Assembly (NCBI GenBank): GCA_003220315.1
Contig: QHSA01000158.1
Location: forward strand, 1 to 47,133
DNA length: 47,133 nucleotides
Source: Candidatus Rokuibacteriota bacterium
GTDB lineage: Bacteria > Methylomirabilota > Methylomirabilia > Rokubacteriales > CSP1-6
Reading direction: 5' to 3'
Translations under genes and position numbers: made by a program
The notes under the pieces: model-generated
The model's database searches: none
What the model was told of the DNA's origin: nothing
What the model saw: the letters and a program-made list of their open reading frames with translations, nothing else
Part shown: positions 1-47,133 of the stretch, piece by piece
Layout: each line of letters opens with the position of its first letter
Position numbering within the stretch: the stretch's first letter is position 1

Positions 1-76
1 CCATCCAGACGACGAGGAGCGTCACGAGCACCGGGGCGACGCGCGCGAGGCCCGGGGGCCGCACCGCCACGTTCAC
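1..76 (-). CDS. N-terminal fragment of an unknown, probably membrane-anchored or exported protein (runs off the window)
   Basis: Reading leftwards from a GTG at 76, 25 codons are visible. They begin MNVAVRPPGLARV and continue into a hydrophobic stretch (APVLVTLLVVWM) that looks like a signal peptide or first membrane helix. The GTG lies in the tail of the 44-bp tandem repeat at 71-158 and overlaps the TGA that closes the repeat's own short frame (GTGA). A second in-frame GTG at 70 is equally possible. The gene would follow pyruvate kinase in the same direction. The product cannot be named from so little sequence. Confidence 0.4.
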   Translation of the reverse strand, partial: MNVAVRPPGLARVAPVLVTLLVVWM

Positions 77-158
77 AGGCTCGCCTCGCCTTCGGCTCCG
101 GCTCGCACGACCACGTTCACAGGCTCGCCTCGCCTTCGGCTCCGGCTCGCACGGCCAC
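71..158 (-). repeat. Tandem 44-bp repeat, short form of a dispersed junction repeat
   Basis: Two adjacent 44-bp copies (71-114 and 115-158) differ at one base. On the minus strand each unit runs from GTGGTCGTGCGAGCC to GAGGCGAGCCTGTGAAC. The array starts two bases after the pyruvate kinase stop and its last bases form the GTG start of the next gene. Read from GTGAAC, each unit encodes MNVVVRAGAEGEASL and a stop, and that TGA overlaps the next GTG. Related elements lie at about 4450-4563, 9271-9314 and 17211-17270. Confidence 0.9.
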
Positions 159-160
159 AC

Positions 161-1594
161 TCAGCGACGCTCGCCCACGCGGTGGAGCTTCAAGAGGTTC
201 GTCGTCCCCGAAACCCACATGGGCGAGCCGGAGATGATGACGAGGACGTCGCCGGGCCCGACCGCCCCGTCGCCCAGGAGCGTCGCCTCGACCTCCTCGA
301 TCATCTCGTCGGTCGTCTGGACCTTACGGATGAGCCGCGAGGACACGCCCCACGACAGGGCGAGCCGTCGCCGGACCTCGACGAACGGCGTCAGCGCGAT
401 GATCGGCACGTCCGGACGTGCCTGGGAGATGAGGCGCGCCGAGGCGCCCGACTCCGTGAACGCGACGATCGCGCGCGCCCCGAGCGCGTGCCCGGCCGCG
501 GAGGCCGCGGTGGAGATCGCCTCGGAGAACCCGACGCCGACCCGCTCGGGGCGCCGGCGGCGCGTCTCGTCCACGAGGACGGCCCGCTCGGCCCGCTCGG
601 CGATACGGGCCATCACCTCGACCGCCTCCGCCGGGTACCGGCCCGTCGCCGTCTCCGCGGAGAGCATGATCGCGTCGGCGCCGTCGAAGATGGCGGTCGA
701 GACGTCCGAGACCTCCGCGCGCGTCGGCCGGAGGTGGGTGACCATCGACTCGAGCATCTGCGTCGCCACGATGACCGGCACGCCCGCCTCGCGCGCCTGC
801 CGAATGATCTCCTTCTGCAGATGGGGCACGTCCTCGAGCGGCACGTCGACCCCGAGGTCGCCGCGCGCCACCATGACCGCCTCGACCGAGGGCAGGATGC
901 CCGGGAGGTTCACGATGCCCTCGTGGCGCTCGAGCTTGGCGACGATCGGCACGTCGGCGCCGAGCTGGCGCAGGAAGTCCAGCACCTCCGCGATGTCGGC
1001 CACCGACTGCACGAACGAGACGGCGACGAAGTCGACGCCGTGCTCGAGGCCGAAGCGGAGGTCCTCGCGGTCCTTGTCGGTGAGGCACGAGACCGGGAGC
1101 GGCACGCGCGGGAGCGAGATCCCCTTGTGGTCGCTGATGCGCCCGCCCACGACGACCCGACAGCGCACCTCCTCTGGCGAGGCCTCTTCCACCAGGAGCT
1201 GGATCATTCCGTCGTCCATCCAGATCGCGTCGCCCGGGTGCACGTTCGCGAGGTACTCGGGGTGATTCAGCGACGCGCGCTCCGCCGTGCCCACCACGGG
1301 CTTCGCGCAGAGCGTGAACGGCTGGCCGGGCTCGAGGTCGACCCGCGCGCCGCCCGCCGGCCCGAAGGTGCCGAGTCGGATCTTGGGCCCTTGCAAATCC
1401 TGGAGGATCGCGATCGGCCGGCCCCAGCGGACCTCGCCCTCGCGGACCAGCCGGATGACCTCGGCGTGCTCGGCGTGGGTGCCGTGAGAGAAGTTCACGC
1501 GAGCGACGTCCATGCCGGCGGCGACGAGTCGGTCGAGCTCGGCGCGGCTCTGGCTGGCGGGGCCGAGGGTGCAGACGATCTTGGTCCGCCGCAC
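161..1594 (-). CDS. pyk: Pyruvate kinase
   Basis: Catalyses phosphoenolpyruvate plus ADP to pyruvate plus ATP, the last step of glycolysis, in the cytoplasm. The 477-residue protein has the usual bacterial length and begins with the family start MRRTKIVCTLGPAS. The active-site block near residue 220 reads IVAKLERHEG. It keeps the catalytic lysine and metal-binding glutamate but has Arg where Asn is usual. MVARGDLGVD and ATQMLESM follow, and the C-terminal regulatory domain is present. The start is a GTG, supported by homology at the first residues and by its position five bases after the uvrA stop, which suggests co-transcription with uvrA. It is followed at once by the tandem repeat at 71-158. 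Confidence 0.97.
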   Translation of the reverse strand: MRRTKIVCTLGPASQSRAELDRLVAAGMDVARVNFSHGTHAEHAEVIRLVREGEVRWGRPIAILQDLQGPKIRLGTFGPAGGARVDLEPGQPFTLCAKPVVGTAERASLNHPEYLANVHPGDAIWMDDGMIQLLVEEASPEEVRCRVVVGGRISDHKGISLPRVPLPVSCLTDKDREDLRFGLEHGVDFVAVSFVQSVADIAEVLDFLRQLGADVPIVAKLERHEGIVNLPGILPSVEAVMVARGDLGVDVPLEDVPHLQKEIIRQAREAGVPVIVATQMLESMVTHLRPTRAEVSDVSTAIFDGADAIMLSAETATGRYPAEAVEVMARIAERAERAVLVDETRRRRPERVGVGFSEAISTAASAAGHALGARAIVAFTESGASARLISQARPDVPIIALTPFVEVRRRLALSWGVSSRLIRKVQTTDEMIEEVEATLLGDGAVGPGDVLVIISGSPMWVSGTTNLLKLHRVGERR

Positions 1595-1599
1595 GCCGG

Positions 1600-4404
<2,805 letters not shown>

Positions 4405-4415
4405 GTCGCAGACCT

Positions 4416-4444
4416 ATTGTGTCAGCCTCGCGGGGCGCCGGCAA
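4416..4444 (-). promoter_or_regulatory. Candidate sigma-70-type promoter for uvrA
   Basis: On the minus strand TTGCCG (4444-4439) is followed after 17 bases by CACAAT (4421-4416). Each hexamer matches the consensus at four of six positions. The predicted transcript would begin a few bases upstream of the ATG at 4404. The -35 region lies in a decayed copy of the junction repeat. This is a pattern match only. Confidence 0.4.
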
Positions 4445-4449
4445 CCCGG

Positions 4450-4563
4450 CTGCGGCTCGCACTGCGGCCCCGCGTCGGCCTGCGGCTCGCACGACCAGAT
4501 TCATAGGCTCGCCTCGGACGGCGGGGCCCCAGCCCCGCGTCGGCCTGCGGCTCGCACGGCCAT
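4450..4563 (-). repeat. Dispersed junction repeat, long form plus truncated copies
   Basis: A complete long copy covers 4500-4563. Its 13-bp head GTGCGAGCCGCAG (minus strand) is at 4557-4545 and its tail CGAGGCGAGCCTATGAA ends at 4500. Between them is a hairpin GCGGGG-CTGGGG-CCCCGC. Two further heads at 4492-4480 and 4462-4450 lack a normal tail. The spacing of the first two heads is 65 bp. The long copy supplies the last 20 codons and the stop of the upstream membrane-protein gene, and that stop overlaps an ATG (ATGA). The remainder forms the leader of uvrA. Confidence 0.85.
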
Positions 4564-6189
4564 CCAGGCCAGCGGCGCCGCGAGGAGGGCGGGGTACGCG
4601 GCCACGGCGCCGGCCCAGGCCGGCAGCTGGCCGCCGACGGCGGCGACGCCGACGAACGCCGCGCCGCCGGTGAGCGAGCCCGCGAGGCCGGCGCGGGAGT
4701 CCCCACCGGCGAGCCGCGGAGCGGCGACCGTCGCGGCGGCGAGGCCACAGCCAGCGAGCCAGGTGCGCCACGGGTCCATGGGCCAGAGCCCGGCGACGGC
4801 GGCGGCCATTACCAGGCCGCCCCACACGACGTCGGCGTTCGCCGGCCCGGCCTGCCTCGCGATGACCTCCCGCAACGCCAGCGCCGTGGCCACGAAGAGC
4901 GCGAGCAGGGCGAGGATGCTCGTCGCGACGAGCGCACGACCGACCGGCGCCGGCAGGACGAGCGCGGGCAGCTCCACGAGCCCGGTGACGGGCGACGCGC
5001 CGAGCTCGAGCTCGGGCGCGGCGTACACGCCGTACGCGCCCCACGAGACCGCGGCGAGCGTCAGCGCCGGGAGGAGCAGGGGCCCGGCAACGGCGCGGCG
5101 CCATGGGAGCGCGCGCGGACGCGGGAGCAGGGCGAGGGCGCCGCCGACGAGCGTCAGCACCGCGCCGAGCGCGTGCGCCGCCATTCCGAGGGAGCGCCGC
5201 TCGGGTGGATCGGCCCAGGCGACGCCCGACGCGGCGCTGCCTGGCACGCGCTTGCTGCCCTCGAAGCGGACCCGCGTCCCCGCCTCGAGGATGAGCCGGT
5301 CGCCCGGACGCAGGGTGAGCGCCTCGCCCGCCGCGAGGCGCCACTCACGCGTGACGGACCGAGGCGCGTCCCCCTCGACGACCTCTTCGACGACCCGGTA
5401 GACACCGGGATTGAGCGCGGTGACGCGGTGGGGCTCGGTGAAGACGAGGGTCGTCGACCGCTCCAGGCGCCGTCCGTCGGTCACCCAGGCGCTCCGCTCA
5501 CCGAAGGTGAGCGCGGGTCGCGAGGCGGTGCGGCTCCACGCGGTCCACGGTGGGACGGCGACCGCCACCGCGCCGATCACGACGAGGGGAAGCACGACGC
5601 CCGCAGCGCCGGCGAGGACGGCCGCATCGCCGACCGGTCGGCGCGCGGCGCGCCACGCGACGCCGAGGAACGCGGTCGCGGCCGAGAGCGTGAGCGCCGC
5701 GTGGCGCGGGACGCCCGCGAGCCGGGCGACGTCGGCGACCGCGCCGAGGTTTGCGCACAGCACGAGCCCGACGGCGGCCGCGGCGGCGAGCCCGGCGACC
5801 CGGTTAGGCGACGGCGCGGGGTCGGCTGAGGGGGTGAGCAGCGCGAGGAGCGGCGCGACGGTCACCGAGAGGACCAGGACGGGCGCCTCCGGCGAACCGG
5901 CGAACACGCGCGCGGCGACGGCGGTGAGCACGACGGGCGACGCCCAGGTCGCGACGGCGCGGAGGGTGGCGGTTCTTGTATTGGAGCGCGAGGTCGGAAC
6001 CCTGAGAAAGGCGCACGTGGTGAGGGTGGCCACGAGAGGCGCGGCGCAGGCGACGAACCACCAGAGCACGCCGACGCCCGCCAGCCGGACGGCACCGGGA
6101 TCTCCGGGAAGCGACGGCACGACGACCACCGCGGCGAGGAGCACGAGCAGGACGACGACCCCTACTCGACCGGCGGCGGTCTCGGACAT
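4501..6189 (-). CDS. Unrecognised multi-pass membrane protein
   Basis: I do not recognise the family. The 562 residues are very rich in Ala, Val and Leu and form about a dozen hydrophobic stretches. They are interrupted by one hydrophilic region (about 220-325) with beta-like and charged segments (for example [15 protein letters not shown] and [16 protein letters not shown]) that would face one side of the membrane. The start is the ATG at 6189, with a perfect TATAAT six bases upstream, so the message may be leaderless. The last 20 residues ([20 protein letters not shown]) are encoded by the dispersed repeat at 4500-4563, so the ancestral protein probably ended near LAAPLAW. uvrA follows about 100 bases downstream in the same direction. 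Confidence 0.75.
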
Positions 6190-6195
6190 CGTGCG

Positions 6196-6225
6196 ATTAT
6201 AGCCGGTCGCGCGGCGCCCTCGGAA
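6196..6225 (-). promoter_or_regulatory. Candidate promoter with perfect TATAAT, possibly giving a leaderless mRNA
   Basis: On the minus strand TATAAT occupies 6201-6196, six bases before the ATG at 6189. A start point seven bases downstream of the hexamer would coincide with the start codon. A weak -35 (TTCCGA, 6225-6220) lies 18 bases upstream. An exact TATAAT is rare by chance in DNA this GC-rich. Confidence 0.5.
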
Positions 6226-6247
6226 TCGGTATCCTGAGCACGGGTCC

Positions 6248-6377
6248 TTGTAGCGGGGACCGCGAGCACGCGTTGGACCGTGGGTGGCCTGAGAACGGCG
6301 CGCGTGGCTCCGTTGTAGCGGGGACCGCGAGCACGCGTTGGACCGTGGGTGGCCTGAGAACGGCGCGCGTGGCTCCG
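6248..6377. repeat. Two perfect tandem copies of a 65-bp unit in a divergent intergenic region
   Basis: Copy 1 is 6248-6312 and copy 2 is 6313-6377; I found no mismatch. The unit begins TTGTAGCGGGGACCGCGAGC and ends CGCGTGGCTCCG. It fills most of the 219-bp gap between the membrane-protein gene (minus) and the PIG-L gene (plus), so it sits where both promoters should be. No convincing -10/-35 pair was seen inside the unit. Perfect identity implies a recent duplication or continuing homogenisation. Confidence 0.95.
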
Positions 6378-6408
6378 ATCCGCCCGTTCAAAACGAGAGG
6401 AGACTGGA

Positions 6409-7104
6409 TTGAGCGACAAGATCGAGCGTGTCATGGTCGTGACGGCGCACCCCGACGACTCGGAGTTCGGCGCTGGCGGCACCGTCGCGAAGATGGTCAA
6501 GGAGGGTCGCGAGGTCACCTACGTGATCGTCACCAACGGGAACAAGGGCTCGAGCGATCGCTCGATGACCCCCGAGCGGCTCGCCCGGATCCGCGAGGAG
6601 GAGCAACGAAACGCGGCGCGCACGCTCGGCGTCGAGCGGGTGGAGTTCCTCGGCTACGCGGACGGCGAGGTCGAGGACACGCGCGACCTGCGGCGCGACG
6701 TCTCGCGGATGATCCGCAAGTGGCGCCCCGATCTCGTCATCTGCCAGAACCCACACCGCACGTACCTCCTCGGAGCCTCCCACCGCGACCACCGGATCGC
6801 CGGGGGGGTCACGCTCGACTGTGTCTATCCTCTCGCCCGCGACCACATGGCATTCCCGGAGCTCATGCCCACCTTCGAGCCGCACAGGGTTCGGGAAGTG
6901 TACGTGACGCAGTGGCAGGATCCCCAACTCGTCGTCGACGTGTCCGACACGATGGACCTCAAGCTCCGGGCGCTCGCCTGCCACGCGAGCCAGTTCAAGG
7001 ACTTCGCCGCCGTGGAGGCGCGGGTGCGTGACCGCGCCCGACAGTTGGGCCAGGCCAAGGGCTACGCCTACGCGGAGGCGTTCGACCGCATCGTCATTCC
7101 GTGA
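6409..7104 (+). CDS. PIG-L/LmbE family deacetylase
   Basis: Zinc-dependent N-deacetylase family that includes the GlcNAc-PI, mycothiol and bacillithiol pathway deacetylases; the substrate here is unknown. The 231 residues carry the metal-binding AHPDD at 13-17 and the second metal motif SHRDHR near 124. The start is a TTG, chosen because a good ribosome-binding site (GAGAGGAGA, 6395-6403) precedes it and homology begins at once. The TGA stop overlaps the GTG of the next gene (GTGA), indicating translational coupling. Upstream is the 65-bp tandem repeat. Without a thiol-biosynthesis partner nearby I would not assign a pathway. Confidence 0.9.
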   Translation: MSDKIERVMVVTAHPDDSEFGAGGTVAKMVKEGREVTYVIVTNGNKGSSDRSMTPERLARIREEEQRNAARTLGVERVEFLGYADGEVEDTRDLRRDVSRMIRKWRPDLVICQNPHRTYLLGASHRDHRIAGGVTLDCVYPLARDHMAFPELMPTFEPHRVREVYVTQWQDPQLVVDVSDTMDLKLRALACHASQFKDFAAVEARVRDRARQLGQAKGYAYAEAFDRIVIP

Positions 7105-7571
7105 CGGCGAGCCTCGAGCGCGTTCAGGAAAGGCTGGCGGCGCTCGGCGGTGGCCACCGCGTCGTCGAGCTCGCCGCCTCCGCGCGGACGGCGGTCGACG
7201 CGGCCCGTGCGCTCGGCTGCCGCGTGGACCAGATCGTGAAGTCGCTGGTGTTCCGGGGCCGGCGCACCGACCGGGCGATCCTCGTGACGGCGAGCGGAGC
7301 GAACCGCGTGAACGAGGAGCGCGTCGCGGAGCTCGTCGACGAGCCGGTCGAGAAGGCGGACGCCGCCTTCGTCCGCGCCCGCACGGGATTCGCGATCGGC
7401 GGCGTCGCACCCGTCGGCTCCACCGGGCCGCTCACGACCGTGATCGACGAGGACCTCCTCCAGTGGCACGAGATCTGGGCCGCGGCGGGCCACCCCAAGA
7501 CCGTGTTCAGGCTGTCCCCCGCGGACCTCGTGCAGATGACGGGCGGCCGCGTGGCGCGCGTCCGAGCATAG
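7101..7571 (+). CDS. YbaK/ProX-type aminoacyl-tRNA deacylase domain protein
   Basis: Members hydrolyse mischarged tRNAs such as Cys-tRNA(Pro), so a proofreading role is likely. The protein is a stand-alone 156-residue domain. It keeps the conserved lysine in DQIVKSLVF (about residue 47) and the GGVAPVG loop, then a C-terminal PKTVFRLSPADLVQMTGG typical of the group. The GTG start at 7101 shares four bases with the PIG-L stop. Exact tRNA specificity is not readable from sequence. Confidence 0.88.
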   Translation: MTASLERVQERLAALGGGHRVVELAASARTAVDAARALGCRVDQIVKSLVFRGRRTDRAILVTASGANRVNEERVAELVDEPVEKADAAFVRARTGFAIGGVAPVGSTGPLTTVIDEDLLQWHEIWAAAGHPKTVFRLSPADLVQMTGGRVARVRA

Positions 7572-7593
7572 CGGTCGCCGCCGGGTGTCGGAG

Positions 7594-7599
7594 TAAAAT
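7594..7599 (+). promoter_or_regulatory. Candidate -10 box just upstream of the M28 peptidase start
   Basis: TAAAAT lies in the 38-bp gap after the YbaK gene, 11 bases before the ATG at 7610 and 8 before an alternative GTG at 7607. Transcription from it would give an almost leaderless message. No matching -35 was seen, so this is weak. Confidence 0.25.
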
Positions 7600-7609
7600 A
7601 CCCGTCGTG

Positions 7610-9256
7610 ATGCGCCGCCGGCTGGTCCCGCCTCTCGGCGTCGTCCTTGTTCTCCTCGTTCCTCTCGCGTCGGCGCGGGGGGTGCTCGCCCCCCCGACCG
7701 TCCAGAGTCTCGCCGAAGACGTCGCGGCGCTCGCCGCGCCCGACATGGAGGGCCGCCGCTCCGGCACACCCGGCGGGGACCGGGCGGCGCGGCGGATCGC
7801 AGAGTGGCTCGCGGCCGCGGGCCTCCGGCCAGGGGGTGCGCACGGCACGTACTTCCAGCCCTTCGTCATCGAGCGCGCCGCGCGCCTCGGGACGGCAACC
7901 GCTCTCGAGATCCTGAGCCCGGCGCCCCGGCGACTCGAGGTGGGCCGAGATTTCGCGCCCCACGGCGGCTCCCCGAGCGGTGAAGTCGCCGGCGAGGTGG
8001 TCTTCGCCGGCCACGGCGGCACCGGAACGTACGGGAGCCGCGACGACTGGGCGGGCGTGGACGTCCACGGCAAGATCGTCCTGGTCCTCGACGGGCCCTC
8101 GGACGGCGGGCGCGTGACGCGGCTCGAGAAGCTCATCGCGGCGAAGTGGCGCGGCGCGGCGGCGCTCCTACTCGTCGGCGACACGCTGCCATCGCTCGAC
8201 GCGACCGCCGCCGGGGTCGGACTCGTCTCGGCCACGATCAGCCGCGAGACCGCGGCCACGTTCGCTCCTGGCATGCGTGCGCGTCTGCGGGTCGACCTCG
8301 GCTACGAGGAGCGGCGCGGCGTGAATGTCGTCGGGATCCTCCCGGGGACCGACCCGGCGCTCGCGGCCGAGGCGGTCGTGGTGGGCGCCCACTACGACCA
8401 TCTGGGGTCCGAGGACGGCGTCGTGCACCCCGGCGCCGACGACAACGCGTCCGGCACCGCAGTCGTGGTGGGGCTCGCCCGCGCCTTCGCGTCCGCCGGC
8501 GGCGCGCCCCGTACGCTCGTCTTCGCGCTCTTCGGCGGCGAAGAGCTCGGCCTCCTCGGCTCCGGCCACTACGTACGCCAGCCCGCCGTCGCCCTCGCCC
8601 AGTCGGTCGCGATGCTCAACTTCGACATGGTCGGTCGCCTCCGCGACGACCGGCTGATCGTCCAGGGCGCCGACAGTGGCGGCGGCCTCGTCGAGGTGCT
8701 CGAGGCGGCGGCGCGCGGCGGCGTCACCCTCGACGTACGCGGATCGCCCTACGGGCCCTCCGATCACACGCGGTTCTACGAGGCGGGGGTGCCCGCCGTG
8801 CTCTTCACGACGGGTGGTCACCACGACTACCACCGGCCGACCGACACGGCGGACCGGATCGACGCGCCCGGCATGGCGCGCGTCGCCGCCATCGCGCTCC
8901 GCACGCTCGAGCGCCTCGCCGGCGGCGCGCGTCCCGCGTACGTGAGGGCCGCGCCGGCGCGGCGCCCCAGCGCTCCCGACGGCGTTGCGGGCGGCGCGTT
9001 CCTGGGTGTGGTCGTCGATCCGCGGAGGGCTGGCGACGGCCTCGCCCTGTCGGCGACGCTGCCGGGGAGCGCGGCCGCGCGCGTGGGGCTCCGCTCGGGC
9101 GATGTGCTCCTCCGTGTCGACGGGGTGGCCGTCGAGAGCCTTGAGGCCCTGCGCCGCGAGGTGCTGACGAAGAAGCCCGGCGAGCGCGTCGCGATCCTGT
9201 ACCTGCGCGACGAGGAGACGCACGAAGTCACCGCGACCCTCGGCGTGCGCCCATAG
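7610..9256 (+). CDS. Secreted M28-family zinc aminopeptidase with PA and PDZ domains
   Basis: Predicted exported peptidase of 548 residues. A signal peptide (MRRRLVPPLGVVLVLLVPLA) is followed by a PA-like insert (about 90-200). The M28 domain carries the two-zinc ligands: GAHYDHLG (about 258), GADDNASG (about 274), catalytic GGEELG (about 309), NFDMVG (about 337) and HHDYHRPTDT (about 404). The C-terminal 90 residues form a PDZ domain (GAFLGVVVD through LRSGDVLLRVDG), which may dock substrates or partners. I chose ATG 7610 because the signal peptide starts there. The frame is open far upstream, but that part is shadow of the preceding genes. The short-form repeat 9271-9314 follows. Confidence 0.93.
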   Translation: MRRRLVPPLGVVLVLLVPLASARGVLAPPTVQSLAEDVAALAAPDMEGRRSGTPGGDRAARRIAEWLAAAGLRPGGAHGTYFQPFVIERAARLGTATALEILSPAPRRLEVGRDFAPHGGSPSGEVAGEVVFAGHGGTGTYGSRDDWAGVDVHGKIVLVLDGPSDGGRVTRLEKLIAAKWRGAAALLLVGDTLPSLDATAAGVGLVSATISRETAATFAPGMRARLRVDLGYEERRGVNVVGILPGTDPALAAEAVVVGAHYDHLGSEDGVVHPGADDNASGTAVVVGLARAFASAGGAPRTLVFALFGGEELGLLGSGHYVRQPAVALAQSVAMLNFDMVGRLRDDRLIVQGADSGGGLVEVLEAAARGGVTLDVRGSPYGPSDHTRFYEAGVPAVLFTTGGHHDYHRPTDTADRIDAPGMARVAAIALRTLERLAGGARPAYVRAAPARRPSAPDGVAGGAFLGVVVDPRRAGDGLALSATLPGSAAARVGLRSGDVLLRVDGVAVESLEALRREVLTKKPGERVAILYLRDEETHEVTATLGVRP

Positions 9257-9270
9257 CGCGCTCGGCGCGC

Positions 9271-9314
9271 GTGGTCGTGCGAGCCGCAGCCGCAGGCGAG
9301 GCGAGCCCGTGAAT
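9271..9314 (+). repeat. Dispersed junction repeat, single short copy
   Basis: 44 bp on the plus strand that match the unit at 71-158 except at a few bases: GTGGTCGTGCGAGCCGCAGC through GAGGCGAGCCCGTGAAT. It fills the gap between the M28 stop and the AMP-ligase ribosome-binding site. As elsewhere, a TGA overlaps a GTG (CCGTGAAT). That GTG is in frame with the AMP ligase six codons before the better ATG. Confidence 0.9.
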
Positions 9315-9326
9315 AAGGAGCCAGGG

Positions 9327-10964
9327 ATGGCCGATCAGGAGGTGCACGCGGCGCCGACGCTCACCGAGATGATGCGACGGCGCGCCGCGCTCACGCCCGA
9401 CGCGCCGTACTTCTACCTCTACGGGGACACGATCACGTACGGGCGGCTCTGGGACGTGAGCGGGCGCTACGCCGCCGGCCTCGCCCGCGGCGGCCTCCGC
9501 GCGGGGGACAAGCTCTGCCTCATCTACCCGACGTGCGCCGAGTTCTTCTTCACCTTCTTCGGCGCGCTGCGGATCGGCGTGGTGCCCGTGCCGCTCTACC
9601 CGACGCTCGGCGTCGAGGCGACCGCGCGGATCCTCAACGACTCCGAGACCGGCGCGGTGGCGACGATCGGCTGGTTCCGCAAGGGCGTGGACGAGTCTGC
9701 TGCGCAGGCGCCCGGCGTGCGCGCGGTCCTGGAGCCGTCCGACCTCGACGCCGACGCGGCCGCGCCCGCGTACGCCGAGCCCGACGCGGAGGACCTCGCG
9801 TTCCTCCAGTACACGTCGGGGAGCACGGGGCACCCGCACGGGGTCATGCTCACCCACCGGAACGTCGTCTCGACCATCAAGTTCATGGCCGAGGCCGCCG
9901 GGCTCACCGCCGAGGACCGCGTCGTCTCGTGGCTACCGCTCTACCACGACATGGGGCTCATCGGCTGCGCCTTCACGCCGCCGCTCACGCGCACGCCGCT
10001 CTGGCTCTTGCCCCCGGACCTCCGCAACCCGCGCCAGTGGCTCGAGCTCTGCACCGAGGTGCGCGCCACGTTCACGGTCTCGCCCGATTTCGGCTATCGG
10101 AACTGCCTGCGTCACGTCCGGGACACCGCCGGGCTCGATCTGACGAGCCTCAAGGCCGCGCTCTCCGGCGCCGAGACGGTGCGGCGGTCCACCATCGAGG
10201 CCTTCGAGTCGCGCTTCGGCCTCGAGCGCGTCATCTCCCCCTGCTACGGTCTCGCGGAGGCGACGCTCGCCGTGGCGATCTGGCCGCGCGCCGTGCCGCT
10301 CAGGTTCGATCCGAGCGGGAGGTTCCTCTCGGTCGGCCAGCCCTGCCCCGGCGTCGCGGTGCGGGTCCTCGCCCCCGACGGCGTCGGCGAAGTCCCGCTG
10401 GCGCCCGCCGAGGAGGGCGAGATCTACGTGCAGAGCCCCGGTGTCATGCGCGGCTACTACAACAACGCGGAGGACACGCGAAAGGTGCTCTCGCCGGACG
10501 GCTGGCTCCGGACGGGCGACCTCGGCTTCCTGGACAAGGACGGATTCCTCTACGTGACTGGCCGGCTGAAAGATCTGATCATCCTGGCCGGCGAGAACGT
10601 GCCCCCGGCCGACGTCGAGGAGGTCGTGGACCTCGTCGACGGCGTCCGCTACTCGGCGGCCGTGGGGATCGAGAGCGAGCGGGCCGGGACGCAGCGCCTC
10701 CACGTCGTCGCCGAGGTGCGGAGCGAGAGCGCGTCCCCCGACGAGTACCACGGCCTCGTGCGCGAGATCGTGAGCCGCGTCCACAAGCAGCGCGGCCACC
10801 GGCCCGCGCGCGTCCTGCTCGTGCGTGCGGGCACCGTGCCCAAGACCTCCAGCGGCAAGATCCAGCGGTCGCGACTCGCGCAGATGATCCGGGACGGCGA
10901 GCTCCACGACCGGATCGTGTACGGCACCCCTGAACGCACCGTTCTGAGCCCGCCCCCGAGTTAG
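9327..10964 (+). CDS. Fatty acyl-AMP ligase-like (FAAL-type) adenylate-forming enzyme
   Basis: ANL-superfamily enzyme of 545 residues that would activate a fatty or other carboxylic acid as its acyl-adenylate. The FAAL-like signatures LPLYHDMGLIG (about 203) and GLAEATLA (about 308) are present, and the catalytic lysine motif VPKTSSGKIQR is near 505. The P-loop reads YTSGSTGHPHGVM, with His replacing the usual Lys. The ATG at 9327 has AAGGAG at 9315-9320. An in-frame GTG at 9309 lies in the repeat tail and has no ribosome-binding site. No acyl carrier protein or polyketide synthase is adjacent, so the acceptor is unknown. An acyl-CoA ligase is the alternative. Confidence 0.85.
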   Translation: MADQEVHAAPTLTEMMRRRAALTPDAPYFYLYGDTITYGRLWDVSGRYAAGLARGGLRAGDKLCLIYPTCAEFFFTFFGALRIGVVPVPLYPTLGVEATARILNDSETGAVATIGWFRKGVDESAAQAPGVRAVLEPSDLDADAAAPAYAEPDAEDLAFLQYTSGSTGHPHGVMLTHRNVVSTIKFMAEAAGLTAEDRVVSWLPLYHDMGLIGCAFTPPLTRTPLWLLPPDLRNPRQWLELCTEVRATFTVSPDFGYRNCLRHVRDTAGLDLTSLKAALSGAETVRRSTIEAFESRFGLERVISPCYGLAEATLAVAIWPRAVPLRFDPSGRFLSVGQPCPGVAVRVLAPDGVGEVPLAPAEEGEIYVQSPGVMRGYYNNAEDTRKVLSPDGWLRTGDLGFLDKDGFLYVTGRLKDLIILAGENVPPADVEEVVDLVDGVRYSAAVGIESERAGTQRLHVVAEVRSESASPDEYHGLVREIVSRVHKQRGHRPARVLLVRAGTVPKTSSGKIQRSRLAQMIRDGELHDRIVYGTPERTVLSPPPS

Positions 10965-10976
10965 GGCGGCCGCGCC

Positions 10977-11864
10977 GTGACCATGGAGTTCGGCTGCCAC
11001 CTCCCCGTCTACGGCCCGGCCGCCACGCGCGAGACCCTGCTCGCCTTCGCGCGCCGGATGGAAGCGCTCGGCTACGACTCGCTCTGGGCGAGCGACCACG
11101 TCGTCATCCCCTGGCGAATCGCGTCGAAGTATCCGTACAACGAGACCGGCGACTTTCCGTTGCCGGCGTCCGCCAACTTCCTCGAGCCGCTCACCACGCT
11201 CGCCCTCGTGGCCGGCGCGACGGAGCGGATTCGCCTGGGCACGACGGTGCTGGTGCTCCCGCACCGCCACCCCCTCCTCGCGGCGAAGATGCTCGCGACG
11301 CTCGATCACCTGGCGCCTGGACGCGTCATTCTGGGCGCGGGCGTCGGCTGGATGCGCGAGGAGATCGAGCTCTTCGGCGTGGACTACGCGCGGCGTGGCG
11401 CGTGGAGCGACGAGGCGCTCCGTATCATGCGGGCGTGCTGGCGGGAGGAGCGCCCGAGCTTCCGGGGCGAGTTCGTCAGCTTCGCCCCGGTCGGCTTCGC
11501 GCCGAAGCCTCCGCGCGGAACTATTCCCGTCTGGATCGGCGGTCACACGCCGCGCGCGCTCCGGCGCGTGGCCGAGCTCGGGGACGGCTGGCACGCCGCG
11601 TTCACGAGCGCCGAGAAGATGAAGGGGGGGCTCGCCGCGCTGGCGGCGGCGTGCCGCGCGGCCGGACGCGAGGTGAAGTCCCTCACGCTCAGCGCGCGCC
11701 TGGGCCTGCCCGCCCAGCACGACGTCGGGGCCCTCGTCCGCGAGATCCGCGCGCTGGCCGAGCTCGGTGTGCGTCACCTCGTCCTCGAATCGCGCGTGCG
11801 CGATCTCGCGGACATGACCGAGATCTACGAGCGCTTCACCCGCGACGTCCGCGCGAAGCTCTAG
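10977..11864 (+). CDS. LLM-class (luciferase-like) flavin/F420-dependent oxidoreductase
   Basis: TIM-barrel monooxygenase/reductase family using reduced FMN or F420. The 295 residues show the family pattern: an N-terminal strand FGCHLPVYG, ALGYDSLWASDHVVIP (about 30-46), TERIRLGTTVLVLPHRHP (about 82), LDHLAPGRVILGAGVGW and IPVWIGGHTPRALRRVAELGDGW. This resembles the F420-dependent group, but I see no cofactor-biosynthesis gene here. GTG start at 10977, with ATG 10983 possible, 12 bases after the AMP ligase, so the two are probably co-transcribed. The substrate is unknown. Confidence 0.88.
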   Translation: MTMEFGCHLPVYGPAATRETLLAFARRMEALGYDSLWASDHVVIPWRIASKYPYNETGDFPLPASANFLEPLTTLALVAGATERIRLGTTVLVLPHRHPLLAAKMLATLDHLAPGRVILGAGVGWMREEIELFGVDYARRGAWSDEALRIMRACWREERPSFRGEFVSFAPVGFAPKPPRGTIPVWIGGHTPRALRRVAELGDGWHAAFTSAEKMKGGLAALAAACRAAGREVKSLTLSARLGLPAQHDVGALVREIRALAELGVRHLVLESRVRDLADMTEIYERFTRDVRAKL

Positions 11865-11865
11865 T

Positions 11866-11931
11866 TGCCTCCCCCCAGGGGCGTTGCGACGGCGAAGCCG
11901 CCGCTCGAACGGCCGTGAGCCCGACACACTC
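11866..11931. repeat. Convergent intergenic spacer with copy of a second short repeat
   Basis: This 67-bp gap separates the converging LLM and VIT1 genes. It contains GCGAAGCCGCCGCTCGAAC (11892-11910), which recurs with one mismatch at 14870-14888, next to a C-run/G-run (CCCCCCAGGGG). No U-tract terminator was seen. The spacer probably serves both 3' ends. Confidence 0.55.
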
Positions 11932-12894
11932 CTAGACGACCGAGACCCCGAGCAGCGCCTTCGCCGCGAGGCCGATCGCGTAGGTGGCGAGCACGGCGAG
12001 CGCGGTGATCAGCACGTTCATCACGACCCGCCGCCGCACGTCCATGCCCGAGAGGAAGGCGAGGAGCGCCGAGACCACGACGATCACCGTGCCGGCCGTG
12101 AGCACCGAGGGCAGCGCCGTGCGCGCGCCGGCAAGCACCGGCAGCACCGGGACGAGCGCCCCGGCGAAGTAGCTCGCGCCGACGACCACCGCGGCCGTGA
12201 GCGGGCTCTCGCCCGCGTCCTCCGCGGGTCGCTCGCCCAGGAACCGGCGTCGACCCTCCTCGGTCGCCCGCACCTCCGACGCAGAGCTCGCGCCAGCGTA
12301 GGCGCCGGCGGCCATCGAGAGCGCGCCGGCGACGGCGACCGTCAGGCCCGCGACCAGCACGGTGACCGATGCGCCGAACGCCGCGAAGAAGCCGCTGACG
12401 GCGCCGAGAATCTCGACGAGGCCGTCGTTCAGGCCGAGGAAGATGCCCCGGATGCGCTCCGGGTTGATGCGGCGCTCGGCGTCGCCCGTCACCACCCGGT
12501 CCTCGTGCTCGAACTCGTCGCGGAGGACCTCGCGCACGGCCCCGCCCAGCGGTCCCGCGCCGTAGCGGTGCCAGATGGCCAGGTACTTGCGGACGCCGTG
12601 GACCTCGATCGATTCTAAGATAAGGTGGATGGCCGGCGCACCGAAGAGGCGGCACACGGCCAGGATGAGCGCGAGCTTGAGTCGCCGTCCGAGGTCGAGT
12701 CGGCCGAGCTCCAGGCCGAAGAACGACTGCCAGAACGCGTGGTGCCGCGTCTCGACGGGGATCAGCTCGTCGAGGACGCGACGCAGGTCGCCGGGCGCGA
12801 CGTCGCGGAGGGCGCGGTAGAGCGACAGATCGAACAGCTCGTCGAGCACGAGCCGCCGGGCGAGCTTCGCGTCGGCTGGCGCAGCCGCGGCCAT
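11932..12894 (-). CDS. VIT1/CCC1-family protein with N-terminal ferritin-like region (possible iron/manganese transporter)
   Basis: The C-terminal half is a CCC1/VIT1 membrane domain starting GIFLGLNDGLVEILG (about 150-164), followed by several hydrophobic helices and the acidic AGASSASEVRATEE loop. The N-terminal ~140 residues are helical and carry acidic/His motifs (DELFDLSLYRAL, VETRHHAFW, DEFEHEDRVV). They resemble the ferritin- or rubrerythrin-like domain fused to VIT domains in MbfA-type proteins. A role in iron or manganese export or storage is inferred from family. ATG at 12894 with GAGG immediately upstream, close behind the transaldolase stop; last gene of its group. Confidence 0.85.
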   Translation of the reverse strand: MAAAAPADAKLARRLVLDELFDLSLYRALRDVAPGDLRRVLDELIPVETRHHAFWQSFFGLELGRLDLGRRLKLALILAVCRLFGAPAIHLILESIEVHGVRKYLAIWHRYGAGPLGGAVREVLRDEFEHEDRVVTGDAERRINPERIRGIFLGLNDGLVEILGAVSGFFAAFGASVTVLVAGLTVAVAGALSMAAGAYAGASSASEVRATEEGRRRFLGERPAEDAGESPLTAAVVVGASYFAGALVPVLPVLAGARTALPSVLTAGTVIVVVSALLAFLSGMDVRRRVVMNVLITALAVLATYAIGLAAKALLGVSVV

Positions 12895-12901
12895 CCTCGG
12901 G

Positions 12902-13552
12902 CTAGATCTTCGCGCCGAGCTTGGCCCAGTCGTCGAGGAACTTCTTGAGCCCGAGGTCCGTCAGCGGATGCTTCATGAGTTGCTCGAGCACGGCGAACGG
13001 CATCGTCACCACGTGCGCGCCCGCCTTCGCCGCGTCCACCACGTGGAGCGGGTTGCGGATCGACGCGGCGAGCACCTGCGTCGTGAACCCCTGGACCCGG
13101 TAGATCTCACAGATGTCGCGGACGAGGTCCATGCCGACGTGCGCGATGTCGTCGAGGCGCCCGAGGAACGGGCTGATGTAGTAGGCGCCCGCCTTCGCCG
13201 AGAGGAGCGCCTGGGTCGCCGAGAAGCAGAGCGTCTGGTTGACGCGGATCCCCTTGCCCGTGAGGAACCGCACCGCCCTGATCCCGTCCTTGGTGAGCGG
13301 GCACTTGACGACGACGTTGGGCGCGATCTGCGCGAGTTCCGCGCCCTCCTTGACCATCCCCTCGAAGTCGGTGGCGACGACCTCGAGGCTCACGTCGCCC
13401 GGCACGATCGCGCAGATCTCCTCGACCAGCGGCCGGAAGGGCCGCTTCTCCTTGGCGATGAGCGACGGGTTGGTCGTGACGCCGTCGACGACGCCGAGCG
13501 CGACGCCTTCCTTGAGCTCGCTGACGCTCGCCGTATCGAGAAAGATCTTCAT
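12902..13552 (-). CDS. tal: Transaldolase (small TalC/MipB subfamily)
   Basis: Transfers a dihydroxyacetone unit between sugar phosphates in the non-oxidative pentose phosphate pathway. At 216 residues it is the short form. [15 protein letters not shown] starts the barrel, [11 protein letters not shown] follows, the Schiff-base lysine is K83 in VVVKCPLT, and [15 protein letters not shown] carries the Phe typical of transaldolase rather than the Tyr of fructose-6-phosphate aldolase. ATG start. The first four bases overlap the stop of the cyclophilin-like gene (ATGA), so the two are coupled. Confidence 0.93.
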
Positions 13553-13929
13553 GGAGCCCTCCTGAGGGTGACGCGCGTCCCGGCGCTCACCCGCTTGAAT
13601 ACCCTGGGTTCACCGACGATCCGGCCGACGAGGTTCACGGGACTGGCGGGACGGATCTCGGCGCCCCGGCTCAGTGGTGTCGGCCCGAAGAAGATGCAGA
13701 AGGCGCGTCCGGGCGGCCAGTAGCCGAGGTCCCCGACCGCGACGACGTCCCGGGGCGACTCGAGGCCGACCGTGAGGCCGATGTCGAAGTAGATCTCGTC
13801 GCCCCACGTCTCGCCCGTGGCGTCGATCGGGAGCACGTCCCAGATGGCGGTCGCCGTCTTCGACTCGTTCAGCTGCGCCTCGACGGCCACGTTCCCCGCT
13901 GCGATCACGATCGCGCGACCGGCCGCCAC
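13549..13929 (-). CDS. Cyclophilin-like fold protein (TM1367/DUF369-type)
   Basis: Small 126-residue beta-barrel protein. The diagnostic block is [15 protein letters not shown], then [28 protein letters not shown] and [13 protein letters not shown], which matches the cyclophilin-like family whose fold was seen in TM1367. Its biochemical role is not established and peptidyl-prolyl isomerase activity should not be assumed. GTG start at 13929. The stop overlaps the transaldolase ATG by four bases. Confidence 0.85.
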
Positions 13930-13961
13930 GAGTAGAGCCTAGTCCCCGCAGCGAAGGCGTG

Positions 13962-14804
13962 TCAACCGCTCCGCTCGTACTCCTTGAGCGTCGCCTCGAG
14001 GAGGCCCCGGTCCGGCACCGCCACCCAACCCTCACCCTCGACGGAGATGGAGCCCGCACACGCCGCCGCGGCCGCCGCGAGCCAGGGATCGGCGGAGCGC
14101 TGATACTCGACGAGAAACGTCGCGGCGAAGACGTCGCCGGCGCCGGTCGGGTCCGTCTCCGTCGCGGGCCGCGGCCGCACCTCGTAGCGGTCGCCGTTGA
14201 CGAAGAGGAGCGCGCCGTCGCGGTCGGCGGTGAGGACGCCGATGGGGACGTACTGGAGCCATTCGACCACGGAGCCCTCCTGGCCGCGGATGTCCTCGCG
14301 CGAGAGGAAGAGCGCCTGGATCTTGTCCAGCAGGGGGCGCGACGACTCCCACGCGCGCGGGCCGACGGCGCCGTCCCGGCCGACCGCGCGGAGCCAGCCC
14401 TGCGCCGCGGCGCCGACCGCGCCGTCCGTGAACTCGGCGGCGAGCCGCAGATCCACCTCGTCAATCACCGGCGCCAGGAGCACCAGCGGCGCGTCGCGCC
14501 AGTCTTCGGGGACGTCCGCCGTGGTGAGCGGCCGCGCGCGGCTTCGGACCCGGGAGACGCGGCCGCCCGCCTCGTAGCGATGCTCGAAGCGGGTCGTCTC
14601 ACGCGACTCGAGCGTGACCACCTCGATCCGCGACGGGATCGCGTCGAGGGGAAAATCGTCCGCGTGGCTCGTCAGGAGGCCGACGGCGAGGCCCAGCCGA
14701 TGGGCCGTGATCGCGGCGTAGAGGGCGGCCCCACCGGGTCGGGTCGCGTCGCCGACACGGTCGAGCGTGACATGGCCGATGGCGACGAAGTCGGGCGCGG
14801 CCAG
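13962..14804 (-). CDS. PfkB-family (ribokinase-like) carbohydrate/nucleoside kinase
   Basis: The C-terminal PfkB signature DPTGAGDVFAATF contains the anion hole and catalytic Asp, and the N-terminal FVAIGHVTLDRV with PGGAALYAAI is typical. The best frame gives 280 residues, short for the family. No in-frame ATG, GTG or TTG lies near the homologous start. The likeliest initiator is a CTG at 14804 preceded by TAGGAG at good spacing. An upstream ATG at 14896 is in another frame, so a frameshift cannot be excluded. The substrate is unknown. It lies between the SDR gene and the cyclophilin-like gene. Confidence 0.8.
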   Translation of the reverse strand: MAAPDFVAIGHVTLDRVGDATRPGGAALYAAITAHRLGLAVGLLTSHADDFPLDAIPSRIEVVTLESRETTRFEHRYEAGGRVSRVRSRARPLTTADVPEDWRDAPLVLLAPVIDEVDLRLAAEFTDGAVGAAAQGWLRAVGRDGAVGPRAWESSRPLLDKIQALFLSREDIRGQEGSVVEWLQYVPIGVLTADRDGALLFVNGDRYEVRPRPATETDPTGAGDVFAATFLVEYQRSADPWLAAAAAACAGSISVEGEGWVAVPDRGLLEATLKEYERSG

Positions 14805-14821
14805 GACCGCTCCTAAGTCGA

Positions 14822-14896
14822 AGGGGGCCTCGATGGCCCCCTCCGAGCCACCCCCATTGGGGGGCGCCCGCGAAGCCGGCGCTCGAACGCAGTCAT
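14822..14896 (-). repeat. G/C-run hairpins and second short repeat upstream of the PfkB gene
   Basis: Contains a stem GGGGGCC (14823-14829)/GGCCCCC (14835-14841), a CCCCC/GGGGG inverted pair around 14852-14864, and the 19-bp block 14870-14888 shared with 11892-11910. On the minus strand the order is shared block, then hairpins, then the PfkB ribosome-binding site. It could act as an intra-operon structure. It has no U-tract, so it is not a clear terminator. Confidence 0.6.
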
Positions 14897-14908
14897 GGCG
14901 ACCCGCTC

Positions 14909-15664
14909 CTAGATCATCGTGAGACCGCCAGACACCGAGAGGGTCTGACCGGTGACGAACCCCGCCTCGTCGGAGGCGAGGAAGACCACGGCGGGCGCGA
15001 TGTCCTCGGGCGTCCCGAGCCGGCCCCACGGGATCACGCGCTTGAGGCTCTCGGCCAGCCGCGGGCTCTGCGCGACGAACTCCTGCTGGAACAGCGGCGT
15101 CTCCGACGGGCCCGGGCAGACGCAGTTCACGTTGATCCGGTGGCGCGCCACTTCGCGGGCGATCGTCTTCGTGAACGCGATGATCCCCCCCTTTGCCGCC
15201 GAGTAGACCGCCTCGCCCGTCGAGCCCACGCGGCCCGCGTCGGAGGCGATCGACACGATCTTGCCGTACTCCTGCCGGAGCATGTGGGGCAGCACGGCGT
15301 GGGTGCAGGCGATCGGCCCGCGGAGGTTGAGGGCGAGGATCCGGTCCCAGAACGCGGGCGTCGTCTCCACGAACGGCATCGGCCGGTCCCAGCCGGCGTT
15401 GTTGACGAGGACGTGGACCGTGCCCCAGCGCGCGACGACGCTCGCCACCATGCCGGCGACCGCGGCCGCGTCGGTGATGTCCACGCGCCACGCGGCAGCC
15501 GCGCCGCCGTCCTTCTCGATCGCGCGCGCGACCTCCGCGCCGCCCGCCTCGTTCAGGTCGGCGATCGCGACCCGGGCGCCCTCGCGGGCGAGTGCCTTCG
15601 CGATGGCCCGCCCGATTCCGCTCGCCGCGCCGGTGACGATCGCCACCCGGTCGCGGAGCTTCAC
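14909..15664 (-). CDS. Short-chain dehydrogenase/reductase (FabG/BadH-like)
   Basis: NAD(P)-dependent oxidoreductase of 251 residues. TGAASGIG (11-18) is the nucleotide-binding loop and D36 suggests NAD preference. NNAG (88-91), N113, a serine near 138-141, Y154 and K158 (YSAAK) complete the catalytic set, and the C-terminus is DEAGFVTGQTLSVSGGLTMI. Overall it resembles 2-hydroxycyclohexanecarboxyl-CoA dehydrogenase (BadH) and FabG-like enzymes. An acyl-CoA substrate fits the neighbouring AMP-binding gene 22 bases upstream, but this is inference. GTG start. Confidence 0.88.
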   Translation of the reverse strand: MKLRDRVAIVTGAASGIGRAIAKALAREGARVAIADLNEAGGAEVARAIEKDGGAAAAWRVDITDAAAVAGMVASVVARWGTVHVLVNNAGWDRPMPFVETTPAFWDRILALNLRGPIACTHAVLPHMLRQEYGKIVSIASDAGRVGSTGEAVYSAAKGGIIAFTKTIAREVARHRINVNCVCPGPSETPLFQQEFVAQSPRLAESLKRVIPWGRLGTPEDIAPAVVFLASDEAGFVTGQTLSVSGGLTMI

Positions 15665-15686
15665 GGGACCGCCGGGAGGGAAATCC

Positions 15687-17210
15687 TCACGCCCCGTGAC
15701 CCCACGTGGCCTTCACGGCCTCCCGGTCCACCGCGCCCTCCGCGGTGCGCGGGAGGGCGTCGGTGAACGCCACCGCGTGGGGCCGCTTGAACCGGGCGAT
15801 CTTCGACGCCACGAAGTCGCTCACCTGCGGGGCGGTGTACCGGCCGGTCTTCACCTCGACCACCGCCTTGATGGCCTCGCCCCACCTGGGGTCCGGGATG
15901 CCGTACACGCACACGCCGCTCACGCCGGGGAGTTGCATGATCACGGTCTCGACCTCCGCCGGGTAGACGTTCTCCCCGCCGGGCTTGATCAGCTCTTTCT
16001 CCGGCTTGCGCTTGACGTAATAGAGGTAGCCGTCGGCGTCGAAGCGCCCCACGTCCCCGGTGTGGTGCCAGCCGTTGCGGAGGGTGTACGCCGTCACGTC
16101 CGGCTGGCCGAAGTAGCCCTGGAACACGAGCGGGCCACGCACGACGATCTCCCCCGGCGTCCCGACGGGCACCTCACGATCGTAATCGTCCACGAGCTTC
16201 ACATCGCACACGGGCACGGGCTTGCCGGCGGCGCCGGGCTTGTCCCGCACGCGCTGCAGGGTGACGAACCCGCTGGTTTCCGACTGTCCGAAGCCGGTCC
16301 AGAACTGCGCCCGGGTCTGTTCGTGCAGGCGTTGGATGGTCTGGGGTGCGTCGAGGCCGGAGACGTGCTTGAGGCTCTCGAGCCGGCTGCCGAGCTTCCC
16401 CGCCGCATCCAGCAGAGTGGTCAGCACGGGGGGAAAGTCCGAGACGTGGGTGATGCCGTGGCGGTCGATCAGCCGCACCGCCTCCTCCGCGTCGAACCGC
16501 GCCACCAGCACGCTGGCAGCGCCGGCGTGCATGTGCGCCAGCGCGCCCCCCAGCGCGGTGATGTGGAACAGCGGCAGCGCCAGCAGATAGCGATCCGCGG
16601 GGGTGTAGCCGATCGAGGCCATGGCCGTGAGGTTTGCCATGATGACGTTCCTGTGAGTGAGCGCCGCGCCGCGCGGGATGACGTCCACTGCCGCCGTCGA
16701 AATGACTGCAAACGGGTCGTCGGGCGACACCTCGGGCGCGGGCGGGACGCTGGCCCGTCGGTACAGCGCGGCGAAGGGCTCGAAGCCTGGCCCTCCGGCC
16801 TCGCCGAACTGGTACCAGTGCGCGACCGCGGGCTTCGCCTCCGGCCAGCCGGCCACCACGGGGAGCGTGGCGGCGTCGACCACCATCATCCGGGGCGCGG
16901 CGCGCTCCACGACGCGCGCCACTTCCTGCGCGGTCAGCCGCCAGTTGACGGGGTAGGCGACGATGCCCTGCCGCGCGCAGGCGCCGTACAGCTCGAGGTA
17001 GGCGGGATCGTTCTGCGCCAGGATGCAGATGCGCTCGCCCTTGCCGATGCCCAGGGCTAGGAGGCCTCCGGCGAGGGCGTCCACCTGGCGCCGAAACTCC
17101 CGGAAGGACAGCTCCCGGTCGCCGTGGAGGATGGCCGGCGCGTCGCCGTACACGAACGCGCCACGGGCGATCATGTCGTAGACCGTGAATCCGTGCACGT
17201 CCATGTTCAT
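15687..17210 (-). CDS. ANL-superfamily AMP-binding protein with degenerate P-loop and no A10 lysine
   Basis: A 507-residue protein aligned along its whole length with acyl-CoA ligases: LSFREFRRQVDALAGGL, GFGQSETSG, GWHHTGDVGRFDADGYLYY and GGENVYPAEVE. Two key sites are altered. The P-loop, normally TSGTTGxPKG, reads ISTAAVDVIPRGAALTH (about 170-186). The C-terminal catalytic-lysine motif, normally LPKTxxGK, reads LPRTAEGAVDRE. Adenylation may therefore be lost or slow, while the CoA-thioester half-reaction or a scaffold role could remain. ATG at 17210 abuts the repeat at 17211-17270 and no ribosome-binding site is seen; ATG 17204 is an alternative. The SDR gene follows. Confidence 0.85.
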   Translation of the reverse strand: MNMDVHGFTVYDMIARGAFVYGDAPAILHGDRELSFREFRRQVDALAGGLLALGIGKGERICILAQNDPAYLELYGACARQGIVAYPVNWRLTAQEVARVVERAAPRMMVVDAATLPVVAGWPEAKPAVAHWYQFGEAGGPGFEPFAALYRRASVPPAPEVSPDDPFAVISTAAVDVIPRGAALTHRNVIMANLTAMASIGYTPADRYLLALPLFHITALGGALAHMHAGAASVLVARFDAEEAVRLIDRHGITHVSDFPPVLTTLLDAAGKLGSRLESLKHVSGLDAPQTIQRLHEQTRAQFWTGFGQSETSGFVTLQRVRDKPGAAGKPVPVCDVKLVDDYDREVPVGTPGEIVVRGPLVFQGYFGQPDVTAYTLRNGWHHTGDVGRFDADGYLYYVKRKPEKELIKPGGENVYPAEVETVIMQLPGVSGVCVYGIPDPRWGEAIKAVVEVKTGRYTAPQVSDFVASKIARFKRPHAVAFTDALPRTAEGAVDREAVKATWGHGA

Positions 17211-17270
17211 GGTGGTGCGAGCCGCAGCACGTCGTGGGGCTGGGGCCCCACCGTGCGAGGCGAGTCTATA
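17211..17270 (+). repeat. Dispersed junction repeat, long form
   Basis: On the plus strand: head GGTGGTGCGAGCCGCAGC, hairpin GTGGGG-CTGGGG-CCCCAC (17234-17251), tail GCGAGGCGAGTCTATA. The distance between the conserved CGAGCC and GAGGCGAG is 33 bases, exactly as in the 4500-4563 copy. One stem pair differs as T:A here against C:G there. It separates the truncated haemoglobin stop from the AMP-binding gene start, and is inverted relative to both genes. Confidence 0.88.
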
Positions 17271-17295
17271 CGCCGTCGCCCCTGGCGCGGTCGGC

Positions 17296-17751
17296 TCACT
17301 GCCCGACGATCTCGCCCTTCATCGGGCCCAGCAGACCGAGCAGCTCGCTCTTCTCCCTCGCGCCGACACCGTGCTTGTCGAGCGCTTTGGTCAGATTCTC
17401 GACGGTCGCGTTCCACTCCACCTCGCTGACGTTCATGCCCTGGTGCGTCGTCTTCATGTCGCGTCCGAGGTACGAGCACGGCCCTCCCGCCGCGTCGCAG
17501 ATCTGATCCGAGAGGTTCGACTTCAGCCTGAACACCGCGGGAGGCTGCATGCCTTGAAAGCGGGCGTTCACGCGGGGGTCGGCGACCATGTTCGCGACGA
17601 AGTCGTCGACGACCAGCGCGATCCCATCACGGCCGCCGAGCCGCTTGTAGAGCGAGGGCGGTTGCTCCCCCATCGTGGCGCAAGCGCCGACGCCCATCAC
17701 CAGCAGCAGCAGGAGTGCGACGCGTCCTCCGACCGTCCGTGTCCGTCTCAT
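17296..17751 (-). CDS. Lipoprotein group 1 truncated haemoglobin
   Basis: Haem-binding 2-on-2 globin of 151 residues with an export signal. The lipobox VGAC puts a lipidated Cys at 24, so it should be membrane-tethered outside the cytoplasm. The globin domain begins SLYKRLGGRDGI. The proximal histidine is H103 (DMKTTHQGM). A Cys pair (C85, C92 in QICDAAGGPC), common in exported members, could form a disulphide. The usual Tyr B10 appears to be Val (FVANMVADP), which would change ligand chemistry. The gene starts 14 bases after the livF stop with a good GGAGG, so it is probably the last gene of the transporter operon. Confidence 0.9.
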   Translation of the reverse strand: MRRTRTVGGRVALLLLLVMGVGACATMGEQPPSLYKRLGGRDGIALVVDDFVANMVADPRVNARFQGMQPPAVFRLKSNLSDQICDAAGGPCSYLGRDMKTTHQGMNVSEVEWNATVENLTKALDKHGVGAREKSELLGLLGPMKGEIVGQ

Positions 17752-17765
17752 CGAGTGCGATCCTC

Positions 17766-18560
17766 CTACGAGAGCCAGCGTTTGCGGCGTTTGTAGTGCT
17801 TGACGTCGCGGTACGATTTCCTGGCGCCGACCTCGGTCAGCCCCAGGTAAAACTCCTTGATGTCCGCGTTCTCCCTGAGCGCGGCGGCGGGCCCGTCGAG
17901 CACGAGGCGCCCGTTCTCCATGACGTAGCCGTGCTCGGCGATCTGCAGCGCGAGCGCCGCGTTCTGCTCGACCAGGAGCACCGTCAGTTTCTCCCGGCGG
18001 TTCATTTCCCGGACGATGGCGAAGATCTCCTCGACGAGCATCGGCGCGAGCCCGAGCGAGGGCTCGTCGAGCAGCATGACGTGCGGCTTGGCCATGAGCG
18101 CGCGCCCGATGACGAGCATCTGCTGCTCGCCGCCGGAGAGGTATCCCGCCTGGACCGAGCGTCGCTCACGGAGCCGCGGGAAGTACTCGTACACGCGCAC
18201 GATCGCGTCCTGCACCAGTCGCCGGTCTGGCTGGACGTGCGCCCCGGCGATCAGGTTCTCCTCGGTGGTGAGGTGCTCGAAGACGCGACGCCCTTCGAAC
18301 ACCTGGACGATCCCGCGCCGCACGATCTCGTGGGGCGCCAGCCGGTCGATCCGCTCCCCCTTGAACTCGATCGAGCCCTTCGTGACCTCGCCGCGCTCGG
18401 CCCGCAGGAGCCCCGAGATCGCCTTCAGCGTTGTGCTCTTCCCGGCGCCGTTGGCGCCGAGCAGGGTCGTGATCCCGCCCTCGCGAACCGAGAGCGACAC
18501 CCCCTTCAGCACGAGGATCACGTCGTCGTAGATGACCTCGATGTTGTTGAGGCTCAGCAT
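17766..18560 (-). CDS. livF: Liv-type ABC transporter ATP-binding protein LivF (module 2)
   Basis: Cytoplasmic ATPase subunit of a branched-chain-amino-acid-type (HAAT) importer. Walker A GANGAGKST (about 35), signature LSGGEQQM (about 143), Walker B VMLLDEPSLGLAP and the LivF phrase GYVMENGRLVLDG are present. At 264 residues it exceeds the usual ~235 by a basic C-terminal tail, KSYRDVKHYKRRKRWLS, shared with the module-1 LivF but absent from the third LivF at 42510-43214. It follows two tandem binding-protein genes. The imported substrate is probably an organic acid, given the acyl-CoA synthetases in the operon. Confidence 0.93.
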   Translation of the reverse strand: MLSLNNIEVIYDDVILVLKGVSLSVREGGITTLLGANGAGKSTTLKAISGLLRAERGEVTKGSIEFKGERIDRLAPHEIVRRGIVQVFEGRRVFEHLTTEENLIAGAHVQPDRRLVQDAIVRVYEYFPRLRERRSVQAGYLSGGEQQMLVIGRALMAKPHVMLLDEPSLGLAPMLVEEIFAIVREMNRREKLTVLLVEQNAALALQIAEHGYVMENGRLVLDGPAAALRENADIKEFYLGLTEVGARKSYRDVKHYKRRKRWLS

Positions 18561-18579
18561 GTGCAGAAGCCCGGGTCGG

Positions 18580-19818
18580 CTACTTCGCCTCCTTGATGGC
18601 CTTGGCCACCACCTCGGGATAGGCCTTGAACCAGTCCGTGACCCTCGCCCACTTGCCGCCCCTCACCTGCCAGACCTGCACCAGGCCTCCGCCTTCGTGG
18701 TCCGTGGCCGTGACCTCGAGCGGCGGCACCAGGCCTCCCAGGGTGAAGCCTTTGATCTGCTCGAATCCCTTCTTCACGTCCTCGCCGGTGATCTTGCCGT
18801 CCGGCCGCGCCTTCAAGGCGTTCCGGATGGCCTCCACGTGGAGCGCGGCGATGAGGACACCCCGGTTGTAGTACACCGTCGACGCCATCTCCTTCGGGGC
18901 TTCCTTGCCTTGCTTCTTGTACATCTCGCGGATCTCGTTGATGACCGGGAAGTCCTGCCCCACGCCGGCAAACTGCAGCCCGTAATAGCCGTCGGCGAGG
19001 GCGTAGCCGCCGGCCGCCTCGATGTCGGCCTCGGCGGCACCCCAGACGAACGAGACGACCTTTCGGAGCGGGAAGCCGACCCGCTTGAGCTCCTTGATCG
19101 ACACCGACGGTGAGCGCCCGAAGAGGTGGGCGATCAGGAAGTCGGCGCGATAACGCTGGGCGATGTCGAGCACCTGAGCGCCCATCTCCACGCCGGGCGG
19201 TGGCACGGCGAAGGTCTTGAGCTGGAAGCCTTCCTTGACCGAGAGGTCTTCGAGGATCGGGATCGGCTCACGGCCCGCCGGGTTGTCGTAGAAGAGGAAG
19301 CCGATCTTCTTGCCCTTGAGGCTGCCGCCGAGCTGGTCCTTGACGAACTTCACGGCCGCAGTGGCCTGAGACCAGTACGTCGCGGCGATCGGAAAGATGT
19401 ATGGGTACCGGCTGCCGTCGGCGGCGGCGGCCTTCCCGAAGCCGGGTGAGGTGCCGGGGATCCGGTCCTCCGTCAGCTTCTGGGTCAGCGCGTAGATCTG
19501 CGGGGTGCCGTAGACGCCGATGACGACCGCCCCCGCCTTCTTGAAGCGCTCGTACGACTCCATGGCCGCCGGCACCTTGTACTCGTGATCGACTTCGTCG
19601 ACCCGGAGCCTGTGCCCCATCACGCCGCCATTGGCGTTCACGAGGTTGACGTAGTCGTGGTACCCGGGACAGATCACGACGCCGACCGTCTGGGTCGCCC
19701 CCGTCCGGTCGCACTGGAAGCCGAGGACGATGTCGTGGCTCGCCTGGACGGATCCCACACCCGTGAGTGTCAGGGCGAGGACCACCACCGTCATGAAGAT
19801 CCCCACATGTCGCTGCAT
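18580..19818 (-). CDS. Liv-type ABC transporter substrate-binding protein, second tandem copy (module 2)
   Basis: Periplasmic type-I binding protein of 412 residues (Peripla_BP_6-like) with a signal peptide ending VGSVQA before SHDIVLGFQCDRTG. Cysteines in FQCDRTG and VICPGYHDY may pair. The ATG at 19818 has GAGGAGG at good spacing; two more in-frame ATGs upstream are less well placed. By eye about three-quarters of residues match the adjacent copy at 19871-21118 over nearly the full length, so the pair arose by tandem duplication. Divergence is concentrated at the N-terminus and around the GYALADGYYGLQ region. The ligand is unknown. Confidence 0.93.
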   Translation of the reverse strand: MQRHVGIFMTVVVLALTLTGVGSVQASHDIVLGFQCDRTGATQTVGVVICPGYHDYVNLVNANGGVMGHRLRVDEVDHEYKVPAAMESYERFKKAGAVVIGVYGTPQIYALTQKLTEDRIPGTSPGFGKAAAADGSRYPYIFPIAATYWSQATAAVKFVKDQLGGSLKGKKIGFLFYDNPAGREPIPILEDLSVKEGFQLKTFAVPPPGVEMGAQVLDIAQRYRADFLIAHLFGRSPSVSIKELKRVGFPLRKVVSFVWGAAEADIEAAGGYALADGYYGLQFAGVGQDFPVINEIREMYKKQGKEAPKEMASTVYYNRGVLIAALHVEAIRNALKARPDGKITGEDVKKGFEQIKGFTLGGLVPPLEVTATDHEGGGLVQVWQVRGGKWARVTDWFKAYPEVVAKAIKEAK

Positions 19819-19870
19819 GGCCATCCTCCTCAAGCGTCGACGCGATTGGGGCCGCCGAGCGTGCCGGCGG

Positions 19871-21118
19871 CTACTTCTTCGCGCTCGCCGCCTTGATGTG
19901 CTTGCCGACCACATCGTTGTAGGCACTGAACCAGTCGGTCACCTTCGCGAACTGCCCGCCCTTGACCTGATAGATCTGGACCAGCCCGCCGCCCTCGTGG
20001 TCATTCGGCGTGATCTTGAGCGGCGGCACGAGTCCGCCCAGCGTGAAGCTCGCGATCTTCTCAAACCCTTTCTTCACGTCCTCGCCGGTGATCCTCCCGT
20101 CGGGCTTGGCCTTGAGCGCGTTCCGCACCGCCTCGACCTGGACGGCCGCCCACACGACGCCGCGGTTGTAGTAGACCGTCGACGCCATCTCCTTCGGCGC
20201 CGGCTTGCCCTCCTTCTTGTACATCTCACGGATCTCGTTCAGGACGGGGTAGTCCGTCCCCACGCCTGCGAACTGCATGACGTGGTAGCCCTCGGCCGCG
20301 GACCAGCCGCCCGCGGCCTCGACATCCGCCTCGGCCGAGCCCCACACGAACGACACGACCTTGCGGAGCGGATACCCCACGCGCTTGAACTCCTTGATCG
20401 ACACCGACGGCGACCGGCCGAACAGGTGGGCGATGACGAAGTCCGCGTGGTAACGCTGGGCGATGTCCAGCACCTGGGCGCCCATCTCCACGCCGGGCGG
20501 CGGGACGGCGAACGTCTTGAGCTGGAACCCCTCCTGCGCCGACAGATCTTCGATCACCGGAATGGGCTCGCGGCCCGCCGGGTTGTCGTAGAAGATGTAG
20601 GCGATTTTCTTGCCCTTGAGGCCGCCGAGTTGCTTCCGCGCGAAGTCCACGGCCGCCGCGCCCTGCGACCAGTAGGTGGCCGCGATCGGGAAGATGTACG
20701 GGTAGCGGGTCCCGTCCGTGGCGTCGCCGCGACCGAAGCCGGGCGTCGTGCCCGGGATCCGATCCTCCGTCAGCCGCTGCGTCAAGGCGTAGACGATCGG
20801 CGTGCCGTAGACGGCGATCACCACGGCGCCCTCCTTCTTGTAGCGCTCGTACGCCTCCACCGCGGGCGGCACCTTGTACTCGTGATCGATCTCGATCAGC
20901 CTGATCTTGTGCCCCTCGACGCCGCCCTTGGCGTTGACGAGGCGGACGTAGTCCTGAGCGCCCGGGCACATGTTGACGCCGACGGTCTGCGTCGCCCCGG
21001 TCCGGTCGCACAGGAAGCCCATGACGATCTCGTGACTCGCCGTCGCGGAGGCCACGCTCGCGAGCGTCGTCCAGACGGCCACCGCCGCTCCGATCAACCG
21101 CGGGAAGCTCCGTCGCAT
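19871..21118 (-). CDS. Liv-type ABC transporter substrate-binding protein, first tandem copy (module 2)
   Basis: Exported binding protein of 415 residues. The start ATG 21118 has AAGGAG seven bases upstream, and a signal peptide ends near SVASATA. The mature part begins SHEIVMGFLCDRTG, with a second Cys in NMCPGAQDY. Shared blocks with the neighbour include PYIFPIAATYWSQ, FYDNPAGREPIP, FAVPPPGVEMGAQVLDIAQ and APKEMASTVYYNRGV. Two binding proteins with one LivHMGF set suggest a widened ligand range. The gene lies 25 bases after livM. Confidence 0.93.
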   Translation of the reverse strand: MRRSFPRLIGAAVAVWTTLASVASATASHEIVMGFLCDRTGATQTVGVNMCPGAQDYVRLVNAKGGVEGHKIRLIEIDHEYKVPPAVEAYERYKKEGAVVIAVYGTPIVYALTQRLTEDRIPGTTPGFGRGDATDGTRYPYIFPIAATYWSQGAAAVDFARKQLGGLKGKKIAYIFYDNPAGREPIPVIEDLSAQEGFQLKTFAVPPPGVEMGAQVLDIAQRYHADFVIAHLFGRSPSVSIKEFKRVGYPLRKVVSFVWGSAEADVEAAGGWSAAEGYHVMQFAGVGTDYPVLNEIREMYKKEGKPAPKEMASTVYYNRGVVWAAVQVEAVRNALKAKPDGRITGEDVKKGFEKIASFTLGGLVPPLKITPNDHEGGGLVQIYQVKGGQFAKVTDWFSAYNDVVGKHIKAASAKK

Positions 21119-21143
21119 CGCTTGTCTCCTTTTACCCACGCGC

Positions 21144-22211
21144 TCAGTACGCGAAGGGCCAGACACGGAAGTAGTTCCGGATGTTCCGCCAGAGACGGTT
21201 GAGCCCCTCGGGCTCGACGACCAGAAAGAAGATGATCAGCGCTCCGAAGAGGATGAGGCGGAGGTTCGGGATGATGTTCAGGACCGACGCCTGGGAGAAC
21301 ACGAGGCCGCCGAGTGCCTCCATCGCGTATCGGATGGCGATCGGCAGCAGCGTCACGAAGATCGCGCCGAAGACCGAGCCGAGCACCGAGCCCAGGCCGC
21401 CGATGATGATCATCGCCAGGTAGTCGATCGAGACCGTGATCTGGAACTGCTCGTAGTTCGCGATCCCGAGGTAGTACGTGTAGAGGACGCCGGTCACGCC
21501 CGCGTAGAACGACGAGATCGCGAACGCCAGGAGCTTGTAGCGGAAGATGTTGATCCCGATGATCTCGGCGGCGATGTCGTGGTCGCGGATCGCGATGAAC
21601 GCCCGGCCGATCCGGCTCCGCATCAGGTTCAGGGTCCCGACGAGTGCCGCCACGACGAAGAACATCAGGAAGAAGTACATCTCGCGCTGCGACGCGATCG
21701 TCAGGCCGAGGAACGACGGTCGCGGCATCTCGATCGACGCCTGGACGCCGCCCGAGATCCACGTGACGTGGTTGATGGTCCACTCGATGATGAGCTGGCC
21801 CGCGAGCGTGGCGATCGCCAGGTAGAGCCCCTTGATCCGCAGCGAGGGGATGCCGACGATCGCGCCGATGATGGCGGCCATGACGCCGCCGAGCGGCAGC
21901 GCGAGCCAGAACGGCGCGCCGAGACGGACCGCGAAGTTCGCGGCCGTGTAGGCCCCGACCGACATGAAGGCCCCGTGGCCGATGGAGATCTGGCCCGTGT
22001 ACCCGACGAGGATGTTGAGCCCGAGCGCGCCGACGACGGCGATCGCGACCAGGTTGACGATCGACAGGTAGTACTCGTGAACGCTGAACGGCAGCACGAG
22101 GAGAAAGAGGACGGCAAGCGCCGCGACCGTCCAGCGGGCGATGGGCAAGGGATACAGGGCCATGTCGGCCTCGTACGTCGTCTTGAGCACCCCGCACTCG
22201 CGGTGAATCAT
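21144..22211 (-). CDS. livM: Liv-type ABC transporter permease LivM (module 2)
   Basis: Inner-membrane permease of 355 residues with about ten hydrophobic helices and the family blocks GLNILVGYTGQISIGHGAFM, GIPSLRIKGLYLAIATLA, IRDHDIAAEIIGI and IIGGLGSVLGSVFGAIFV. I place the start at ATG 22211 (MIHRECGVLKTTYEADMALYP) because the module-1 LivM begins the same way (MIYREAGQFKTSYASD). The frame is open further upstream, but that part is the inverted-repeat spacer. It pairs with the LivH at 22405-23304. Confidence 0.93.
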   Translation of the reverse strand: MIHRECGVLKTTYEADMALYPLPIARWTVAALAVLFLLVLPFSVHEYYLSIVNLVAIAVVGALGLNILVGYTGQISIGHGAFMSVGAYTAANFAVRLGAPFWLALPLGGVMAAIIGAIVGIPSLRIKGLYLAIATLAGQLIIEWTINHVTWISGGVQASIEMPRPSFLGLTIASQREMYFFLMFFVVAALVGTLNLMRSRIGRAFIAIRDHDIAAEIIGINIFRYKLLAFAISSFYAGVTGVLYTYYLGIANYEQFQITVSIDYLAMIIIGGLGSVLGSVFGAIFVTLLPIAIRYAMEALGGLVFSQASVLNIIPNLRLILFGALIIFFLVVEPEGLNRLWRNIRNYFRVWPFAY

Positions 22212-22230
22212 GCGCGACTCCACGGGCTCG

Positions 22231-22386
22231 CCACGCGGGGGCCCTGGAGGGTGGGGGGTGAGTCGACCACGCGGCACGCGCGCGCATGGCCCGTCGCGGC
22301 TGGGCTCCACCCGGGCGCGCGAGGTCCGCAGGCGACGCGGCGGGAACGGGTCTCCCTACCCCCCACCCTCCAGGGCCCCCGCGTGG
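22231..22386. repeat. Perfect 29-bp terminal inverted repeat in the livH-livM spacer
   Basis: Arms at 22231-22259 (CCACGCGGGGGCCCTGGAGG and onward) and 22358-22386 are exact reverse complements and enclose 98 bases. TCG flanks both ends (22228-22230 and 22387-22389) and could be a 3-bp target duplication. The element fills most of the 193-bp gap between livH and livM and encodes nothing recognisable. In the transcript it would form a very stable stem. A MITE-like insertion or an mRNA-processing structure are the main options. Confidence 0.92.
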
Positions 22387-22404
22387 TCGAGGCCGTGAAC
22401 TGGC

Positions 22405-23304
22405 TCATACGCGTTCGATGATCTTCTTGCCGAAGATGCCGTAGGGCCGAATCATCAGCGCCAGGATCATCAGGACGTACGGCGCGAAGTCCTTCGTCCC
22501 GCCGCCGACGTACGGATCAACGTAGCCCGCGGCCACGTTCTCCACGACGCCGACGATCAGCCCACCGAGGATCGCCCCCGGGATCGAGTCGAGCCCGCCC
22601 AGGATCACGACCGGGAAGACCTTGAAGCCCACGAGCGAGAGATGCACATCGACGCCGAGCATGCTGCCCCAGATCACCCCGCCCAGGGCCGAGACGACCC
22701 CCGTCATCGCCCACGCGAGCGCGAAGTACCGCTCGACGTTGATCCCCATCGCCATCGCCACTTGCTGGCTGTCGGCGACCGCGCGCATCGCGATCCCCTT
22801 GCGCGACTTCAGGAAGAACCAGCCGAAGACCCCGAGGAAGACGAGGCTGACCGACGCGCCGAGGAGCTGGATCGGCGGGATGAACAGGGGGCCGACGATG
22901 AACGGCTCGTCGCTGATCGGAAGCGCCAGCGGCTTCGTCTCCGCCCCCCACGTGAGCGGGCCCACGCCGCGCAGGATGGCGGCGAGACCGATCGTCGCCA
23001 TGACGACGGCGATGATGGGCCGCCCGATGAGGCGCCGAAGCATCACGCGTTCGAGCCCGAATCCGAACCCGACCATCCCCAGGAGGCCCGCGGACACCGC
23101 GAGCCAGAGCGGGGCGCCGTAGGCGACCAGGCAGACGGCGACGACGAAGCCCGCGATCATGACGAACTCACCCTGGGCGAAGTTAATCGCGTCGGTCGCC
23201 TTGTAGACGAGGACGAACCCGAGCGCGATCAGCGAGTACATGAGCCCGATGAGGATCCCGTTGGACATCAGGAGCACGAAGAACCGCCCGTCGACCTCAA
23301 GCAT
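22405..23304 (-). CDS. livH: Liv-type ABC transporter permease LivH (module 2)
   Basis: Permease of 299 residues. It carries the LivH hallmarks GLMYSLIALGFVLVYKATD, INFAQGEFVMIAGF, VERVMLRRLIGRP-like helix starts and FKVFPVVILGGLDSIPGA, ending MIRPYGIFGKKIIERV. The start ATG 23304 overlaps the end of the acyl-CoA synthetase by eight bases (ATGCTTGA), implying translational coupling. The inverted repeat at 22231-22386 follows its stop. Confidence 0.93.
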   Translation of the reverse strand: MLEVDGRFFVLLMSNGILIGLMYSLIALGFVLVYKATDAINFAQGEFVMIAGFVVAVCLVAYGAPLWLAVSAGLLGMVGFGFGLERVMLRRLIGRPIIAVVMATIGLAAILRGVGPLTWGAETKPLALPISDEPFIVGPLFIPPIQLLGASVSLVFLGVFGWFFLKSRKGIAMRAVADSQQVAMAMGINVERYFALAWAMTGVVSALGGVIWGSMLGVDVHLSLVGFKVFPVVILGGLDSIPGAILGGLIVGVVENVAAGYVDPYVGGGTKDFAPYVLMILALMIRPYGIFGKKIIERV

Positions 23305-25213
23305 GCGCGACCGCCCCTTCGACGTCCTCCACGCGTACGCGCGACCGGAGCGCGGCCTGCCGGCCATCCTCGTAGGTGATCATGGTCGTCAGCTCGACCG
23401 CGTCCCCGCCCGAGTAGAAGGCGTCGACGACGGCCGCGTACTTCTCCGCGACGTACCGCCGGCGGACCTTTCGGGTGCGGGTGACTTCGGCGTCGTCGGC
23501 GTCGAGGTCTTTGGTGAGCAGCAGGAACCGCCGGACTCTGGTCGCGTCCGGCAGCGTGGCGTTGCACTTACGGATCTCCTCCCGGATCAGCGCGCGCACC
23601 TCGGGCTTCTGGGAGAGGTCCGTGTAGCTCGTGTACGGGAGCCCGCGCCGCTCCGCCCAGTTGCCCACGGTGTTCGGGTCGATCGCGATCATCGCCGCGA
23701 CGAACGCGCGCTCACCGCCGAACGCGACCGCCTCGCGGACGTAGGGGCTGAACTTGAGCTTGTTCTCGATGAACTGGGGAGCGAACGGCGTCCCGTCGGC
23801 CAGCGCGCCGACGTCCTTGGCCCGGTCGATGATGACGAGGTGCCCGCGCGGGTCGACGAAGCCGGCGTCGCCCGTGTGGAACCAACCCTCCCCGTCGATG
23901 ACCTCGCGGGTGGCCGCCTCGTTCTTGAGATAACCCTTGAAGATCCCGGCGCCCCGCACGAGCACTTCGCCGCGCTCGGCGATCCGGACGTCGATGCCCG
24001 GGCACGGGCGCCCGGCCGTCGTCGGGTTGGCCTCGGTGCTCGGCTGGAGCGAGACGAGACCGGTCGTCTCGGTGGAGCCGTACACCTGCTTGAGATTCAC
24101 GCCGATCGATCGAAAGAACCGGAACGTGTCGGGCCCGAGCGGCGCGCCGCCCGTCAGCGCCCAGCGCGCGCGCCGCAGGCCGAGCTGGTCGCGGACCGGC
24201 CCGTAGACGAAGACCTCGCCGAGGGCCACGGCCAGACGCAGTCCGAGCGGCACGGGCTTGCCGTCGCCGCGGAGGATCTCGGCGCGCTCGGCCGCGGCCC
24301 GGAAGGCCTCGAAGACCCGGCGCTTGAGCCACGGGGCATCGGCCGCCTTGACCTGCACCCCGGTCAGGATGTTTTCCCAGATGCGGGGCGGCGCGAGCAC
24401 GAGTGTCGGTCCGAGCTCACGCAGGTCGCGCTGGACCGTCTCGGGGCTCTCGGGGCAGTTGCACGCGAACCCGACGTAGAGGCTCATGATGAGCGTGTAG
24501 AACGCGTCGCCCACCCACGCCATCGGCAGATACGCGAGGTAGTCGTCGTCGACGCGAAACTCCTCGGCCCCTGCGGCGATGCGGGCCGTCTCGACCGCGT
24601 TGCCGTGGGTGAGCATCGCGCCCTTCGGGTCTCCCGTCGTCCCCGAGGTGTAGCAGATGAACGCGACATCGTCGGGTCGACCCCGCTCGACTTCGGCCTC
24701 GAAGCGGCCCGGGTGCTCCGCGCCGAACTTCCGGCCGAGCTCCTGGACCTCCTCGAACGACTTGAGCCAGTCGTAGCGGTAGTGCAGCATGCCGCGCGGG
24801 TCGTCGTAGACGACGAGGCGAAGCCCGGACAGCTCGTCCCGGAGCGCCAGGATTTTGTCCACCTGCTCCTGGTCCTCGGCGACGATCACGGCGCACTCCG
24901 CGTGGGTCCAGACGAAAGCGAGCTCCTTGGCGATCGAGTCCTGGTAGACCGGCACGGAGACGCCGCCGAGCGCCTGCGCGGCGACCTGGGCCCAGTAGAG
25001 GCGCGGCCGGTTGTCGCCGATCACCGAGAGGCGCTCGCCCCGCGCGAAGCCGAGCGCCGCGAGCCCGAGCGCGAAGGCCCGCACTTCGGCGTGGTACTGT
25101 CCCCACGTCCATGTCTGCCAGATCCCACGGTCCTTCTCGCGGATGGCCGGGCGCCCGCGCAGGTCGCGGGCGTTCTTCCCCAGGAGGCGCGGGAGCGTCA
25201 CCAGCTCAGCCAC
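23297..25213 (-). CDS. Long-chain-type acyl-CoA synthetase (AMP-forming), module 2
   Basis: ANL enzyme of 638 residues with the architecture of long-chain fatty-acid CoA ligases (FadD15-like). The P-loop YTSGTTGDPKGAMLTH is near 186, followed by YGSTETTG (about 373), GWFHTGDAGFVDPRGHL and a C-terminal VTRTRKVRRRYVAEKY. It should convert an imported carboxylic acid to its CoA thioester; chain length is not readable. I chose GTG 25213, with GGAGGGG upstream; it overlaps the livG stop by eight bases (GTGGCTGA). An in-frame GTG at 25246 is possible. The gene sits between livG and livH of one transporter. Confidence 0.92.
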   Translation of the reverse strand: MAELVTLPRLLGKNARDLRGRPAIREKDRGIWQTWTWGQYHAEVRAFALGLAALGFARGERLSVIGDNRPRLYWAQVAAQALGGVSVPVYQDSIAKELAFVWTHAECAVIVAEDQEQVDKILALRDELSGLRLVVYDDPRGMLHYRYDWLKSFEEVQELGRKFGAEHPGRFEAEVERGRPDDVAFICYTSGTTGDPKGAMLTHGNAVETARIAAGAEEFRVDDDYLAYLPMAWVGDAFYTLIMSLYVGFACNCPESPETVQRDLRELGPTLVLAPPRIWENILTGVQVKAADAPWLKRRVFEAFRAAAERAEILRGDGKPVPLGLRLAVALGEVFVYGPVRDQLGLRRARWALTGGAPLGPDTFRFFRSIGVNLKQVYGSTETTGLVSLQPSTEANPTTAGRPCPGIDVRIAERGEVLVRGAGIFKGYLKNEAATREVIDGEGWFHTGDAGFVDPRGHLVIIDRAKDVGALADGTPFAPQFIENKLKFSPYVREAVAFGGERAFVAAMIAIDPNTVGNWAERRGLPYTSYTDLSQKPEVRALIREEIRKCNATLPDATRVRRFLLLTKDLDADDAEVTRTRKVRRRYVAEKYAAVVDAFYSGGDAVELTTMITYEDGRQAALRSRVRVEDVEGAVAHA

Positions 25214-26000
25214 GTTCCCCTCCGTCGGGCGAGCCCTTGGTCTCACCGAGGTACGCCTTGATCACCCGCGGATCGGCCCGCACGTCGTCCGGCGTGCCGT
25301 CGGCGATCTTCGCGCCCATGTCGAGGACCGCGATGCGGTCCGAGATGTCCATGACCACGCCCATGTCGTGCTCGATGAGGACGATGGTCGTCCCCCACTC
25401 CTCGTTGACGTCGAGGATGAAGCGCGCCATGTCCTCTTTCTCCTCGTGGTTGCAGCCACCCATCGGCTCGTCGAGCAGGAGCACTCTCGGGTCGAGCGCG
25501 AGCGCCCGGCCGAGCTCGACGCGCTTCTGCAGCCCGTACGCGAGCGAGCCCGTCGGTCGGCGGCGGAGGTCCTGGATCTTGAGGAAGTCGATGATGTCCT
25601 CGACACGCCTGCGGTGGGCGACCTCCTCCTTCTGCGCCAGCCCCCAGTAGACGAACGACTTGAGCACGCCGGCCTTCATGTGGACGTGGCGGCCCAGCAT
25701 CAGGTTGTCGAGCACGGTCATGCCCTTGAACAGGGCGATGTTCTGGAAGGTGCGCGCGAAGCCGAGCGCCGCGACGCGGCTCGCCGCGAAGCTCGAGATG
25801 TCCGTGCCCTCGACGACGATCCGGCCCGCGTCGGGGTGGTAGAAGCCGCTGATCATGTTGAGCACGGTCGTCTTGCCGGCGCCGTTGGGCCCGATCACCG
25901 AGAAGATCTCGCCCTTCTGGACATCGAGGCTCACCTTCGTCACGGCCTGGACCCCGCCGAACGCCTTCGAGACCCCGCGAATCTCGACGAGCGCGCTCAT
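25206..26000 (-). CDS. livG: Liv-type ABC transporter ATP-binding protein LivG (module 2)
   Basis: ATPase subunit of 264 residues. Walker A GPNGAGKTTVLNMISG, the LivG phrase ARTFQNIALFKGMTVLDNLM, signature region SLAYGLQKRVELGRAL, Walker B VLLLDEPMGG followed by HEEKEDM, H-loop IVLIEHDMGVVMDISD, and the LivG-type C-terminal extension ending VIKAYLGE are all present. It begins 34 bases after module-1 livF, with the hairpin at 26007-26028 between them, and overlaps the synthetase GTG by eight bases. Confidence 0.94.
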   Translation of the reverse strand: MSALVEIRGVSKAFGGVQAVTKVSLDVQKGEIFSVIGPNGAGKTTVLNMISGFYHPDAGRIVVEGTDISSFAASRVAALGFARTFQNIALFKGMTVLDNLMLGRHVHMKAGVLKSFVYWGLAQKEEVAHRRRVEDIIDFLKIQDLRRRPTGSLAYGLQKRVELGRALALDPRVLLLDEPMGGCNHEEKEDMARFILDVNEEWGTTIVLIEHDMGVVMDISDRIAVLDMGAKIADGTPDDVRADPRVIKAYLGETKGSPDGGERG

Positions 26001-26006
26001 ATGCCC

Positions 26007-26028
26007 GGAGGGGGCTACGCCCCCCTCC
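26007..26028. repeat. GC hairpin between the two transporter modules
   Basis: An 8-bp perfect stem GGAGGGGG/CCCCCTCC with a 6-base loop lies between the livF stop and the livG start. There is no U-tract. It marks the boundary between modules 1 and 2 and could attenuate or process the long transcript. The flanking CTCCGAG also occurs next to the hairpin at 14823-14841. Confidence 0.6.
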
Positions 26029-26034
26029 GAGTAT

Positions 26035-26859
26035 TCATGACAGCCACCGCTTGCGCCGGCGGTAATGCTTCACGTCGCGATAGCTCTTCCGCTGCCCGAC
26101 GCCGGAGAGCCCGAGGTAGAACTCCTTGATATCCTCGTTCTCGCCGATCGTCCGGGCGTCGCCGTCGAGGACGATGCGCCCGTTCTCCATCACGTACCCG
26201 TACTGCGCGAACCGGAGCGCCATCGTGGCGTTCTGCTCGGCGAGCAGCACGGCCACCCCCGCCTCGCGGTTCATCCGGCTCACGATCTCGAAGATCTCGT
26301 GCACCAGCATCGGCGCGAGCCCCATCGAGGGCTCGTCGAGCAGCATGAGCCTGGGCCGCGCCATGAGCGCGCGGCCGATCGCCACCATTTGCTGCTCGCC
26401 GCCCGAGACGTAGCCGGCGCGGACCAGGCGTCGCTCCGCCAGCCGGGGAAAGTAGCGATACACGAGCGCGAGGTCCTGCTTCGCCGCGTGGCCGTTCTTC
26501 CGCGTGTAGCCGCCGGTGAGGAGATTCTCCTCCACGGTCAGGTGCTCGAAGACGTGCCGGCCCTCCATGACCTGGACGATTCCTCGCGTGACGACCTCGG
26601 CCGGGTCCTTCCGATGGATCGGCTGCCCCTCCCACTCGATCGTGCCCTTGGTGACGTCGCCGCGCTCGGTCCGGAGCAGCCCGGAGATCGCCTTCAGAGT
26701 CGTGCTCTTGCCGGCGCCGTTGGCCCCGAGGAGGGCGACGATGCCCCCCGCGGGGACCCGCAGCGAGACTCCCTTCAACACGAGGATCACGTGGTCGTAG
26801 ATCACCTCGATGTTGTTCACCGACAGCAGGGGCCGGGGGTCGTCGCGCACGGCGCTCAC
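26035..26859 (-). CDS. livF: Liv-type ABC transporter ATP-binding protein LivF (module 1)
   Basis: ATPase subunit of 274 residues. Walker A GANGAGKSTTLKAISG, RGIVQVMEGRHVFEHLTVEE, signature VSGGEQQMVAIGRAL, Walker B LMLLDEPSMGLAP. It ends in a basic tail, KSYRDVKHYRRRKRWLS, nearly identical to the module-2 LivF. The start is a GTG at 26859; a later in-frame GTG near LLSVNNIEVIYD would match its paralogue's first residues better. It follows the binding-protein stop closely. Confidence 0.93.
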   Translation of the reverse strand: MSAVRDDPRPLLSVNNIEVIYDHVILVLKGVSLRVPAGGIVALLGANGAGKSTTLKAISGLLRTERGDVTKGTIEWEGQPIHRKDPAEVVTRGIVQVMEGRHVFEHLTVEENLLTGGYTRKNGHAAKQDLALVYRYFPRLAERRLVRAGYVSGGEQQMVAIGRALMARPRLMLLDEPSMGLAPMLVHEIFEIVSRMNREAGVAVLLAEQNATMALRFAQYGYVMENGRIVLDGDARTIGENEDIKEFYLGLSGVGQRKSYRDVKHYRRRKRWLS

Positions 26860-26865
26860 GCTCGC

Positions 26866-28194
26866 CTACTTCTCCTTGGCGCAGTCCCGCTCAGTGTAGC
26901 TGAGCTTCTTGCCCTCTTCGACCGCCGCGGCCTCGAGCTTCGGCCGGACCACGTCGCGCATCACGGGGATCCAGTCGGACACGATGTTCCACTTCTTGCC
27001 GTCCCACTGCTCGAACATCACCGGGCCGGCGCCCTCGTGATCCTCGCAGGTCACCTTGACGGGATGGGTGAAGCCCTTCATGCCCAGCTGCTCGAGCCGC
27101 GGCTCGGTGAGGTTCAGGTTCTCGAACCCCCAGCGCACCTCGGCGCCGGTGAGGGGCTTGTTGCCGTGCTTCGTCATCGCCGTCCGGATCGCCTCGACGG
27201 AGAGCATCGCGTTCACCACGCCGCGGTTATAGAGCACCTCGCCGACACCCTCCTTCTTGCCGGCGCCTTTGCCCTTGTCGTAAACGAACTTGAAGAGGTC
27301 CGCGTGCACCTTGAAGCCGGTGCCCGGCGCGTGGAACGTCGCGCCCTTGTAGCCCTTGGCGCCCTCGCCCGCGGGGATCACGTCGGCGTCGCTCGCCGAC
27401 CACCAGTTCCCGATGAAGTGGTCCATCGGGAACCCGATCCCGGCCGCCTCCTTCACCGCCACCTGGTTCATGACGCCCCAGCCCGACAGGAAGATCCAGT
27501 TGGGATTGATGCGCCGGACCTGGAGCCACGTGGCCTTCTGCTCCTGACCGGGGCTGTCCACGGCGAGCAGCGTCAGCTCGAAGCCGAGACGACGGCTGAG
27601 CTCCTCCAGCGTCGGGTTGGCCTCCTTGCCGTACGGACTGTTGTGGAAGATGTGGACGATCTTCTTTCCCCGGAGCTTCTCGGTCCCGCCCTCCTGCTGG
27701 GCCATGTACCGGATCACGGCGGAGGCCTGGCTCCAGTAGGTCGTCGGGAAGTTGAACACCCAGGGGAACCAGCGCCCGTCCGCCGACGCCGTCATGCCGT
27801 AGCCCATCGAGAAGACCGGCACCTTGTCGACCGCGGCCTTCGGGATGAGCTGGTAGGTGATGCCCGTGCTGTACGGGTTCACCAGCGCCGCGCCGGTCGG
27901 CCCCTTGCCCTTCAGCTTCTCGTAGCACTCGACGCCGAGATCCGTCTTGTACTGGGTCTCGCACTCCTCCCAGGTGAGCTTGACGCCGTTGACGCCGCCG
28001 TCGCGCTCGTTGACGAGCGTGAAGTAGTCGACGAACCCGTTGGCGATCGGAATCCCGCTCGGGGCGAAGGGTCCGGTCCGGTAGACCAGGAGCGGGACGA
28101 ACATCTCCTTGGGCTGGGCATGTACCGCCGCCGCCATCGGCCCGGCGATGAGCGCCGCCGCCAGCGCACCGATCCACAGCGTCTTCAGGCTCAT
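26866..28194 (-). CDS. Liv-type ABC transporter substrate-binding protein (module 1)
   Basis: Exported type-I binding protein of 442 residues. Signal peptide MSLKTLWIGALAAALIAGPM ends at VHAQ, followed by FVPLLVYRTGPFAPSGIPI. It contains four or more cysteines, including CETQYKTDLGVEC and the C-terminal RDCAKEK. It is distantly related to the module-2 pair (shared NRGVV, GFENL-type and DHEG blocks) and much less similar to the binding protein of the third transporter. The start ATG 28194 has GGAGG at good spacing. The frame stays open upstream through livM, but that part is not coding. The ligand is unknown. Confidence 0.93.
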   Translation of the reverse strand: MSLKTLWIGALAAALIAGPMAAAVHAQPKEMFVPLLVYRTGPFAPSGIPIANGFVDYFTLVNERDGGVNGVKLTWEECETQYKTDLGVECYEKLKGKGPTGAALVNPYSTGITYQLIPKAAVDKVPVFSMGYGMTASADGRWFPWVFNFPTTYWSQASAVIRYMAQQEGGTEKLRGKKIVHIFHNSPYGKEANPTLEELSRRLGFELTLLAVDSPGQEQKATWLQVRRINPNWIFLSGWGVMNQVAVKEAAGIGFPMDHFIGNWWSASDADVIPAGEGAKGYKGATFHAPGTGFKVHADLFKFVYDKGKGAGKKEGVGEVLYNRGVVNAMLSVEAIRTAMTKHGNKPLTGAEVRWGFENLNLTEPRLEQLGMKGFTHPVKVTCEDHEGAGPVMFEQWDGKKWNIVSDWIPVMRDVVRPKLEAAAVEEGKKLSYTERDCAKEK

Positions 28195-28211
28195 GGGAAT
28201 CCTCCTCGCAC

Positions 28212-29288
28212 CTAGTGGGGGAAGGGCCACAGGCGCAGTTTCTCCTTGGCGATCTGCCAGAGCCGCGCGAGCCCGCGCGGCTCCACGATCAGGAAGAAGA
28301 TGATGAGACCACCGAACACCATTAGCTCCAGCTGTTTCTGCAGGGCGACCGGCAAATGCAGGCCCAGGGACTGGGGAGCGTTCGTCAGGAGGATCGGCAC
28401 CAGCACGATGAACGCCGCGCCGAGGAACGATCCCAGGATCGAGCCGAGCCCGCCGATGATCACCATGAACAGGACGAGGAAGGACAGCGTGATGTCGAAG
28501 GCGAACGTCTCGGCGCTGCCGAAGTAGAGGAAGACGAGCTCCGCGCCGGCGACCCCGCAGTAGAACGAGCTGATGCCGAAGGCGAGGAGCTTCGTCCGGA
28601 GCGGCCGCACCCCGATGATCTCCGCGGCGATGTCCCGGTCGCGGATCGCCATCCACGACCGGCCCACCCGGCCGCGGACCAGGTTCTTGGCGAGGAGGGC
28701 GAAGACGACGACCAGCGCGAGGGCCGTCACGTACCGCACCGGCGCCGTCGCGTTCGGGCCGGTGACGATCACCCCGAACACGGTCCGGTTCGGTGCCGTG
28801 ATCGTGCCCGACGAGGCGTAGTTCACGAACCACGGCACCTTGTTGAAGAGCCACACCAGGAAGAACTGGGCCGCGAGCGTCGCGACGGCGAGGTAGAAGC
28901 CCTTGATCCTGAGGCTCGGGATGCCGAAGACGAGACCGACGCCCGCCGCGACGAGCCCCGAGAGCACGAAGACGGCGATGATGTTGAGCGACGGGAACGC
29001 GGTCGTCAGCTTGAACGCCGCGTAGGCTCCGACGGCCATGAAGCCGCCGGTGCCGAGCGAGAGCTGTCCGGCGTAGCCGGTCAGGAGGTTCAGCCCGATC
29101 GCCGCGAGCGAGTAGATCAGGAGCGGGATCAGCACCGCCTGGAGCCAGTACTCGCTGGCCGCCAGCGGCGGCACGACGAACGCGGCGAGCGTGGCGAGAC
29201 CGACGAACCAGCGGTCCTGCGCGATCGGGAAGATCGCCTGGTCGCTGGCGTAGCTGGTCTTGAACTGGCCGGCTTCGCGGTAGATCAC
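28212..29288 (-). CDS. livM: Liv-type ABC transporter permease LivM (module 1)
   Basis: Permease of 358 residues, paralogue of the gene at 21144-22211. It begins MIYREAGQFKTSYASDQAIF and keeps GLNLLTGYAGQLSLGTGGFM, GIPSLRIKGFYLAVATLA, IRDRDIAAEIIGV and IIGGLGSILGSFLGAAFIV. A segment after the third helix (NKVPWFVNYASSGTITAPNR) is longer than in most LivM proteins. GTG start, three bases after the livH stop. Confidence 0.93.
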   Translation of the reverse strand: MIYREAGQFKTSYASDQAIFPIAQDRWFVGLATLAAFVVPPLAASEYWLQAVLIPLLIYSLAAIGLNLLTGYAGQLSLGTGGFMAVGAYAAFKLTTAFPSLNIIAVFVLSGLVAAGVGLVFGIPSLRIKGFYLAVATLAAQFFLVWLFNKVPWFVNYASSGTITAPNRTVFGVIVTGPNATAPVRYVTALALVVVFALLAKNLVRGRVGRSWMAIRDRDIAAEIIGVRPLRTKLLAFGISSFYCGVAGAELVFLYFGSAETFAFDITLSFLVLFMVIIGGLGSILGSFLGAAFIVLVPILLTNAPQSLGLHLPVALQKQLELMVFGGLIIFFLIVEPRGLARLWQIAKEKLRLWPFPH

Positions 29289-29291
29289 GCC

Positions 29292-30230
29292 TCAGACCCT
29301 CTCAATGATCTTCTCCCCGAAGAGTCCTTGCGGGCGGACCAGGAGGAACGCGAGCGCGAGCACGTACGCGAACCAGTTCTCGATCGCGCCGCCGACGAGC
29401 GGCCCCCAGTACACCTCGCCCACCTTCTCGCCCACCCCGATGATCAGCCCCCCCACGACCGCGCCGGGCACCGAGGTGAAGCCGCCGAGGATCAGGACGG
29501 GGAGCGCCTTGAGCGCGACGAGCGACAGGCTGAACTGCACGCCGCTCTTGGCCCCCCACATGATCCCGGCGACGATCGCGACGATCCCCGCCACGGACCA
29601 GACGATCAGCCAGATCGTCTTGAGCGGGATGCCGATCGAGAGCGCGGCCTCATGGTCGTCGGCGACGGCGCGGAGCGCCCGGCCGACGCGGGTGCGCTGG
29701 AAGAAGACCCCGAGGACCGCGACGAGGACGGCCGCCGTCAGCGCGGCGAACATCTCGAGCTGGTTGATCTGGACCCCGGTGACGATGAACGAGCGGTCGG
29801 GGATGCCGATGTCGAGCTTCTTGACGTTGGCGCCCCAGACCATCTCGCCGAAGCCCTCGAGGAAGAAGGTCAGCCCGATCGTCGCCATGAACAGGATGAT
29901 GTGCTCCTGGTTGACGAGCGGGCGGAGCACGACGCGCTCGATGACCCAGGCGAGCGCGACCATCACCGCGGTCGTCCCGAGGAGGGCCCCGACGACGGGC
30001 ACGCCCCGCTCCAGCAGGCCGACCAGCGTGAGCGCCGCGAACAGGACCATCACGCCCTGAGCGAAGTTGAACACGCCCGAGGCCTTGAAGATGAGCACGA
30101 AGCCGAGCGCCACGAGCGAGTACATGAGCCCCGCGAAGACGCCCCCGATGAGCACCTCCGCGAAGAACGCCGGCGAGCCCACCATGTCCTTGAACGGTGC
30201 GATGGCGATCCCGTAGAGGAGCTCAGTCAT
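29292..30230 (-). CDS. livH: Liv-type ABC transporter permease LivH (module 1)
   Basis: Permease of 312 residues with GLMYSLVALGFVLIFKASG, FNFAQGVMVLFAAL, IERVVLRPLVNQ, LKALPVLILGGFTSVPGA and a C-terminus LVRPQGLFGEKIIERV, closely parallel to module 2. The ATG at 30230 overlaps the livG stop by eight bases (ATGACTGA). LivH and LivM form the heterodimeric membrane channel. Confidence 0.93.
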   Translation of the reverse strand: MTELLYGIAIAPFKDMVGSPAFFAEVLIGGVFAGLMYSLVALGFVLIFKASGVFNFAQGVMVLFAALTLVGLLERGVPVVGALLGTTAVMVALAWVIERVVLRPLVNQEHIILFMATIGLTFFLEGFGEMVWGANVKKLDIGIPDRSFIVTGVQINQLEMFAALTAAVLVAVLGVFFQRTRVGRALRAVADDHEAALSIGIPLKTIWLIVWSVAGIVAIVAGIMWGAKSGVQFSLSLVALKALPVLILGGFTSVPGAVVGGLIIGVGEKVGEVYWGPLVGGAIENWFAYVLALAFLLVRPQGLFGEKIIERV

Positions 30231-31008
30231 GGCTCACCCCGAGGTAGGCGTCGAGGACGGCCGAGTCCTTGCGGACCTCGGCGGGCGGGCCGTCGGCGAT
30301 CTTGCGCCCGTAGTCGAGGACCACGACGCGGTCCGAGATGTCCATGACCACGCCCATGTCGTGCTCGATGAGCGCGATCGTCGTGCCGAACTCCGCGTTG
30401 ACGTCGAGGATGAAGCGGCACATGTCTTCCTTCTCCTCGACGTTCATGCCGGCCATCGGCTCGTCGAGCAGGAGGAGCTGGGGCTCGGCGGCGAGCGCGC
30501 GCCCGAGCTCCACGCGCTTCTGCAGCCCGTAGGGCAATCGGCCGGCCGGGGTCTTGCGGATCGCCTGGATCTCGAGGAAGTCGATGATCCGCTCGACGAA
30601 CGCGCGGTGCTCGATCTCCTGACGGCGGGCCGGGCCCCAGTAGAGCGCCTCCAGCAGGAAGCTTCCCCGCGTCTTGAGGAGCCGCCCCGTCATGAGGTTG
30701 TCGAGCACGCTCATGCCTTTGAACAGGGCCACGTTTTGGAAGGTTCGGGCGATGCCGAGGACGGCGACGTCGGGCGGGCTGAGGTTCGTCCGGTCCTTGC
30801 CGTCGAAGACGATTCGGCCCGCGTAGGGGTGGTAGAAGCCGCTGATCACGTTGAGCAGGGTCGTCTTGCCGGCGCCGTTGGGACCGATGATGGCCAGGAT
30901 CGAGCCGCGGCGGATCTCGACGCTCACCTGGCTCAGCGCGACGAGCGCGCCGAAGCGGACGCTGACCCCCTGCACCTCGAGGAGCGGCCCCGGGGGGGCT
31001 CCGGTCAC
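30223..31008 (-). CDS. livG: Liv-type ABC transporter ATP-binding protein LivG (module 1)
   Basis: ATPase subunit of 261 residues. Walker A GPNGAGKTTLLNVISG, ARTFQNVALFKGMSVLDNLM, signature RLPYGLQKRVELGRAL, Walker B LLLLDEPMAGMNVEEKEDM, IALIEHDMGVVMDISD. The MNVEEKEDM stretch after Walker B is shared in outline with the module-2 LivG (NHEEKEDM). The GTG start overlaps the synthetase TGA by four bases (GTGA). Unlike module 2, the synthetase lies upstream of livG here. Confidence 0.94.
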   Translation of the reverse strand: MTGAPPGPLLEVQGVSVRFGALVALSQVSVEIRRGSILAIIGPNGAGKTTLLNVISGFYHPYAGRIVFDGKDRTNLSPPDVAVLGIARTFQNVALFKGMSVLDNLMTGRLLKTRGSFLLEALYWGPARRQEIEHRAFVERIIDFLEIQAIRKTPAGRLPYGLQKRVELGRALAAEPQLLLLDEPMAGMNVEEKEDMCRFILDVNAEFGTTIALIEHDMGVVMDISDRVVVLDYGRKIADGPPAEVRKDSAVLDAYLGVSHD

Positions 31009-32951
31009 CGGGCCCCCTGCCCGGCGACGACGTCATGGATTCTCACGTCGGCACGGATCGTGCCGGTCCGGCCATCCTCGTACGTCACCTTCGCCTCCAC
31101 CTCCACGTGCCCACCCTCGCCGTACAGCGCCTCGATGAGGGCCGCGTACTTCTGGGCGATGTATCCGCGTCGCACCTTGCGCGTCCGGGTGATCTCCTCG
31201 TCGTCCGGATCCAGCTCCTTGTGGAGGATCAGGAACTTTCGAATCCGGGCCCCCCGGAGGACCTCGTCCTCGGCGAGGCTCCGGTTCACCCGCTCCACCT
31301 CCCGCCGGACCAGGTCGTAGACCTCCGGCTTCTGTGACAGGTCCGTGTAGCTCGTATATGCAATCCCGCCGCGCTCCGCCCAGTTCCCGACCGCGACGAG
31401 ATCGATGTTGATCAGCGCGGCGACGTACGGGCGGTCCGGTCCGACGCACACGGCCTCCTTGACGTACGGCGAGAACTTGAGCTTGTTCTCGAGGTACTTC
31501 GGCGCGAAGAGCGTGCCGTCGGCCAGACGGCCCACGTCCTTGGCGCGGTCGACGATCTTGAGGTGGCCGTCGTGATCGATGACACCCGCGTCGCCCGAGC
31601 GCACCCAGCCATCCTCGAGAGTCTGGCGCGTCGCCTCCGGGTTCTTGTAGTAGCCCTGGAAGACGCCGGGGCTCCGGTAGAGCACCTCGCCCTCGGGCGA
31701 GATCCGGAGCTCGACGCCGGGGATGGGGATCCCCACCGTGTCGAGCCGCACGTCGTCGTCCTTCTGGACGGTGATGAACACGCTCGCCTCGGTCATGCCG
31801 TAGATCTGCTTGACGTTGATCCCGAGCGCGCGGAAGAAGACGAAGATCTCGGGTCCGATCGCCTCGCCCGCGGTGTAGGCGCGGCGGAGTCGCCGCATCC
31901 CGAGGTTGTCGCGGAGCGGGGCCCCGACGAGGAGGTGCCCGAGCGGAGCGAGGAGCCGGCGCCAGACCGGCACGGGCGCCCGGTTGAGCCGCGCCTGCTC
32001 GATCGCCTGGGCGAGCCGGAGGAAGAAGTCGACCAGCCGGCGCTTCGGCCAGGCGCAGTCCTCGACGCGGACCATCACGTTGGTGAGGATGGTCTCCCAG
32101 ATCCTCGGCGGGGCGAAGAAGTAGGTCGGCCCGATCTCCTTCAAGTCGTGGAGGACCGTGGCGGCGCTCTCCGGGCAGTTGATGGCGAACCCCGTCACGA
32201 TGGACTGGGCATACGAGAAGATGTGGTCGCCCACCCACGCCATCGGCAGGTACGACAGGATCTCCTCGTCGCTCTGGAGGCCCTCGAACGCCGCGGCGTT
32301 CCGCGCGGTCACGCTCAGGTTCCGGTGGGAGAGCATCGCGCCTTTGGGGACGCCGGTGGTCCCCGAGGTGTAGCAGATGATGGCGACGTCGTCCGCCCGG
32401 CCGCGGCCGAGCTCGTCGTCGAAATGGGCCGGGTGGCCGACCTCGAACTTTCGGCCGCGCTCCGCGAGCTCGGTGAGGCTCATGAGGGAGGGCTCGCTGT
32501 AACCGCGCATCCCGCGCGAGTCGTCGTAGATGATGGACTCGAGCCGCGGGCACTGGGCCTTGACGTGCAGCAGTTTGTCCACCTGCTCCTGGTCCTCGAC
32601 CACCGCGAACCGGGCCTCCGCGTGGTCGAGGATGTACTGCATCTCCTTCTCGACCGAGTCCTGGTAGATCGGGACCGGCACGCCGCCGAGGGCCTGGGTG
32701 GCCATGACGGCCCAGTAGAGCTGCGGGCGGTTGTCGCCGATGATGGCGGTCTTGTCGCCCCGGGCGAAGCCGAGCGACGCGAGGCCGAGGGCGATCAGCC
32801 GAGCCTGGTCGAAGTAGTCGCGCCAGGTGTAGGACTGCCAGATCCCGTAGTCTTTCTCACGGATTGCGACCCGGGATGCGAAGCGCTCGGCGTTGTCTCG
32901 GACGAGCTTCGGAAACGTGTCACGGTCGGGTCCGAGCGGCTGCCTGTCCAA
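31005..32951 (-). CDS. Long-chain-type acyl-CoA synthetase (AMP-forming), module 1; first gene of the operon
   Basis: ANL enzyme of 648 residues, paralogue of the gene at 23297-25213. P-loop YTSGTTGVPKGAMLSH, YGMTEASVF, GWVRSGDAGVIDHDGHL and C-terminal ITRTRKVRRGYIAQKY are intact, so it should be active. The TTG start at 32951 is preceded by GAGGAGG and lies about 55 bases downstream of the predicted transcription start of the promoter at 33014-33042. Its first-gene position and the overlap with livG suggest synthesis in step with the transporter. The substrate is an unknown carboxylic acid. Confidence 0.92.
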   Translation of the reverse strand: MDRQPLGPDRDTFPKLVRDNAERFASRVAIREKDYGIWQSYTWRDYFDQARLIALGLASLGFARGDKTAIIGDNRPQLYWAVMATQALGGVPVPIYQDSVEKEMQYILDHAEARFAVVEDQEQVDKLLHVKAQCPRLESIIYDDSRGMRGYSEPSLMSLTELAERGRKFEVGHPAHFDDELGRGRADDVAIICYTSGTTGVPKGAMLSHRNLSVTARNAAAFEGLQSDEEILSYLPMAWVGDHIFSYAQSIVTGFAINCPESAATVLHDLKEIGPTYFFAPPRIWETILTNVMVRVEDCAWPKRRLVDFFLRLAQAIEQARLNRAPVPVWRRLLAPLGHLLVGAPLRDNLGMRRLRRAYTAGEAIGPEIFVFFRALGINVKQIYGMTEASVFITVQKDDDVRLDTVGIPIPGVELRISPEGEVLYRSPGVFQGYYKNPEATRQTLEDGWVRSGDAGVIDHDGHLKIVDRAKDVGRLADGTLFAPKYLENKLKFSPYVKEAVCVGPDRPYVAALINIDLVAVGNWAERGGIAYTSYTDLSQKPEVYDLVRREVERVNRSLAEDEVLRGARIRKFLILHKELDPDDEEITRTRKVRRGYIAQKYAALIEALYGEGGHVEVEAKVTYEDGRTGTIRADVRIHDVVAGQGAR

Positions 32952-33013
32952 TTCGCCTCCTCGACGTCGAGGGTCGTGAGCCCACTTCAGGAGGGCGGGA
33001 TTCGAGTTGCGAG

Positions 33014-33042
33014 AGTGTAGCCAACAGGCTATCAGGTGTCAA
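33014..33042 (-). promoter_or_regulatory. Strong sigma-70-like promoter with an overlapping palindrome, ahead of the double transporter operon
   Basis: On the minus strand TTGACA (33042-33037, perfect -35) is followed after exactly 17 bases by TACACT (33019-33014). The palindrome TAGCCTGTTGGCTA (33031-33018) fills the second half of the spacer and runs into the -10. A repressor bound there would block polymerase. The gap 32952-33142 holds no gene. Confidence 0.75.
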
Positions 33043-33142
33043 GGCATTTGGGTCGGTATGACGGTAACTTACGACGCGCCGCGGCTCCTCGCCACGATTC
33101 GTGCTCGGGTGATTCCCCGATCGATCCTCGCCCGAGCCCCCT

Positions 33143-34099
33143 TCATAGACACGTGTGGTCGGCCACCCGGCCGCGGAGCCGCTCCATGCCGTCGAGCATC
33201 CGTGGCAGGTCCAGGGGCTGGTCGAGCTCGTTCCTCCACTCCTGGTAGCAACGCATCACGTTCGGCAGGATGCGCTCGGCGTCGCTCCACGAGGCGTAGA
33301 CGCCGAGCTTGATGTCGCCCGCGGCGTCCTCGGCGCGCATGCCCGCGTCGAAGCGCTTGCGCGCCTCCCGCCGGACCGCCACGAGGTAGTCGCGCATGGC
33401 GGTGAGCTCCGTCTTCGTCCCGATGGGGCCGTGGCCGGGCACGATCACCTCCGCGTCGTACTCGAGGAGCCGGGTGGCCGCCTTGATCCAGTTGCCGACG
33501 TGGCCCTGGAAGGCGAGCGGGGTCACGTAGTGGAAGGCGATGTCGCCCGCGAACAGGACCCGCTCCCGGGGCAGGTACGCGACGGCGTCCCCGACCGTGT
33601 GCGCCGCGAACCCCGGGTGCCAGAGCTGGATCTCGCGGTCACCGTCGTGGATGACGAGGTGATCCTTGAAGGTCACCGTCGGGAGCACCACCCGGAGCAG
33701 CGGGAACTCGCGCGCGAAGCGCGGCATGAAGCGCCGCAGGAGCGGGAGGGGCGGGAAGCCCGGTGCGAGCGCCTCGCGGCACTTCTCGGAGGCGATGCGC
33801 GTCGCGCCGGGAAAGAAGCGGTTCCCGCCGGTGTGGTCCAGGTGGTGGTGGGTGTTGATGAGGGTCGCGATCGGCTTGCGCGTCGTCTTCTTGATCGCCG
33901 CGACGAGCCTCCGCGTCATCGACGGCACCATCAGGGCGTCCACGAGCACGTTCCCCTCGCGGCCGAGGATGAGTCCCGAGTTGGAGACGCCGGTGTCGCC
34001 CGCCGGGTCGATGCCCGACGCCTGGACGTAGGCGAAGACCCGCGGTCCCACCTCGATCATCCCGCTCTTCCAGCGCGTCGGCACCACGGGCGGCTCCAT
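33143..34099 (-). CDS. MBL-fold metallo-hydrolase
   Basis: Metallo-beta-lactamase-fold hydrolase of 318 residues. The metal motif NTHHHLDHTGGN (HxHxDH), a GDIAFH aspartate and VPGHGPI histidine are present, followed by a C-terminal helical region with PNVMRCYQEWRNEL seen in the soluble MBL-fold groups. The substrate is unknown. The ATG at 34099 starts the domain; the open frame further upstream is shadow of the esterase gene. It is the last gene of the permease-esterase-MBL group and ends just before the transporter promoter. Confidence 0.88.
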   Translation of the reverse strand: MEPPVVPTRWKSGMIEVGPRVFAYVQASGIDPAGDTGVSNSGLILGREGNVLVDALMVPSMTRRLVAAIKKTTRKPIATLINTHHHLDHTGGNRFFPGATRIASEKCREALAPGFPPLPLLRRFMPRFAREFPLLRVVLPTVTFKDHLVIHDGDREIQLWHPGFAAHTVGDAVAYLPRERVLFAGDIAFHYVTPLAFQGHVGNWIKAATRLLEYDAEVIVPGHGPIGTKTELTAMRDYLVAVRREARKRFDAGMRAEDAAGDIKLGVYASWSDAERILPNVMRCYQEWRNELDQPLDLPRMLDGMERLRGRVADHTCL

Positions 34100-34116
34100 G
34101 CCCGGCCGCGGCCGCG

Positions 34117-35295
34117 TCACTCGTTCAAGAACTTGCGGATCGCCTCGCCCGCCTTGGCGACCGACAGCACGCCGTCGAGGTGGCCGCCCTCGCCCTCGAT
34201 CTCGAAGTACTGCACCCGGTTCCCGTGCCGTTTGAGAATCTCCATCGCCTGCCTGGAGTAGTCGGGGAAGAGCAGGAGGTCCGATTTCGCGGGCACGAGG
34301 AGCACCCTCGCCTTGACGTCCCGCAAGCCCTCCTCCAGGGACCCCTTCCCTCCCGTGACGAAGAGCTGGTTCGCCTTGGCCAGGTAGAGGAACGAGTTCG
34401 CGTCCGAGGCTCGGGCCCGCGCCAGGGCGATCTTGTCCAGCGTGTCCTCGATCGCGAACTTGTTGTCCCAGCTCTTCGACGGATCCCGCTCCGCCGCCGC
34501 CCACTTCCGTCCGAATGCGCCCGACGCCCAGCCGTAGTGTCTCGCGTGCAGCGTGACGATCTTCAGCGCGAGCGCCAGACCCTCGACGGGCTCCTCCTGA
34601 CCGTAGTAGTCGCCCTTGTTCCAGCGCGGGTCGAGCATGATGGGCGCGGCCCAGACGCCCAGCCACCCGATTCCGAAAGCGTTGAGCTCGGCGGCGCCGA
34701 TCACGGGGACGATGCGCTCCACCATGTCGGGGTAGGCGGCCGCCCACTCGAAGCTCTGGAGGGCGCCCATCGACGCCCCCATCACGGCGTGGAGCTTCTT
34801 GATGCCGAGCGAGTCGAGGAGCGCCTTCTGGACGTTCACGAAGTCACGGATCGTCACGATCGGAAAGCTCATCCCGTACGGCCGGCCGGTGTCCGAATTG
34901 ATGGAGGCGGGCCCGGTGGTGATCGTCTTGGGGTCCTTCACGTTGAGGTTGACGAGGGTGTCGGAGCTGACGACGAAGAACCGGTCCGTGTCGACGGGCT
35001 TGCCGGAGCCGATGATCGCGTCCCAGTAGCCCGGCGCCGGGTCGCTCGCGGCGTACTTGCCGGCGGCGTGCGAGTTGCCGGAATAGAAGTGCGCGACCAG
35101 GATCACGTTGTCCCTGGCCGCGTTGAGCGTGCCGTAGGTCTCGTAGCCGACGCGGACGCCCTTGATCGTGGTCCCGCCGACGGTCGCGTACGCGGGCATC
35201 GCGAACGTCTTCTTCTCGACGATCCCGTCGTACGCCCACGCGGGCATCGCCACCAGCAGCACCAGCACCGTGAGACAGCCGACCCGTCGGTTCAT
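34117..35295 (-). CDS. Secreted MetX-like alpha/beta-hydrolase (putative esterase)
   Basis: 392 residues with a signal peptide (MNRRVGCLTVLVLLVAMPAW, cleavage after AWA). The mature part resembles homoserine O-acetyltransferase: YETYGTLNAARDNVILVAH, the nucleophile elbow GASMGALQS, LGVWAAPIMLDPRWNKGDY and a C-terminal Asp/His pair (KSDLLLFP, EGEGGHLDG). Export argues against methionine biosynthesis and fits the MetX-like putative esterases. It lies 9 bases after the purine permease and 17 before the MBL hydrolase. Confidence 0.87.
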   Translation of the reverse strand: MNRRVGCLTVLVLLVAMPAWAYDGIVEKKTFAMPAYATVGGTTIKGVRVGYETYGTLNAARDNVILVAHFYSGNSHAAGKYAASDPAPGYWDAIIGSGKPVDTDRFFVVSSDTLVNLNVKDPKTITTGPASINSDTGRPYGMSFPIVTIRDFVNVQKALLDSLGIKKLHAVMGASMGALQSFEWAAAYPDMVERIVPVIGAAELNAFGIGWLGVWAAPIMLDPRWNKGDYYGQEEPVEGLALALKIVTLHARHYGWASGAFGRKWAAAERDPSKSWDNKFAIEDTLDKIALARARASDANSFLYLAKANQLFVTGGKGSLEEGLRDVKARVLLVPAKSDLLLFPDYSRQAMEILKRHGNRVQYFEIEGEGGHLDGVLSVAKAGEAIRKFLNE

Positions 35296-35304
35296 TCCCC
35301 TCTC

Positions 35305-36702
35305 CTATCGTTTCATCGCGTTCTCGATCAGCGGCAGAGCGAAGTAGACGATGAAGGCCGCGGACGCGAGGTGGACCATCCAGTGGACCTGCCGGCCCTT
35401 GCCGCTGAGCACCTTGATCGTGCTGTAGGTCACGAAGCCCGCGCCGATCCCGTTGGTGATGGACCAGGTGAACGGCATCGTCAGCATCGTCACGAACGCG
35501 GGGATCGCCTCCTCGTAGTCGTCCCAGGGGATCTCCCGCGCGATCGTCATCATGAAGAAGCCGACGAGGATCAGCGCTGGGGCGGTCGCCTGGGCGGGGA
35601 TCACGCTCGCGAGCGGCGAGAAGAACATGGACAGGAGGAACAGGACGCCCACGACGACCGACGGGAGGCCGGTTCGGCCCCCTTCCGCGACGCCCGCGGC
35701 GGACTCGATGTAGGTCGTGTTGCTGCTCGCGTTGGCGAGCCCGCCCAGGGCGGCGCCGAGCGAGTCCACCAGCAGCACCCGGTTGACGCCGGGGAGCCGG
35801 CCGCGCGCGTCGAGGAAACCCGCCTTGCCGCCCACGCCGATGATCGTGCCCATCGTGTCGAAAAAGTCGCTCAGCATGATCGAGAAGGTCACCAGGACCG
35901 CGGTGACCACGCCGAGCCGCGCGACGAGACCGAAGTCGAGGCGGCCGACGGTCGAGAGGTCCGGCGGCTCCACGATCGCCGCCGGGATCCGGGCCGCGCC
36001 CGGCGTCGAGAATCCCTGCCAGGAGGCGAGGGCGCCGTTCAGGACGATCGCGAGCAGCGTGGTGAGCACGATCCCGAGCAGGAGCGCCCCCCGGACGCGG
36101 CGCGCCATGAGCCACGCGGTCAGGATGAAGCCCAGGACGAACACGACGGCCGGCAGACCGCCGAAGGTGCCGAGCGCGACGGGCAGCGGTCCCGACAGGG
36201 GCTTGACCACGAACCCCGACGTGAAGAAGCCGATGAACGCGATGAACAGGCCGATGCCCACGCCGATCGCCCGCTTGAGCCCCAGCGGGACGGCGTCCAT
36301 CACGGTCTCGCGGAACCGCGTCAGCACGAGGAGCGTGATGGCCACGCCCTCGAGGAACACCACGGTCATCGCCTGGGGCCACGTGAGCCCGCGGGTCGCC
36401 ACCAGCTCGAAGGCCACGACCGCGTTGAGCCCCATCCCCGGTGCCAGGACGAGCGGGTAGTTGCTCGCGAGCCCCATGGCGATGGAGAGCACGCCCGCGG
36501 TGAGGCACGTCGCGGTCAGCGTCGCGGCGAACGGCAGCCCCTTGCCCTCGAGCCCGGGCACGCCGACCAGGCCGAGGACGCTGGGGTTCACGAAGATGAT
36601 GTAGGCCATGACCATGTACGTGGTCAGGCCCGCGCGGAGCTCGGTGGCGAGGTCCGTGGAGCGCTCGGCGAAGCGGAAGTAGCGCGCGATCGGTCCGGCC
36701 AT
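35305..36702 (-). CDS. NCS2-family purine permease (AzgA/GhxP type)
   Basis: Inner-membrane symporter of 465 residues with about 12 helices, in the adenine/guanine/hypoxanthine branch. Diagnostic blocks are LTTYMVMAYIIFVNPSVLG, LAPGMGLNAVVAF, LSDFFDTMGTIIGVGGKAGF and ESAAGVAEGGRTGLPS. The ATG at 36702 starts the usual FRFAERSTDLATELRAG segment. The 214-bp gap upstream (36703-36916) holds no gene; a TAAACT near 36715 is too close to the start, and lacks a -35, to be called a promoter. Confidence 0.92.
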   Translation of the reverse strand: MAGPIARYFRFAERSTDLATELRAGLTTYMVMAYIIFVNPSVLGLVGVPGLEGKGLPFAATLTATCLTAGVLSIAMGLASNYPLVLAPGMGLNAVVAFELVATRGLTWPQAMTVVFLEGVAITLLVLTRFRETVMDAVPLGLKRAIGVGIGLFIAFIGFFTSGFVVKPLSGPLPVALGTFGGLPAVVFVLGFILTAWLMARRVRGALLLGIVLTTLLAIVLNGALASWQGFSTPGAARIPAAIVEPPDLSTVGRLDFGLVARLGVVTAVLVTFSIMLSDFFDTMGTIIGVGGKAGFLDARGRLPGVNRVLLVDSLGAALGGLANASSNTTYIESAAGVAEGGRTGLPSVVVGVLFLLSMFFSPLASVIPAQATAPALILVGFFMMTIAREIPWDDYEEAIPAFVTMLTMPFTWSITNGIGAGFVTYSTIKVLSGKGRQVHWMVHLASAAFIVYFALPLIENAMKR

Positions 36703-36916
36703 GTGCCGGCCGGCAGTTTACCCGGAGCGACGCGCCAGGACTAGAAGAACGTCACGTCCCGGCCAGGCGCAAGGGTCTGCCCGCAGCTCCCCGGTCCGGA
36801 GGCTGGCGAAACAGCGGCGAAAACGCGACGCGCCGGCCGAGCGTCCGGGGGACGGCGCGTCACGAAAGCGGACACCCGCCTGTCACGGCCGGCACTTCTG
36901 TCCCCCTGAGCGCTCG

Positions 36917-38413
36917 TCAGGGCACTGGCACAAGAGCGTTCCCGAACACGAAATCCCCCGCGCGCCGGCCCTGGGCGATACCCTCGGTCTTGTCGAAGGC
37001 CCAGTGGATACCGAGGTAGATGCGGCCCTGGCCGTTCTCTTCCTCGGCCTCGGAGAGCGACGAGAAGCTACGCGGGGCGAGCGGGCGCACGTTCCCCTTG
37101 TTGTCTTGCGTCATGCCGTTGAATTCGTCCGACACGAAGGTGAAGGCGATGTTGTCGGTCCCGTAGAAGTTGCGCAAGATTTGGAAGAGAGCGGCCCCGA
37201 ACCCGGCATGCCCTGAGGGATAGGCCGGGAAGGGCGGCGTGAAGTTCGGCCCGTGGAGATTGCTGGCCGGCGCGCCGAGGGGCGTGAAGGTCGGATCCCC
37301 GATCGTCGCCGCGTTGCCATCGTCGGCGCCGAGCGGGCCGGCCTCGCGGATGGCGGTGACCGGACGCCAGAACTGGTAGTAGTACTTCGACTCCCAGATC
37401 GCGATCCCTGCGTCGGCTATCGCCACGTTCACCAGCGCCAAGAGCCGCGCGAGCTCGACGGCATTCGAGCCCATTTGATCGGCGATGTGCACCGTGATCT
37501 GGTTGTACAGTCTCGGCGGCGTGCCCAACCCCGGCGTGCCGTCGTAGCCCCAGTAGATCCCCGTGAACGTCTGGTCTCCGGTTCGCACTGTCGGTGTGAC
37601 GACGCCGTCGCCGCCCAGGAGCTTCACCTCGTAGAACGCGGTCGTATACGGGAGGCTCGCCAGAGCCGGTGGAGGCGGGGCCCGGAACTGGTCGGCCGAC
37701 CACAGGACAAACGGCTTGACCTGGCCCCAGTATGCGCCCAGCGCGAGCGGGATTTGGCTGATCGGGTCCTGGCGCCACTTCCCCGGCTCGTTACTCGTGA
37801 TGAAATCGACGCCGACGCGAGGCTCGACATACTGCGAGCCATCGTTGGCCCTGAGGGCGAGGATCGCAGCGGCGGCCCTGTGCCCAAGATCGATCCCGCG
37901 TGTCTTTGCGTCTCCATCCCAGATCTGGCCGAGGTCTTCGGCGAGCCGCGAGTCGAAGCTCGCCGCCTGCGAAGGGAAGAGCGCGACCAGCGTGTCGTGC
38001 GCCGCCTCGGCGATCGCGGCCTTCATGGAGGTGCGGAAAGGGGCAGGGGGAAGACCGGTGTAGCTCTGGTAGCCGCCGGCGATCGCGTTCACCGCATCGA
38101 AGACCGCGATGTGGACGATCGCGAACGCCCGACTCGTTCGCGCCGGCCCTAACTGCTCCCCAAAGACCCGGTTCTCGCCGGGCGCCACCGGCGTGTGGTC
38201 GAGCGCGTTGGCGCTCATCGCGATCGCATTCCAGCGACGGACCGAGTCGGCCACCTGCGGTGGCATGCTCGGCGCTGGGTAGGGTTGCCGCGCCTGAAAG
38301 AGCGGGCCCCATGCGTCCGTCGAAGTCAGCTGCGCGGCGGCTGGCTGCTGGGTCAGCCACAGGAAGGCGCTCACCACCGTGAGCAGGAGCCTGATTTTCA
38401 ATCCCTTGCCCAT
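36917..38413 (-). CDS. Secreted vanadium-dependent haloperoxidase/PAP2-superfamily protein
   Basis: 498 residues with a signal peptide ending QPAAAQ. The vanadate/phosphate pocket is complete: K(x6)RP in KYYYQFWRP, PSGH in AYPSGHAGFG, and R(x3)GxH(x3)D in GRIYLGIHWAFD. Members are vanadium haloperoxidases or acid phosphatases, and the sequence alone does not decide between them. The gene and its upstream DNA look less GC-rich by eye than the flanks, which may reflect acquisition. The start ATG 38413 has GAGGAG. A 12-bp-period palindrome array lies upstream. No partner gene is obvious. Confidence 0.88.
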   Translation of the reverse strand: MGKGLKIRLLLTVVSAFLWLTQQPAAAQLTSTDAWGPLFQARQPYPAPSMPPQVADSVRRWNAIAMSANALDHTPVAPGENRVFGEQLGPARTSRAFAIVHIAVFDAVNAIAGGYQSYTGLPPAPFRTSMKAAIAEAAHDTLVALFPSQAASFDSRLAEDLGQIWDGDAKTRGIDLGHRAAAAILALRANDGSQYVEPRVGVDFITSNEPGKWRQDPISQIPLALGAYWGQVKPFVLWSADQFRAPPPPALASLPYTTAFYEVKLLGGDGVVTPTVRTGDQTFTGIYWGYDGTPGLGTPPRLYNQITVHIADQMGSNAVELARLLALVNVAIADAGIAIWESKYYYQFWRPVTAIREAGPLGADDGNAATIGDPTFTPLGAPASNLHGPNFTPPFPAYPSGHAGFGAALFQILRNFYGTDNIAFTFVSDEFNGMTQDNKGNVRPLAPRSFSSLSEAEEENGQGRIYLGIHWAFDKTEGIAQGRRAGDFVFGNALVPVP

Positions 38414-38434
38414 CGTCCAGCTCCTCGTGATAGG

Positions 38435-38490
38435 CCGGAACCGTTTCCGGAACTATTTCCGGAACCAATTCCGGAACCAATTCTCGGCAC
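38435..38490. repeat. 12-bp-period array of CCGGAAC units and TTCCGGAA palindromes
   Basis: CCGGAAC recurs at 38435, 38447, 38459 and 38471, with a decayed unit at 38483. Three exact TTCCGGAA palindromes begin at 38445, 38457 and 38469. The spacing is exactly 12 bp. The array lies 22 to 77 bases upstream of the haloperoxidase ATG, in promoter or leader position. It could be a set of operator sites or a simple expanded repeat. Confidence 0.85.
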
Positions 38491-38519
38491 TTCACCAGGG
38501 GTTTGAATCGGTGGATCAC

Positions 38520-38570
38520 CCGATATCGGAGGCAGGGATTCCCGTAAAAAAGGGCCCAGAGGGTGGGATC
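38520..38570 (-). terminator. Possible weak terminator of the third transporter operon, with a 10-bp palindrome
   Basis: Within the 190-bp gap 38414-38603, the minus strand reads CCCACCCTCTGGGCCC followed by six Ts (38551-38546). The stem is short, so this is only a possible rho-independent terminator after the MenB/BadI-like gene. Just downstream is a perfect palindrome CCGATATCGG (38520-38529) that might be a regulator site for the haloperoxidase gene. Confidence 0.35.
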
Positions 38571-38603
38571 GTCAGCCGAAACGAGCCCCGACCGGACAGG
38601 AAG

Positions 38604-39404
38604 TTACCGGCGGAACTTCTTGAAGTTGACCGGACGCTTCTCGACGAACGCGTTCCGGCCCTCCATCGCCTCCTCGGTCTGGTAATAGAGGTTGAGCGCG
38701 GTATGGGCGAACTGCGCCACGCCGGCGCGCTGCTCGGAGTCGATGTTGAACGATTGCTTGGCGAGCGCCAGCGCCGTCGGGCTCTTCTCGAGCAGCTCGG
38801 CGCACCACTTCTCCACCTCCGCGCGCAGGTCCTTGAGTGGCACGACCGTGTTCACGAGCCCCATCGCGAGCGCCTCCTGCGCCGAGTACTGGCGGCAGAG
38901 GTACCAGATCTCCCGCGCCTTCTTCTCGCCGACGACGCGGGCGAGGTAGCCTACGCCGTGGCCCGCGTCGACGCTCCCCACGCGCGGCCCCGTCTGGCCG
39001 AAGACCGCGTTGTCCGACGCGATCGAGAGGTCGCACAGGAGGTGGAGGACGTGGCCGCCGCCGATGGCGAAGCCGTTGACCATGGCGATGACGGGCTTCG
39101 GGATGTGGCGGATGGCGCTGTGCAGCGCTTCCACGTCCATCGGGCGCGCGTCCGCCGGGCCTGCGGCGCCCGGGGCGTACCCGCCCTGCCCACGCTCTTT
39201 CTGATCGCCACCCGAGCAGAACGCCTTGTCGCCGCTCCCGGTGAGCACGACGACGCCGACGGACGGGTCCCAGCGCGCGTCGAGGAACGCGTCGGTGAGC
39301 TCCGCGACGGTCTTCGTGCGGAAGGCGTTGCGCACCTCCGGCCGGTTGATCGTGATCCAGGCGACGCCGTTCGTCTTCGCGTAGAGGATGTCCGTGTACG
39401 TCAC
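38604..39404 (-). CDS. MenB/BadI-like crotonase-superfamily enzyme
   Basis: 266 residues with features of both 1,4-dihydroxy-2-naphthoyl-CoA synthase (MenB) and 2-ketocyclohexanecarboxyl-CoA hydrolase (BadI): [29 protein letters not shown], oxyanion hole [30 protein letters not shown] with the MenB-type Asp, and [17 protein letters not shown]. Both activities act on a CoA thioester by Dieckmann or retro-Dieckmann chemistry. The link to a Liv-type transporter and the absence of men genes favour a BadI-like catabolic role, but this is inference. GTG start with GGAGG. It is the last gene of its operon. Confidence 0.85.
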
Positions 39405-39420
39405 CGGGGACCTCCGTCCG

Positions 39421-40353
39421 CTACAGCGGTTTGCGCAGGATGCGGCTCAGCTCGCCCACCACGCCCCTCCGGAACGTGAGCACGCACACCACGAAGATGG
39501 CACCCTGCACGATCGTCAGCCACGCGCCGATCTGCGTGAGGTAGTGCTCGAGGCCGATCATGACGAACGCGCCCACCACGGGCCCGAAGACGGTGCCGAG
39601 CCCGCCCAGGAGCGTCATCAGCACGACCTCGCCCGACATCGTCCAGTGGACGTCGGTGAGCGAGGCGAGCTGGAACACGATGTCCTTGGTGGCTCCGGCC
39701 AATCCGCTGAGCGCGGCCGAGAGGACGAAGGCGAGCAGCTTGTACCGCTCGGCACGATAGCCGAGCGAGATGGCGCGCGGCTCGTTCTCGCGGATGGCCT
39801 TGAGCACCTGGCCGAACGGCGAGTGGATCGCGCGGTAGACGACGAGGAACCCGAGGAGAAAGATCGCGAGCACCGCGAAGTACATCGTGTGGGTGTTCTG
39901 GAGATCGAGGACGCCGAGCAGCGTGCCACGGGGCACGGCCTGGATGCCGTCCTCGCCGCCGGTGAACTTCGCCTGGACGGAGAAGAAGTAGATCATCTGC
40001 GCGAACGCGAGCGTGACGTTCGCGAAGTAGATGCCACGGCTCCGGATGGCCAAGGCCCCGGTGGCCACGCCCAGCGCCGCGGCGACCGCCGCGCCGAAGA
40101 CGATCGCGAGCTCGGGCGGCCAGCTCCAGACCTTGGCCGCGTGGGCGCAGGCGTAGCCGGCCGAGCCGAGAAAGGCCGCGTGGCCGAAGGAGAGGAGCCC
40201 CACGTAGCCGATCAGGAGGTTGAAGGCGCAGGCGAAGAGCGCAAAGCAGAGCGCCTTCATGAGAAAGATCGGGTAGACGAAGAAGGGTGCCAGGACCAGA
40301 AGGGCGACCATCACGCCGAAAGCGACGAAGACGTAGCCCTTCGCGGTGGCCAC
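39421..40353 (-). CDS. livM: Liv-type ABC transporter permease LivM (third transporter)
   Basis: Permease of 310 residues with [60 protein letters not shown] and [19 protein letters not shown]. It belongs to a different LivM subgroup from the two in the double module (no MIxRE start, shorter). GTG start, one base after the livH stop. Confidence 0.92.
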
Positions 40354-40354
40354 G

Positions 40355-41239
40355 CTACTGGCTCCGCCCGAAGAGGCCGGTGGGCCGGATCAGGAGCACG
40401 ACGGCCATGATGACGAAGATGACGGTGTTGGATGCCTCCGGATAGAAGACCTTGGTGAATCCCTCGACCACCCCGAGACCGAAGCCGGTGACGATCGAGC
40501 CCATGATCGAGCCCATCCCACCGATCACGACCACCGCGAAGACGACGATGATGAGATCGGCGCCCATGAGCGGGTTGACCTGGTAGATCGGCGCCGCCAG
40601 CACGCCCGCGAGCCCGGCCAGCCCGACGCCGAATCCGTAGGTCAGCGTGATCATCCGAGGCACGTTGACGCCGAAGGCCTGGACGAGCGCCGGGTTCTCC
40701 GTGGCGGCGCGCAGGTAGGAGCCGAGCTTCGTCCGCTCGATCACGTACCAGGTCAGGAGGCACACCACGAGCGAGAAGACGACCACCCACGCCCGGTAGG
40801 TGGGGAGGAACATGAAGCCCAGGTTGTACCCCCCGGTGAGCTCGGCCGGGATCGCGTAGGGAAGGCCGGAGGAGCCGAACGCGTTGCGGAACACGCCCTG
40901 GATGACGAGCGCGACGCCGAAGGTGAGCAACAGCCCGTAGAGGTGGTCGAGGTGGTAGAGCCGCTTCAGCATCGTCCGCTCGAGGACGACGCCGAGCGCG
41001 CCCACCGCGAGTGGCGCGATCAGGAGCGCCCACCAGTAGCCGAGCCCCGCCCACTGGAGGAGGAAGTAGGCGACGAACGCCGCCATCATGTACTGGGCGC
41101 CGTGGGCGAAGTTGATGATGTTGAGCAGACCGAAGATGACCGCGAGCCCCAGGCTCAGCACGGCGTAGAAGGCGCCGTTGATCAGCCCGATCAGGAGCTG
41201 ACCGAACAGCGCCTGGGTGGGGACGCCGAAGACGCTCAC
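40355..41239 (-). CDS. livH: Liv-type ABC transporter permease LivH (third transporter)
   Basis: Permease of 294 residues with LINGAFYAVLSLGLAVIFGL, INFAHGAQYMMAAFVAY, ERTMLKRLYHLDHLYGLLLT, GADLIIVVFAVVVIGGMGS and a C-terminal LIRPTGLFGRSQ. GTG start 22 bases after the binding-protein stop. It forms the channel with the LivM that follows it. Confidence 0.92.
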   Translation of the reverse strand: MSVFGVPTQALFGQLLIGLINGAFYAVLSLGLAVIFGLLNIINFAHGAQYMMAAFVAYFLLQWAGLGYWWALLIAPLAVGALGVVLERTMLKRLYHLDHLYGLLLTFGVALVIQGVFRNAFGSSGLPYAIPAELTGGYNLGFMFLPTYRAWVVVFSLVVCLLTWYVIERTKLGSYLRAATENPALVQAFGVNVPRMITLTYGFGVGLAGLAGVLAAPIYQVNPLMGADLIIVVFAVVVIGGMGSIMGSIVTGFGLGVVEGFTKVFYPEASNTVIFVIMAVVLLIRPTGLFGRSQ

Positions 41240-41261
41240 GCCCGGCCCACCCTCCCGCCGC

Positions 41262-42473
41262 CTACTTCTTCACGAGCGGGCAGTCCCCCTGGTCCAGCGG
41301 CCGGAACGCCGAGTCCGCCGGGATCGTCGCTCGCATCGTGTAGTAATCCCACGGCCCCTTCGACTCCGCCGGCTTCTTCACCTCGAAGAGGTACATCGGG
41401 TGGATCTTCCGACCGTCGGCGCGGACGCGCCCCTTGCCGAAGAGCGGGTCGTCGGTGGGCAGCTCCTTCATCTTGGCGATGACCCTCGGGCCGTCGTCGC
41501 TTCGGAGCGCCTCCACCGCCTTGAGGTAGTGCAGGATCGCCGAGTACACGCCCGCCTGGACCATCGTCGGCATGGCCTGGCGGTGGCGCTCGGCGAAGCG
41601 CCGGGACCAGGCGCGCGTCGCGTCGTTCAGGTCCCAGTAGAACGACTCGGTCAGGATCAGCCCCTGCGCCTTGTCCAGTGAGAGCGCGTGCACGTCGCTG
41701 ATGAAGACGAGGAGGCCGGCGAACTGCTGGCCGCCCCGCACGATGCCGAACTCCGCGCCCTGCTTGATGGCGTTGATGGTGTCGGCGCCGGCGTTGGCCA
41801 GGCCGATGATCTTGGCCTTGGAGGCCTGGGCCTGCAGGAGGAACGAGGAGAAGTCCGAGGTCGGGAACGGGTGGCGGACCTTGCCGAGGACCTTGCCGCC
41901 CGATTTCAGCACGACGGCCTCGACGTCGCGCTCGAGCGCGTGCCCGAAGGCATAGTCGGCGGTGAGGAAGAACCAGGTGTCCCCGCCCGTCTTCACGATC
42001 GCCGACCCGGTGCCGTTCGCGAGCGCCCAGGTGTCGTAGGTCCAGTGGACGGTGTTGGGTGAGCAGGCCTTGCCCGTGAGGTCCGACGCGGCCGCGCCGG
42101 AGACGATGAAGGCCTTGTGCTTGTCCCGGGTGATCTGGCTGATCGCCAGAGCGATCGAGGATGTCGGCACGTCGATGATCAGGTCCACCTTCTCGGTGTC
42201 GTACCACTGCCGCGCGATGCTGGAGCCGACGTCCGGCTTGTTCTGGTGATCGGCGAAGACGATCTCGACCTTCATACCCTTCTTCGCGGCGCCGAAGTCT
42301 TCCACCGCCATCCGCGCCGCCACGACCGAGCCCGGTCCGGTGATGTCGGCATAGGCGCCCGACTGGTCGTTGAGGACACCGATCTTGACGACGCCGTCGG
42401 AGATCTGGGCGTGCGCCGGCCCGACGGCCAGCGCGACCGCCGCGAGCAGCGCGAGGACGCGGAGGGTGATCAT
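41262..42473 (-). CDS. Liv-type ABC transporter substrate-binding protein (third transporter)
   Basis: Exported binding protein of 403 residues. Signal peptide MITLRVLALLAAVALAVGPA ends at HAQ, then ISDGVVKIGVLNDQSGAYAD. FADHQNKPDVGSSIARQWYD and FSSFLLQAQASKAKIIGLAN are typical of Liv-like binding proteins, many of which are linked to aromatic or other organic acids rather than amino acids. The ATG at 42473 has AAAGGAG. Its place in the middle of the operon (crotonase, livG, livF, binding protein, livH, livM, crotonase) ties it to acyl-CoA metabolism. Confidence 0.92.
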   Translation of the reverse strand: MITLRVLALLAAVALAVGPAHAQISDGVVKIGVLNDQSGAYADITGPGSVVAARMAVEDFGAAKKGMKVEIVFADHQNKPDVGSSIARQWYDTEKVDLIIDVPTSSIALAISQITRDKHKAFIVSGAAASDLTGKACSPNTVHWTYDTWALANGTGSAIVKTGGDTWFFLTADYAFGHALERDVEAVVLKSGGKVLGKVRHPFPTSDFSSFLLQAQASKAKIIGLANAGADTINAIKQGAEFGIVRGGQQFAGLLVFISDVHALSLDKAQGLILTESFYWDLNDATRAWSRRFAERHRQAMPTMVQAGVYSAILHYLKAVEALRSDDGPRVIAKMKELPTDDPLFGKGRVRADGRKIHPMYLFEVKKPAESKGPWDYYTMRATIPADSAFRPLDQGDCPLVKK

Positions 42474-42509
42474 GCGCGGGCTCCTTTCACGGGTCTGTCC
42501 CGACGGGGC

Positions 42510-43214
42510 CTAGACCCCGAGGTACTCGTGCAGCGTGTCCATGCGGGACGCGAGCGCTCTGTTCGGGATCATGTCGACGACGCGCCCGTGCTCCATCACG
42601 TAGTGACGGTCGGCGACCGTCGACGCGAAGCGGAAATTCTGCTCGACGAGGAGGATGGTGAAGCCCTCCGCCTTGAGGCGCCGGATCGTCGCGCCGATCT
42701 GCTGGACGATCACCGGCGCGAGGCCTTCCGTGGGCTCGTCCAGCAGCAGCAGGCGCGCGCCGGTTCGCAGGATGCGCCCGATCGCGAGCATCTGCTGCTC
42801 GCCGCCGGACAGCTTGGTGCCCTGGGTCCGGAGGCGCTCGCGCAGGTTGGGGAACAGGTCGAAGATCGCCCCGCGGTCGAGCCCGCCCGAGCCGATCACG
42901 GGCGGCAACATGAGATTTTCCTCGACGCTGAGGCTCGCGAAGATCCCGCGCTCCTCGGGGCAGAACGCGAGGCCGAGCCGCGCGATGAGGTTCGAGGGGA
43001 GACGGATCAGCTCGGCGGCGCCGAAGCGGACCGAGCCCCGGCGCCTCTCGACGATCCCCATCACGGACTTGAGCGTGGTCGTCTTGCCGGCGCCGTTCCG
43101 GCCGAGCAGCGTCACGACCTCGCCCGTGCGCACCTCGAGATCCACCCCGTGGAGGATGTGCGACTCGCCGTACCAGGCCTCCAGGTCGCGCACGGTCAGG
43201 AGCGGCTCAGGCAT
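42510..43214 (-). CDS. livF: Liv-type ABC transporter ATP-binding protein LivF (third transporter)
   Basis: ATPase subunit of 234 residues, the ordinary LivF length, ending HEYLGV without the basic tail of the other two LivF proteins. Walker A GRNGAGKTTTLKSVMG, LSGGEQQMLAIGRILR, LLLLDEPTEGLAP and YVMEHGRVVDM are present. The ATG overlaps the livG stop by eight bases (ATGCCTGA). Confidence 0.93.
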   Translation of the reverse strand: MPEPLLTVRDLEAWYGESHILHGVDLEVRTGEVVTLLGRNGAGKTTTLKSVMGIVERRRGSVRFGAAELIRLPSNLIARLGLAFCPEERGIFASLSVEENLMLPPVIGSGGLDRGAIFDLFPNLRERLRTQGTKLSGGEQQMLAIGRILRTGARLLLLDEPTEGLAPVIVQQIGATIRRLKAEGFTILLVEQNFRFASTVADRHYVMEHGRVVDMIPNRALASRMDTLHEYLGV

Positions 43215-43959
43215 CGCCCGCCCCCATGTACGCCTGGATCACGTCGGGGTTCTTCGAGACGGCGGCGTAGTCGCCCTCGGCCAGGATCTCGCCGCGCGCC
43301 AGCACGGTGATCGTGTCGGACAGGTTCTCCACCACCTTGAGGTTGTGCTCGACCATGAGCACGGTACGGTTCGCGGCGACGCGCTTGACGAGCGCCGAGA
43401 TCCGGTCCACGTCCTCGTGGGCCATGCCGGCGGTGGGTTCGTCGAGCAGCATCATCTCCGGGTCGAGCGCGAGCGTCGTCGCGATCTCGAGCGCGCGCTT
43501 GCGGCCGTACGGCAGCTCGACCGCGATCGCCCCGGCGAGCTGCGCCAGGCCGACCGCGTCGAGGAGCTCGAGGGCGCGCCCGTTGAGCTCGCCGAGGACC
43601 CGCTCCGAGCGCCAGAAGTCGAACGAGTGACCCCGCGCGCGCTGGAGCGCGAGCCGCACGTTCTCCAGCACGGTGAGGTGCGGGAAGACCGCCGAGATCT
43701 GGAACGACCGGACGAGGCCGAGCCGCGCGATGCCCGCGGGCCTCGAGCCCGTGATGTCGCGCCCCTTGAAACGGATGCGCCCGCGGGTCGGCGTGAGGAA
43801 GTGTGTCAACAAATTGAAGCACGTCGTCTTCCCCGCGCCGTTCGGGCCGATGAGCGCGTGGATCGTGCCGTCGCGCACCCGGAGGCTCACGTCCTTGACG
43901 GCGACGAAGCCCCGGAACTCCTTGGTGAGCCCCTCGGTCTCGAGGATGTAGGGGCTCAT
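43207..43959 (-). CDS. livG: Liv-type ABC transporter ATP-binding protein LivG (third transporter)
   Basis: ATPase subunit of 250 residues. Walker A GPNGAGKTTCFNLLTHFLTP, RLGLVRSFQISAVFPHLTVL, signature region ELPYGRKRALEIATTLALD, MMLLDEPTAGMAHED and VLMVEHNLKVVENLSD. I place the start at ATG 43959 (MSPYILETEGLTKEFRG), which overlaps the crotonase TGA by four bases (ATGA). The open frame continues upstream within the crotonase gene but is not coding there. Confidence 0.93.
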   Translation of the reverse strand: MSPYILETEGLTKEFRGFVAVKDVSLRVRDGTIHALIGPNGAGKTTCFNLLTHFLTPTRGRIRFKGRDITGSRPAGIARLGLVRSFQISAVFPHLTVLENVRLALQRARGHSFDFWRSERVLGELNGRALELLDAVGLAQLAGAIAVELPYGRKRALEIATTLALDPEMMLLDEPTAGMAHEDVDRISALVKRVAANRTVLMVEHNLKVVENLSDTITVLARGEILAEGDYAAVSKNPDVIQAYMGAGDA

Positions 43960-44756
43960 GGCGTCCGCGGGGGATAGAAGACCGCCTCCCGCTTCTCCGT
44001 CCACGCGCGGTTGGCCTCGTCGATCTCCCACGAGCCCATGCACGCGTTCTGCGCCCGCACCAGGTCTTCGATCACAACCCGCGGATCGCGGTGGAAGGAC
44101 TCGTGGAGGAGCCGCTTCGTGTGCGCGGCCGCGGTCGGCGAGGCGGCGCGCGCCTTGGCGACGATCGACTGGAGCGTGCGGTCGAGGTCGACGGCCGGGC
44201 ACACCCAGTTGACGAGGCCGATGGCGCGCGCCTCCGCCGGGCTCACGTCGTCGTTGAGCAGCGCGAGCTCCTTGGCCCGGCCGAGCCCGATGACGCGCGC
44301 GAGGCGCAGCACGGCGCCGTCGGGAATGAGGCCGTGCCGCGTCGCGCCGAGGCCGAGCACGGCGTCGGCGGCGGCGAGGCGCAGGTCGCAGGCGAGCGCC
44401 AGCTGGAGGCCACCGCCGATCGCGTAGCCGTGCAGGACGGCGATCGAGATCTTCGGCATGTCCTCGAGGCAGTTCAGCCCGCGGATCCAGTGGCGGTAGA
44501 ACGCCTCGTCGACGGATCCGGCCGCCAGCGCCGTGCGATCCATGCCCGAGCAGAACGCCCGGCCCGCCCCGCGGACGACGACCAGCGTGACCGCGGGATC
44601 GGCGGCCGCGGCCTCCGCGTGCTCGGCGAGCGCGGCGGCGAGCTCCGTGTTGAGCGCGTTGAGCATCGCGGGGCGGTTCAGCGTGATCCAGGCGATCCCT
44701 TCCCCGACCGCGTAGGTGACCGGAGGCTCCGGGGCGGGATTGTGGAAACGGCTCAC
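43956..44756 (-). CDS. Crotonase-superfamily protein lacking both hydratase glutamates
   Basis: 266 residues with the enoyl-CoA hydratase/isomerase fold: GIAWITLNRPAMLNALN, FCSGMDRTAL and the oxyanion hole GYAIGGGLQLALACDL. The two glutamates of classical hydratases appear replaced, one by Gln in GGGLQLA and the other by a non-acidic residue in LGLGATRHGLIPDG. It is therefore probably not a simple enoyl-CoA hydratase; an isomerase, hydrolase or other CoA-thioester role is possible. GTG start 44756, about 55 bases downstream of the start predicted from the promoter at 44818-44846. It is the first gene of the third transporter operon. Confidence 0.87.
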   Translation of the reverse strand: MSRFHNPAPEPPVTYAVGEGIAWITLNRPAMLNALNTELAAALAEHAEAAAADPAVTLVVVRGAGRAFCSGMDRTALAAGSVDEAFYRHWIRGLNCLEDMPKISIAVLHGYAIGGGLQLALACDLRLAAADAVLGLGATRHGLIPDGAVLRLARVIGLGRAKELALLNDDVSPAEARAIGLVNWVCPAVDLDRTLQSIVAKARAASPTAAAHTKRLLHESFHRDPRVVIEDLVRAQNACMGSWEIDEANRAWTEKREAVFYPPRTP

Positions 44757-44817
44757 GACGATGTACGATCGCGGCCGGTGCGTGTGACGCAGGCGGTGCC
44801 CATGGAAAGCGCGACCT

Positions 44818-44846
44818 AACGTATGGAAGGCTCGCGCGAAAGTCAA
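44818..44846 (-). promoter_or_regulatory. Candidate promoter of the third transporter operon
   Basis: On the minus strand TTGACT (44846-44841; five of six to consensus) is followed after 17 bases by TACGTT (44823-44818; TA and final T conserved). It lies in the 102-bp divergent gap between the crotonase and the Tat-exported binding protein. The spacing to the GTG at 44756 is similar to that of the other transporter promoter. The -35 overlaps the AAGGAG ribosome-binding site of the plus-strand gene. Confidence 0.55.
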
Positions 44847-44858
44847 GGAGACCGGCTC

Positions 44859-45833
44859 ATGCCCATGACGACGATCTCCCGCCGTCGCTTCCTCGGCACG
44901 GTCGCCGCGGTCGCGGCCGCCGGAGCGCCACGGCCGGCGCGGGGCGGGACCGCCGTGAAGATCGGCACGGCCGTGCTCGGCGACTACTCGATGGCGGGGC
45001 CGGTCATCGTGGCGCTCGAGCGCGGATTCTTCGCGCGCGAGGGGCTCGAGGCCGAGTTCGTCCCCTTCCGTGGGGGCCCGGACCTCCTCAAGGCGGTCAT
45101 GGGCGGCGACGTGCTGGTCGGCATCACCGGGAGCACCGACATCCTCGTCTTCCGCGAAGCGGGCTCGCCGATCAAGATGGTCGCGACCCATACCGAGGGC
45201 AACCACTTCACCCTCAACGTCGCGCCCGACGTCTCGTCGGTCGCGGGCCTCAAGGGCAAGGCGATCGGCGTCACGCGCGTCGGTGCGACGACGTGGATCT
45301 TCGCGCGCATGCTGGCCAAGAAAGAAGGCTGGGACCCGGACAAGGACGTGCAGATCGTCGGCCTCGGCGGCCTCGACGCCCAGCTCGCAGCGCTGGCGCG
45401 CCGGGAGATCGCCGCCTACGTGTGGGGCGACGGGGGCGCCGTCACCGAGCTCCAGGGCAAGTCCAAGGTGCTGCTCCGCTTCGACGCGGTCACCGGAAAA
45501 TGGATCAGCCAGATCCAGTACGCGTCGGAGGACGCCATCAAGCACCAGGCCGACCCGATCCGCCGGAGCCTGCGGGCACTGTTCACCGCGCTCAAGCTCA
45601 TGCGCGAGAGCCCGCGGGACGCCGCCGAGATCTGCTCGAAGAAGCTCGGCTGGCCGCCCGAGGCGGTCCTGCGCGCCCACAGGATCTCCGGCCCGCTCCT
45701 CCCGGTGGACGGCCGCATCGACGTCGCCGCGCTCGGCGTGATGCAGGGCACGCTCCTCGAGTACGACGTCATCAAGAAGAAGCTGCCGCTCGAGGACCAC
45801 TTCACGCGAGAGTTCACGCCTGTCAGGGTCTAA
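44859..45833 (+). CDS. Tat-exported NitT/TauT-type ABC transporter substrate-binding protein
   Basis: 324 residues of the SsuA/ThiY-like (type II) binding fold: GDYSMAGPVIVALERGFFAR, AEFVPFRGGPDLLKAVMGGD, VLVGITGSTDILVF and LKGKAIGVTRVGATTWIFA. The N-terminus TTISRRRFLGTVAAVAAAGA is a twin-arginine signal, so the protein is exported folded. The ATG at 44859 has AAGGAG eight bases upstream; an in-frame ATG at 44823 is less suitable. No permease or ATPase is adjacent in the window. The ligand is unknown (sulphonate, nitrate or pyrimidine-like families share this fold). Confidence 0.9.
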   Translation: MPMTTISRRRFLGTVAAVAAAGAPRPARGGTAVKIGTAVLGDYSMAGPVIVALERGFFAREGLEAEFVPFRGGPDLLKAVMGGDVLVGITGSTDILVFREAGSPIKMVATHTEGNHFTLNVAPDVSSVAGLKGKAIGVTRVGATTWIFARMLAKKEGWDPDKDVQIVGLGGLDAQLAALARREIAAYVWGDGGAVTELQGKSKVLLRFDAVTGKWISQIQYASEDAIKHQADPIRRSLRALFTALKLMRESPRDAAEICSKKLGWPPEAVLRAHRISGPLLPVDGRIDVAALGVMQGTLLEYDVIKKKLPLEDHFTREFTPVRV

Positions 45834-47133
45834 GGCCTGGATCCTCGCCGGGCTCGTGCTCGCGGCGACCCCGGGCGCCGCGCGGGCGCAAGTGTTCCTC
45901 GCGACGCGGCCGCACCCCGACTTCACGATCGGGCCGCTCTTCGTGCGCGCGACCGTCACGCCCGCGCTCGGCACCACGGCGGTCGACGTCCTGTGGAGCC
46001 TCGTGATCCCGCCGACCAAGTCCGCCACCGACCTCGAGCAGGATCTCTACCTGCTCTGGCCCGACGAGGTCGACACCCTGAGGGTCGAGGGCAAGCCCGA
46101 CCCGGACCTCGCGCGCTACGTGGAGGCGCGCGGGTACTCCGTGATCGGCGACGGGCGCCTTCCGCTCTACGCGCAGGGCCTGTACCGCACCGGGCCGCAG
46201 ACGAAACCGGAGCCCATCCCCGGCGGTGCGCCCTTCGTGTCGTTCGTGCGCCAGGGCGGCCCGCTGGGGCTCACCTCACCCGCCACGTACGTGCGAATCC
46301 CGTGGACGCCCCTCCTCGCCAACCGCACGTGGCTCATACGCCTCGGGATGGGCCTGCCGCGGCTCGTCCGGCCCAGGCCGGCCACGTGGGTCGAGAACCT
46401 CTTCTGGGGCCACCGCTACACGATCTCGCTGGCCTTCAACGACGTGCGGGGGCGGGCGCTCTTCCCGCTCTACCTCGAGAACCGCGACCGCGTCATCCGG
46501 CTCGCCGACGAACCCTCGCAGCTCCTCATCAACTTCACCCACGCCGAGCACCTCAAGATCCAGGACGTCTTCCCGGGCACGGCCACCCGCCGGATGAGCG
46601 AGACCCTCGAGTCCACGCAGGTCGTCTCGGCCTTCCTCGAGCGCGCCCAGGGGGCGACGCCGCAGGTGTTGACGGTGCAGTTCGGCTACTTCACGGGGTG
46701 GCAGTCGTGGGCGCCCGTCCTGATCCCCATGATCTTCTTCGTGCTCGGCAACCTCGCCGGCCCGCTGCTGACGATGCTCGTCAAGCGCGTGGGCGGGAGG
46801 CTCTCCGGTCGGATCCACATCAGCCCGCGCAGCGCGCCGGTCGAGCGGCAGACCGGCACCGTGGTCTCGCGCGAGACGCTGGGACGCATCGCGCCGGGCT
46901 CCACCACGTACGAGGAGGTGATCCGCCTCTGCGGCGCCGACCACGAGGAGCACGAAGAGCCGCTCGCCCCCGACCGGCGGATCCTGGTCTACCGGGGGCG
47001 CAAGGTCGTGCCCCAGCGGCGGCGTCGGTTCGGCTGGCTCGCGACCGTGAGCCGGTGGGACGTCGAGCACCACGAGGTCGAGATCACGCTCGAGCGCAAC
47101 GTCGTTCAGGGCGTGCAGGCGCGGGTGCGCCGC
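45820..47133 (+). CDS. Unrecognised exported membrane protein, 3' end beyond the window
   Basis: An open frame of 438 codons runs to the last base. I do not recognise the family. A signal peptide-like start (SGSKAWILAGLVLAATPGAA, cleavage after ARA) leads into QVFLATRPHPDFTIGPLFVR. A long extracytoplasmic part follows, then one clear membrane helix near residue 296 (WAPVLIPMIFFVLGNLAGPL) and a charged, Arg-rich region (LVYRGRKVVPQRRRRFGWL) that should be cytoplasmic. No ATG, GTG or TTG precedes the signal peptide in frame; CTG 45820, overlapping the previous gene by 14 bases, is the best candidate start. The overlap suggests coupling to the binding-protein gene. Confidence 0.65.
   Translation, partial: MSGSKAWILAGLVLAATPGAARAQVFLATRPHPDFTIGPLFVRATVTPALGTTAVDVLWSLVIPPTKSATDLEQDLYLLWPDEVDTLRVEGKPDPDLARYVEARGYSVIGDGRLPLYAQGLYRTGPQTKPEPIPGGAPFVSFVRQGGPLGLTSPATYVRIPWTPLLANRTWLIRLGMGLPRLVRPRPATWVENLFWGHRYTISLAFNDVRGRALFPLYLENRDRVIRLADEPSQLLINFTHAEHLKIQDVFPGTATRRMSETLESTQVVSAFLERAQGATPQVLTVQFGYFTGWQSWAPVLIPMIFFVLGNLAGPLLTMLVKRVGGRLSGRIHISPRSAPVERQTGTVVSRETLGRIAPGSTTYEEVIRLCGADHEEHEEPLAPDRRILVYRGRKVVPQRRRRFGWLATVSRWDVEHHEVEITLERNVVQGVQARVRR

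Follow-up and report, generated by a model that had tools for sequence, protein, structure and literature searches.

A widespread clade of acyl-CoA ligase-like proteins without the adenylation lysine that probably carry out only the thioester-forming step

The acyl-AMP of AMP-forming acyl-CoA ligation is reactive and is normally not released. The described system closest to the locus studied here is that of PtmA2, reportedly a non-adenylating acyl-CoA ligase of platensimycin biosynthesis with PtmA1 as its partner, in work attributed to Wang et al. from 2018. AuaE, also relevant to the comparison, is an ANL homologue. According to a review, PtmA1 and PtmA2 appear to run the two half-reactions separately (PMC6594144), and AuaE is described as an anthraniloyl-CoA:ACP acyltransferase that accepts anthraniloyl-AMP too (PMC10295502). 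Published work on the residues concerned states that luciferase and PrpE mutated at the A10 lysine no longer adenylate, while step two is hardly affected (PMC11255334), that in CBL this lysine rotates into solvent in the thioester conformation, and that mutation of CBL P-loop residues, aligned here to positions 174, 175 and 180, hinders activity (PMC6122825). Asparagine was not accepted by a nonribosomal peptide synthetase domain without the lysine, module 3 of CysK (PMC7966384). PMC12543098 (transposon data on acid catabolism), PMC12016498, PMC11619455 and PMC6640162 served as background only.

The window, i.e. the whole stretch of 47,133 nucleotides that was analysed, belongs to a Rokubacterial assembly of 4.26 Mb in 301 contigs. 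Its minus strand encodes an AMP-binding protein, hereafter the query, with the following features:

15687..17210, minus strand: AMP-binding protein of 507 aa without the adenylation lysine (the query), its open reading frame running from 17210 to 15687
16653..16700, minus strand: A3/P-loop STAAVDVIPRGAALTH, residues 171-186, replacing YTSGTTGxPKG
15948..16013, minus strand: A8 hinge and thioester loop KRKPEKELIKPGGENVYPAEVE, residues 400-421
15720..15755, minus strand: A10 motif LPRTAEGAVDRE, residues 486-497, with Ala493 where the adenylation Lys is expected

The plus-strand frame across this region is interrupted by a stop. Pfam placed the protein in the ANL superfamily, with PF00501 (227.5 bits) and PF13193 (64.3 bits) both above their cut-offs. 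A preliminary description of this DNA had reported an Ala in place of the A10 Lys and a rewritten P-loop, and both changes were confirmed. The codon of Ala493 is GCG (15734-15732), so that the A10 Lys of two-step AMP-forming acyl-CoA ligases is missing, and the P-loop core reads STAAVDVIPRG, which departs from their [ST]SG[ST]TGxPKG pattern. The query consequently shows the PtmA2-type combination of a replaced A10 lysine with an altered P-loop. It retains the nucleotide-pocket motifs FGQSE and HTGD and the thioester-step loop KELIKPGGENVYPAEVE, and its A8 hinge carries a two-residue insertion after the hinge Arg and the invariant Lys409. An AlphaFold2 model had a mean pLDDT of 92.7; averaged over ten-residue blocks, confidence was lowest in the P-loop (67), in the hinge and A8 loop (74 and 76) and at the two ends (76 and 77). 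Moreover, the gene is under purifying selection, with dN/dS values of 0.23-0.29 against four Rokubacterial orthologues and 0.37 against L062. The earlier statement that the fold is otherwise intact, and that this is not simple decay, is supported by both Pfam domains, the model confidence and these dN/dS values. Among the best 25 of the 101-105 matching NCBIfam models, no curated acyl-CoA ligase cut-off was reached by the query or by three other clade members (see below), the best model for all four being PRK06187.1 with 375-392 bits versus a cut-off of 476.

Homologues with the same double change, which the preliminary description had proposed to collect, proved to form a clade. Genome contigs were searched with confirmation by tblastn, which gave 436 related loci, the best 80 of which were kept, and a plasmid search added a clade member in Polaromonas JS666. 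With the query and the solved protein 3IVR counted, the clade comprises 113 distinct proteins from eight phylum-level groups; membership was defined by a score of 300 bits or more against the query (the next lower matches, at 253 bits, being ordinary ligases) and not by motif, identical sequences and matches with alignments shorter than 300 residues were removed, and A10 is absent in 2/113. By record titles, its members come from Rokubacteria, Tectomicrobia/Entotheonella, SAR324, Desulfobacterota-type and other delta-proteobacteria, Acidobacteriota, Chloroflexi, Nitrospinota and Proteobacteria. Genes of this type were found in 30 of the 57 genomes of the window's family (query genome included), in at least 31 of 247 genomes of the phylum of Desulfocicer (centre genome included, six candidates scored per genome) and in at least one of 398 genomes of the phylum of Rhodoferax, this one being the centre genome itself (three candidates scored per genome).

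Sequence comparison within this set revealed that the A10 site is neither Lys nor Arg in 109 of the 111 readable clade members, where it is occupied by S (31), A (24), E (24), G (10), L (8), T (5), N (3), I (2), V (1) or M (1). The remaining two, with Lys (L120) and Arg (L165), both carry the altered P-loop. Among 26 ordinary ligases, the A10 Lys was present in 24/24 readable sequences, two being not readable. This difference (Lys in 1/111 versus 24/24) is far beyond chance, with a Fisher p of 1e-25 that is nominal because the rows are related. With an entropy of 2.75 bits the site varies more than 85% of sites do, right beside a near-fixed Asp495 (107/111) and a fixed Arg496, which indicates that the constraint on the lysine is gone and that no fixed substitute has replaced it. 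In the P-loop, A173 and A174 were found in 113/113 members, V175 in 109/113 and R180 in 112/113, the position of R180 being Lys in 26/26 ordinary ligases. The parts expected to serve the thioester step are kept, an 88-row clade alignment showing no variation in the A8 loop GGENVYPxEVE, Lys405, Lys409 or the hinge Arg401. His382 and Gln309 are likewise invariant there and occur in 0/25 and 1/26 ordinary ligases, respectively. Lys409 is present in 112/112 clade members versus 7/26 ordinary ligases, and the distance from the hinge Arg to the A8 glycines is two residues longer in 112/112 clade members versus 0/26 ordinary ligases.

In a quick IQ-TREE analysis of 139 rows with the motif columns kept, the 113 clade proteins fell on one side of a branch with SH-aLRT 100. 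L120 and L165 were nested inside the clade, so that their Lys and Arg are most simply explained as later changes. A second tree, from which the P-loop and A10 columns were removed, placed PtmA2 as the sister of the clade (SH-aLRT 99; the clade itself 98). Common descent of the clade and PtmA2 to the exclusion of ordinary ligases was found in this one tree, which was built by the quick method from 58 rows, made up of 38 of the 113 clade members, 19 ordinary ligases and PtmA2 (nine long ordinary sequences were omitted), and includes a single PtmA2 row with a long end branch (1.77) and a thin outgroup. A single-sequence search of the PDB with the query returned 3IVR first (E 1.2e-126), and a search with a profile of 87 clade members returned 3IVR (E 4.5e-205) followed by PtmA2 (5upq, E 1.3e-107) and FadD5 (E 1.4e-104).

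The query gene follows a Liv-type transporter operon, which stands upstream of it. All genes are on one strand, in the order LivG, F3 ligase, LivH, LivM, two LivK, LivF, truncated globin, query and SDR:

25206..26000, minus strand: LivG-type ABC ATPase
23297..25246, minus strand: F3, a 649-aa long-chain-type ligase with an ordinary P-loop (TSGTTGDPKG) and an A10 Lys (TRTRKVRR)
22405..23367, minus strand: LivH-type permease, PF02653
21144..22310, minus strand: LivM-type permease, PF02653
19871..21166, minus strand: second LivK-type substrate-binding protein, start codon unsure, overlapping its neighbour
18580..19926, minus strand: LivK-type substrate-binding protein, PF13458
17766..18560, minus strand: LivF-type ABC ATPase
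17296..17751, minus strand: truncated-globin-like protein, PF01152, between livF and the query gene
14909..15664, minus strand: SDR oxidoreductase, best NCBIfam match BadH, below its cut-off, starting 22 bases downstream of the query gene

Two tandem Liv-type ABC operons are present in the window on the minus strand (26035-32951 and 17766-26000), each with a 648-649-aa ligase between LivG and LivH; the second such ligase, F3b (31005-32951, minus strand), is 54% identical to F3. Elsewhere in the window, the plus strand encodes another AMP-binding protein (9309-11864) with an intact A10 (SSGKIQR) and no recognised C-terminal Pfam domain, adjoined by a luciferase-like monooxygenase; both families also stand side by side in several other Rokubacterial contigs, L042, L055 and L070 among them. 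A vanadium-chloroperoxidase/PAP2-like protein is encoded at 36917-38413 on the minus strand.

Part of this neighbourhood recurs across the clade. An F3-type ligase together with a LivH or LivM permease was found in 24/80 clade loci versus 0/15 background ligase loci, the background consisting of 15 ligase regions of a single genome, that of the window, some of them short and with their own ligase above the score threshold in 12/15. The 24 loci divide into 10/23 Rokubacterial loci, many of whose contigs are short, and 14/57 others (nominal p=0.026 for the latter), several being on short contigs. Another ANL gene was present in 13/23 Rokubacterial and 20/57 other loci versus 1/15 in the background (nominal p=0.026 for 20/57); L069 was left out of this count, its extra gene being a split piece of the query-type gene itself. 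The order F3-LivH-LivM-LivK-LivF, one further gene and then the query-type gene recurs in the delta-proteobacterial loci L088, L114 and L115, and is cut by the contig end in L113. In these four loci the further gene belongs to one family, a universal-stress protein as read by Pfam on L115, which stands at the place of the truncated globin. A truncated-globin match was detected in 19/23 Rokubacterial loci and 0/57 other clade loci. The Liv and long-chain-ligase context suggests an imported acid as substrate.

The preliminary description had also paired the gene with the SDR. The SDR frame does stand 22 bases downstream, whereas conservation of the pair was rejected, SDR matches above 80 bits being found in 13/80 clade loci versus 3/15 background ligase loci. 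More informative than the SDR is the Liv-type operon with its further ligase.

A different setting was found on plasmid 2 of Polaromonas sp. JS666 (L183:383-30000), where the query-type gene is located within a beta-oxidation-like cluster that also encodes MaoC, a 'cyclohexanecarboxylate-CoA ligase', two PaaI thioesterases, an HMG-CoA lyase and carboxylases, with two biotin-carboxylase genes. This content is suggestive of branched or isoprenoid acid degradation. Clusters partly similar to it were observed in L106 and L110. In a Desulfobacteraceae metagenome-assembled genome (L102:1195-9509), the query-type gene comes after a row of three genes for ordinary ligases and one of an ADP-forming-type acyl-CoA ligase family (its Pfam assignment read on L087).

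If the query protein does not make acyl-AMP, another ANL enzyme would supply it, and F3 is a possible candidate. F3-type ligases were detected in 55/57 genomes of the window's family (E<=1e-100) versus 30/57 for the query type, and in 129/247 genomes of the phylum of Desulfocicer (E<=1e-80) versus at least 31/247, with different queries and cut-offs. Close F3 orthologues do not track the query type: it was present in 19/31 genomes with a close F3 orthologue (>=74%) versus 11/26 without one (p=0.19), or in 19/33 versus 11/24 when two partial pieces were counted as F3 orthologues (p=0.43). The A10 Lys was present in 27/27 readable F3s, and their P-loops (26 readable) were of the types TTGxPKG (19), TTAKPKL (5) and TTGLPKA (2). 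The A8 loop of F3 reads DGTPF, departing from GGKN; that of F3b, which does not adjoin the query gene, reads DGTLF, and those of other Liv-associated ligases read DGHRY, NGYRF and KGEMF. Eukaryotic long-chain ligases have an A8 loop similar to that of F3. The idea that F3 is an obligate, adenylation-only partner, a mirror image of the query, was rejected on the grounds that F3b and eukaryotic long-chain ligases have a comparable loop, that F3-type ligases are commoner than the query type and that their P-loops are not uniform.

The predicted conformation was compared with solved structures. By VIA-align, the AlphaFold2 model of the query was 3.8-4.5 Å from 5bsr, 5x8f and 3cw9 (thioester state) and from 5ups_A (PtmA2), and 10-11 Å from the adenylation-state entries 3cw8, 1t5d and 5bur; by Foldseek, it was 11.7-11.8 Å from the PtmA2 entries 5upq and 5upt. 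The thioester state is given in the title of 3cw9 only, and the states of 5bsr, 5x8f, 3cw8, 1t5d and 5bur are presumed, in part from their ligands. A control, the ordinary ligase L135 (10-row alignment), was also modelled near the thioester state, at 1.7 Å from 5x8f and 2.2 Å from 5bst. The thioester-like model was consequently dropped as evidence for a thioester-only role. The looser fit of the query model compared to the control, with n=1 each, may reflect the longer hinge.

We infer that the query is probably, at roughly 60% (0.62), a non-adenylating, thioester-only acyl-CoA ligase that uses acyl-AMP from another ANL enzyme. This reading, drawn from sequence and analogy, is based on the loss of both adenylation determinants across the clade, the conservation of the thioester-step motif and the report that the sister PtmA2 is non-adenylating. 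Against it stand the distance of PtmA2, which lacks the hinge insertion and His382, the occurrence of F3-type ligases independently of the query type, and the single Lys and single Arg at A10 within the clade. Having lost the A10 Lys, which orients the carboxylate and ATP, and the pyrophosphate-holding residues of the P-loop, the protein would make no acyl-AMP; it would take up a ready-made acyl-adenylate or, in reverse, acyl-CoA and AMP. Its domains would adopt the thioester-forming orientation, in which Lys409 of A8 would be in the active site, and CoA or another thiol would receive the acyl group. A second ANL enzyme in the same cell would supply the acyl-AMP, F3 of the adjoining Liv-type operon being the candidate at this locus. 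The central guess of the preliminary description, that only the thioester step is performed, is probably right on the same grounds, and its other option, binding without catalysis, stays as a rival.

The main rival, which we consider unlikely, is that the protein is an acyl-thioester exchanger like AuaE, moving acyl groups between CoA and some other thiol, such as that of a carrier protein, starting from acyl-CoA or acyl-AMP and without ATP. The transfer of anthraniloyl from CoA to ACP by AuaE offers a precedent, and such an exchange would use the half of the active site that is retained here; against it, no carrier-protein domain was detected among the representative neighbours of clade loci scanned with Pfam. 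An improbable reading is that of a non-catalytic binder of acyl-AMP or acyl-CoA, a pseudoenzyme whose role would be to sense or hold what the neighbouring ligase makes. The loss of both adenylation elements and the presence of a transporter and another ligase next to the gene in part of the loci would fit such a role, but the A8 thioester loop and the hinge rank with the best-conserved regions of the clade, more than binding alone seems to need, and the sister PtmA2 is reported as an enzyme in the review cited above.

We regard as still more improbable a complete ligase with a moved lysine, in which Lys409 of A8, standing in for the A10 lysine in the thioester orientation, would serve both steps in one domain orientation. 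Lys409 presumably matches K434 of GrsA, counting back from the A8 glutamate. This K434 nearly superimposes on the A10 lysine K517 between two conformations, as described in PMC11253843, and the invariance of Lys409 and of the two-residue hinge insertion (112/112 each) also favours such a shift. However, the binding site of the departing phosphates, the P-loop, is rewritten too, PtmA2 has a Lys at the same place and is yet reported as non-adenylating, and the A8 Lys is also present in 7/26 ordinary ligases. Finally, a decaying gene or a sequencing error at both sites, the latter named in the preliminary description as fatal to its proposal, can be dismissed given the same double change in 113 distinct proteins from many independent assemblies, the dN/dS values indicating purifying selection and an open frame of normal length.

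As to the wider meaning, we tentatively propose, with somewhat less than even confidence, that a split ligase reaction is an old and common layout of environmental catabolism in which this clade runs the thioester step only, its longer hinge favouring one domain orientation. Under this proposal acyl-AMP (or acyl-CoA and AMP) would be made elsewhere in the cell, and the layout would extend across Rokubacteria, Tectomicrobia, SAR324, sulfate reducers, Acidobacteria, Chloroflexi, Nitrospinota and Proteobacteria. If acyl-AMP is handled in trans by a widespread and apparently catabolic clade, the two-step ligation of textbooks has another common layout, and acid activation would not be the function of many environmental genes annotated as 'AMP-binding protein' or 'long-chain-fatty-acid--CoA ligase'. 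Among the papers listed in searches of an open-licence library we found no account of the size, hinge insertion or catabolic setting of the clade, and no report of activity for 3IVR or any other member. As a solved member (3IVR) and a sister reported as non-adenylating are at hand, the question of a split reaction is directly testable outside antibiotic biosynthesis.

Compared with known systems, ordinary AMP-forming ligases such as FadD13, FadD5 and feruloyl-CoA synthetase (8wev) share with the query the fold, the domain make-up and the nucleotide-pocket motifs; unlike the query, FadD5 and 8wev have P-loops of the TSGTTGxPKG type and the A10 Lys, and the hinge of ordinary ligases is two residues shorter than that of the clade in 26/26 compared. 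AuaE resembles the role proposed here in that it transfers an acyl group after the action of another ligase (PMC10295502), and differs in acting on an acyl carrier protein. The nearest solved protein, 3IVR, a 'putative long-chain-fatty-acid CoA ligase' from Rhodopseudomonas palustris CGA009, is itself a clade member, 42% identical to the query, and shares with it the double change and the hinge insertion; its model lacks the C-terminal domain (393-394 residues). PtmA2 (PDB 5upq, 5ups, 5upt and 5e7q) is more distant, at 30-35% identity. Like the clade, it has a P-loop in which TAA is kept (TAAMSGRQCG), an A10 with Ala for Lys in a G-A-x-D context (SGARDYD) and a Lys in A8 (MLKSAAENIFPAEVE; MLKSAAEN). 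Unlike the clade, it lacks the two-residue hinge insertion and His382, and has Thr for the hinge Arg and AA for the A8 GG. Its context is an antibiotic pathway, whereas clade members are found in transporter and beta-oxidation neighbourhoods. Non-adenylating ligases are thus a kind already known since PtmA2, and the wider finding here is the clade.
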